Shown here piece by piece: positions 1 through 64,000 of a DNA stretch of 64,000 nucleotides. The notes under the pieces are model-generated. The model ran no database searches, was not told the DNA's origin, and saw only the letters and a list, made by a program, of their open reading frames with translations. The stretch comes from Tetrahymena thermophila SB210 (taxonomy: Eukaryota > Ciliophora > Oligohymenophorea > Hymenostomatida > Tetrahymenidae): contig NW_002476347.1 in the NCBI RefSeq assembly GCF_000189635.1, positions 105,387 through 169,386 on the forward strand. Reading direction: 5' to 3'. Within the stretch, counting starts at the first letter, position 1, and the number at the start of each line of letters is the position of its first letter. Made by a program: the position numbers and the translations under genes.

Positions 1-3000
1 CAATCCATGACTGAAGAGGTTTGAGAGAATAATAGCAGTATTTCCAGCTGGATGGAACTCTGCCATCAAATAGACTATCAAGAACGATTTCAAGATCTTC
101 TGAAATGAGTTAAATACCTTGAATACCTTTATCCAAATTGATAAGAGACTGTTTGACGAAAACTAGCAATTTATTGTAACGATCTATTTCTTGATTTAGG
201 ACAACTCTCAAAGGATTTCCTTCATCATATGCACTAGTTTGTCTTTTAACTTCATCAACATCTATAAGTTCAGGTAATTTTTCCATGAGTTCTTTGATAA
301 TATTAGCAACTTTGCTTTCTTTAGAAACACCAGCAGAAGAAGCTATTTGTGGTGAGAGTGAGATAATAGATTCAATCAAAGAATTAGATTATATAATTTA
401 TGAAGAAATTTCTGCATTAATATGCTAACCGAAAGTTTCTGGACGCTCAATTGGTGGGAATTCATCAATCTTACCACGATAATAAGTAAGTTCTGAGCCA
501 GTCTTTTCTAAGTTCTTTAAGTCCTTAATGTTTAATTCTTCAGGGACAAAATAGAATTGTTAAGAAGGGTCACCGAGTTTATATTTTTCATCGAAAATAA
601 CTTTATCATTAAAGAATTGATTAGCGTAGACGTTCAACAGTCTTCTATCCCAATCATCGGTAACTCTACCACCATAGGTTACATCAGAAATTAAGAATCT
701 ATTTGATTAAGAATACAATTTTTCAAATTTATGAATTAAATTAAAAATTTGTTATTTACTTAATGGCATCCCAAGGAGGAGATTTGTTCTAAACTTACTG
801 TTCACCAGAGCCAGGTTAAGTGCTTTGTTATTGAGCAGACTTATCAGTGTGAACTTACTAATCAATGTACATCTACAAAATATTATCAGATGTTTCCCAA
901 TCTGAGTCATTAAAGTCATAAATAACATTCCAACCAAGTTATTTGAAACGTTTTCTCTCAACAATAATCTATTTAATATTTTAAATGTAATTTTCAATAA
1001 AGGTTATTTTATAGATGATAAAATTGTTTCCTAAAACAATAATTAATATTGTAGAGTTTTGTTTTTATGAAAAAAAAAAAAAAAATGAAATATTAATAAT
1101 TACACTGTGGAACCAGCAGAGAGAGAAGACTAATTTTTTGTAGTATGATTTATTGTTAAGTCTAACAGCTTAATATTTGTCAGAGGGCATGTTATTAAAA
1201 AGACGAAGCATGTTAGATTTAACACCTTTAGATGGCTCAGTAGTTACTTTTACACATTTTTGAAGAATGGAAATAGGGAACTTAGGATGAGGAGAAGATG
1301 ATAACCAAAGTCTGAAATTATCATGAATATCGCTTCTATTCTATTCAAGATTTTCAATAATCTTTTCAAGATCTTTAAGGAAACTAAGTGATAAGTGACA
1401 GTTAGCAAGATAGAGCCAGTAACCATTCTTGCAACCTTCAGCAACTTTTTCACGAGCTTTACGAGCTTGACCTTAACCGAGAGATACAGGAACAAGCTAA
1501 ATGTTCTTTTGATCAGCGAATTGTTACAATTAGTTATAAGGATCAACACCAGGAGAAAGAATGAAGATAACAGGTGAGGTCTTAGTTGAATCAGCATAAA
1601 CAGTTTCAAATGTGAAAGAGGGAGCAGTGATATATTAGGGACCAATTTTATTTTCAACAAATTGAGAAGCACTGAAAATAACTCTATCAGGACGAATAGT
1701 CTTTACAATAATTAGCTTACGCAAGTGATCACACTTGGTGTCCCATTCACCAGGTAAGGCATCACTTTCAGGAGTGGATGACATGTACCAACGTTTCCAT
1801 TCCTTAGAGTTATGAGTGAAAGCACCAATAATACCTTTATTAAAAGAGGAAATTTATTAAATTAAATCAAAAATATTTTCTATCTACCTGTAAAGTTAGC
1901 CATCTTATCGAGATCGCAAATGGTATCCCAAGATTATTGAGTAATCCAGTCTGGATTGGGATTAGGAGGTTGAGTCTTTCTATCTTATCCTGTGTCACTA
2001 CCTCTCAAGAAGAAATTGAATTCTTCAAGATTAACATCAGTTGATAATCTTACAGCCATTTAGATTGAAAGAAGAAGCTTGTCACTTTCAAACAAACCTC
2101 TGCAAGCATATTTATAAATTTCTTCTTTGTGCTTTTCTGATATACTGTTAAGTTTATCATTTAAGGAATCGTTAACAGCTGCACCTTTGTTAATGTAATT
2201 ATCAATAGTTCTCTAGAACAATTGAATGTATGACTCAAGAGAGAACTAATACATATTATTAATAAGACCAAACTCATTTATAACGAAGAAGAGCTTTGAT
2301 GCTGTTGTTGCCAAACTTACGTAGTTCTTTCTTAAATTCATGGTCTTAGTCATTTAAGCAGCACCAGTTTCAATTTAATGTCTAACATCTAATTTTTAAA
2401 AAATCAAATGATATATTAATTAAAATATAAAATTTATTAAAACACAAGAGTTTTTTATTAATTATTTTTTAATTTCAAGCAGAAAAAAAAAATTTCTTAT
2501 ACAAAAAAAGAAACCACTTTTAAGTAATATTTACCTTCTTCTGTTTCTTTGGCGACTTAGAGTGCCTTGATAAGATCTAAATCATCAATAAGTTAACCTT
2601 TAGTTTCTTAGAGCATACGAAGAATCTTATCATCAAGATCCTTTAGCTTTGATTCATTGTCTGCTTTCTTACGAACTAGGTCATTCTTTTACTTTTCAAG
2701 GTTTGCTTCCATTTTTTAGATAACAACTGAAATTAATTGATCTTGGAGACCTTCTTCTTTGACAGCAAAGTTGACTAAAGTAACTCTTGTACTTACTTCA
2801 GCTTTGTATTTAGGATTAGCCAATTTAGTTGTCATATAGAATCTGAAGTCTGGATTATACTTAATTTCCTTATCTGCACCTATACAAAGTAAAATACCAC
2901 CAGTAACTTTCTTCAAAGATTTATTCAAGATGGGTTCAAGAGCAGGATCTATTTCTTCATCAAGGTTTTAAAGAATAACTACTTGACCCCATGAAATAGC

Positions 3001-6000
3001 TCTCTCCAACAAGGTTATGTAGTTTTCTGTTTAAGGATCAATAATCTACAATTTTTCTCTATCTTAATCTCTTTCTGTGTTTTTAATCCAAGTGTTAGCT
3101 TATTATTGTGGGTCAATCATAAGTGGGAATCTACTACCTAAAAATATCATTCAAATAAATTTTAATAAATAAACACATTTATAAAATTAAATCTTCACTT
3201 TTTGTAACAAGTACTGCGTTTTCTTTAGAGAACTAATCATCAGGAAGACCCTTAAATGTCCAATTTAAGAATGTAATGGGTTTGACTAAGAAGTCTGGGA
3301 AATTATAATCTCTGCTGTGCTAAATTTTAAGGTTTCTAACTTAAGCTAATAAAGCATCCTTCATGAAGATTCTTCTATACTCAGAGGGGAAAGGACCAGC
3401 ATAAGACATAAATGCTGCTGACATAAGAGAATCACCAATTAGATATTCAAACTTTTATTCAAAGATAATCTTTCTATCTTTCCAACCTTCCTTGGTGCCC
3501 TCTAAACCTGAGATAAGCTTTTCAGCTCTTTCTTACTTGTCTTAAAGAATCTTATTTTATTCTTCCAAATTTTGTTTATCAGTCTTAGCTTATTCAAGTT
3601 ATTTCTACAAAATCATAATCTTTTCTTGTAATTTCGATAAGTTATCTTACAAATTTTGTAATTCTTCTTCTGATTTAGCTAATCTTTCTTTCAATTAGTT
3701 GACTTTAATTCTCTTTGGTTCAATATCCTTGAATGCTTTTGCATACATTTCCATAGCCAAAACCCAACGCCACATAGACGCACCGGCTTCGGAAATTTAT
3801 TGAATCTTTTCAATACTCATCTTAGGGTCATGAGTCAACTTTTCAATCTTAAGTAAAGTTTTTTAAGAGATTTTATCTTTTTCTATATTTTATAACTTAG
3901 ATAAGAAATCAGGAGCAGCAAGTTCTTTCTTTGCACTAGCCCAAGAGGGATCCTTCACTAATTTTTTTTAATATTTATTCAATTTAATGATTTGAAGTTA
4001 AAAATAATAATCGCTTACATAACAAAATCATAATAGCTTGCATGACAACATCAATACCTGCAGGAGGTGAAGTGAATGATTTTACTTCTGCCAATTTATT
4101 TTTATTGAGATTTGCAAGACCTTCTTCGGCCATACGAAGAGCTGGCATAGCAGCTTGAAGATCTTATTCAGCATCAGCGGAAATACGAAGAATTTCAGCC
4201 TTTTCCTTTTCGACAAGAACAGTTTTTTGTTCAACATACTTTTGCTTTTCATTAACATCACGTGATTCACCTTCAATCTTAATCATAAGATCTTCTACTT
4301 CCTTTTAACTCTTTTATAATTATATTTATGATATTTGTAATTATTGTTTCAACAGTTCTGAGCTCTCACCAGCTTCATCAAGCTTATGGAGACCAAGTCT
4401 AAGCTTAGTAATTTCATTACCATATTCCTTCTACTTCTATTCAAGCAATTCTACATAACCCTTGACTAACTCGATATAATTTGTAGGAGTTACATAATAC
4501 ATTCTCTTTAAGGTAGCATACATATCATCAGCCATTTATAAAACTTTAGTATGGGCTTAACTAAAGAATGTAGCAATTGCCTTTCTAAGAACTTCTCTAC
4601 GTTCTTCTTCTATTTTCTCTTCAGCTAATTTGGCTTCTTCTTCTGCAATCTTCTTTGGATCAGGTTTAGCATCTTTCTTTTCAGGTACTGGAACAGGAGT
4701 CTATTTCATTACAAATATATTTTTAAATAAATTAGATTTAAACAGAAAAAAATTTTTAAATTATCAATTTTAAATACAAAATATTAATTTAAAAAAAAAT
4801 AATGTAAATTAATTGAAAGAAATATTACAGGCTCTTGCTTAAGAGGAACTTCCTTGATTTTGTCTTGAAGTGTTAAAGTCTTAAGATATTTATTAGCGAC
4901 TTCAAGAAGAGCCTCTTCAGGCCAAGGCATGTACCAAATGATAGTAGTATTGTTTACTAAACCAGGATACATTCTTGTGTAGTTACGGAGTGAATCACCT
5001 GTTTTACTCATACATAACATAAGATGGAAGTTATTTTGGACACGAGTGAAGAAGAAATCAATCAAATCTTCATCAAAAATACGAGCGTCTTTTTCTAAAT
5101 TGTGATGCTTAATATATTCTTTTCTCATTTTTTCTTTAATTTGGGGATAGTCATCCTTTTGACTGAACAAATTAGGAATTTCTCCTACAGTTAGAATGTT
5201 GTTGATATCTTCAATGAAACCTTCATTAATAATCTAGTTATCACTAAACAAGAAAACACCGCTCTATATTTTTTAAAAAAAATTAAAATAAGAAAATAAA
5301 TAAATGAATAAAATTCATACTTTTCCTTTGTAACCTGCTTCTTCAGCCCAACGCTTAATATCATCTCTAAATTCTTTAACTCTGTAATTTCTAGATATTT
5401 CAATTTACCAAAGAGAGTAGCCAGCGATGAAAGCAGCTAAACGAGTGAGAGAGTGTCTACCTGAACCACCTTCACCAACAAGCATACCATGACCTTTTCC
5501 TAATTTTACAATTCTGTGGATTTTGCAAACATAAGAAATAGCTTCTTCGAAAAGAACAATAGGCATAGGAGATCTTTAATTCTTATTGAAATCATCTAAC
5601 TTTTATTCAACAGTTTGCTTTAATTAAGCACGATCTTTGTAGCCTATTTCAATATAAATAGGTTTACCACCAGATTCTTCCATAAAATCAACAAAGATAG
5701 TGTCCAACTCTTCTTCATTAGTGCATTCTCTCATATTAGATCCAAGGGTTTATTCAAGTTAATCAGAAATCAATTTCTTTAATTAGAATCTGTCTTCGAA
5801 TGAAATAAGTCTATCATGGAAAACTCTTAAGCATTCGTGCACCCAAAGTCTGAAAATTGTCATTTTAGAATCACAATAGAATCTATCAAGCATATAGACA
5901 CCTTAGATAACCTTGGAAATATCTCTTAAGTTAAAGACATAGTGAGATTTCTTAGGAGTAGGAAGGAAGTTTTCAGAAACAGTTCTAAACAAGTTCAAAG

Positions 6001-9000
6001 TTGCCTAAGCAACAGGTTCTGATTTATTATTTAAAAATAAATTTGTATATGAGAATTTAAAAAATTATTGAGATAATAGTATCACCAAAAATAAATTTTA
6101 GTTAAAATTATTATTTTCTTTAACTAAAATATTGCTGAATAAAATGAAAATTACCTGCTAAAGGTTTAATTTCTTCTTCAAATTCATGGAACTTGTGGTT
6201 AAGAATAGACTAGAAGATTCTTCTCACTTAGTTATCAGTAGGGAATGTGAAGTTAATTAGATTGAATTTTCCTTGAGTTCTTTTTGAAATTTGAGCTCTA
6301 CCACCACCTGGAGGACCCATAGCTGCTATGAATTAGATATCAAGAATCTATTTAAAGAGATCTCTAGATTGTCTGTCGAACCAGCCTTCGTAGTCCATCC
6401 ATTATCTAAAGAGTTCAAGAGGAGGTTGACTACCAAAAGTGTCTTTTCTGGGCATGTTGAGATCATCAACAAATATAACCATCTTCTTACCATCAGGAAT
6501 CATTTTATATTTAGTTCTTCTAACAAGCTTGGACTCAATCATATCTTGAGTTTTCAAAGAATTTGTCTAGGAAGAGAAAACAATATTCATGGAAGTGTAA
6601 GAATCGTCCAATTCTGAAAGAATTCCATTAATAACAGCAGTCTTACCAGTACCAGTATTACCAACAACAAGAATATTTATTTTATTTTTTAACAATGTCT
6701 AAATTACAAATCTATTTCTTGCACTGTCAACTGTTGGGACTAACATTTTATGATATGGCATATTAGGGCCTGGTTTCCATACACTGGCATTGATCTTATC
6801 TTCCCTAAATTAATTAATTTTAAAATTTGAATTAAATTTTATCAATATTAAATTAAAACAAGTTATGAAAAATAATTACCATGAAGCCCATTCATTTTTG
6901 TCAACATTAATGTAATAATCATATACAGTGTTAGAGTGAGGGAAGATACTTTCGATATCTCTCATATGATAGTCAATTAGCTTGCGACCATCTTCATCTA
7001 CTGAAGCACCAAATGACCAAATCAAAGCGAAAGTAAACCACTTTTCAAGTAGGGCGTAATAGATTTCGTTTTTGGTAGGGATTTCAAGACCAATAGTTTG
7101 ACTTTCCATCTTGATGAAAGAATCCATAAGCCTGCAAAGTGCAATAACGATATTTATATCAGAACAAGGTACCAATTCCTTGCACATCGAACGAGTTTTG
7201 AATAATCTCATAATCCACTTAATAATATTAAATATTTTGTTTTGAATATTGCAAATAATGTAAGTGAAGAAATTACCTTATCAACAAGATCATAGAAGAA
7301 ATCTTAAACATCTGGATCTTTCATTCTGCCAATCCATGCTTCTATGTATGGTCTCCAACCTAAATCATTAGGATCAATATAAATCATACCAGCACGAGAA
7401 ACAGTAGCAGGAGAAGCAACAGAGAGATCTTCTACTTCGAAAACTAAACCTACTTATTAAGGTAAACTGATACGATCACCATTCAATAAAGTTAAAACTT
7501 TATTATCATCCAAGACAGTATTCATAGATTCAATCCAAAGAGTATCTACAGGTCCATCCAAGATCATCCATCTCTAATCAAGAGATTCATCTTTACACAA
7601 ACGAGCCATCATGCTTGATAAAACACCTTCATTCCATTCCAAAGTTGAGTGGTCAACAAAACCAAAAAGTTCATTAAGAGTAACAGTCTTAGGATTCAAA
7701 ACTTCAGTTCTTACAGCAGGGAAAGGAACTTAGCCTTATTTATCTCCTTAAGTCATTTATTTGTTTAAAGAACTATTTTATAAAATTTTTGCTTAAATTT
7801 AAACAATACTAAAAAATAAAAGAAAATTTTAAAAATAGTTTCATACTTTTGTCAATATTTTTAAATTTTAACTTGATTGATAAAAAAATATAAATTGTTA
7901 GAGAAAATTGTTTATTATTTACTTCATTGCTTTTTGTAACATCTTCCAGGTTGTAGTCTTACCAGATAAAGATTTACCGACAAGCATATTACCATGACGA
8001 GTGTTTTTGGAATCATAAAGTTAAATGCACTTATTGATCATTTCGACTTTAGGTATAAGTTTTTCGTTTCTCATTTCAGCCTCAATAGCCTCATAAAGCT
8101 TAGTGTTCTCTGATTCAGGGAGATCAGTATTGGGGAAAAGATCATTAAAAAGAGCGTTAAAGAGGAAAATATCTTCTTGAACGAATTTTGGCATGTTCAT
8201 GTCATAAATAGCTCTCATAAGAATCTTTTATTCTTTCATGTTTTCTTCACTTTCAGCTTCCTTTTCACGTTCTCTGTCTCTGTTTCCTGCTTAATCAGAG
8301 TTGCTATCATTTCTACGAATTGCACCAGCGCAGTTCAAGACTGACTTAATAGCTCTGAGACCAAAGTCGTAGTGATCTTATTTAGATAATTGTTGAGTCA
8401 TCAAATTATATAATGTAACCATCTTAATTGACAAAGGTCTACCATTCTTAAAACCTTCTGATTGAAGCATAATTTCACAAATAATGGTTGTTTCTGGAAC
8501 CATCATAGAAATAGGACGGAACAATGATTTCAAGTTATCAGGAAGTTCAGATCTACCAGCATAACCAGGATTCATAGTAATAAAAATAGCGCATTAATCA
8601 TTAATTGAAATAACTTCTTCTTCGAATTCAAAAGTATTTTGTTCGCGGTCTTCTCCTAATTTTCTTAAGGCATTCATGATAGAGTGCATTTATTGAGCAA
8701 CGACAGAAAGTACTTCTACTTCAATTCTATTAAACTCATCAAAGCAACCCCAACCACCTAAAATTATATAATGAATATTAGTTAATTTTAAGAAGTTAAA
8801 AGACAAACAAAAAATATATTTTTATGTTAAACCAGCCTCAATTGTTCAGTAAATACAAATGAGAATAAAAAATAAGTTTAATAATTTTTACCTGTTTGAA
8901 TAAGACCTGAAAACATTCTGCCTATTGACTTGTAATCAAGACCTTCTGAACAGTTAAAGACAAGTACGAATTTACCCATACCTTTACCAAGATCTTTAAC

Positions 9001-12000
9001 GGTTTCAGTTTTACCAGTACCAGCTGGTCCTTATGGAGCACCACCCTTATTAAGTTTCATAGCAGTAGTTAAAGTCATGTAACATCTATCTGTCAAAGCA
9101 GTAATGACTAATCTACCATTATTGCCTTGGTATTCATAACCGTAAGGGAATTTCGTATTAGTTTATTTGATTTCAACTTCCATACAGTCACCTTAAATGT
9201 TTTAGTAGAATCTTAATTGTTTTAACCAATCGAAAGCTGTGTCACTGAAACAAGTTTTTTATAAAGATTCAATAATATCTTTAGCGTGAACTTCAATTGT
9301 AATCAAAGCTTTATTTAATTAATTTTTTATTGAGTATTATTATTAAAAATTTAAATATGTAATTTTTACCAATAAGTTTTAATCTATCTGTTTCGGTCGA
9401 GGGCTTTCTAACTAACTTAGTTAATTCAGCAAGGAAATGATTTTTATCATCCTTAACTGGCTTCCAAGCCTTGTGCTTATCAGATTTTTCTGAGTTACTG
9501 ATATTATGCAAAACTGCACCACATTCCTGAGTCCAATGGAGTTAAGACGCAACAATCAGCAACTAACCAGGCCAGCTTGGAATCCATTTTTCAACCCATC
9601 TATAACCTTCTTTCTTTTTAATACCAGCATGAGTTTTGGTTAATTCTTTCTTTAATGTTTCAAACATGCGCTACTCAACTGTTTTTAACCATTTCTCAAC
9701 ACCAAATTCACATGTTACCTTGCTACTTAAATTAACCTTTTCACCATCTGGAGATACCATGGTTATGACTTCATGATTCTCTTAAGGTCTTCCCTGATAT
9801 TTTCATAAAATATTAAATTAATTTATCTTAATAAAGTATTTTAGATGATAATTTTACCTTAACATTTTAACCCATAACAGTATTGATTTACAACTTTTTA
9901 ATACCTTCAAAGCACTTTTTGATATGTTTGTTGACCTTGCTAGGATCTTTAGAGTTACCTAAAATTTCAAACAAATCATCGTTAGACAAGAAATAGAATC
10001 TAGGGAATTCCTTTCTGTTTCTTTCAAGCAATTAGAAAAGAATCTTTTGACTCTCATCAAGCTTTTTGCTCATTTCTAACAATTCGTTTAAGAAACCTTC
10101 TTAACTCAAGCTATTTGAATAAAAAAAATTTTAAATTAGATGAATTAAATAGATAAATAGATTTGAATATTACGCTTGTTTTGCATTCTTGGTTGCATAA
10201 ATATCTGCCATATATTTTTAAAGTTGCTTTTCAATTTTACCGAATTTAGCAATATCACCAACCAATTATTTATCTTGTTCATTTTGTTGAGAAGCAAAAA
10301 TACTCTCAAGATAAATCCATTGACGTTGTACTTGTAGTAAAGCTTCGAGGGTTTCTAAAATATTTTAAAGACAAGTTTCCCATTGTTCAATATCAGTTTT
10401 GAATGATTCATAGAACAGGGTTGTTTTTTATGCTGAAAGCACACCCATATCATCTTCTAAAGCTGAGAATATATCATCAGCCTTCTTGACTTTATAGTAT
10501 CCTTTCTTGTGTTCATCCATGACTAATTCAAGACGAGACCATCTGTTTTTGATATTTTCTAAAGCAGACTCAATTTTATATTCTTCTCTTGCAACTTCGC
10601 AAACTATTAAATAATTAATAAATTTGAATATTTTATAACATTTTTAAAAATAAATTTTTTATTACCTTCACGAACTGAATCAGCATATGTTAATAAATTA
10701 ATTTTAAAGATTTCTTATAAAGTGAAGGAATCACTTTCATAATCTAATATAGTTTGTAAATATTTTTAAAGCTTATCCCAATGTCTTTAACGCATGAACT
10801 TTTCGCCTAACATCTTGATTAAAGGAAGAGTTTATCTGAATTATTCTACGTTGTTACGTAAAGAGTTAACAACTTCCCACTTTTTCATTTCCTTAGGATA
10901 TGAATTGATTTTGGTTTAGTAATCATCAGCCAAATCATCAAGTTCTTCGTTATTAAATTCGCGGAACTTAATATGTTTGTTCTTTTCCCATTCTTTATCC
11001 CAGTCATCTTTAGTTTTCCAGACATCTTGCAAGTTAGCTATTTCTTTTTCAACGCTTTCTAGCTCAGAGCTAGGAGCATAATTGATATTAAAGAGTTCAA
11101 AACCGAATCTCATTTCTTTTTCTCTTTCTCTCAAGGCTCTTACGTTTTCTTTATACTCGTTAAGCATTTGGAATGCCTTTTCATTTGTTAAATTACCTAC
11201 TTAGAAGGGAGCATTTGCCATAAATGTAATCTATTAAGTTTAAAAATACACTTTAAAATTTCAAACAATTACACCAAAAAAAAATATACTTTATTATCTG
11301 AAACTTCCTTCATGAAATCATCAAGGTTTTTCATGGTGTCTTGATAAAGATCATTATAAACCTTTTAGTTACGAATTTCCATTCTTTCAAGCATATCTCC
11401 GAACTTGATCCAAGCATCACGAAGAGTGTTCTTTCTGTAAATTTCATCTTCCTTTAAGTTGATTTGGTAATCTTCAAGCAACTTGAATTTTTCTTCAAGA
11501 GGCTATAATTTATCACCAATATCAGGTTTGTCTTTCTTTAATTTTGCAAGTGATTCCATATTCTTCTTAAGTTAGTGAATATCTAAAGGAGTGGGTTCTA
11601 AGTGAGCCTCACTATTTTGGAACAAAGCATGCAAAGAATTTAAATCACTAATAGCCTTTTCTTAGACTGCATTCAACAAAGCACTCTACCATTGAATTAG
11701 AACTTCAACTGTTTTAAAAATAGTAAATTTTAATTTATTTTTATTCATAAAATATTATTTTATTTTTTCAAGTATTTTTTAAATTTAAAGTATGTTAAAA
11801 GAAATTACCTATTGTGCTCTTAATATTTGTGTTATCAATAACTATGCAATCTAATTTATCAGTTGTTTTTTGAGCTTGAATATCACTGGCAGATATTTCG
11901 AATTTTTCAATGTGATCTCTGATATTTGAAATTTCATCATCATGGTCTAAAATGGATTTGGAGTATTTGTGTTTCATGCTAGCATCTCCTTACCAGAAGA

Positions 12001-15000
12001 ATTCTTTTTGTTTCCAAGGATCATACAATTCACCTGATGTCAATTTTTGGATGGTTTTATCCAAATTGCTGAGAATACTTTCAGTATATTTTTTAATTTC
12101 TAAATCACTGGCAATTGCAGAGAAATAGTCTTCTCTCTGATTTTATTCTTCAAAGGTGATTCCCTATTCAGGTCCTTTGCGCTGAGCCATCATAGGATTG
12201 TTTTTCATTTCCTTTTCTTTTAATATACGTTGTTCTTCTAGCTTATCTTTTCTTTCCTAGTTCATAATGACAGTCATTCTCTTAAAGTCTTGAATTATTT
12301 GAGTCATTAAGGTTATAGTTATCTATATCATCTATCTTAAGTAATTTTATGAGGGTTTAAAAACTAAAACAGGTTGAGTCTTTCCATTTTCAGGAGAACC
12401 GTTTTCTATTTCTTGAGATAATCTGAAAATAGCAGTAGCTGGGTTTTTATCATCACCAATAACTCTGTACAATTCTAATAAACTGCTCTTATTTGCTTTC
12501 TTCAATGCTTCTTCTATCTTTTTATCAATCATAGCTACATAATTGAACCAGACTTTTTAAATTTCAGGTCCATCTTTCAAGAAGAACTCATATGTTTCAC
12601 TTAAAATTCTTTTTATTTCATCTAAAGCAATCTAATTAAAAGAAAAATAAATATTAAGATAATATAAGGAGTTAATTAATTTACCTTGATTTTAATTTGC
12701 ATATCTCTTCTGTGCTTTTCTTGATCTTCTTCAAATTATTTAATTTCAACTGTACGCTTTTTATCAATTTTAATTAGAATTCTTGTGGCGATTTCTACAC
12801 ATTTTTACTCAATCTTCTCAGTGTTGCTCTTGAACATTTTTAACTTATTGTAAATTTCGTTACAGCTCTTTCTACAATCACGCACAAAATTTTCTAAAAT
12901 ACCCTTAGAACTCCATTTCAACTTGCTGGTACCTGGCTTGATAACCTTCTCAGTTTAAGAGTAGTGATCTTTAAAGAGATTCTTTTCCATAGGATCCATG
13001 TAATCAATAATTTTATTTTAATCTCTAACAACAAGCATGACGTATTCTTTTAGAATTCTGAGGTTTTCTCTATGTAAAGTAGTGAATTCATCTGCGTAGG
13101 AAGGAACAACAATACCAAAGTTAATCAATTTCTTCCAAGCCACTACTTCGCTCATTAACTTCTCGAGCTATCTGTTAAATTTAGACTCAAGGTGACCTTC
13201 TTTACTTCTCAAATTCTCCTTATATTTAAGTTCTGGATAGTCAGGTTCAGGCATGTAAAGGACTGGCTTATCCAAGAATTCATGTCCCAAAGACTTTTCT
13301 TCAAGTTCCTAAAAAATTAAATTAAAAGTATAAATATTATTGTTAGTAATTATCAAAAGAAAAATGATTTTTAAAAAAGAAATTACTTTGTTTTCTTCTT
13401 TCCACTCTTTGAACTTAACATTAATGATAAATTATTTAAAAGTAAGATGAATGGCTTCATATTTTTCTTATGCAATTCTCTTTGTTCCTTCATCAATGAA
13501 AAAGAGTCTGTCAATAGAGTCTTTCATCTTTTGGATTCTGTGAATTTAAGCTCTGACCCAAATTGCTTAGCCAGAGTACTTACCATGGTGAAAGGGGAAG
13601 TTTAAAAGAGGCATATTTTTCTTCATATTATCATATTCTAATTTAGCTTTATCAAGTTCGGATAGGAACATGTTGATGACTTCAGTGGCTTTCTTTTTGA
13701 CAGCCATTTTAATACTTTCTCTTTTAGCTAAGTAATCAAATGCTTCAAGCATTTCAACACCTTGCTAAACAGTGGAGACTTGTTCAAAACCAGTATTGAT
13801 AATATTTTAATACATAATATCAAGATCTTTCATGCCATTCTTGAACATATTGAATAAGTCATGCCAGTTAGATGCTTTAACATCTAAAATTTTGTCTTTG
13901 TCTGTTGCTCTAATTTTATCTATGTGCTTCTTAAAGCTTTCTTTGATTTCTTCTAAAATATTTTCAATTTCTGGACCAATTGAACCTTTAGAAAATTATA
14001 ATAAATTTTAAAATATTATTTATATAATAAGTTAATTTATTTGATACCACCAAATTAAGGAATTTAGCTGTTAGATCCTTTTGCAGCGAATTATAATTAA
14101 CCTTCACAAATTTCAGTAAGTTCAGAGCATCTTTAAACAAAGGCTTCCATTTGAGCGAAAATTGAATTGTGATTGAAATCCCAAGCTCTCTTAGAAGCAT
14201 TTTCCTTTCTTTTCTTGTTTATCAAGGCAGATGTGCGTTCATAAATTTTTTTCCATTTTTTACCACACTCAATAGAGTCTTTTAGATCTTAAATGCACTT
14301 CTCTACATCTCCGTCTAGCATATCAGATATGTTGATCTAAGACTTGCAACGTTTAATGATTTCGTTAGAAATTTTGTGCAATAAACCTGAAATACGCTCC
14401 TATGAATTGTAATAATCAGAATGTTCCCAAATCATACGAACTCTGTTCAATAGAGAGGGTAGAATAGATGGAATTTCACGAGGAGTAGCCTTTTCAAGTT
14501 AACGGCATGAATCAAAAAGAGAATTCAAGAAATCTAAGTTGTTTTCTGCTTCAACTGATCCTGAGTTTATGTTTTTAGTTAATTCTTCAAAGGAAGGTAC
14601 ATAAGAACTATCAACTATTTTTAATATTTGTATGATGCGTTGTAAATCAGGATTAACCAATTGTCTTTAAATATTTTATAAATTATTTTTTCTTCTTCTC
14701 CAGTAAATAATTTCATCTTGAGGTCCTGCATTTTCATTATCTTGTTAGGAGTCTTAATTGTTAACAATTTCTTTAATTTATCTGTACCAATAAATCAAAG
14801 TAGTTTCTAATCTTTAAATTAAATCTTTATCTAAAGAGGTAGCCTAAGTATCACTGAGATCTTCTTTAGGAATATAAAGTTTTGTGTAGCCTTCATTTTA
14901 TTAGGAAGCCTCGGTGAGAGTAGCCATAAACTAATAGAAAAATATAAATAAAATAAATAAATTGTTGTAAAAAAAGTAAATTTAATTACTTTGTGAAGTT

Positions 15001-16383
15001 AGGCAATGAACTCCTTCTTGACATTTTCTGGCCAAGCAGTGTCAGTGTAGATTTAAGGATTGTAGACATCATCCATCAATTTAAGAAGACTCTAGATGTG
15101 ATTTTATTAAACTGACCCATGAGTGATAAAATCATCAATATTACCAACTTCAAAATTGACAATATGTTCATTTTGGTATTTAGTGAAGAAATAAAAATCA
15201 GGATCATAAGATTCTTCAGTTAAAATAGGAGGATCTACAAAGTTATACTTGAGTCCATCTTTTTCTACCCAGAAATAAATATTCCTAATTTACAAATTTA
15301 TTTTTTATTTTTATTAAATTTTATTAATTTATTAATTACTTGTGTTATTAATCTCCAAAAAATTAGCTGATTTGGTAGTCAAGTTCTTCATTCCATAGCT
15401 TCTCATCAAATGCATTTAAACCTTTTTCCAATTACTCCATTACCCAGGTTATTTTCTCCCCTATTTAAAAAATATATTTTAATATTTTACTATTTAAATG
15501 ATCAAAAAAATAATGAAAGTTAAATTTTTAAATGGATTCTAAAATTATTTTTAATAATTTTTTATTTGAAAGTTAAACTGATTGAATTTCTTTAATTATT
15601 TGATAATATTTAAGATTGTGAATTAAGAAATAATTATTTTCATTGATATTAAAAAGTAAATTAAAAATTAAGTGGTTTTATAATTTTTTCAAATATAAGT
15701 TGTACTTTTACTGATACTTTGTATTAATTTTATTTATAAAGCAATACAATTAAAAGACCATTAAATACAATTATCTTTCATTCAATTTGTATGGGTTATG
15801 TGTTGTATTAAAACAAGCAAATATTTGGCCAGCTTGCATAAAAATTTAAATAATGCTCAACTAATAAGACTAAAAGATATTCGGTTGATTAGTTTCATTA
15901 CTTTTATGTATCGCAAATAAGAAAAATGTACTAAAAGAAACATAGTACAACCTTCTTAACTTGAATGAAAATAAACCTATAATATAAAAATATAAAAATC
16001 TTACTTGTTTCTTAAGAAATTTATTAAACTCCTCTTTTGTTTTGTTGGTCTTGCTGGCTGCTATCTTGAGATTATTATTTAACTACTTATCTCTTTACCA
16101 TTTTTGTAACTACTCTTACAGAAGGAACTTCAGAAGGGTCTTTTCCATTCTTTTCAGCTTCTTTTCTCAACTCTTCAAGCTCTTCTGCAGGAATATTTTC
16201 TTCTACTTCTTCTTCTACATCTTCGTATTATTCTTTATTGCCTTCATTTTCTTCTCCGTTTGCATGGTTGCCATTTACCTAATTACCATTTGTATTGGTT
16301 TCCATACCATTTTAAGACTAATTTTAGTCCACTTATTCTTAATTATTATCATCTTGTTGATGATTATTTTCGTTATCACTCAT
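1..16383 (-). CDS. Axonemal dynein heavy chain (partial; C-terminus off the left edge)
   Basis: ATP-driven microtubule motor subunit of a ciliary dynein arm. Read with TAA/TAG as Gln from the ATG at 16383, starting [12 protein letters not shown] with an acidic N-terminus. Exon 1 joins exon 2 in frame across a GT-AG intron at 15461-16004, and about 25 shorter AT-rich introns follow. AAA1 P-loop GPAGTGKTE is at 9001-9030, with [10 protein letters not shown] near 8740 and [20 protein letters not shown] near 8515-8575. AAA2 GKSLSGKT is at 7949-7978, AAA3 GNTGTGKT near 6640-6662, and AAA4 [10 protein letters not shown] near 5449-5477. The stalk coiled coil spans roughly 4690-3500, with the microtubule-binding region ([16 protein letters not shown]) near 4010-4080. 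The reading is still inside the C-terminal domain (SLKPLQSW) at base 1. About 2,100 residues precede AAA1, which suits the long-tailed multi-headed class. AAA1 wording ([15 protein letters not shown]) looks inner-arm-like, perhaps the I1/DNAH2 type. The family is certain; the subclass is a guess. Confidence 0.96.
15461..16004 (-). other. Unusually long first intron of the dynein gene
   Basis: On the minus strand the donor is GTAAG at 16004 and the acceptor is AAATAG ending at 15461. Exon 1 (379 nt) leaves one base over, and the next exon completes the frame to read [13 protein letters not shown], so the junction is supported by phase. At 544 bp it is several times longer than the other introns of this gene (mostly about 50-150 bp). 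Its middle (about 15770-15990) is less AT-rich than the other introns. Confidence 0.75.
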
Positions 16384-17293
16384 TCAAATTTTATTCAAAT
16401 AACTTGGAAAAACTAAATATTTTAAAAAATGGATTATTTGTTATTGTTCTTTAACATAATTTATTTTTATGCTATTTATTATTTATTTTACGCTAATATC
16501 ACTTTTAAATATTTTGCCAAAAACAACTAAAAAATGATGGATTATTAGCTAAAAAATATTATTTTACTTTAAAAAGAATGAACTTATGAATAAGATGGGG
16601 CTTTATAATCTTTTTTACTCTAAGGCGTTGTTTAAAGGGACTTTTATATTTAAATTATCAATAAAAGCTTCTATGAAAGATTTCCCTCTTGTTTTTCTTT
16701 GAATTTTTGTTAATTTAATAATTAAATATTTTTTAAAGTTTCTATCAATAATAAATAATGAACAATTGATCATTTATATAGAAAAGTATAGAGCACATAC
16801 TAATTTACATTAATTTTTTGAATTATTTATAAGAAATAAACAACTAAAAGGACAGTTTTACAAGATTTTATCAATACCATAAAATAATAATAAATAAATA
16901 AATAAATTTTTTAATATTGAATTATATTTTCATATGAGATATCTTTTCATTTTTAAATATATTCATTCATTTTCCTTTTCAACTTCAAATCAAAACACTT
17001 CTTTGCATCTTAAAAAATATTTAAAAGCTTTAAAATTATTATATATAACATTTATATATTTCCTTTTTATTCAAAAGAATATTTATTATTTTTAAGAAGT
17101 TATTTCTTAAATTAAATACATTTTTTTTGAGGCTTTTAAAAATGAGCTTTTTGTTTATTTTGTTTACTGTTTGCTTTTATTTTTATATTTTACTTTAAAA
17201 AATATTTACTTTAATATTTATTCCTTTTGCTATCCAATCTATAAAAATTCTATTTGTTGACCTAGAGAATTCTGTTTTAGATTCTCATAATTA
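16384..17293. other. Intergenic AT-rich spacer, dynein 5' flank to tRNA cluster
   Basis: Almost pure A+T with short simple repeats such as (AATA)n near 16880-16905. No reading frame with conserved features was found on either strand. It must hold the dynein promoter, which fires leftward, and the upstream element of the first tRNA gene at its right end. No motif could be assigned to the dynein promoter. Confidence 0.6.
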
Positions 17294-17367
17294 GCCCGTG
17301 TAGCTCAGTTGGTTAGAGCGCGAGTCTCATAATCTCGAGGCCGAGGGTTCGATCCCCTCCGCAGGCA
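17294..17367 (+). tRNA. tRNA-Met(CAU), elongator type, copy 1
   Basis: A 74-nt cloverleaf. The D arm has GCTC pairing with GAGC, the anticodon loop is CTCATAA with anticodon CAT, and the T arm GAGGG-TTCGATC-CCCTC is perfect. The discriminator is A, with no encoded CCA. G1-C72 and the TTC T-loop mark it as elongator, not initiator, tRNA-Met. The acceptor stem has one C4 x A69 mismatch. T6 at 17368 onward is the terminator. Confidence 0.96.
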
Positions 17368-17530
17368 TTTTTTATTTTATTCCAAGGTGAAAATCAAACA
17401 TAGCGAAAAATATTTCAAAATTTATTTAATTTCGTAAGATTGCTTGTGAACAAAAGAAAAGTTTTATTTTTTTCAATAAACAAATTCTATTAGTTGACCT
17501 AGTGTATTCCATTTTAGAATATCATAATTA

Positions 17531-17604
17531 GCCCGTGTAGCTCAGTTGGTTAGAGCGCGAGTCTCATAATCTCGAGGCCGAGGGTTCGATCCCCTCCGCA
17601 GGCA
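17531..17604 (+). tRNA. tRNA-Met(CAU), elongator type, copy 2
   Basis: Identical over all 74 nt to the copy at 17294, including the C4 x A69 acceptor mismatch. It is followed by seven T. Its upstream block is the most diverged of the four (AGAATATCATAATTA in place of AGATTCTCATAATTA). Confidence 0.96.
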
Positions 17605-17748
17605 TTTTTTTATTTTATTATAAACGAAGATAGAAAATTGAAAAACATATTTTTAACTTATAATATTAAATACTATTTCAAAAAATGACTTTTTTACTCA
17701 AATTTTAAAAGTTATCCTAGAGAATTCTGCTTTAGATTCTCATAATTA

Positions 17749-17822
17749 GCCCGTGTAGCTCAGTTGGTTAGAGCGCGAGTCTCATAATCTCGAGGCCGAG
17801 GGTTCGATCCCCTCCGCAGGCA
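17749..17822 (+). tRNA. tRNA-Met(CAU), elongator type, copy 3
   Basis: Identical over all 74 nt to the other copies. Upstream block: CCTAGAGAATTCTGCTTTAG followed by ATTCTCATAATTA. A T6 run follows the gene. Confidence 0.96.
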
Positions 17823-17982
17823 TTTTTTATTTTACTAAAATTGAGAATCGAATATATGAAATATAATTGCAATTTATTTAAAATATCATTAGATTGATAA
17901 TAAACAAAAAAAGTTTTACTTTTAAAAATAAACATATTGTATTAGTTAACCTAGCATATTGCAATTTAGATTCTCATAATTA

Positions 17983-18056
17983 GCCCGTGTAGCTCAGTTG
18001 GTTAGAGCGCGAGTCTCATAATCTCGAGGCCGAGGGTTCGATCCCCTCCGCAGGCA
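17983..18056 (+). tRNA. tRNA-Met(CAU), elongator type, copy 4
   Basis: Identical over all 74 nt to the other copies. The upstream block AACCTAGCATATTGCAATTT is followed by AGATTCTCATAATTA. A T6 run follows. It is the last copy; no fifth copy or partial tRNA was seen downstream. Confidence 0.96.
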
Positions 18057-18734
18057 TTTTTTATTTACTAAAAAAAGACTGAAAATATAGAAAGAAATCA
18101 TTTTTAAATAAATAAAAACTAATTAAAATAATTGGTTTTAAGTTCTAGGCACTTTTAATTATAACAACTGTCCATTTCATTTAAATACATTTGATTTAGC
18201 AAGTATATATATTTAGTAAAATATCAAATATAAAAGTACTTAATAAATGAATATATATATATATGTGTGTTAATTACAAAATAATTTATATTTTTTAAAA
18301 ATTTTTAGTGAGAGATAAATTATAAGAAGGATTTTACGATGATTTCTAATAAAAATCAAAAGAAATTATAATTAGGAATAAAGTTTAAATAGCGAAAAAA
18401 GAAAAAATTTACAATGAGCTAAATGATTCTTAAAAAGTGATTAGGATTTAGTGAGAGTGAATAAATGAAAATAAAATTATTTTGAAAGAAAAATGATGAG
18501 CAATATTTTTTGTATTTTTTTGAATTTTTAAAATTGATTTTTATCTAAAAAATTAATTCAAAAGATTTTTTAAATTCTAATTAATTGAAAAATATTCTTT
18601 TTATTTTTCCTTAAGTTTTTAGAAAGTTAATTTTCCTATTTCTAAATATTTTTTATTATTTTTTTATAATTAATAAATTTGATAAATTTTCTCTTAAATA
18701 TTTCACTAAAAAAGCAAAATATTTTTAATATAAA
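18057..18734. other. Intergenic AT-rich spacer before the unknown family
   Basis: AT-rich, with a TA dinucleotide run near 18250-18265. One 35-codon ATG frame near 18340 ends at TGA and shows no similarity to its neighbours. Nothing else can be supported. It contains the 5' flank of the gene starting at 18735. Confidence 0.6.
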
Positions 18735-19910
18735 ATGGATATTTAAGTTAAGTAAGAATATGATGAGCATATACAAACATAATAAAATTATTTTCTATTT
18801 AACTTCAATGAAAAATAGTTTAATGATGTAAAGGATAAAGAACAATTTTATATGGAGCTATACTAATAAATCTATTAATAAATTATTAATTATAAACTTA
18901 AAATTCATTTTAATTTACCTAAAGTAAATGAATACTAATCTGGTATGTGTTTTGTACTCAAAAGGCCATCTAACTCTAGTTTAGGAAGAATAATTAACGG
19001 TATGAATGCCTCTAAATATTATAATTGCTAGAAAGGTTTAGTATGCTATATAGGCCAATTAGCTTATCTTGATGGTTATTTCAGATACAATAAGACCTTA
19101 GGGATTAGAGTAGTCAGATTTGCTAGCAAAAATCAATTATAACTAAACGAGGATATACTCAAATACATAGACTTTGTTCTAATTCATATATTTGTTAGAG
19201 ATATATCTGATGAAAATCAATTAAAATAAAGTGCATTTAAAGATGCAAATAATTGTTCAAGGAAGGTTTAATCACTATAAAACTATGATTATAATGGATA
19301 TATGGAAAAAGAGTCTTCTGATTCTGAAGAGAAAACGTTTAATCCACGTTTGATAAAATATGAAAAATTAAACAATAATGCGAGATAATTAGTTAAATCA
19401 TAGAGCTAAATGTACTTTGATGGGAGAGATATTTAATTAAAATTAAATGATGAAACATAAATACAGAGTAAATATGGATAAGAATAAAGACGAAAAATTA
19501 TTTTAAAAAGTAATTAGATCAAGATAGTAAAAAAATAGTCAACAATAGAATAATAGAAATAGAATTTTGAATTTCCTTCATAGAAGATCATCGTTAAATA
19601 ATAAAATGAGAGGATAATTACAAATATTTAACAAAAACAAGAAAATAGTTTATGCATGAATAGGGAATATAATTAATATTTGGGAGAAAATAACTAAATT
19701 TAATAGATGTTATTTTAACTATTCATATAAAACAATGATCTTTAATAAAAATTAATAGAAAAAGAAATCTCACAAAAAAAGGGAGAATTGATCGAGCTAG
19801 AAGCAAAATTATAAAAGCTAGTAGAGGAAAAAGAAGAATATATCAGGTCTCCAAAGTTGCTTAACTTATATTAAATGTTATCTAGTGAACAAAAAATTTA
19901 ATTTAGCTGA
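18735..19910 (+). CDS. Unknown tandem-family protein, member A (391 aa)
   Basis: Single uninterrupted frame (392 codons, TGA stop) when TAA/TAG are Gln. Residues 1-60 are N/Q/Y-rich (MDIQVKQEYDEHIQTQQN). A compact domain follows at about 65-160 with CFVLKRPSNSSLGRIING, KYYNCQKG, IGQLAYLDGYF, LGIRVVRF and then FVLIHIFVRD. Next come an acidic and basic linker and a C-terminal charged heptad-like stretch (IEKEISQKKGELIELEAKLQ), probably a coiled coil. No signal peptide or membrane segment is visible. The same architecture recurs at 22449 and, decayed, at 20488 and 20985. I do not recognise the family. It could be a small chromatin-type or protein-binding domain (the IGxLxYLD string loosely recalls BAH-like folds), but this is speculation. 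Confidence 0.85.
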
Positions 19911-20487
19911 TGTTTTACATCTTTATTGCTAGTTAAAACTAAATATTTGAGATATTATTAATCTTTTTTGTTGTTAATATATTAAATTTATGTCTGTTGT
20001 TTATTTTTAAATGAATAATTAATTTTTATTCTTCAATTTATATAAAAAACAATATTTTTTAAATGGAATTATAATATTTAATCATGTTGTTTATTTTTGA
20101 AAATATTATCTTAAAATATTGTAATTAATTGTAATTTAAAATATTATTATTTAGCTAATTTCTGATGTAAAGCTAACTAACTAATTTGATTTTTGATAAA
20201 ATTTAACTTAATATGCCTGATAGTATAAAGATACTTTCATAACTAAGCTAAAATGTTATCCCTATTATTATAGCAAGGATTTTATTTTATAAGAATTCTT
20301 AAACATATCAAAAAGTAATTAAAACAAAAAAAAATTGATTAGCTAGAAATTAAACAAAAAAGTAGAAATGAAAATAAAATTTAGTGTAGAATAAGAGCAC
20401 AGCAAAGAAAATCATAATAAGAATATTTATATTTATAATTTACAAAAACAATTTTTTATATAAACAAAGATATAGAAGCTTACAACA
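19911..20487. other. AT-rich spacer between family members A and B
   Basis: AT-rich sequence, with no supported gene. It probably contains the 3' flank of the intact member ending at 19910 and the degraded 5' part of the pseudogene that follows. Confidence 0.5.
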
Positions 20488-20900
20488 TGATGATATTTCA
20501 TAAGATTTATCAACTACTAATTAATCGGGTATTTACCATGTATGATGGATTTCTAAAAAAGATAAATATGAAGCAGTGATATGCTTCGTAATTAAAAGTG
20601 AACCCTGTGTTGAGTTATCGATAATCATAAAGCTTGTAAGGTTTATATCATATTAATAAAAGAATAATTAATAAGAAATAAGTTTCTTACAAAGGTCTAT
20701 TAGCATATCTAGATCGCTATTTTGAATCTGTATATTGTTTAGGGATTAGAGTATAGAACTTAGTATGTAAGAAACAGACTAAAGGAAGTTAACATTTCTT
20801 AAGTGTTTAGATATTACTTTAATCGATTGTTATCATAAGCACAAGTTTTTGAAGCATGTTTTAGTGATAAATCTTAAATTTATGATTTTAAAGAGTAAAC
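20488..20900 (+). pseudogene. Decayed member B of the unknown tandem family
   Basis: Pieces of the family domain are recognisable but lie in different frames. ICFVIKSEPCVELSIII appears near 20575-20640; after a frame change come LLAYLDRYF and LGIRVQNL near 20690-20765. The GKVYxIG segment between them is garbled, and no coiled-coil tail or single open frame joins the parts. This is either a pseudogene or an assembly with indels. Because intact copies flank it, decay of a tandem duplicate is the simpler reading. Confidence 0.65.
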
Positions 20901-20984
20901 TACATATAAGTTTAGTTATATGATTCAGATAAAAATTTTTGTTTACATCATCCTTCATTAAAATAAATAAAGTAATATAATGTA

Positions 20985-21905
20985 GAACAGGAAGTTAGTT
21001 GAATTAACTATAAATTTAAGATCGGATTCTTAGTGTATAAGTATCCTAATAAAGATTATAATGAAGAGGATATGCGCTTAATTTTAAAAGACCATCAATC
21101 TCTATCCTAAGTAATATTATATATGGTATGAATGGAGCGACAGCGTACAAAGGAAAGTTTGTCAAATAGGCGAATTAGTGTATCTCGATGACCGTTTAAA
21201 GTCTGATAAGAAATTAGGAATCAGAGTTGTAAAATTTAAAAATTAAAAGTATTACTAGGAAAATGAATGTTCACAATATTTTAAATATATGCTAACTCAC
21301 ATATAAGAGAGATATTACATAAAAAACTAATTAAATAAAAAGGTATACTAAATGATGGAATATGAAGATAAAGAGGACTCTGTATACATTATACCTTAGT
21401 AAGAATACATTATTTAAAATGAGCAACCTGTCAAAATAAATGTTTTCAATCAGCAGAATAATTTAAATTTTAAGAGGATTACAAGTCAGCAAAAGCAATT
21501 TATAAAAATGAAAAAAGTGTCTATGAAAAGCTTCTAAATTCATTTTTAAAATAAAAAAATTAGTAAAATTTTATTGGAGAATCAATTTAAGAAAAGCAAT
21601 AGCAAAATTAATCCTACTAATTATAAATAATATTAAAGTAAAAATAAGAGAATATGACTAAACATAATTAATTTAAGACTAACAGCTCTAATTTAAATAT
21701 AAAAATTGAAAAGAAGCCAAACAAAGTAAATAATGATTAAATCATTACATATCAATTGATTATCTAGAATAATGAAATCAAGTAATAATTATTGTAAAAA
21801 TAAATTGAGTAAACGAAGAAATAATTACTAGATTAAGAATAAAAATTAATGCAATTAAGATAAGGAATTGAAAACTTAACGAAACATCCAAATCAAATAA
21901 ATTAA
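20985..21905 (+). pseudogene. Decayed member C of the unknown tandem family
   Basis: The family core is present: LNFKRPSISILSNIIYGMNGA near 21077-21145, then after a frame shift KVCQIGELVYLDDRL and LGIRVVKF near 21150-21235. A TGA closes this frame near 21655. The coiled-coil tail continues in another frame (NEIKQQLLQKQIEQTKKQLL, about 21770-21890) and resembles the tail of the intact copy at 18735. At least two frame breaks and no clear start codon argue for a pseudogene. If the breaks were sequencing errors, this would be a full-length member. Confidence 0.7.
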
Positions 21906-22448
21906 AAAGAATATCTTTTAATTATTAAACTATATTTTTTTAAACTGTTTTAATTATTTAATAAAACTAAATCTTATTTTTTTATTTGCTTCATTCAATC
22001 TAGCAAAATTAAATATTTTGCATATTATTTTAAAAGTATTTAATAAATTATTTTATGATATCATTTTATCTTTCTTAAATATGAGTTATAATGAATTTTA
22101 TTTTTTCTATAAATATTTAAGAGATGCAAATTTTATTTATTAAAAAATTTTAAGATTACTTCTTTTAATTTTAATTCTATCAAAGGCTATTATGAAATTT
22201 AATTTTGTTATTAATCTGCTTAATCTTCTAAATTTTCTATGCATTTAATTAAAGAAAATATTATTAATTTTCATGTAAAAAGTGTCTTTATATTTTGATG
22301 TTGCGAATGAATATCTTGCTTGTTATATTTTTAATACAAAATATTAAATTTCAAAATAATTTATAATTTTTTGATTTTTTAAATTAATTAATTAGTTAAA
22401 AGTAGAAAAAAATAATAAAGAATCTTAATTAGCTAGCTATATTCTAAA
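21906..22448. other. AT-rich spacer between family members C and D
   Basis: No reading frame or motif is supported. Very AT-rich; it holds the 5' flank of the gene at 22449, which starts about 80 bp after a block GTAGAAAAAAATAATAAAG. Confidence 0.5.
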
Positions 22449-23615
22449 ATGAATAACAATATCATAATTAAGAAAGAATAAGTAGATCCAATAGAAGAAT
22501 AATAAGACTATTTTCATTTAGAATTTAGTGAAAAATATTTTAATAGTCTAGAAAATAAAGAAAAATATTATTTGGATGTTTATAGCCGCATTTATGATTT
22601 GATATAGAGTAAAAAACTAAAGATGTATGATGATTTTCCAAAATAAGTGATATATCAATCAGGAGTTTGTTATGCGGTAAAAAGACAAGTTAATTCATCA
22701 TTAGATAGAATTATTATTAATATGAGTGGGTCTAGATATTATAGGTGCGATAAAGGAAAAGTTTATAACATAGGTTCTCTGGTTTATCTTGATGGATTTT
22801 TTAAATTTGATAAAAAGCTTGGAATTAGAGTGGTCAGAGTTTTTAGTAAAAGCTAAAAGCAACTTAACTAAGAAGTCTAAAAATTTATAGATATCATTTT
22901 AGTACACATATATAATAGAGATCTAGAAAATGGAAACTACAAATAAAAAACCATAGATGAAGTTTATAGCAAATCAAAATAAAATTATTAGAATAATGAA
23001 GATTCAAATAGCATGATAGATGAAGATCAATCAGATATATATGAATCAGAACCATATATGCCACCCTCTTAAATATAATAAAAACTAAACCAATAAGTAT
23101 TATAAAAATCATTAAAAGAAAATTAAAATTAAGAAGAATTTGAATACATTGAACAACCTTAAAAAATAAAAGACAATAAAATAAACAAAGATGAGTCAGA
23201 CCGCTTTAAATAGCTTTCTTTACAAAACTTGTAAGTAGACGTAATAGCAAATATGCCTAAATAATAACTAAAACCAGAGTTAAAATAGCAATAACTTTAG
23301 TAATAAGGCAATATTAATTTTGAATATAATTTAGATAGCTAATTAAGTTTAAAAAGTGAAATAAAATTAAATATAGACGAAAAAAACTAAGTTCAATAAG
23401 CGCTTTATTTATTATACATGCAAAATAATGAACTTTAGTAAATATTAACAAAAAGAGATATAGCATAAAAAAAGGCAGAGGTGGCGATGTTAGAATAAAA
23501 GTTAAATAAATTGGTTTAAGAAAAGGAATTATATACTTAATAACCATAGTAATTAAATATAGCTTAAATTATATAAAATAATATAAAAAAAGAAGAGTAT
23601 GATAACTAAAATTGA
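22449..23615 (+). CDS. Unknown tandem-family protein, member D (388 aa)
   Basis: One open frame of 389 codons ending in TGA (ciliate code). An N-terminal acidic/aromatic segment (DYFHLEFSEKYFNSLENKEK) leads into the family domain: VCYAVKRQVNSSLDRIIINM, SRYYRCDKGKVYNIGSLVYL, DGFFKFDKKLGIRVVRVF, then IDIILVHIYNRD. The C-terminal half is Gln-rich (many from TAA/TAG) with a charged helix ending near TKRDIAQKKAEVAMLEQKLN, a likely coiled coil. It is clearly paralogous to the gene at 18735 in order of blocks and length. No membrane segment. Function unknown; the conserved pair of aromatic and Cys residues (YYxC) and the following KG suggest a folded core rather than low-complexity filler. Confidence 0.88.
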
Positions 23616-25344
23616 TACAAGGAACATTTGCAATATATTTTATTATGCAATTTTAGTAATTTTTATAGCAAAAAATTGTTTAACATTTGCTCGTCATATA
23701 ATAGATAAGGGGAATTATTGCCGGTCAACCCATATTAATAACCATAAAACCAAAAATTTAACGTAATTATTTACTTCATTTAAAAAGTTTAATTTTAAGG
23801 AGGTAGAATCTTTTTATGGTATCTCAAGTACTAATATTATTATTAAAATTGTATTGTTAATTAATACAAATGAGTATACTTAAATATCTAAAATTAAAAT
23901 ATTTATATTAAAAATAAAACTAAATAAAAAAATGTAAATTAAAAAATTTTTTTGTTTGTAATTTATTTGTATTTAACTCAATTTCTTAATATTAAAAATT
24001 CTAAAATATTTTAAGATTAAAAAAATCAGATTAATAATAAATTGTCTATCTTTGGCTTTTATTTGATTAAATATTCATTAAATTGATCAGATAATTCTGA
24101 TAAACTCAGTTTATTTTAAAATATTAAAAAAGTTCGCTAAAAAATAAATCAAAATAATTAAATGTNNNNNNNNNNNNNNNNNNNNNNNNNNNNNNNNNNN
24201 NNNNNNNNNNNNNNNNNNNNNNNNNNNNNNNNNNNNNNNNNNNNNNNNNNNNNNNNNNNNNNNNNATCAAAATAATTAAATGTAAAATAGATTACTTGAT
24301 ATAAATTTTTACTAAGTATTTTATAAAAGCTATCAAGTCAACAAAAATCTGTTTTAAATAGCGTATTAAAAATATTAATTACAAAAATGAATGAATTTTT
24401 AATCCAAAAATATAAGATAAATTGTTAATTACCATAATTTATTTGTTATTAATGATCTTCAGAAAGCTATTTTTATCAAAACAAACATAAAATTTATAAC
24501 TAAGTACATTTAAAAGTTAGAATAAATTTAATATATTGATACATAACTAAATGCTATTATGTGTTTTTTTATATTAACATATATTTTTTCACATTCAGTA
24601 TGCAACATATAATTGACATTATAGCTTAAAGATCTAATTAAGAAAATAAAGATTAATAGTTTATTTATTATAAAACAATAAAAGATAAATAAGAATTTAA
24701 AACAGAAGCTAATAAATTTAATTTACTAAGTGGAATAAATAAAATATTTAATTTCAAAATAAATAGTCTCAAGTTAGCGTTAGGTATAGTTTCGTGCATT
24801 AAAATATTAAACTTTAATGAATAATGAATGAAGGGAGATGATATATTTTAATTAAGAAAAGAGTAAAGATATTTATTAAATATATAGGAATATAGTTAAA
24901 AATAAGAAAAAATATCACTTTAATTTGAGAGTATTTTTGAATAGACTATTTTCTTTAATATTTTTTGTTTTATTAAATTTTGATATTAAGAAGCAAATTC
25001 AAGCTTTCTACCTTTTTAATATTAATAAATTATTATGTTTAATTATATAATTCAATCAGAATATTTTTTTTGTTTTTAATGGCAACTCCTTAATTTTTAA
25101 CATTCAATATTTAATAGTTTAAAATGTTTATTTAAAAATTTATTTTACCCAACTTTTAATTGAAATGAAATTTATGTTTGATTTAAATTTTAAAAATAAT
25201 TATCTTGATATTTTTATTAGAATAAGAATAATTATTTTAATTTTATTTAAAATTTGAAATATTAAACAATTCTTATTCAATCAAGCTCAAAATATTTTCA
25301 TTTTTTATTTTTTATATTTTTAATAATTAATTTTGTGTATATTT
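23616..25344. other. Long AT-rich intergenic region containing the assembly gap
   Basis: Mostly featureless A+T on both sides of the N-run. One small frame at 24600-24827 (75 codons, ATG to TGA) ends NSLKLALGIVSCIKILNFN, which loosely recalls a leucine-rich repeat and may be a relic of an LRR gene. It is too short to call. No other gene is supported. Confidence 0.5.
24166..24265. other. Assembly gap (100 N)
   Basis: Exactly 100 undetermined bases, the usual placeholder for a gap of unknown size. The 18 bases just left of it (24148-24165, ATCAAAATAATTAAATGT) are repeated exactly just right of it (24266-24283). The two contig ends therefore probably overlap, and the gap may have no real length. 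Confidence 0.98.
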
Positions 25345-27952
25345 ACAATTTTTAAAATCTAAATTTAATAATTAATTCTAATTATTACTATTTATAATTC
25401 TATTATTTCATTATAAATAAATATCTAGTTGATAACAAATTGCTATAAATAAAAGAGTTTTTATTTAATTTGAGACTCTAAATAAATACTTAGATTTATT
25501 TCTAATAAATAATTTATATATTTAAATTTTTTATCCAAAATTTTAGTTTAATTTAATGCTGAGTATTGAAATATTTTATTTTGAAATATTTAAAATATGG
25601 AATAAAAAATAGTTTCTTTTAGTTTGCCTAGAAGAAATTTATTTCTTATTTTCTTTTAGCAAGCAAAATATATTTAATTATATTTATTATGTAGTAAAAA
25701 ATTTGTTCTAATTAATTGAAGGAAATTTAGAATTATACTTCAATTTAATAAAAAGAATTGTTTTGATAATCTATTCAATTAGCGAGAAAAGAGATAATTA
25801 GATAAAAGAGTTTTATCTCAAATAAATAAAAGACTTTTATTTTTGAGATATTTAATATTAATTTATTATAATTAAATAGCATCTACAACAACAATTGTTT
25901 ATTATAAGACTTTTTACGCGACTCCTGATCATAAATATGATTATGAGAATAAAGCTACTAATGTTATAATAAAGATATATTCTTTTTTTGATTATAATTC
26001 ATTTCATTATCAAATTAATTACCGCCAAATCAAAAAAATTATGGAAAATATTATATGATTTTTGCTTTGTTTTCTTTAAATATTAGAAAATCAAGTGTTT
26101 TTCTCTCTTTTTTAATATAAAGAATTATAAAGTCTAGTTCATCAATAGAGATAATAAAAGTGGAAATAATACTTGATTGAATAAATAATTAATTAATAAA
26201 AAATTCTAACAAAAAAGAAGCAAAAAAACATACTTACAAAAAAAAGAAAAATTAAGAATGAATAAAGAAGCTTATAAATAATAACCAATATCTGAAAAAC
26301 TGGCTTTTAAAAATATACATTTTGATGATGATAAAGAATTAGCTAATTTCTACATTTCTATATTTTAAAAATGCGTTGAGAATATTTCTAATTAATAATT
26401 GTCTTTTTTAGAGGAATTTCCTTAATTAAACCAAATATAAGTCGATCGTTGCTATGTTATGAAACTCTAATCAAATGATCTAATAAGAATAGCTAGAAAA
26501 GTATAGTTTCTATCTGTTGGTAAAAAATATTTTAATGCAGGCAACTTTAAATACGTTGTTGGTAATTTAACATTCTAACAAAAGAACCTATAATGTAGAA
26601 TAGTTAAAGTTAATGATTAAAGAAATTTAAGTGATGATTATGAAAATCTTAGGGATTTTAAATTTGTTCATTTCTACCAAATAGATGACAAAAAAAACCC
26701 AAAATAAAGCATCAAAAGTACAATTAAATACTATTATAACAAATCCTAATAGTAAGAATCTGAAGAAGTATAAGATCGACCTACTTCGCAAAAATCTAGT
26801 ATCAATAAAAGTTAAGTACAAGAATTGCATGAATCTGTAATTTAAGAAAAAAAATTAGAAAATTAAATTAATACGAATCTGAAGAAAGAAAACAGCTCTA
26901 ATTTAATAGATGAAGATTCTGAGAGCGAAGATAGTAATGAAGCAGCAATTACAAATAATTAGAATTAAATTACAATAAATAATAAAAATGCAAATGATAT
27001 TTAAAGTAATTATCAGCTTTAGTAGTAACATGGTTTGACAAATCCAAATCAAAAAGAAGATTAGTCAGCAATAATACAAAATCTTCTTTATTTGATCAAG
27101 CAAAAAGATATGTAGCTCTTAGATTAGTAATAAATAATCTTACAACACTAAATGCAATAATTAAATATGTAAAGATAAAGACTATTATCTTTGGACGATA
27201 TAAATAATTACAATCCTTTATAAATAGGCATTAATAGTGATCATTATAAAAATAACCCAAATGCTAATAGCTTAAATAAATTAGATAATAAGTTTTAAAA
27301 TAAATAAATAAAAGTATAAGATGATGATCAAACAGAAATAATTGAATTAGAAGATGATTGAAAAGATAATAATATTTTATAAAATAAAATTATTTTCTTT
27401 CTTAAATTATATTAATTTAAATAAATTAAAAAAATAAATAAATTTGCTTTGCTTTTAATCAAAATAAAATTCTAACTAACTAAACTAATTATATTTCATT
27501 TATTAATATTTGTTTTTCTTTATTATATATAGATTAAGATCAACATTTTTATTTGTATCATTTGTAAATTAAAAAATATATGTTGAATAAAAATTACCTT
27601 AAATTTAAAATGATATAAATGAACATTGATTGATACTCCTTTGAACAATTAAAATAAATTATCAAATAAATTTAATACATTTTATCTTTAACTTAAAAAG
27701 GTGGTGATTAACTAAATTAGATAGATAATCATTTTTTGGTATTTGATAAAAGTAAAATGACCTAATTTTTCTAACCTAAATAGTTAAGTCACATTTAATT
27801 AATTTTTACACTTTTTTATAATTTAATTATGATCATTAAGCTAAGCTTATAAATATTTTCCTTTAATTTGTATCTATTAATTAAGATATTAATTTATCAA
27901 AAAGTGAAAATAAGTTTGAAAGAATTTAAGAAATAATATTTAGAACAAAAAA
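25345..27952 (+). repeat. Segmental duplication, left copy (about 2.6 kb)
   Basis: Matches 28057-30811 base by base with moderate divergence across the 5' flank, the whole coding region and the 3' flank. It begins near ACAATTTTTAAAATC and ends at AAATAATATTTAGAACAAAA. Small indels distinguish the copies, including a 27-bp unit present once here and three times in the other copy. The duplicated block carries its own promoter-proximal and 3' sequence, so both genes may be expressed. Confidence 0.88.
26258..27361 (+). CDS. Unknown family protein, diverged member E (367 aa)
   Basis: One intronless frame of 368 codons, ATG to TGA with TAA/TAG as Gln. The N-terminal domain (about residues 10-150) reads ELANFYISIFQKCVENISN, LEEFPQLNQ, CYVMKLQSNDLIRIARKV, KYFN, YVVGNL, LQCRIVKV and FVHFYQID. 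This follows the same order as the CYxxK, YYxC, YxIGxL, LGIRVV and LxHIYxRD blocks of the intact genes at 18735 and 22449, so I infer a distant paralogue. The linker is Ser/Glu/Asn-rich (LIDEDSESEDSNEAA), followed by a Gln-rich helical region and an acidic C-terminus TEIIELEDD. It is the left partner of the gene at 29045. Function unknown. Confidence 0.85.
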
Positions 27953-28056
27953 TGGGGGGTCACATCAGGGACTCATTCATTTTTGAATGGATATTTTTCA
28001 TTCAAAAATTATTTTTCATAAAACAAAAAAAAAAAAAAAGTCAAAATACATAAAAA
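27953..28056. other. Junction spacer with G6 run and an 11-bp inverted repeat
   Basis: The only non-duplicated sequence between the two segmental copies. It starts TGGGGGGTCACATCAGGGAC, unusually G-rich for this window. It then has a perfect 11-bp inverted repeat, ATTTTTGAATG at 27979-27989 and CATTCAAAAAT at 27999-28009, with a 9-base loop. A poly-A run (about 28025-28040) follows. Confidence 0.8.
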
Positions 28057-28203
28057 TACATACAATTTTTAAAATCGGAATAGATAATAATTAATTCTAA
28101 TTATTACTATTTTTAATTCTGTTATTTCATAATAAATAAATATCTACTTTTTTGATAACAAATTGTTATAAATAAAAGAGTTTTTACTTAAATTTGAGAC
28201 ACT

Positions 28204-28284
28204 AAATAAATACTTAGATTTATTTCTAATAAATAAATACTTAGATTTATTTCTAATAAATAAATACTTTGATTTATTTCTAAT
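28204..28284. repeat. Minisatellite, 3 x 27 bp
   Basis: Three head-to-tail units of 27 bp beginning AAATAAATACTTAGATTTAT at 28204, 28231 and 28258. The third has one substitution (CTTTG for CTTAG). The corresponding place in the left segmental copy (near 25480) has a single unit, so the expansion arose after the segmental duplication or contracted in the other copy. Confidence 0.9.
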
Positions 28285-29044
28285 AAATAAATAATTTATA
28301 AATTTTAATTATTTATCCTACATTTTAGTTTGATTTAATGCTAAGTATTTAAATATTTTATTTTGAAATATTTAAAATATGGAATAAAAAATAGTTTCTT
28401 TTAGTTTGCCTATAAGAAATTTATTTCTTTTTTTCTTTACGCAAGCAAAATATATTTAATTATATTTATTATATAGTAAAACATTTGTTCTAATGAATTT
28501 AAGTAAATTAGGAATTCTACTTCAATTTAATAAAAAGACTTATTTTGTTAATAATTATACAATTTGGGAGATAGATAAATAAATAAATAAATAAATAAAT
28601 AAAAAAGTTTTATCTCAAATAAAGAAAAGACAATTATTATTGAGATATTTAATATTTATCTATTTTAATTAATTAGCATCTACAATAACAATTGTTCATT
28701 ATAAGATTCTGATCATAAAAATAATTATGAATTAGAATAAAGCTGATAATGTTATAATATAGATTTATTCTTTTTTTTAATTACAATTCATTTCATTATC
28801 AAATTACTTTCAAATCAAAAAATTATGGAAAATGTAATATGATTTTGCATTGTTTTCTTTAAAGAATAGAAAATTAAGTATTTTTCTGACTTTTTTAATA
28901 TAAAGAATTGAAAAGTCTAGTTCATAAAGAGAGATATTAAAAGTGGTTTTTTTATTTGGTTTATAAATAATTAAATTCATAAAAAATTCTAACAAAAAAA
29001 AAGGAAGCAAAAAAACAAACTTAAAAAGAATAGAAAAATTAAGA

Positions 29045-30217
29045 ATGAATAAAGAAGCTTATAAATAATAAAGAATATCTGAAAAACTGCCTTTTTATAA
29101 TATTCATTTCGATAATGAAAAAGAATTAGCTAAGTTCTACATTTCAATATTTTAAAAATGCGTTGAGAGTATTTCTAATAAATAATTGACTCTTTTAGAA
29201 GAATTTCCTAAATTAGACCAAATATAAGACAACTGTTGCTATGTTATGAAGCTCTAATCAAATGATCTAATGAGAATAGCTAGAAAAGTAAAGTTTCTAT
29301 CTTTTAGTAAAAAATATTTTAATGCAGACAACTTTAAATACGCTGTTTGTAATTTAAATTAATAACCTATGAATCTATAATGCAGGATAGTTAAAGTTAA
29401 TGATTAAATAAATTTAAGTGATGATTATGAAAATCTTAGGGATTATAAATTTGTTCATTTCTACCAAAAAAATGACAGAATAAACCAAAACTAAATCATC
29501 TAAAGTACAATTAAATACTAAGATAACAAACTCTAACAGTAAAAATCTGAAGAGGTATAAGATCGACCTACTTCACTAAAATCTTGTACTAATTAAAGTT
29601 AAGTAGAAGAATTGCATGGATCTGTAATTTAAGAAAAAGCATTAGAAAATAAAATTAATAAGAATCTAAAGAAAGAAAACAGCTCTAATTTAATAGATGA
29701 AGATTCTGACAGCAAACATAGTAATGAAGCAGCAACTACAAATAATTAGAATTAAATTACAATAAATAATAAAAATGCAAATGAGATTAAAATTAATTAT
29801 CAGCTTTAGTAGTAACATGGTTTGCCAAATTAAAGTCAAAAAGAAGATTTGTTAGAACAAATAAAAAATCTTCATTCTGAGCTTAATCAACTAAAGATAT
29901 AGCTCAATTTAAAAGATACATAGCTCGGTCAAAAAGATAAAGTGAGCAATCTAAAAGAATTATAGATCATAGAATACATAAAAGTAATCTATTAACTCTA
30001 ATTTCAATTATTTGATATGTAAAGTTAAAAACTTATGTAAACTATATATAATAGTTAAAATCCTTAATAAATGGGTATTAATAATGACTAATATTTAAAT
30101 AACCCAAATCAGTTAAATGCTAATAGCGTAAATAAATTAGATAATAAGGTTTAACATTAATACATAAAAATAGAAGATGAAGATCAAACAGAAATAATTG
30201 AATTAGAAGATGATTGA
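29045..30217 (+). CDS. Unknown family protein, diverged member F (390 aa)
   Basis: One intronless frame of 391 codons ending in TGA. Close paralogue of the gene at 26258: same start (MNKEAYKQQ), same domain blocks (CYVMKLQSNDLMRIARKV, KYFN, YAVCNL, LQCRIVKV, FVHFYQKND) and the same acidic end TEIIELEDD. It differs by an extra heptad-like segment in the C-terminal half (LEQIKNLHSELNQLKIQLNL), a stronger coiled-coil candidate than in its partner. That the frame survives several indels between the copies suggests selection on the protein. Function unknown. Confidence 0.85.
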
Positions 30218-30811
30218 AAGGATAATAATAAATTAATAAAAATAAAATTATTTTCTTTCTTAAAATATATTAATTTAAATAAATTAAAAAATAAATAAGC
30301 TTGCTTCGCTTAATCAAATAAATTCTAACTGAATTAATTAATATTTCATTTAATAATATTTGCTTTTCTTTATTATATATAGATTAAGATCAACATTTAT
30401 ATATATATTATTTGTAAATTAAAAAAATATATGTTGAATAAAAATTTCCTTAAATTTAAAATGATAAAAATGAACATTGATTGATTCATACTCCTTTTAA
30501 GAATGAAAATAAATTATCTAATAAATTTAATACATTTTATCTTTAATTAAAAAAGGTGGTGATTAATTAAATTAGATTGATAATCATTTTTTGGTATTTG
30601 ATAAAAGCAAAATGAGATAATTTTTCTAATCTAAAAAGTTAAGTAACATTTTAATTCATTTTTACACTTTATTATTATTTAATTATGATCAAAAGCTAAG
30701 CTTAAAAATATTTTCTTTTAATTTTTATCTATTAATTAATATGTTAATTTATTAAAAATTGAAAATGAGATGATTATGAAAAAGTTTAAGAAATAATATT
30801 TAGAACAAAAA

Positions 30812-31691
30812 AACCATCTCTCTTAGTAATGTACAACTCATTAATTTACGTCCTGCTATCCACAATATCAAACCATTATCAGTAGCCAAACCAATTATAG
30901 CCAACATTGCTAGAATTATTATTTACATTTTAATAAATTTTACTGATGAATTCTAACTTTCTGATTTTATTTTATGAATTAAAACTAAATTATTTCATAA
31001 AAATAATAAAAGATTAGTTAAAAATATAATCATATGAAAATTAGAAGAACATAGCTGATCTAAAGTTTATTACTAGCAATCTGAATTGCTCTGAATCAAA
31101 AAATATTTTTTTTAACATAAATTTGTATTTATAGAGAAAATAATTATCATTCTTCTTCTTAAAATAATCTAAAAATTATAAACAAAATCCTGAAATAATT
31201 GAACCAAAAGAAACTAAATAATTAAAACAAAATAAGTAAAAAAGTAAATTTTGTTGGAATACAATAAATATGAGATGATTAATAATAGTAACTGATTAAA
31301 ACATTTAATTAATTTATAAAAGGTTAATTTAATAAATTAAAACACAGAATTAAGATAAATTGATTATTGAATTTATATTTATTGAAAGTTTAATGTTTAA
31401 AATTTGTTGATTTGATTATAAATATTTTTAATTTTCCAAAATAAATTAAATTTTTTTGAGTTAAAAAATACGTTTAGGAATATTTAATGATAAAAATATT
31501 TAATAAATAAATTAGTTTTATTTAATTTAAAATTGCCTCATAAATTAATTTGAAGAAATTTATTAAAATTTATATAGAATAATTATTCTTATTATTATAA
31601 TTAATTTTTATTTATTATTATAATCATAATTTAGGTCATATTTATTTTAGATTTTGTTTGTCAGTGATTTTCAATTTTTTTGTTTAGTATA
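30812..31691. other. Intergenic region with a small compositional island
   Basis: The first 100 bases (30812-30920) are clearly less AT-rich than the rest and are open on both strands in at least one frame, but no protein was recognised. The remainder to the channel stop codon at 31692 is AT-rich and featureless, containing the channel gene's 3' flank. Confidence 0.55.
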
Positions 31692-34600
31692 TCAAAATTA
31701 AGGGTTTTACCTATTAAAAATAGATTTTTATATCGGTGACAGGGCTTTTTTACTGTCAAACTATGCTAAATTTACTATATTTTGTATATTTTTATCTATA
31801 ATTTCAGAATTAAGTTTAATTGGTATAAATTCTTTTGATTAAGGACTATCTTTTTAGCTATGTTTGTTATTATTTAGGTCACTACCCTAAGAATACTAGC
31901 TCTCTTCTAGATTGTTGCGGTTTAAGGCAAAACTATTTACTCTATTTCTTGTTCCTATTTTTTCATCTGAACCACTTCTATTTTTAGTATTTTATTTGCC
32001 TACATTAGGAGTTTCAAATCCATTTGATTTCTTCTTTTACAGTATTTATTTTTTCTACAAGTACGATCCTCTTCTATTTTCTTTGATATTTTAATCATCT
32101 TTGCGTTATTTGTTTGCTTTTTATTTTTTTAAAGCTTTTATGAGTTTAGAAAATTATTTTCCAATAATTTTGTTAGCCTTTGCAATTACTCTCAGATAAT
32201 TTCCTTTAGGGAAGTAATGCTAAAATTATTTTAATTCATCAAAAGACATGATTGTGAATAGTGTTTCTAAATCGTTTTCATTTTACTAATAATTGGCACT
32301 TTCTGATTAGTTTTACAACTATAATTGCTGTAATTAAAGATTACTGCCTTGAAGGTTTTAAAATTAAGTAGACTAATTGCTAATAGGAACTATGTTTATA
32401 AGATTATTGTTATTCAGCATTTATTGGTCATAATTACTACTGCTAAGTTAAGGCAATAGCTGCAATTTTATATTTGAATACTGCTTTTAATATTAAGAGT
32501 GTGTATTTTTGATAGTATCATTACTTCCTTTCATAAGCGGAGTTCCCATCTCATTCATTTTGAAACCACTTTTCCCGACTCCTAAATAATTTTATCTGAA
32601 TTGAGAAATAGAATTTGCCATGTTTACTCCATTTCCACTGTGTTTTCTTTAATTTAAGATATTTTACTGATCTATCAAATTCTTTCTCTGCAAGAAATTG
32701 AATTCTTCTTGAGATTCTATCTTATTTATCAAATTCATGTTGTGCAACTGCTATTTTTTTATGCTGATAGCTGATGTTGGTGATTGGTCTCCTTGTCTGC
32801 TTTTCTATTAGGAGCTAATACTTTCATTATTGCTTCTATTTAATTAGCTAGCAATCTTCGCCTTTTAGATAAAGTTTAAAACATTATTCTTGACAACATG
32901 TGAAGTTTATCTTGGAGATGGCATTGGGCTTAAGGGAGAATTCACATCTTGTTTCTAATTTTTTGCTCCAGGAAATAAGAAATTTGGGTTTCTTGCAGAA
33001 GGGGATAAATTCTATGTGTCTTATGTCGTCATGTTAGTTTTATTTTTCTTAAAGCTGGATTAAGAAGGAAGCTTTCCTTTTTATTTATCTTTAGAATGCA
33101 TAGCTTTCTTTTTACCTTTATCATCGTGATCTCCGTAAGGAGTAGACTCTTCAGATACTTAGCTATCTTTGTAATCCTTATTTGATTGAATATTTTTGTC
33201 ATGATTAATATCCTCAAATTGAGCCTCATTCTAATGGAGATTAATAAGGTTTTAACCAATTCTACTTATTTTTTTTCCATTTTTATTTAAATTTATAATT
33301 TGTTAATTACCTTAATTGTTAAAATATTTGCCATTTTCAGAGTTTTCTTAATTTTAAATTAAATGAATTAATTTTTAAGGCTGATGGCTTTATACCATAG
33401 AAATTCCTTATTTTCCAACTTAGTTATTTACACTTTTTGATGCAAATATTCCTAAATTCTTAAATGATTAAGATCTAAGATTTTCAATTTTTTCTATCGA
33501 TCTCCTTTTAATGCTAGGAGAGAATGTATTTTGAATTTCTGAGTGCTTGATTTCGTATTCTCCAAATCTATTTTGGCATGATTTTCTTTTATTTTTATCT
33601 GAATTAGGCATGATTTCATTTTAAATCATCTGCTCAGTTAGAGTAATGTTTCTAATCATTTCAAGCCCGTTCTGAGAAGTTCTGCTTTTTCTTCTTTCTC
33701 TGCTCAATTGATCTTCTTTTCGTCTCTTAAGAGGACTTTGCTATTCTTAAGGTAATTTATTTTAATTTTCAGAAGCCTTTTAAAATAATTCATTAAAGTC
33801 TTTTGATTTGTTTGATTTTCTTCTTTTACTGTTAATATCTTAGTTAAAGCCATCTGCTATGTTCGAAAACGATATCCTTTTAGAGCTCTTTATTTCTGAT
33901 TAGGAATTTGATATTAGAGTTTATGACCTTTAAGAGCTTTTTCTTTTCAAACCTTCTTCATTCAAACTATTAATTTTAACACTTTTTTCTTTTTTAATCT
34001 TCCTAGGATTGTTGCTGCTTTCTTAATTTTTTAAAGCTAATTCTTTGATGTTTGGTATTAAGTTTTGCTATTAATTTTATTTGCTAGAAATATTTTGTTG
34101 CTAACTATCCATTATTTCTCTAGGCTATTTCATTATCTAGCCTGTGTTTTTTGTGGTGCTTTTTTCTTCTTTTTCTATATTAAAATCATCAATTTAGTTT
34201 CTTGAATCTAATATTAAACGATCTTTTCCAGGTTCTTGCTTGCTAGATTTTTTACTTAGATCAAAATTATCTAAATCAGCTATGAATAAAAGCTGAGGAG
34301 ATTATTCTTAATCAGAAAAGCAACCTATAGACATTTCTCTATCATGCATTTATAGAGTTCCTTGTTTTTTTAATGTTTTAGGAGATAAGTTAGTAGCAAT
34401 AGGTATTTTATTAATTGTTCTTATACTTCCTAAATCTGAGTTTGTCATTACTGTTAACTGCTTAAATCCAGCTCTTTTAATTATGTTAGCATCAGAGCTA
34501 TTAAGATTTTCATTATTATTTTTACCTGTTATACTCTACTCCATCTTAATACTTCTGTTACTTTACTAATTACTATCATTCTTTTTTTGGATTATATTTG

Positions 34601-37600
34601 GCGATCTCTAGCATTCATCACGAGTCTCTTAACCAAGTGAATTAAGAATCTTATCAAACTTTCTAGTGTTTAATCCCGAAGAACCTTTTTCAGAAGTTAT
34701 ATTATTTTACGAAGGTAAAGATTCATCTTATTCTACAAGCTTAGAAAGGTGCATTTTGTTAAAAATACTAGTAATTTATCTCTTTCTTTATCTAACATGA
34801 TCTTAATCTTCTTCGACTTCTTGATTTTAGTAGCTTTTTTGCATAGCGTACTAGCCTACATCTTGTATTTCAGTTGAGTTAACTATAGACATATTTAGTT
34901 CTTAATTCATTTATGATATCGTGTTATTCTTTTAAATTTAGTAGGATGAATTCTACTCATTTTCTCCTTCCTCATTAATTACAGAATCGTATTTTTTTTT
35001 ATTACTTTTTTTGCTATTTATACTCACACTATTATCTTCATCATAGTAAGTTTCAGTATCTTCCTCATCATTTTCATTGACACTATCTTCGCTGCTATTG
35101 TACTTTAAAGCATCTTCATCATATTCATCATCTTATGAAAAATCTTCGCCATAAAGTTCATCAAACATCAAATATTACTAATAATAATAATCCATAGTTT
35201 CTGTGTTTTAATTCCTCCATTTTTCTGCCTAATTATTTATTTTATTAATGAAAATAAATTTAAAAATAAGGAATTTTTTAAAATATAAAAAATCTTACTG
35301 CTATATTTTATTCTTTTGAAGATGTGAAGTACCCAAAAGTGACTATCCTCTTTCTATAGAATTTAGAATCTCTATGCTAATACAAATACTTTTTATTATC
35401 TTTTTTTATTATTATATATCTATCAGGCGAGTAATGAAAGTAATGGCAATGTTATATTTCATGATTGTAACTCTAGCAGCACTGACATTTCACTTCTAAA
35501 AACTCCTGGTTATTTTCAAATATAATAGCATCCTTAATATTGTTAAATTTCTCCATTTCCTAAGGCATATCTGAAATTAATTGCAAGAAATCAGATCTTC
35601 TGATCATTAACAGTTTTGAAAACTTAATTTAATTTTTTTAAAATTAATTTAATTAAATTGATTTGTAAATAAAACTTAATAAGTCTGTCTGAAATTTTTA
35701 TTGAGAATTTAATTCAAAAAGTTATGATTAATTGCATTATTTACTTCTAAACTCCTAGCCATTTCTTTACGATCCTAGTTAGTAAAAAAACTCCATGCTC
35801 CGAAACATGCTCCAGGTCCTAAACTAACAATTTTTTTATAAATTTTTTCTCCTTCGTTGTTTTCTGAGTTATATTCTCGACAAATTTCAACCTTCCCTTT
35901 TTCTACAAAGTAAATAAACATATCATCATCTGACTATCCTTCAGAAAAGATAATTTAATTTGGTGTAGTATGTAGTATCTAAATGATGGGAATCATTTTA
36001 AGAATAATTGAGCTATTGAAGTTAGCACTGAAAATACCGTAATCCTTAAAAACTATTCTATTTGCTTCGACCATAAGTTTTTCACGCAAATTATCACTTA
36101 ATGAATCAATAATTTTTTTTTCTAAGTCACTTTTATTTTGGTCTTACTCTCTCCAGTAGTAATCTAAATATTCTCTAATCCTGTACTGCAAAGAGAAATT
36201 AATATTCTTATTGTCCATATAGTCATTAATGATATAGAAGAATTCTTTCATTTATCTATCTTATGAAAATAAATCAGAGAAAATTTAACCAATTTAACTG
36301 ATTGTGTAAGCAAAAATAACACATGATATAAGCATAGTGCCAACACTTGCAACTCTCTCAAAATTATTTGATGGAACAATATCGCCATACCCTACAGTGA
36401 TCATAGTAACTGTAGAAAAATAATATGCAGCTATATATTAATTCGCCCATATATCATCTTTTTTAAAATTATTTCATAAATAAACCTTTAAAAAATAATT
36501 ATTTTCTTAAATAAATAACTTGTTTTTTAATTATTCATTTTTTTGCATAAAATTTATTAATTCAGTAATTAGTGATTTTTATAATTTTCGATAATCTTTT
36601 TTAATTTTTTTTGAATAATTAATTTTGTTTTAAAATAAATAGAATTCAATTTTAATAAAATTTAGGAAGTTAAAATAAATTAAGAAAATACCTTCCATGC
36701 CAATTTTTCGCATCCAATTATTTTGATTTAAGTGATATTCTTAGAGACCGATAAACAACCAAATGCATCCAAAAATATGGGAAAAAAACAAAATGTTAAG
36801 AATAAGCTTTATAAGAGATATAATATTAGAAGTTTTTGGAGTGAGATGAAAGCTGTCTTCAAATTTTCTGAAAATCTTTTAAAAGTTCCTAAGTTTTACG
36901 AAGAAGAGCAGGACAAATACCTTTTCCACTTAAGAATCTTAGTTGCCTAACTCACTAATTAAAAGGGGAATTTAAGCTATTGCATCACTCCAGAAATAAT
37001 ATTTTATATAATAAATAAAAATCTTTTTTTTGTTGTTTACATTAACTCCTTTTTCAAAATATCCTGTCACCATAGAAAAAAGAATATCAATTAGCATCAT
37101 TAAGTGTAAAGTGTAACCTACATAAGGAGTAATGAGATCATGGATAGAAACATTAATAGCAACATGTATAGGGATTATAAAAAAGTAAGTCATAAAAACA
37201 GTTCCAATTAATAAATCCCATACTAACTTAAATTTACTTGATGGCTCTATTACCGGAATATATTTTATTAACTTAACTAAGATTTAATACAATTTAAGAT
37301 TTCTAATTAGATGGAGGAAGAAATATGTAGTATTGCTATTGTCAATCGAATTAGCACTTAGATCATCTAAAATTTTAAAAAAGGGATTGCTGAATTGAGT
37401 CATAATGTTTTTGTAATGTTATGACTTTACAAAGAATCTTTTCATTTCAACTGCTTGTTTCTTCAGTTTCACAAACCTTACCATTTTAGATAAATTAGAT
37501 TCAACACTTTTTTCTGGAACTATGGTGCTTAACTTCTATAATCCACCTTATTTGCTAAATATTGTTGGCAAAAAGGAAGAAAATGTCTTTGTCTTTGATT

Positions 37601-38267
37601 TTAAAGTTAGCTTCTCCATAAAACTTGGAATTGATCTAACTGATTGAGTATTGACTAAAATATTAGGGGTTTCTTCTTAAATTACATGATTACCTTATTT
37701 CTACTAATAAATATCTGAATCATTCTTTTAAATGAATGCTCTTGAAGTTTACCCTCCTTCTAGAATGAGCTTAGCGTCAATCATATGCTAAGTCTCTTCA
37801 TTTTCTTTATTCAGAAATGTATTAGATGGCGATACCAAAAAATTTGAAGATTAATTTGAAATAGCTCCCTAAACCTAAACCTAAGCCTAAGCCTATCCTC
37901 CTTAAAGATTTTACTATTATTAAATGCTTAATCTTATTTTTCTTCCACTTTTAAAGTAATTGCTTTGCTGGTCTAAAGTAAATTCATGTCCCTCGCCATC
38001 TTATTTTATATTTTCAATCGGGGATAACTTTATTCTACCATGCTTTTCAGCTGGAGGATTCTTTTTATCAGAATTATTTTTTCCTTTATTAATACTTTTT
38101 ATGCTTGGACTCATAACTGTAGGATTCTCATTTTTTATGGGTTAATTAGTATTTAAATCCTTTTCCCTTTCTGTATTTTGCTAGGTTAGCAGCGTCTATA
38201 TATTATCTTTATTTGTTGTGGTAAGTTGCCCTTACATACCAAGAAGTGAGGCATTTTCTGACAACAT
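31692..38267 (-). CDS. Six-TM potassium channel with cyclic-nucleotide-binding-like domain
   Basis: K+-selective channel of the plasma or ciliary membrane. The N-terminal cytoplasmic part (38267 to about 37260) is Ser/Asn/Gln-rich and contains QAQAQVQVQG. S1 is near 37170-37230 (FKLVWDLLIGTVF). S2-S3 run through LHLMMLIDILFSM. S4 is near 36830-36930 with spaced basics (FFVKLRNFQKIFRKF), and S5 is LILNILFFSHIFGCIWLFIG. The pore TVTMITVGYGDIVP is at about 36375-36415, followed by S6, then a C-linker and CNBD-like domain (about 36260-35760, with ILKMIPIIQILHTTPNQIIF and VSLGPGACFGAW). The tail, about 35230-31692, is very long, charged and Ser/Asn-rich, with no domain seen. TGA stop at 31694-31692. 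Introns include about 35232-35294, 35640-35750 and 36480-36690. No ATG lies upstream of 38267 before an in-frame TGA. The protein is roughly 2,000 aa. Ligand sensitivity is not established. Confidence 0.92.
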
Positions 38268-39770
38268 TAAATTGTAAATTTTTTAACCTTCTTGTTTGTT
38301 TGGCTTGTATCTATCTTATTTTATAGACTAATTAATTACCTTTCAAATGTACAATACTTTATCAATAAACTAATTATTATAAAGTCAATTTAATTACTTT
38401 GCTAATAAGAAAAAATTTTTGAAAAAAAACATAAGTTATTTAACAAATTAATTAGTATTACTTCTAAATCAAAGTATATGCTCTCTCTCTCGCCTATGGA
38501 ATAATTGAGTTTGTTTACTTTTTTTTTGTTTAATTAGATTCTTTTCAAAATTTCATCAATTAGTAAATCAATCTATCAAATATCAAAAAAGATAATAGAA
38601 TAGATAAAAATTGTAATAAATAAGACATTAAAATTGAAAAAAATTATGAAAATATGATATTTTTTATAAAATTAGTTTAAATAAAACAAAAGCTGTAGTT
38701 AAAACGAAGCTAAATCTCTTCATAAGTTATGAAAAGCTTTATAGAAAGTAAAATTAATAGTAAATAAAAATGAGTAAAGTATAGATAGATTAGAATCAAT
38801 TTATTTTTTCTTATATGATTAAATTTTACTTATTAAGTTATGAATGTTATCATGCATTGATAAATTACTTAACTTTTTATTTTTTAACATTTTAAATCAT
38901 TTAATTCTTTTTCAAAAATTTCAAGGAATAATTGTATAGTAACAATATTTATTAAATTTGTGTGGTTTTCATAATTATAAATTCTTTTATCAGCAGCTAA
39001 TATGGAAGCAATAGTAAGTATTTAAATAAAATTAACCATAAATCAATTTTATCAAATAATTTATTTTTCTTCAAAATATTCAATCAATTGATAAATATTC
39101 CATATTTATTTTTAAAAATAAATTTAATTTATGATAAGTTGAATAATAAAATAAAAATAAGTTACATTTTACTATAAAAAATTAAGATAACAAACATCAA
39201 TTAGCTCCGATAATGAATAATTAACTTTAAAAAATTTTCATTAAACATTCAGCTAAATAAATTTAATAATTTAACTAGCTTTTAGAACCATAAATTATAT
39301 ATATTATATGTATTGTAAAAATTTATATTTTACAAATATTTTTTTAAAAATTAATTTAAAAATTCAAATAATTATTTAAAAAAATCTTTAGTTTTTGGAT
39401 TGGAATTTTTAATAGTTGCTCTAGAATGATTATAGTACAGTAAGTATTTTCTTGATTCTCAAATAAAATAGCATGCCATTTTTATTATTTTTTTACATTC
39501 AAAATAATAAATATAATTTGAATAAATCAATTCTTGAAAATTTTACTTTAATATTTAAAGTTGAAAAATATGAAAAAATAATTTTATTTAAAAATAAATT
39601 TAATTTTGTATTAACTATTTAAAGAGTAAAATAAATATTAATTATAGACATTAAATTAAAAATATCTTTTAAGTTCTTAACTAGTTTTAATATTATATAT
39701 AGGTAGGTAGGTATTTAGCAATGTAGAAAGATAACAGTAGAGTAGCTATTTTATTTAATTTTAAAATCAC
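38268..39770. other. Intergenic AT-rich region between channel and P5B ATPase genes
   Basis: About 1.5 kb with no supported reading frame on either strand. It holds the channel gene's 5' flank at its left end and the ATPase 3' flank at its right end. A short GGTAGGTAGGTA run near 39700 and long A/T tracts are the only visible features. Confidence 0.6.
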
Positions 39771-42700
39771 TCAATGTTTCTTTTGTGGTTATAAAGTAGT
39801 TATTTATTTAATATTTTGTCCTTTTACTTTCAAATATAAGAATGTTAAGAACCTTAAAACAAACCTCTCAAAGAATATGCAGACAACAAAATTAATTCCA
39901 GACAGATATAAGCAATAGTAATTCCAAGATTTTGGCATCACAGAAATAGGTTCTTCATCGTCTCTCTAGACTTTGTCAAATATCTAATTTGGTAATTAAA
40001 AATTAAAAACATATAACATTTTTTAATTATTTACATCTAGCATGTATTTTGTAAAGGGATCATAAAAGAGTTGTACATAGATTCCAATCAAGAGTATCCC
40101 TATCACAGACCCAGTGAAATATTTATTAGTGTAAAAGGGCTTTTTGAAAGGTTTACCAATTGAAAAAGACAAACAAGTTGCTACGTATTGAAAATTTGTA
40201 AAGAAGAACAAGGTCTATTATTATAGAGATTAATTTAGAAATTAAATTGAGAATTTAATTTATTAATTTAAAAAATTAAATAAATTTAAGCTAGCTTACA
40301 TTCCAATTTCCAATTAAATTTAATTAAATGTAAAATATTTTTATTTAATTAATGATAAAATAAAATACCGTGGATTCATAGCAAGATTTTCTACCATCAA
40401 GTTCATCTAAGTCACCAATATATGAATGAGCTTGCTTTACAGATAAGTACCAACTTTGACTTTTAAGTGTGAAGAATAAATAAATCTATTTTTTTAAAAT
40501 TGTAAATATGAGTTATTTATTATTCATATGATATTTGGATTACTTAGAATAAACCGTTTATTGCAACTTAACCAATAACTGAGCAAAGGACAGGAAAGGA
40601 AACCAAGCTAGAACCTGGAACTTATTTAGATAGTTTATCATAAGAATCTGTTAATCCCATAAAGAAAGCAAGTGGAAGAATGATAACAACATCCCAATAT
40701 AAGAACTGGAAGTCACCTGGAAGTGATTGCACTGTGTACAAGAGAGTAGTTGTGAAAAACTGTATCATAGAATATAATGCCATAAACTTAAAACACGAGA
40801 AACTAGTCACTAAAGCAGCTCTTCCTTCTTTTAATAACTAAAAAAATTTTTAGAGAATTGCTAATTATTTTTGAAAAAATTTTGTTAAAAATCACTTACT
40901 GAAATAACACATGATATATCTTAAACTTTTGAAGTAAAAGGAGCAGCGATAGAGGCCTCTGCTTCTGATAATGATATTCCTATGTCTGCAGTTTTTAATG
41001 CACCACAGTCATTAGCACCGTCTCCGCACATACCACAAGTTGGCTTCCAAGGTAGTTTTTACAGCGATTATAGCAATTGAGCTTTTTCATCAGGCTTCAT
41101 TCTTGCAAATATTTATGTTCTTTGAAGCATAGTTTCTGCTAACTGAGTTTTAGCCTCACTCTAATCAGCCTCAGAAATTATCTTAGAAAAAGCTCTACCT
41201 GTTATAGCAAGAGCGAAAGCTTCTTGATTAACCCATGGCACTTATTGTTCCTTGTATTTTGCAAGCATATTAATATCTGTGTAAACGAGAGCCTGCATTT
41301 CTTCTTTTTCAGGTACTTCTTCATTTCCTTGCTCTTCTTTATCTTCATTATTATCATCATGATTCAAAATATCTGGTAAATCTAAAGTAGACGGGACACC
41401 TCCAGATTTTCTAAGCTTTTAAAGTTAATTAAAGAGAGATCTCCTATTATTTCCAGTAAGTGCGCTAAAAGGACTCTTTATGCTATTACGACTGCTAGAA
41501 ATAATTTTTTCATTATGCTCAATAATTTCTAATTCTTCGAATAGTTCTTTTTCTTCTTTGATTTCTGGAACTCCTTCTTCTTAATATTAAGCAACTCCTC
41601 CAACAGGCTATAAGTTATCTTCATCCAAAACTTTATCACCCATTTCAAAATCTTTCCATTCAATGTATTGTTCATCTGGATTATCAGGGTCATCTTGCAA
41701 ATCTCCAAAATATACTCTCATGTCTTATCTTACTATATTACATTATCTTCCCACAGATATAGCAGTCAGAGCATTATCACCTGTTACCATAATAGTTCTG
41801 ATATTAGCATGAGAAAGTTTATCAATAATTTCAGTTGTTATAGGTTTAAGTTTATTCTCCATGATAAGCAAGCCAGTGAATATTAAATCTTTTTCTAAAT
41901 CTTCCCTATCCATTTTTTAAAGTTTTCTATATGTCATTTTTAACATTCTAATACCAAACGCCAACACTCTAAATCCCTTTCTAGCATAAAAGTCAAGTAC
42001 CTTTTTAATTTTATTAATATTTTTTTAATTATTAATTTAATCTATAGCGTCTTTAAAATGAAAAGCAATAAATGAGCAAAGAGAATTAATGAAGTTTTAT
42101 TGCTTTTAAATATTTCTTATAAATTTATTTTTTTAGTTTTGAATGAGCAAAAAGTGAAAAATTACTTTATGGAAGTTATGAGGAATAGAAGATGGACGTG
42201 AAAGTTCAAAGATTTTTTCAGGAGAGCCTTTGACATGCAATCTAAAAAAGTCGGTATCATTTGATAAATTACGGACGATTGTACTCATTCTTTAAAGCTT
42301 AGAAGAAAATTCAAATCTTTTGATAATACCAATCGATGTAGGGAGTGTTTTCTTAATTATAGATTTTTCAATTGTATTCACATCGTTGTTGAATAACTCT
42401 TCCTTTTATGTAGGTTGCACAATAGCGAGTACCAATTCATCATACTTTCCCATGTCATTTTCAATTAATTCCCATTAGGTAGCTTCAAACATTTTCACTT
42501 CTAAAGGATCACCAATAAGTTCTCCTTTTACTCTAGTAATGCCATGACAACTAGCCATGCATTCTTTTAAAACTATCTCAGGATCTCCTACAAATGAAAA
42601 AGGATTTTATTCTCCATAAATTGACTCATCTTCAGCTATTGTACTTAATTTCACTTTCTTATTCTTGCCTAAATCCTTAGTATCTTCAACCAGCTTTAAA

Positions 42701-45228
42701 AATTTTACATTGTTTGGAGAATTGTAACAAATTGGACGAACACCATACATATCTAAGCCTTCTTCTGTGAGAGTACCTGTCTTATCAAAGCACATAATAG
42801 TAACTTTACCAGAAATATTAACCTTTATTATATTAAATTATAAAAATATTTTATTAATTTTTTTCTTTCTCAAAAATAGATTCTTTGTTAATTTCATTTT
42901 TTTATCAAATTTTTTTATGTTTTACCTTTGGTGGAGATATGCAAAATATTTTATGATTCTTTAATCTGTTTATTGCAAACGATATACCAACTGAAAGACA
43001 AGTTGGTAGTGCAGGAGGAACAGTTATAGTAACAAGATCGAGGGAATGCAAAAACATGTCTCTAGGATCAACAAATCCTTCTCTGAGACCCTAAATTTGA
43101 TCTGGAAGAGAATAAATAAAACCCAAGACTGACATGACAGCCATGCAAGCAATAAATTTGAGAGAGTCAACATAAAACGAAAAGGAGTTACTTTTAGGGT
43201 ATAAAATTGATCTAACCAGTTACCCTTTCATTGTGTTAAAGCTAGTCTGACTAACCAAACCAAGCACAGGAATCTTACCCTTCATGTAATATCTATTAAA
43301 ATTTATTAATTTAAAGAATTAAAAAATATTATTAAAAATAAATTACCTTGTCTCGATACATTTGGTGCCAGCAAATAATGTAGATTACTTGCCTTCTTCT
43401 TAAGAACTATAATAATTATTGTTGTATGGTAAAGAAGATTTCATAATAGGAATAGACTCTCCCGTAAGCATAGATTCATTCATAATACATGATCCATTTA
43501 GCAAAATAACATCACAAGGCATAATTTAACCATCTGTAATTTCTATGATATCACCAGGAACTAAATGAATAGAGGATATTTCCTATCTTTTCTTTATAAT
43601 TTCCAATGCTATATTTAGCATCCCTTATCCCTTTTAAGTATTTAAATTAATTTTAAAAAACAATTTCATTTTTTTAAAATATTAAAATTGAATATTTTAT
43701 CAACTCAATTTTTTATTAAAATTATAATTTTTAACAGAAATAATTTTAGTAAAAATATAAAATTTTTCTTTTCAAAAACGTTTAATTAAAAAATTTTTTA
43801 AAACAAACCAAATAAAATTTATCACATCTTTTTTAATATAAATTCTTTGATAATTTTTAGCTTTCTTATAATCTAAGTTTTTCAAAAATATTTATGTGTT
43901 AATATTTATTTAAATGCAAAAAATAATTTTTTTAATAAAATATTTTACCTGGATAATATAATCTTAAATGCATCTATAAACATAAACAGGTGTTTCAAAG
44001 TAACTCATTTTTTTAAGTTTAGAGTAATTATTTTTTGCTTCTAATAGATTGATTACAGCAGAAAAAACTGAAGTAACTAAAATAATAGTAGCATAATAAT
44101 AATAAGGTAATATAAACCATAGAACAAAACTGAATAATTAAAATAGATAGAAAGGAGAGAGCACTTCATCAAATAGTATTTTTACTGTTGTTTTATCAGG
44201 TATTTCGGTGTTGTTAAGTCCATAAATAGATTTAAGCTAATCCAAACTTTCTTAATCCTTAATTCCTCTACCATATTAAGTATGAATTTCATTATTAGTT
44301 TTTCTATTGAGTGCAAATTATATTGGATGAAAAGAATTCTACAAATCGTCATAGTAGTATGAATATAATCTAAATGTAAATGTCTATTTTATATTAAATA
44401 TTGCTTAAGTTAAGTAATTTGCATAAATTAGCTACTTAAATTTTATTAAAAATCTTATTAAAATATTTAGATATTTATCATGTACTCTTATTTATTTATT
44501 TATAAATTTATACTTTCTTATTAATTCTAAATGAAAAAAACTAACTTAGCATTTAATTTTCTATTTTTAATTTCCATATTGGCATATTAAATAAAATCAA
44601 AATTTAAAGTTAATAATTCAATTTAAAATTAGTCTATTTTATTTGCTTTGTAAATACTCAAATAACCTTTATTTAAAATAATTACAAGATATTCCTTAAG
44701 CTTATTGTCTATATTCATTTCTTTGATCACTACTGTTTCCAATGTTTCTACATCATCTGTATTTTATTTTTTATAAAAAAATACTATTAAAATGATTTAA
44801 TTAGTCCATAAACTACCTCCAGATGTAATCTTTAAGAATCTGGCTTTTGATTAATCGCATGATTTCATTTAAATCATAATTTTGAAGTTAATTTGCCATC
44901 TTGAAAACAGGTACAAGATACCTCCACTAAATACAAATAAAAAGTAAGAGAAAATCAACTTGATATTTGAGATTTCATATGCTTCAATACTTTTAATAAT
45001 GCCTTCTTCTTGAACATCATCTGGTAAAACGAAATCGCAGCTGTTTTCCTTTTTTTCTATGTTTTTAGCACTCTCTTCTTAATCAAAGGGGATACTTTTT
45101 TAAACAAAAATAAATTATTTAGATATTAAGTCAAAAATGGAACAAATTTTGGAATTTCCAAGAAATTTAATGTCAATTTCAAAGATAAATAAAATTTCTC
45201 TCTTATTCGTGCTTGCTAAATAAATCAT
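39771..45228 (-). CDS. P5B-type P-type ATPase (ATP13A2/3-like), downstream tandem copy
   Basis: Endolysosomal P-type pump; animal P5B members export polyamines. The N-terminal cytosolic part ([15 protein letters not shown]) is followed by a hydrophobic P5B-type segment ([18 protein letters not shown]). The actuator motif TGES is near 43460. The M4 motif [16 protein letters not shown] is near 42995-43035; PPALP rather than PPELP marks P5B over P5A. The phosphorylation site [10 protein letters not shown] is near 42770-42789 and the hinge [11 protein letters not shown] near 41005-41035. C-terminal TM segments end in KKH-TGA at 39771. About ten AT-rich introns. The start at 45228 is an in-frame ATG upstream of the conserved part; the frame stays open above it, so the start is uncertain. 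It is a tandem duplicate of the gene beginning at 46025, same orientation, about 800 bp apart. Transported ion cannot be read from sequence. Confidence 0.93.
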
Positions 45229-46024
45229 TTAGATTTTCCTTTCAACGAATTGAAGTAAAAAGGCTTATAATTAAAAATCTAAAAAATAATCCTTTGAGAT
45301 TTAATATATTGATAATTGCTAATTAAACTTAATGATGAAAGTTAAAAAACTTCATCTCAATTGATCAAAGGACTCTAATCATTATAATTAATTTTTTACA
45401 GCTTCTCTTTTAGGGGATTTTGGCTTGATATCATTTATTTGCTAAAACTACTTTGATTGCTTTGAAATATTTACAAAAGTTTGTGAAACTCTATAAATGA
45501 ATGATATTTTAACCCTTACTTTTTTTTAAATAGCTATTTTTTGATAAATTTATATTAAATCAAAATGTTAATATTTTCTTTCGAAGTGGCTTTAATTCAT
45601 AAAAAAATCATCACTCTTTTACTTACTATTTTTGGTAAATTCTATCTTAAAAAATAATACATTATTGTTTAGATTCTTGTTTAATAATTTAGGTATATTC
45701 ATTTTCATTTTCTATAAATTACACATTTTTTAGTATATATACCGTTATTTCATTATCAAATCAATAAACAGTTAATTTTATAAAAAATCGAGAGTGAGTT
45801 AAAAATCAAATCTTAAAAAAAAAAGTTGATTTGTGTTTTTTTATTCATTCTAAAGTGTTTTTATGTTGCTTATAGATTCTACTAAAACAACTAAGATTAA
45901 ATTTATCAAATAATTGTATAAATTTATCTAAAAGATCAAATAAATCGAAATCCAATATTACTAAAAAAGACTTTTTAAAATTAAGTAACCTAAAATATTT
46001 AAACGACAAAAACGAACATAAATA
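45229..46024. other. Spacer between the two tandem P5B ATPase genes
   Basis: About 800 bp of AT-rich sequence, with no gene supported. It contains the 5' flank of the downstream pump and the 3' flank of the upstream pump. Confidence 0.55.
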
Positions 46025-49000
46025 TCATTTATTTAAATATATGAGTTTGCATTTATTATATACCCAGCACAGTAATTTAACTATTACTTCCTCATAAATA
46101 AAGCAGCAAATAAAATTTATTCCAGCAACAAATAATATAAAATAAAGCCAAGAATTAGGCATTACTGTTAAGGGTTTTTCTTCATCTTCTCTTTGAACCG
46201 TCAAAAAAATCTTTTAATAAAAAATATTAAAATAATTAAAGATAAAAATGGCTTAAATGAAATTACATTTAAAAACTATTATAAGAATTGACCAGAGAAC
46301 AAATGAACGTACAACGAAAATATAAGTATTGCAATGACTGAAATGGTAAACCAAGTATTTGTATAGAATGGTTTTTTAAAAGGTTTTCCTATGGAAAAAG
46401 CTAAACAAGTAGCTATATATTGATAGCTGCTGAACAGAAAGAGAGTCTTATTTTTAATTTATTTAATAAAAATAATTTATTTTTGTTAGATTATTTTATC
46501 AAATTTTACTGTTGATTCAAAGCAATTTTTCCTTTCATCTAGATCTTCTAGATCGCCAAGATAAGTGTGAGCATCTTTAACTGACAAGTACCAAGGTTAT
46601 TTTTTCAGATGTAAAAACATGTAAGCCTTAATACAATTTATAATTCAAATTATTCAAAATAAAATAAATATATTTTTTTATATTTTACTTAAAAAGCTCC
46701 ATTTAAAACAGTTTATCCAATAACTGATGAAAGAACTTAAAATGAAACAAGACTAGATCCAGGTACTTATTTAGATAGATTATCACAAGAGTCTGTAAGT
46801 CCCATAAAAAAAGCAAGAGGCAGGATAACAGCAACATCCCAATAAAGGAGTTATGTATCACTGGGTATTGATTAGACAGTATAGAGTAAAGTGGTAGTAA
46901 AGAATTAAATTGCAGAATATAAAGCCATAAATTTGAAGCAAGAAAAGCTGGTTACAAGTGCTGCTCTTCCCTCTTTTAAAAGCTATAAAAAAAGTTTAAT
47001 TTATTTACAATAAAAAATTCTTTTAAAAATAAAAAGCAAAATCTAAACATTTTAATTTATTTTTTCAGGATTATTACATGAACAACGCAAGATATATTCT
47101 GTACTTTAGAAGTAAAAGGGGCTGCTATTGAGGCTTCTGCTTCTGATAAAGAAATTCCCACATCTGCTGTCTTTAGAGCACCACAGTCATTTGCTCCATC
47201 TCCACACATCCCACATACAGGTTTTGAAGGTAGCTCTTATAATGATTATAATAACAATGTCTTTTCTTCTGGCCTCATTCTGGCATATATCTAAGTTTTT
47301 TAAAGCATAATTTCTGCTAGATTCTACTTAGCATGACTCTGTTTAGATTCAGAAATTATTTTTGAGAAGGCTCTTCCAGTTACAGCTAATACAAAGTGAT
47401 CGTCATTTAGCCAAGGGTATTGAAGTTAACTTTCTTCAAATTCTTAAATTTGATCTTTGAAATTAGTATCTGCATACTTCTAAGTTACAGAGTTTTATCT
47501 TATAAAATTAGTAGAAGAGTTATCTGTGTTACTTTATATTGATTTTCTTATCATATCTATTTATTCCTTAATAGTCTTATTTAGTTATAAAGGTTTTGAA
47601 GTTAAACATTATTAATTGCTCTATTCCAAAATGTTAAACAGTATTTTTTCTTCTTAAATCTCTTAAATACCATCTTCTATGTAGTCTGCAATCCCATCAA
47701 TTGGTTATAAATTTTCTTCATCAAGGTATTTATCTGAGTGTTCAAAGTCCTTCCAAACAATTTCACTTTCATGATGATTTTCCTCATCAATATCACCAAA
47801 ATATACTCTAGTTGAATTATTAACTATTAAACACTGCCTAGCTACAGAAATAGCTGTAAGAGAATTGTCTCCTGTAACCATAATCGTGCGAATATTTGCA
47901 TTATTTAAATCATTAATAATTCCTTTCGTCTCAGGCTTTAACTTGTTTTCCATTATCAGCATCCCAACAAATGTTAATTAGTTTTCAATTTGATCTCTTT
48001 CACATTTGTATACATCTTCGATCCTCATATCCAAGTTTTTAATAGCAAATGAAATTATTCTAAAACCTTTTCTTGCATAAAAATCTAAAACCTATTCAAT
48101 AAACCAAATTATAATTAAAAGAAACTAAAAAAAATATTTTTAAATAAAATATAAAAAGAAAAATAATCTCAAATAAATTTTAGAATAATTTAAATAAATT
48201 AAATTAAATAATTTATTTAGTAAAAAGAAATAAATTTAGTTAAGCTTAAAATTTTTTAAAGTTAAAAGAAAGAAATATTTAGTAAAATTAATCAAAATAA
48301 ATAAACAATTCCTTCTTTTTATTAAACTTAAAATTATTGAAAATTAAAAGAAAATAATAAAGTTAAATTTGTCAAATTATTGATTGGAATCAAAAAATAT
48401 CTTTTCCTTTATTTTAATTATTTATCTTTGCTTCATAATATTCTTAAATTATTTTTAAGCTTAGTGTAAAAAAATAGATTTAGAGTAATTTTAATATTTA
48501 AAAAAATTATTATAAAAAATAATTCAATAAATTTACCTCATGATAGTTATCTGGAATGGTTTCAGGGTTTGATAAATCATGAATTTTCTCTGGGGATCCT
48601 TTAACATGAAGACGATAAAAGGGTTAATTATTACCTATTTTCTTAACTATTGAGCTCATTCTTTAGAGTTTTGAAGAGAACTCAAATCTTTTTATTATAG
48701 CCAATTGAGAATGGCCTTCGTTGTCTTTTACTAGAGCTTACATTTTAAATTCATAGTTTTAAGAAATGTTTTCTTCTAAAAGTATCCATTTTGTGGCTTC
48801 AAACATCTTAATCTCTAAAGGATCTCCAATTATTTAATTATTTACCCTTGTTATACTATGACAACTTGCCATACATTCCTTAAAGACTACATCTGGATCT
48901 TCTAAATAAATAAAAGGATTTTTATTTCCATAAAGCTGAGTTTTTTGAATTTAGTTTAGAGATTTGCTTTAAATTTCTTATAATCCCATCCCTTGAATAT

Positions 49001-50900
49001 CCTCAGTTAGCTTGTTAAACTTTACCTTCCTGCCTTAAGTATATCTTATACTTCTTACTCCATACATATCTAGACCTTCTTCTGTTAATGTTCCAGTTTT
49101 ATCAAAGCACATGACAGTAACTTTGCCACAAATATTAACCTAATTAAATACATATTAATAATTTTAAGTATAAAAATATTATTCTATAACTTACTTTGGG
49201 AGGAGATATGCAGAAGATTTATTATTTTTTGAGACGAGACATCGCAAAAGAAATACCAATAGAAAGGCAAGTAGGAAGAGCTGGCGGGACTGTGACAGTA
49301 ACCAGATCCAAACACTCAAGGAACATTTCTGTATAAGTAACAAAACCCTCATTAATACCCTCAATCCAGTCTGGTAGAGAAACAAAAAAACCCAAAAGAG
49401 ACATAGCTGCCATAACAGCAATAAATCTCATCGAATCAGTATAAAATGAAAAAGAATTTTGTTTTGGATATAAAATAGATCGTACAAGCTATCCCTTTAA
49501 AGTGTTAAAACTGGTCTGACTGACCAATCCAATAACTGGAATTTTTCCTTTTAGATGTATTCTTGTTTCTATGCACTTTGTTCCAGCAAACAAAGTAGAT
49601 TATTTTCCATCATTCAAGTAATCGTATCTATTTTCATTATAAGGTAAGCTCTGCTTAACAATTGGAATTGATTCACCAGTAAGCATAGATTCATTCATAA
49701 TACACTACCCATTAAGCAAAATAATATCACAAGGTATTGTTTATCCATCCTATATTTCTATAATATCGCCAGGAACTAAGTGCAAAGAGCTTATTTACTT
49801 TCTATGACTTATTATATTCTCACATAATTTAAGTTCCCCATTTTCCTTTTAAATTAAAAATAGATAAATAAATAAATTAGCAAATTTTTCAAAATAAAAG
49901 CATTTTTTTATAGCAAATAATGTTCTTAATTAATTAATATTTGATAACATTTTTATAAAGTATATTTATGGTAATAAAGAAATTACAATTTTAATTTTAT
50001 CTGGCAAATATCTATAAGAAAATACTGGCGTTTCGAAGTAGCTCATTTCTTATAATTTTTTATAGTTAGATTTTGCTTCGTTTAGAGTGACTATAGCTGA
50101 TACAACAGAGGTAATTAAAATAATAGAAGCATAGAAATAGTAAGGTAAGATCATCCAAAGCAAAAAACTAAAAAGTTGAAACATGTAAAAAGGAGAAAGT
50201 ACTTCGTAAATCAATATTTTAATGGTAGGTTTTTGAGGTATTTCAGTATTATTTAATCCATATATTGATACCTATTAAGAAAAGGTGTTTTCATCTCTTA
50301 ACCCTTTACCATATGAGTCTATGATTTATCTATTAGATAGCCTTGTTAAGTCGATCTGGATAGGATTATATTTGTTCTCATTAAAGTAGAACTTATATAA
50401 CCTATATGTGAAGGTCTTATATAATTTTACAATTTAATTAATTTATTTAAGAAAGATATATCAAATATTACTTTGTATGTTTAAATAGAATCTATTCCAT
50501 TAAATCCCATTTATTAAATCATTATTTTTTCTAAACTCTACGTTTCATCTTTTGATAAGTTTGGAATATATTTCACATCAACCATTTTAAAAAGCAGAAA
50601 TATTTACCATCTGAAGTAATTAACAAGAATTCTGCCTCATTAGGAATACATGGCTCCATTTATAACTTAATTCTAAGTGTAACCTACCATCTAGTAAATA
50701 GATAGATCACTCCAAAAGTTAAAAAATTTAAAAAATAGAAAACGATCATCTTAATTGGAGATACTTTAAATGACTCTATCATTTTTATAACGCCTTCTTC
50801 TTAAACATTCCAAGGCAGAGTAAAATTTACGTTGTTGAATATAAATTTTTACTCTGCTTTATTTTGAGTGTCAAATTCTAAACTAATTATTTAAAAATAG
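46025..50900 (-). CDS. P5B-type P-type ATPase (ATP13A2/3-like), upstream tandem copy
   Basis: Same layout as the pump ending at 39771. The N-terminal P5B segment reads [17 protein letters not shown] then [22 protein letters not shown] is near 49670, [20 protein letters not shown] near 49255-49310, [16 protein letters not shown] near 49070-49110, and [11 protein letters not shown] near 47170-47210. TGA stop at 46027-46025. Conserved membrane and catalytic stretches closely match the other copy, while the cytosolic loops (for example 47400-47700) have diverged. The start is unresolved: the frame is open upstream to a TGA near 51085 without an ATG. The first in-frame ATG (50782) lies inside the conserved [10 protein letters not shown] region, so a short upstream exon is likely. 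The right boundary given is approximate. Confidence 0.9.
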
Positions 50901-52410
50901 AGTAATTTTTTTAATAGACCATTCAGCTTTGAAGGCAAAAAATAAAAATAAAAACAGATTCCATTTGCATTTAAATGTTTTAAAGTAATTTTTAAGTCTT
51001 ATATTAATGGTTTAGCAAACTTTACTAGATTTTATAAACAAAATTTGTTCTATTAACAATGAATTATAATTTGATTTCAATAAAATGTGTGTTTGCATTG
51101 CATGCATAAATAAGATTAATTTACAGTGGCTATTAGCAGTCACTGAGATGTAAATTATCATTGATATTTTTAGACATTATTAATAGATGCTTTGTCGTTA
51201 GATTTAAAAATCAATCCTATTTTAGTTACTTTCTATGACCGCTATTAAATTTAACTCTTTAGATTTTGAATAAATTGATTAAATTCATAGTTTTTGCATA
51301 CTTTTTAAATATATAGCAAAAATAAGATTCAATCCTCTTTTTAAATCGAGTAAGTTTTTTCCATAAAGTGATAAATAAATCCTTTCATAAAGATAGTAAT
51401 TAACATAAATTTTTGTGAAAAGATCTCTAGCATTTCCTTTTTTCTAACATTACTTTATTTCCAAAGATTATTTTTATATCATTCAGAAAAATTGTAAGTA
51501 ATTTTTATATTTTTATAAATAATAGTCCGTACTCTTCTTTAGATGATAATATTTTACACAAAAAATCTTCTTAAAATCATATATAATATCAAGAAAGAGA
51601 AAGATTCATTTCAATTTTATTTAAAACAGCGATAGCAAAAATATTAATCAATCGTTATTTCTAAGTAACAAAATATATTATAGAAAGAAAATAAAAATAC
51701 AAACCATTACTTAATAAATTAACTCTTGTAAAAAATATTTGAAAATTGATCAAAAAGATTTTGGATATTTTAATTTTAACTTTTGAAAAGATAAAACTAG
51801 TTTTAAGATTGTTAATATGTAAATACTAATTTGTATTTAAAAAAATATAAAACCAATAATTTATTATTAAGAAACAAAATAGGTATCATATTTTTGCCAA
51901 ATCCTTCAAATAAATTATATATTTCTAGTAAGACATCATTTTTAATTTGTTAAAACCAATAATAGGGAAGGAATGTTCAAAAGAAATAAATTTATCTAAT
52001 ATTTATCAATTTTTGGCAAGAATTTATTTTCAATTTAATGCATCTAGTAAATAAATAATTTGATATTTAGATTATATCTTAAATTTATCTTGAAAAATAA
52101 ATATTCTTAAAAACTAAATTTTAAAACAATGTTTAAATAATTAATTTATAAAATCTAAATAAATTGCAAAGTTGTTATCAAAAAATTAAATAAATAGTGA
52201 TCAACCACTTAAATATTAAAATTATTATTTTTATAAAAGAATGAAAATGAAAACTTAATATTGACTAATAACTTATCACATTAAACTACAATAATAAAAA
52301 TAACATTTTATTGATACTTAATTAATTATTTTGATTATTATTTTAAATTTCTAAAAATATTACAATTCTACTACATAAAGAGAAGAAAGAAATATAAATC
52401 AATTATTTTT
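50901..52410. other. Intergenic AT-rich region between P5B pump and TTLL12-like gene
   Basis: About 1.5 kb without a recognisable gene. Its left end may contain an undetected first exon of the upstream P5B pump; its right end is the 3' flank of the TTLL12-like gene. Confidence 0.5.
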
Positions 52411-55079
52411 TCATAACTTTTCATAGTTGGGGTGTTCTTAGTCGTTCAAGAAGAAGAGCTTGAACATGTCATTGAAGAAGTGGGGATGGTATTTGCAAGC
52501 ACGTTCACAGTCTGGAGAGAATGTAAGTTCTAACAATTTAGGCTAGAAAGTTCCGTTTTCAATCATAACATCCATACCATAAGAACCTCTACAGTTAGGA
52601 TGAGGCATACCAGGATACTTCTTGTAGACAGCCATAAACAATTCTTTAACCATAGTTTTGATTTTATCATGAATTGCAGCCCATTTAATTTGTGTGTACT
52701 CTTTCTCGAATTCTTCAATGAATTCATCATAGTGAATTTATTTAAGTTTTTTACCATAATTCATAACTGTAAAATGGGTTTCATAGATTTCGCGAGAACG
52801 ATAATCATTTGTGAAATCGTTGTTTGAGGTACGAATCCAAAAGACTTTATAGATGAAGACTTCGAAAGGCTCAAGTGATCTGACTGAAACAATGTAACGC
52901 AAGTCAATCTTCTTACCAAAAAGTGTTACTGGATTAGTTATATATTTTTAGGCTAATCTGGGTAATGTTTCTGTTTAACGAATGATTTAGTCAAGATTAT
53001 CGGTTACTATCATATCTAAGCTTCTAGCTAAATTAAAAGCCTTGATGATCCAAACATTATCTTCTAAAGTGTTGCGTCTTCTTTTATATTCACCAACAAA
53101 TTCGTTCATTTAAGTTTTTAAGTTATATGTGGGTTAAATCCAATCAACTTGGCCAAGAGTAGAGAAAACTGTATCAGCCAAATGATTTTTTTGAACAATA
53201 TGGCACTCATCTGGGAATTAGTTGCAGAATTTAGTCATGTAGTGGTCTCTAATAGTTTCTTCAAAACAGTGAGTCAAGAAAATAACATTAGCTTCTTCAA
53301 GAGTTTTGCAAAGTTAAAATTCAGGAGCAGTGAGATACTCAGAAACAAGAGAGTTGTCAGTGATAACCTTCAAAGGTGTCTATTTTGGCAAAGTATCATT
53401 CAATCCTACGAATTTAGCAGGGATACTCTTGAATTCAGAAATATACTTTTTGCCATACAAAGTTGTTTACATCAATTTATTTTTGTATTCTTGGTTAGCC
53501 TTGATAAAGAAATCATCAGGTACGTTGAACCATATAGAAAGTCTAGCAGAACGATGTGACTTTTCATCGAATCCAACTAAATAATCTCTGAATAAGCAGC
53601 TTCCTGCAGAGATATCCTCTAATGGCCACATTATAGTGTAGGACTTTGCTTCCTTTAATTAATTATTAGGAGCATAAAGGAAAGGAACCATACGAATGTT
53701 AGGTGTATCAGAGTGCTATACAGAGATACCACATAAATCATTTAAATACCAGTAAGAAGTTTCATCCATCTATCTATTTTTTTTAAATAAAAATCAATAT
53801 TGAATTAAAAATAATTTATTAAATTTGATTAGAATCAATCAATCAATTCTAATCTAATTTTATTTAATTTTTAAATAAAAAAATTATTTCTATTTTATTA
53901 ATTGCTTTTGTTAAGTCTAAAAAGATTTATATTATTAAGCTGAGTTTTATTCAAAAAAAATATATAATTTATTTGTAATATTTACTCTTCACTCATAAGA
54001 CGGTAATTGCCAGCAATCTTCCAGATATTCTTAATGATAAAGCGTATATCTTCTTCGTTTGGTTAAGGTTTTCCATAAGCGAAGGTTCTATCGTTAACAC
54101 TCATTAAAGTAGGACAAACTTCTTTAATCTTTCCTTATTCATAAAGATCCCACAAAAGCATTTCTACTTCCCAGTCTAGATTTATATTTTTTAACTTGCT
54201 GCACTTAGATAACAAATTTAAAAGCTTTGGTGTATCAGTTTCAGCCTTGAAATCATTCTTAGAGAGATCTAAGTGAATCAAATTCTTAAAAGCTGTAAAA
54301 ACTGTAAAATCTTCTAATCTGAAGACTCCCTTTTTCTATAAATCTAACTATTTAATCATGTCAGTTTTAAGCTTTGTGCTCTTATCTAAGTTGTACTTAA
54401 AGTGAGCAAACTTAAGACCAAAGTCGGTTGCATTTTTGGTAAACTTGGAATTTAACAATTCAATATTGGGAAACTCCTCTTCGATTTTTTCGAAAAATCC
54501 TTCTGTGTCGCTGACTGGGTTGTAGTTCAAAAAGAGCACTTTCAAAGCTGGTAACTTCTAAAGGACTTATCTGACTAAATCTAAGGACTCAACTTAGTTA
54601 TCAAATAAGGAAAGAGAAACAACATCCTTTTAAATATCTAATGTAGTAGGATCAACGATTCCTTGTTCATCGAATTCAACAACTTCCTTGCATTCAAATT
54701 TATCTGATTTTGTAATTCCAGGTATGTTTTTTTTATCTCCAAAATATTGCAATTCGTATCTTAGCTTGTTGATTAGCTCAGGACTGGATTCAAGAGCGCT
54801 TCTCAAACCCTCCATTTTGAATGTGAATTAATGGTCAATCAAAATAACTTTGGAGTGCTTTTCAACATTTTCTAGAGCTACTGATTAGAAAGTTTCTTCC
54901 TCCTAGTTGTCCTAAACTGCAAAACTATCAGTGAAATCAAAAACTTCTTTTTCTAACTTATCTAATAATTAAGGTACTAAGTGAGCAGGGAAACCAGCTC
55001 CGTACAATTAGACTCCGTGGAACTCATAAAAATCCTTGTACTTTCCTTCTAATACTATTTCACCTTTTTGTTATTCCAT
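52411..55079 (-). CDS. TTLL12: TTLL12-like tubulin-tyrosine-ligase-like protein (818 aa)
   Basis: Member of the TTLL ATP-grasp family, which modifies tubulin; TTLL12 itself is an atypical member whose catalysis is unclear. The ATG at 55079 gives [20 protein letters not shown] and [13 protein letters not shown], a TTLL12-type N-terminus. Residues about 140-330 contain leucine-rich-repeat-like lines ([38 protein letters not shown]). After one GT-AG intron (53774-53985, frame-consistent) comes a SET-like/linker region. The TTL core follows: [83 protein letters not shown] stop at 52413. The two exons sum to 819 codons. It is longer than animal TTLL12 (about 640 aa), partly through the LRR-like insert. 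Identification rests on several family-specific strings and is strong. Confidence 0.93.
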
Positions 55080-55877
55080 TTTAAGATACCTACTTATTTC
55101 TTCTTTATAATTTACTAAATTCCTTTTATAATTTTTTGCAAATATTAAGTTATTGAATTTATATTCACTTATTTATTTGTGGAGTTTAAATATCTAAAAA
55201 AAAGAAAACAAAGATCTTTCTTTTTTATCTAAACACTCAAAAGATATCAGTCAAGCTTAACTTTTTTGACAAAATTATATTTTGAAGATAATATTGAGCT
55301 TATCAGTTTAATTAAAAATATATCTATTTGTAAACTCATTAAGACTTTTATTTTTTAATGAATAATTTACAATATATTTCAATAGACATTATTTTTTATT
55401 TTATTCAACTCTATTTGTATTAATATACTTATTACCAAAAACTACAATTTTAACATATCATAAAAAGCTTTCAATAAATATTTTTTAAAAATAATTTACA
55501 AAAATTACAAAAAAACATACATACATACATACATACATACATACATACATACATACATAATTTGAATAAAAATCAAAACATTTTTTAAATAAGCTATATG
55601 TTAGATTAATTCTCATTTAAAAAAAAAAAATATGTAGACTGCCATTTAATCATTTATATATTAATATTTTTTACAAATTCTGCTAATTACTTATATCCTA
55701 TCATTTCGAATTTTAAAACCATGAAAAGCAAAAGAATGTTTATTATAAATAATATCTGTTTAGAAATATTTAAAATGTTTAGTTTATTTGGAAAATTTAA
55801 TTTTAATATTCAGATTTAAAAAATAAAAACTAAATTAAAATATAAAAATAAGATAAATATTTTTTTTTTAATAATTA
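55080..55877. other. Intergenic region with a CATA microsatellite
   Basis: AT-rich spacer between the TTLL12-like gene's 5' end and the stop of the first LRR-like paralogue. The only structure is a perfect (ACAT)n tract at about 55515-55558. No reading frame supported. Confidence 0.6.
55515..55558. repeat. Tetranucleotide microsatellite (ACAT)n, about 11 units
   Basis: Uninterrupted ACAT/CATA units follow a run of A. Probably length-polymorphic; no function inferred. Confidence 0.95.
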
Positions 55878-57773
55878 TCAGTCATCATTCCAAGATGAAT
55901 ATTATGAACCATAAAGAACTCTGTTTTCATAAAATTATAAAGGTTTTTTTAAAAGCTTCTGCATTTTGTTATTTTAACATGTACAATATTCTCTTCGAGT
56001 ATAGCTACACAATATGTCATCATGATTATCAATAAATAAATAAGCAAAATGAGTCTTTCCTTATTCTTAATAAATTTTTTGAAATATCTTAGCTTATTTG
56101 TCGTGATACAAGTATTCACCGTAGTCATAACAATCGTAAATATATTTCTTACCAAATGAAGTGAAATTAAATTATGTTAACCTTTTAAATTTTTAAAAGA
56201 ATTGAATGAGATAACTTGGCAAATAATTGACACTATAAAGTTTTAGAGCTACTAATCTGTGATAATCTTTGTAAATTTTTTCAATTTAGAAATTTTGTAA
56301 CATTTATTTTTAATCAATATTGAATTAATATGAATACTATTAATATTAGAATTAAACATCTAAATTTATTAACTTCTTTTGGTTATTAAAATGTTTGCTG
56401 TTTTTTTTTAAGAATTCTAAAAAAATAGAGATATATCGGAAATCAAGAGACACATTTTAAAGACAATTTATTTAGGATATAAATTCATATTCTTAAATTA
56501 TTTTAGTTTTACTTAAATCCAGTGATAAATGTGTGATGTTTGCCTTCATAAAATTAACACTATTAATTAATTCAAAAATATTTTTTTTCATTTCATTATT
56601 ATTATCTTGAGCAATCAATTTTAGCTCTATATTTTAGCTACTGCCTATCTTTTAAAGAAGATAAAAATATGATTGAATAATTTCAATCAAATCTTAAATA
56701 CTTTCAAAGTCAATTTCAAATTATCTTCTTTCTATTTCTTCAGATAATTTATGTTTTATCTTTGCCATTTATTATTTTTCATTACTTTCAATTATATTTA
56801 AATTTATATCGTAAGCATTCTAGATATTTCTTTATATTTAATTTTATAGAATAAAATCTTTATAAAACTATATTTTAAATTTACTATTTAAATACATTTT
56901 AATTGAGTCATTAAAGTTATATTTTATTAAACAATTCTCAATCTATCCTCTTTGTACTTTATTAATATTTTGTTCTTTTAAACTAAAAATTGTTACATTT
57001 TCTTTAGTGGTAAAACTAAAATTGTGTCTTGATTTAATTTACTATAGAAGAAAGCATGTTTTAACACCAGTGAACTAAAGATCTTTAAATAAAATATTTA
57101 TCTCTGCCATTTAGTGCTCAGATATTTTAAATTACAATAAATCAGCTTTATCTTCAAATTATAGTTTTAAACATAATTGAGAAGAGCTATTCCCATTATA
57201 AAGAGAAGCATAAAGCTGATTTTGGTTTAATAGTTCTACCTTTATATTTTGAAGATCAATTATTATTAATTTTTACAAAATTTGAATGAAAGGCTGCTAA
57301 TTCTATTTTATATTGACAAAATAAGTATTTTCTTTATCACCTCTTATAAATATTGAAGAACAAAATTGATTATCAAATCCTATCTAACATAATCCGCAAC
57401 CAATGATTAAATTATTATTTCTGTAGCTCAATTCAATACATTAATCCTAATAAAATTTATCTTTAACAAACAAAATAAAACGCTTTACTTGCTTGAATTA
57501 GAATTAGTTCCTATAAAATTAAATATATAGCTTTTTGATTGCAGTTTATTACTCAAGAATGATTTCAAAATTCTCAAGAAAGCAACTTTTAAGCTAAACA
57601 TTATCAAAATTTAATATTATTTCTTCTATGTTAGGAAATACTTTAGTAAATAAATGTTAAAAATCCACACCTCTAAGGTTCTCATTGCTTAATTCTATTT
57701 TCAAGTTAGTAACTTATTACTATGGCCCATGAATGAGAGTCTAAATTTATTTTAAAGATTATATGAAATTCAT
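55878..57773 (-). CDS. LRR-like tandem paralogue 1 (631 aa), unknown function
   Basis: Single intronless frame of 632 codons (ATG at 57773, TGA at 55880-55878) in the ciliate code. Irregular leucine-rich lines run through much of it (VTNLKIELSNENLRGVDFQH, FPNIEEIILNFDNVQLKSCF, ITHLSLDLSKTKIIQEYEFI), suggesting degenerate leucine-rich repeats. Residues about 130-170 contain IIGCGLCQIGFDNQFCSS. The last 90 residues hold a separate module: GKTHFAYLFIDNHDD followed by CSYTRREYCTCQNNKM, then VLYGSQYSSWNDD. No signal peptide or TM segment. It is the youngest-looking pair with the paralogue at 58268, sharing flanking sequence. I do not recognise the family by name. The fixed Cys pattern in the C-terminal module is probably structural or metal-binding, which is inference. 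Confidence 0.85.
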
Positions 57774-58267
57774 CAAAAACTACTAACTATATTTATTTTC
57801 TTTTTGAATAAGCCTTATTTTTTTCACTTTTTAAAACAGTATCAATTTAAAGTAAAATTATATGTAAATTTGTGAATAGTATTTATATCCTCTACTAGAC
57901 GATTTTTAAAATTAAATAGGTTTTGAGAACGCGAACTAGATTATCCCTATAGAAATTTTTCATTTCACATTTAATAATAGTTAAAATTTAATTTATTCCA
58001 AAAATTAATTAAAATTAATAATTTTAATTACTTTAATTCATTAATTTAAGATAAATCATATAAATTAGACTTATTGTAAAAGTAAATTTTGTTCAAATGT
58101 TTTATAAAAATAATATTTAAAATGTTATCATACATAAATATTTTATAAAAAATACACTATTTATTTAAAATTCTCGCTTATCATACTAACTGATTTAAAA
58201 AATAAAAACTAAATTAAAATAAATATTATAAAAAATAAAATAAATATTTTTTTTAAATAGTTAGTGT
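57774..58267. other. Spacer between LRR-like paralogues 1 and 2, with conserved upstream block
   Basis: Contains the 5' flank of the paralogue starting at 57773. A block GAACGCGAAC followed by TTATCCCTATAGAAATTTTT (57927-57960) recurs at about 60341-60378, at a similar distance upstream of the next paralogue's start. The rest is AT-rich. Confidence 0.6.
57927..57960 (-). promoter_or_regulatory. Putative conserved upstream element of paralogue 1
   Basis: About 155-190 bp upstream of the ATG at 57773. Shares GAACGCGAACT and ATTATCCCTATAGAAATTTT with the block upstream of the next paralogue. It contains GCGA within otherwise AT-only DNA. The two copies are recent duplicates, so conservation may simply reflect age. 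Confidence 0.3.
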
Positions 58268-60178
58268 TCAGTCATCATTCCATGATGAATATTATGAACC
58301 ATAAAGAACTCTGTTTTCATAAAATTTTAAAGGCTGTTTTAAAAGCTTCTGCATTTTGTTATTTTAACATGTACAGTATTCTCTTCGAGTATAGCTGCAC
58401 TAAATGTTATCATGATTATCGATAAATAAATAAGCAAAATGAATTTTTCCTTTTTCTTAATATATTTGTTGAAATAGCTTAGTTTCTTTATAGTTTTTAT
58501 GGTGATACAAGTATTCATTGTAGTCATAATATCCATTCTCATAATAATTCTTTTTGCATGAAGTGAAATAAAATTATGTTAACCTTTTAAATTTTTAAAT
58601 GAATTGAATGAGATAACTAGGAATAAATTGCACTCTATAAAGTTTAAGAGTTACTAATCTATGATAATCTTTGTAAATTTTATCAAAACACAAATTTTAT
58701 AGCATTTATTTTTAAGCAATATTTAATTCATATTAATCCCAACAATATTTGAATTAAACATCTAAATCTCTTAAATTCTATTGGTTATTAAAATGTTTAC
58801 TGTTTTTTTTTAAGAATTCTAAAAAGCTAGAGATATTTTGTAAATTAAGAGATATATTTTAAAGGCAATGTATTTAGGATATAAATGCATATTCTTAAAT
58901 TATGTTAGTTTCACTTAAATTCAAAGATACCTTTGTGATGTTTACCTTCATAAAATTAACATAACTTATTAATTCAAAAATATTTATTTTCTTTTCATTA
59001 ATATTATTTTTCTAGGCAATAAATTTTAGTTTTATATTTTATCTACTGCCTATTTTATGAAGAACATAGAAATATGATTGAATAATTTCAATCACATCTT
59101 AAATACTTTCTAAGTCAATTTCAAATTATCTTCTTTCTTTTTCTTCAGATAATTTATGTTTTATCTTTGCTATTAATTATTTTTCATTATTTTCAATTAG
59201 ATATAAATTAATAATGTAAGCTTTCTAGATATTACTTTATATTTAATTTTACAGAATAAAATCTTTATAAAACTATATTTTAAATTTACTATTTAAATGT
59301 ATTTTAATTGATTCATTTAAATTATATTTTATTAAACAATTATCTATCTATACTCTTTGTAGTTTATTAATATGTTCTTCTTTTAAACTAAAAATTGTCA
59401 CATTTTCTTTAATGATAAAACTAAAATTGTGTCTTTATTTAATTTACTATAGAAGAAAGCATGTATTAACACCATTAAACTAAAATTCTTTAAATAAAAT
59501 ATTTATCTCTACCAGTTAGTGCTCAGATATTTTAAATTACAATAAATCAGCTTTATCTTCAAATTATAGTTTTAAACATAATTGAGAAGAGCTATTCCCA
59601 TTATAAAGAGAAGCATAAAGCTGATTTTGGTTTAATAGTTCTACTTTTATATTATGAAGATCATTTATTATAAATTTTTACAAAATTTGAATGAAAGGCT
59701 GCTAATTTTATTTTATAATGATAAAATAAGTATTTTCTTTAATACCTCTAATAAATATTGAAGAACCAAATTGATTATCAAATCCTATATTACATAATCC
59801 GCAACCAATGATTAAATTATTATTTCTGTAGCTCAATTCAATACATTAATCCTGATAAAATTTATCTTTAACAAACAAAATAAAACGCTTTACTTGTTTG
59901 AATTAGAATGAGTTCCTATAAAATTAAATATATAGCTTTTTGATTGTAGTTTATTACTCAAGAAAGATTTTGAAATTCTCAAGAAAGCAACTTTTAAGCT
60001 AAACTTTATCAAACATTAAAATTAGTTCTTCTACATTAGGAAATATTTTAGTAAATAAATACTAAAAATCAACACCTCTAAGGTTCTCATTGCTTATTTC
60101 TATTTTTAAGCTAATAACTTTTTACTATGGCTCATGAATGAGAGATTAAATTTATTTTAAAGATTATATGAAATTCAT
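58268..60178 (-). CDS. LRR-like tandem paralogue 2 (636 aa), unknown function
   Basis: Intronless frame of 637 codons (ATG at 60178, TGA at 58270-58268). Closely similar to the paralogue at 55878 along its whole length and in both flanks (repeat period about 2.4 kb). The C-terminal module is intact: SCKKNYYENGYYDYNEYLYH, GKIHFAYLFIDNHDN, CSYTRREYCTCQNNK, VLYGSQYSSWNDD. Most differences from the first copy are substitutions and in-frame indels, so both copies look functional. No membrane segments. The degenerate leucine-rich repeat interpretation rests on spacing of hydrophobic residues only. Confidence 0.85.
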
Positions 60179-60596
60179 CAAAAACTAACTAATTAACTTT
60201 ATTTTCTTTCTGAATAAGCCTTATTTTTTTCACTATATTAACCACTATCAATTTAAAGTAAAATTATATGTAAATTTGTGAATGGGATTTATATCCTCTA
60301 CAAGAAAAACAGATGCTTCTTAAAATTAAATAGATTTTTGGAACGCGAACTCACTTGATTATCCCTATAGAAATTTTTCATTACATAATTAATTATTTTT
60401 GATGTTAGTAGTCCCTTGTGGCATAAAACCTCTGCCCTGCCCAAGAGATCATCATCATTTAGATAATTTTAAAAATTAAAGAATAACATAAAATAAATAT
60501 AATTTTTTAAAAGAGATATAATTAACTAAATGAATATTAATACTAGAGTTGATCAAAATAAAATAAATATATTCTACATTTTTCATTAATATTTTT
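60179..60596. other. Spacer between LRR-like paralogues 2 and 3, with a GC-richer island
   Basis: Right of the ATG at 60178 lies the conserved block (about 60341-60378). Next comes a 60-bp island at about 60397-60458 that is much richer in G+C than its surroundings and not shared with the preceding spacer. The rest is AT-rich 3' flank of the third paralogue. No gene supported. Confidence 0.6.
60341..60378 (-). promoter_or_regulatory. Putative conserved upstream element of paralogue 2
   Basis: Partner of the block at 57927-57960: GAACGCGAACT then TTATCCCTATAGAAATTTTT, with a four-base insertion between the halves. It lies about 165-200 bp upstream of the ATG at 60178. Not found upstream of the third paralogue. 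Confidence 0.3.
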
Positions 60597-62516
60597 TCAA
60601 TCAATTTTCCAAAAAGAAAGATATCCATTAAAAACAATTTTGTTTACAAAAAACGATGAAGTCTTCTTTAAAAGTTTTTACATTTTATTATTTTAACAAG
60701 TGCAGAATTCTCTTCTAGTGTAGCTACATTAATTATCATCATGATTATCTATAAGCAAATAAGCAAAATGAGCTTTTCCTTTTAATTCCAATGCCTACTC
60801 AAACAACTTAATTTCTTGACAATAACTATAATAATAGTCATAATCGCTTTCATATTAATTACGATTTTTATGATTAACCTTCTTTTTCCAAAAAAAGTAT
60901 GATATGCTTGTTAATCTTTTAAATTTTTAAAAAATTTCTGAGAAATAATATGGCTATTTTTCTATGTTGTAGATATTTATATTGATTAGTTTTTCATAAT
61001 ATTTGTAAATCTTATCTAATTTAATATCTTTTTTTTAAAATAAATAATCTTTACTTAATTAATGTTCGTACTGATAAATTTTAGGTTATACTTCCAAACT
61101 AAACAAATTATGCTATTTCTTAAAAATTAATCTATTTTTTTGTAAGAAAATAAAGAATTCATATATATCTAATATCTTCAGAGACACATTTTAAAGATAT
61201 TTTAATTAAGAAATAAATGAATATTCCTAAATTAAATTATTTTTCCTTAGATTCAAAGATAATTCTGTAATTTTTACTTCCATAAATTTAATATTACTTA
61301 TCAGTTCAAAAAAGTTTTTTTACAATTCATCATTTTAACTTTTTATAGTTACTAATTTTAGGTTTATATTTTATTACTTCTCGATATTTTGAAGAGCACA
61401 AAAGTAAGATTAAACTATTTCGATAGCATCATAAATATTTTCAAAATCAATCTCAAACCTTTTTCTTTCATTTTTTTCATTCTAATTATATTTAATCTTA
61501 ATTATTAGTTTTCTTTAGTAATTATCTAATAAATATAAATTAATATCATATGCACTCAAACTATTGCTTAATGCTAAATTTTACAAGACATATTATTTGT
61601 AAAACTAAATTTTAAATTTTGTATTTAAATTTATTTTACTTGAATTATTTAAGTCATATTTTTACAAGCATTTTTAAATATATTCTTTGTTAAATATTTC
61701 TATGTTCTCTTATTTAAAGCTAAATATACTCACATTTTGATTAATTATAAAACTAAAATTATGCCTTTTTTTTATTTATTAGTTTAGAAAAGATTGATTA
61801 AAACCTGAGATCTACAACACTTCGGAAAGTATATTAATCTCTGCTATTTTATGCTCATCTATTTTAAATTACAACAAATCATCTAATTCATCAAAATCTA
61901 GTTTTAAAGTTATTATTTACGAATTTCCATTCGAAAGCGAAGCATAAAGTTTATTTTGATGAGATAGTTCTACTTTTATGTCAGAAATATCATTTTCCAT
62001 ATATTTTTATAAAATTTCAATGAAATGCTTCTAATTTTATTTTATATTGATTGAATAAGTATTTTCTTTGAGACATTTAAACCATATTGAAGTATTAAAA
62101 TCATTTTCAAAACCTATTTGGCAAAATCCGCAAGAAATGGCTAAATTATTATATCTATAGATATAATCAATAGGCTAATCATTATAGAATTTACTTCTTA
62201 CAAATAATATAAAAGACTATACTTGTTAAATCGAAAATTTATTCCTGTAAAACATTATATAAAGCTATTCTATTTTAATCTGTTTTTAAAGACAGATTTA
62301 CAATTTTTTCAGAAAATTATTATCTAGTTATGTTTTATCTAATGTTATTATAAGCTCTTTTATATTAGGAAATACTCTATCGAACAAGCATAAAAAATCA
62401 ATACCTTTAATATTCTCATTTTTTATTTCTATTTTTAACTTATCAATGCTCTCTAATTGTTTATCTTAATTTTATATAATAGTTTAAATTTATTTTAAAG
62501 AATCAATGAGCTTCAT
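60597..62516 (-). CDS. LRR-like tandem paralogue 3 (639 aa), diverged
   Basis: Intronless frame of 640 codons (ATG at 62516, TGA at 60599-60597). Aligns end to end with the other two by block order: NENIKGIDF, SCGFCQIGFENDF, LSEVLQ-like lines, ITELSLNLRKNNLIQEYSFI, GKAHFAYLLIDNHDDNQCSY, TRREFCTCQNNKMQKLL. It is clearly the oldest duplicate: residues differ widely in the middle and the extreme C-terminus (VFNGYLSFWKID) is not shared. The Cys module is nevertheless kept (CSYTRREFCTC), pointing to constraint there. Function unknown. Confidence 0.85.
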
Positions 62517-63230
62517 TTATTTATATGTAATTTTATATGTTTATTTATTTATTAATTATCTGAAAAAGAAAATAAAGATTCAATTAAAAATAATAATTTA
62601 AGTTTTAAAATTTATTAATATCATCTATCAGTCAAAAAGACGCTTTTAATTATATTAGAAACTTTAATTGAAATATATAAAAAAAGGGATACTCAGGAAA
62701 ACAAATAATATAGCTATTCTAGAATAATTATTTCCTAGGGAGATATGTATTTAGTAGAATAATAAATATTATTTTTTAAATTAAAAACTAAAAATTCGTC
62801 TAAAATTTCTTTATTTAAATATTCATTAAAATACCCTATCCAAAATTAAAGAGGCATTTAACTCTATGATTTTCATTTATTTATTTTATAATTTAGTTTT
62901 GTTTTAAACTTAATGTATAAAAGTAATTTAATAATGATTGTTTATAATATTTTACATATTATTTATTTCATCAACCAATTAAATAGATGTTTTTGATAAA
63001 ACAATTAATTAATAAATTTAGAGAATTGTTTAAAAAAGTTAGCATAAAATATTTTTTTATATTATTTTTTAAATCTTTGAAGGATAAAAACTTTAATTGC
63101 TAATGAATGAAAGAAAATCTAAATAAAGAATGTATTCTTTGAAATAATTATAAAAATCAATTAAAATACCAAAATAGAAAAATAAAATACTAGATTAAAT
63201 ATCAGAATACTAACATAAAATTAAAAATAA
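62517..63230. other. AT-rich region upstream of paralogue 3
   Basis: Holds the 5' flank of the third LRR-like paralogue. The GAACGCGAACT block seen upstream of the other two is absent here. No frame supported. Confidence 0.5.
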
Positions 63231-63617
63231 ATGATATATAAGCAAATTTATTCTTAACTATTTTAATCTGAATATTTTAAATTTAAATTTTACTTGAGAT
63301 TTTTATCCAAAGTAGTTTTAATAGATAAAGGTAATATTCTATATGTAAAATATATAATAAAAATTTACTTTAATTTAGAACTTTTCTATACGAGTGCTTA
63401 TTTTAAATGCTTCAAATTTCATGGATATATCCAAAGCCTTTTAATACATAAAAATAGAACTATCTTCAGTCTATATTATTTATTCAAAAAAATTATAGAC
63501 TTAACAAGAATTAATAGTAACTATTTTCTTATATTAAATACAAAATTTGACTGTAATTTCAATTTTGGAATAAGATTGTTTCATAAGAAAAATTAAGTCT
63601 AAACTATAAAATACTGA
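63231..63617 (+). CDS. Doubtful small ORF (128 aa)
   Basis: ATG at 63231 to TGA at 63615-63617 with the ciliate code. From 63294 on it runs 100 codons without a TAA, TAG or TGA, which is unusual in such AT-rich DNA. The product is rich in Phe, Tyr, Ile and Lys (NLELFYTSAYFKCFKFHGYI), as expected from random AT-rich translation. No domain, signal peptide or paralogue was recognised. It may be a small gene, an exon of a gene running off the window, or chance. Confidence 0.3.
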
Positions 63618-64000
63618 GTTGAATAAATAATTTAAACAGTTTATAACTTAGTTAAAATATTTTAACCATCAATGCTCATATTTACACTAGGCATATTTAT
63701 AAAAATGAGTAAATTCTTTTGGCTAAACTGATTTATTTTAATGAAAATTTTTTTTATTTTATTTATAAATTTATAAGTCTTTTAATTAAATCAAAAATAG
63801 AACAATTTAATAATTGCTTTCTACTAATTTGTAATTTATTGTAGTCTTTCAAATTTATTTTTTTATATTATAATTTGATTTACTACTTAAGAGCATATTT
63901 TTAGCATACAACATTAGTGATTATAAAATATTTGTAAATACGGTTAATGTTTTAATTTTGTAGATAAAAAAATATTTTTTTTTGTCTTAAATAGCAAAAA
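63618..64000. other. AT-rich right edge
   Basis: No gene or motif seen. Confidence 0.5.

Follow-up and report, generated by a model that had tools for sequence, protein, structure and literature searches.

Introduction

Holm 2022 (PMC9252788) united the N-terminal domain of Ssr4 and the NAC, WOPR and CG-1 domains in a tight subgroup within the WRKY/GCM1 clan (CL0274). The members of this subgroup came from plants and fungi, CG-1 being present in human as well, and the Ssr4 N-terminal domain itself is fungal (PMC9252788). Ssr4 and At3g16750 are thought not to be DNA binders (PMC9252788), and the fold alone can therefore not separate a DNA reader from a protein scaffold. As far as the available part of the structural report goes, no DNA-binding surface was seen in Ssr4 by the crystallographers (PMC7716260), and none was seen by Holm either (PMC9252788).

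For the ciliate Tetrahymena, the accessible portions of several reports describe systems that are relevant here. The Tetrahymena SWI/SNF complex includes the Q-rich subunits Saf2-Saf4, which are described there as being without recognised domains (PMC5844071), and DNA binding was demonstrated for two members of the Lia3/Ltl family according to the parts accessible to us (PMC4780704, PMC6698652). Tandem species-specific genes with a raised Ka/Ks ratio, above all leucine-rich-repeat genes, are common in Tetrahymena according to the part available (PMC6564038), and a fast-changing tandem cluster is thus not unusual in itself. Here, we describe a tandem cluster of T. thermophila whose products carry a domain that is predicted to resemble the subgroup named above in its fold. 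A search of the open-licence literature returned no title on this family; a nameless family is hard to search for, so its unpublished status does not follow from this.

The gene cluster

The window, i.e., the whole stretch of 64,000 nucleotides that was analysed (positions 105387-169386 of contig C189), contains four intact family genes, all on the plus strand. A 30-base sequence flanking the M element, as published for T. thermophila (PMC4780704), is present exactly once in the genome, and the reversed pattern is absent, which points to this species or a very close relative as the source. Gene A (18735..19910, 391 aa) and gene B (22449..23615, 388 aa), which the initial annotation had read as intact, are indeed both open under code 6, with 42 and 43 in-frame TAA/TAG codons, respectively, and their products share 38% identity over the full protein length. 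Gene C (26258..27361, 367 aa), which represents a diverged subfamily, and gene D (29045..30217, 390 aa) are likewise intact and open under code 6, each with 39 in-frame TAA/TAG codons. An ORF of 612 aa under code 6 starts at the ATG at 28379, but the similarity of D to C begins only at 29045, from where D is read here; the stretch from 28379 to 29045 is probably not coding and is duplicated flank. B is separated from C by a gap of 100 Ns (24166-24265), which looks like an assembly join, since an identical 18-mer flanks it on either side.

All four proteins carry a related N-terminal domain, which is encoded by 18777..19220 in A and 29072..29503 in D, as seen in the alignment of A, B, C, D and E (see below), by 22491..22934 in B, the part that was modelled with AlphaFold2 and compared using VIA-align, and by 26285..26716 in C, whose domain is recognised by its match to B (all plus strand). 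The description of sequence blocks that are shared by A and B and recur in diverged form in C and D holds with one correction: YYxCxKG is found in A and B only, and C and D lack around seven residues at this position.

Two decayed copies are located between A and B, both on the plus strand. The first one (20367..20834) was detected by tblastn with residues 2-152 of B (E 3e-11) and consists of the N-terminal domain only, which lies in frame 3 and is interrupted by one TGA. The second copy (approximately 20985..21921, tblastn) is broken into pieces in different frames with TGA stops, and its core (21148-21312) is matched genome-wide by the B domain at E 5.7e-5. The two dead copies that had been proposed are hence real, both with TGA stops and the second also frame-shifted between its pieces. 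C and D lie in the two copies of a duplicated segment, 25344..27952 and 28061..30812 (plus strand), which align by blastn at 82.8% over 2785 columns; C and D are recent duplicates and the newest pair. The cluster grows via tandem duplication and loses copies via decay, as shown by the C/D segment duplication and the two decayed copies, and this supports its earlier description as a birth-and-death cluster.

Family members elsewhere in the genome

Using single family members as queries against the genome (101 Mb, 445 contigs), in a search that scores its best candidates, at least six genes could be assigned to the family: A, B, C and D of the cluster and the dispersed genes E (contig C398, 551 aa) and F (contig C114, 233 aa). 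The B domain recovers A, E (6.8e-13), F (2.7e-5) and the second decayed copy genome-wide; in the reverse direction, F matches B at 8.5e-8 and no other member. The C domain finds B genome-wide at E 4.2e-4, and C and D retrieve each other and, by their domains, also B only. C and D therefore belong to the family of A and B rather than to a second one. The notion of six tandem members is correct for the cluster, with its four intact and two decayed copies, but the family is not confined to it. When the six domains were compared with each other, BLASTP alignments were obtained for 30 of 30 directed pairs at E <=8e-6, values that are only indicative, as they come from a six-sequence database without composition correction. 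Y27, L43, Q56, Y99, L125 and H139 (numbering of the modelled B domain) are invariant in all six. The presence of two dispersed and diverged members, E and F, suggests that the family is older and has expanded locally in a recent burst.

Linker, tails and C-terminal ends

The N-terminal domain is followed by a polar, Q/N-rich linker and a tail, for which a coiled-coil, oligomerising nature had been claimed. A crude heptad score, compared with that of shuffled sequences for the five tails of A, B, C, D and E, agrees with this claim for A (residues 341-368, 19755..19838, plus strand; 23 of 300 shuffles reach the score), D (residues 267-294, 29843..29926, plus strand; 9 of 300) and E (21 of 300), but heptads are not clear in B (107 of 300) or C (43 of 300). 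Net charges of +2 to +10 are not decisive for DNA binding.

C and D both end in TEIIELEDD, in which IIELEDD (27338..27358 in C and 30194..30214 in D, plus strand) resembles a SUMO-interacting motif (SIM). Each protein contains two SIM-like motifs, one of those of D being located inside the domain, and this number is reached by 8 (C) and 7 (D) of 500 shuffles; since C and D are duplicates, their SIM-like ends count as one observation. The broad form of the SUMO-site motif PsiKxE is clearly in excess over shuffles in E alone, where 1 of 500 shuffles reaches the 7 sites, while the counts of A, B, C and D are reached by 236, 27, 381 and 277 of 500 shuffles, respectively. A link to SUMO was set aside on these grounds.

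Tests against named families

The initial annotation had regarded the family as unrecognised, and none of the six whole proteins has a Pfam match at the cut-off (D was scanned within its 612-aa ORF); the top score, 17.8 bits for DUF1088 in F, compares with a cut-off of 27. WRKY domains are characterised by the signature WRKYGQK together with zinc ligands, and the WKATGTDK strand is the DNA-reading motif of NAC domains. Tryptophan is absent from all six family domains, and the WRKY, WKATGTDK and DxxxW signatures are consequently missing. WRKYGQK is present in 0 of 6 domains and the conserved Cys/His set is absent, the E domain having no cysteine at all; the six proteins have no Pfam match to NAM (NAC, PF02365) and no WKATGTDK strand; and DxxxW, which holds the recognition loop in WOPR (Gti1/Pac2, PF09729; PMC9252788), occurs in none of the six domains. 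The SWI-SNF_Ssr4_N model (PF08549) matches none of the six proteins and nothing in the genome, but it is silent in the controls as well. The CG-1 model (PF03859) is absent from the six proteins and hits only two pieces of one gene on contig C65 in the genome. The genome's own CG-1 gene and its own FYRN/FYRC gene, both separate from the family, are recognised by their models.

Profile and sequence searches of the PDB yielded only weak rows, two of them at E 0.39 and 0.94 and three chains of Flp recombinase at 0.17-0.28. With 58 pattern matches, a scan of viral contigs revealed no relative at E 1e-3. Searches of the open-licence literature for WRKY in ciliates and for CG-1 in Tetrahymena returned nothing to the point.

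Predicted fold of the N-terminal domain

The compact N-terminal domain that had been postulated is supported by an AlphaFold2 model of the B domain (pLDDT 82.5, pTM 0.79), for which window sequences alone served as input. The model consists of a helix (residues 20-39) and five strands (59-64, 86-94, 97-104, 110-117 and 135-142), with an extra helix at 71-79. The model of the C domain is poor (pLDDT 55.9) and shows the same order of elements. Among the best ten VIA-align rows for the B model, five are NAC, three Ssr4-N and two WOPR structures, and WRKY follows further down; for the C model, Ssr4 and NAC lead the list (rows 1-8) and WOPR is absent among the 50 rows listed. By predicted fold, these models place the family domain next to Ssr4-N, NAC and WOPR, i.e., next to domains by which gene regulators of plants and fungi associate with DNA and chromatin, and the family would then be a ciliate branch of their superfamily.

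At the level of sequence profiles, HMM-HMM comparisons of the six-domain profile do not exceed shuffles: 24 of 150 shuffles are as good for full NAC (3 sequences) and 28 of 100 reach the score for the genome's own CG-1, both with shallow profiles, and 64 of 100 do so for NAC without its last strand. The top local alignment with full NAC lies on this last strand. Ungapped scans of three NACs with 11-mers of the family's last strand peak on the NAC last strand in 3 of 3 cases, with means of 15.3, 13.8 and 10.8 and next-best scores of 5.2, 4.8 and 7.2, while the CG-1 last strand scores between -9 and 5 in a register chosen by the analyst. The same NAC register is implied by the structural alignments, which end at model residue 144 (B) or 134 (C) against residue 163 of ANAC019. 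As the strand was picked after the alignment and the three NACs are related, so that 3 of 3 counts approximately once, the likeness of the last strand to NAC is suggestive only.

Putative function of the family

We tentatively favour the view that this one ciliate family encodes nuclear regulators of chromatin or DNA, which we consider quite possible. The clan-type domain would use the open face of its sheet to dock on DNA or a chromatin complex, and the heptad tail, seen in A, D and E, may join subunits into dimers or larger units. Nuclear location, docking partner and oligomer are all features that we infer, as is, from the predicted fold, the homology of the domain to the clan.

A more doubtful proposal is that the domain is an Ssr4-like scaffold, which has the clan fold but, as part of a remodelling complex such as SWI/SNF, binds protein instead of DNA. 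It is consistent with Ssr4-N being the closest structure, one in which, on the accessible evidence, no DNA-binding surface is seen (PMC7716260, PMC9252788), with the precedent of Saf2-Saf4 as far as it is described in the available text (PMC5844071), and with the lack of tryptophan, which deprives the family of the motifs that read DNA in NAC, WRKY and WOPR. The missing genome matches to the Ssr4 family model argue against it, though this model was silent in the controls, too. The scaffold is a narrower form of the regulator reading, and the odds of the two overlap.

It is likewise somewhat unlikely that the fold match reflects a common alpha+beta arrangement and that the family, with no relation to the clan, acts elsewhere in the cell. 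Foldseek found no significant match for the B model, the VIA-align Z values of this model are within the range that the tool labels common, an unrelated mitoribosomal chain is mixed into the structural rows of both the B and the C model, and the sequence-level signal is absent in the HMM-HMM comparisons with NAC and CG-1. However, rows 1-10 for B and 1-8 for C all come from families that had been unified on other grounds (PMC9252788).

Evolution of C and D

C and D are separated by a dS of 0.13. Overall, their dN/dS ratio is 1.16 (0.78-1.83); taken separately, the domain gives 0.67 (0.34-1.52) and the tail 1.55 (0.95-2.83). A and B are saturated (dS ~1.4), with a rough domain omega of 0.26. 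In the C/D tails, 93 of 552 sites carry replacement changes, a higher share than that of the sites differing between the duplicated flanks (149 of 1477, flank counts derived from alignment identities; p 6e-5); for the domain, the comparison of replacement changes with the flanks shows no difference (p 0.76). Only 4 gaps are found in the coding part versus 22 in the flanks (Fisher p 0.005), and none of them is in the domain. Two of the coding gaps have lengths divisible by three, and the remaining two (4 and 1, in opposite copies) net three; of the 22 flank gaps, one has a length divisible by three. Thus, rapid change of the tail went along with a preserved reading frame. These data suggest positive selection on the tails but do not prove it, since the interval of the tail dN/dS includes 1.

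Instead of being genes under diversifying selection, C and D might be relics on a drift towards loss, but this appears unlikely. The overall and the domain dN/dS are not different from 1, the domain changes as the flanks do, and two neighbouring copies are already dead, all of which would fit relics; however, C and D each have an open frame, the coding part has gaps less often than the flanks and keeps its net frame, and the excess of tail replacements is not given by drift alone.

A bolder and quite improbable extension of the regulator reading is that the family represents an independent branch within the NAC/WOPR/CG-1/Ssr4 subgroup, in the form of a class of ciliate regulators that bind specific DNA sequences and have oligomerising tails under diversifying selection. 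Such regulators would perhaps counter fast-changing germline elements during nuclear development, much as Ltl1 acts on targets of its own; Ltl1 is described, in the portions of the reports available, as a DNA-binding boundary protein (PMC4780704, PMC6698652).

If the fold assignment is right, the live tandem cluster opens birth, decay and rapid tail change of such a branch to observation. Its genes are specific candidates for lineage-specific regulators, in a model organism in which tagging and knockout are routine, and a role of these candidates in DNA or chromatin biology is directly testable in T. thermophila.

Comparison with known systems

A diverged FYRN domain, for which IGxLxYLD..LGIRVV was likened to the FYRN motif (G..PVGFxSxR) and whose glycine/arginine spacing in the genome's own FYRN protein looks similar by eye, was rejected as highly improbable, because Pfam recognises this FYRN protein (FYRN 57.8 bits, FYRC 82.8 bits) but finds no FYR match in the six family proteins, and the genome search with PF05964 has a single match, in another gene. 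FYR structures are absent among the 50 rows listed for the B or C models, which proves nothing.

Like the family described here, Lia3/Ltl is a small protein family of T. thermophila, with Ltl1 having 417 aa, but it differs in comprising four genes, whose locus numbers are dispersed and whose products have a central 100 aa in common, as described in the portions of the reports available; the comparison is with this description only (PMC4780704, PMC6698652). The LIA3 knockout coordinates given in the accessible part of the source (320.5-322.2 kb of a scaffold) match none of the genes A-F, whichever way the contigs are oriented, which excludes little, as the correspondence of the assemblies is unproven.

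Within the clan, the family differs from WRKY (7z0u, 7z0r, 2ayd) by its lack of WRKYGQK and of the conserved Cys/His set, from WOPR (4qtj, 4qtk) by the missing DxxxW, and from NAC (3swm, 1ut7, 1ut4, 7xlj, 7xp3, 3ulx) by the missing tryptophan and WKATGTDK strand and by HMM-HMM scores within the range of shuffles. CG-1, the domain of CAMTA, belongs to the Holm 2022 subgroup next to which the family is placed by predicted fold (PMC9252788); it was compared by sequence profile only, and the genome has a separate CG-1 gene whose HMM-HMM score does not exceed shuffles. The closest structure to the modelled family domain is the N-terminal domain of Ssr4 (7k82, 7k7v, 7k7w), a subunit of SWI/SNF and RSC in S. 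pombe, at approximately 7-10% identity and without a Pfam match. If the fold assignment is right, the subgroup of regulator domains defined by Holm 2022 would gain a ciliate branch that is unrecognised by Pfam models.

Genomic setting of the cluster

The cluster lies in DNA with a G+C content of 0.15-0.21 (18001-32000), whereas the initial 18 kb of the window has 0.25-0.32. It is adjoined directly upstream by a tandem array of four identical tRNA-Met genes with the anticodon CAT (17294-18056, plus strand), which are spaced 218-237 bases apart. Between genes B and C lies a run of 100 N (24166-24265), which is flanked on either side by an identical 18-mer and resembles a join made during assembly, where part of the sequence between the two genes may have been lost or duplicated.

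Other genes in the window

A second tandem family is encoded on the minus strand by three ORFs of 631, 636 and 639 amino acids (55878-57773, 58268-60178 and 60597-62516, respectively; genetic code 6), which share mutual identities of 80% and about 50%. A Pfam scan of the three ORFs gave no matches at an E-value of 0.01, and they may represent a leucine-rich or cysteine-ending ciliate family. The minus strand also carries a gene of the tubulin-tyrosine ligase family (52411-53769) and two ORFs, one with HAD-hydrolase and cation-ATPase matches (40807-43173) and one with a HAD-hydrolase match (46535-48436), both of which are probably exons of P-type ATPase genes.

FYRN/FYRC and CG-1 genes of the genome

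FYRN and CG-1 are among the Pfam domains that were considered as relatives of the N-terminal domain of the cluster family. The FYRN/FYRC protein of the genome is encoded at 1222-1824 of locus L010 (contig C280, minus strand; 57.8 and 82.8 bits). The CG-1 (CAMTA-type) gene is located at L022 (C65:653182-653492, minus strand) and, as read by eye, is interrupted by at least two introns.
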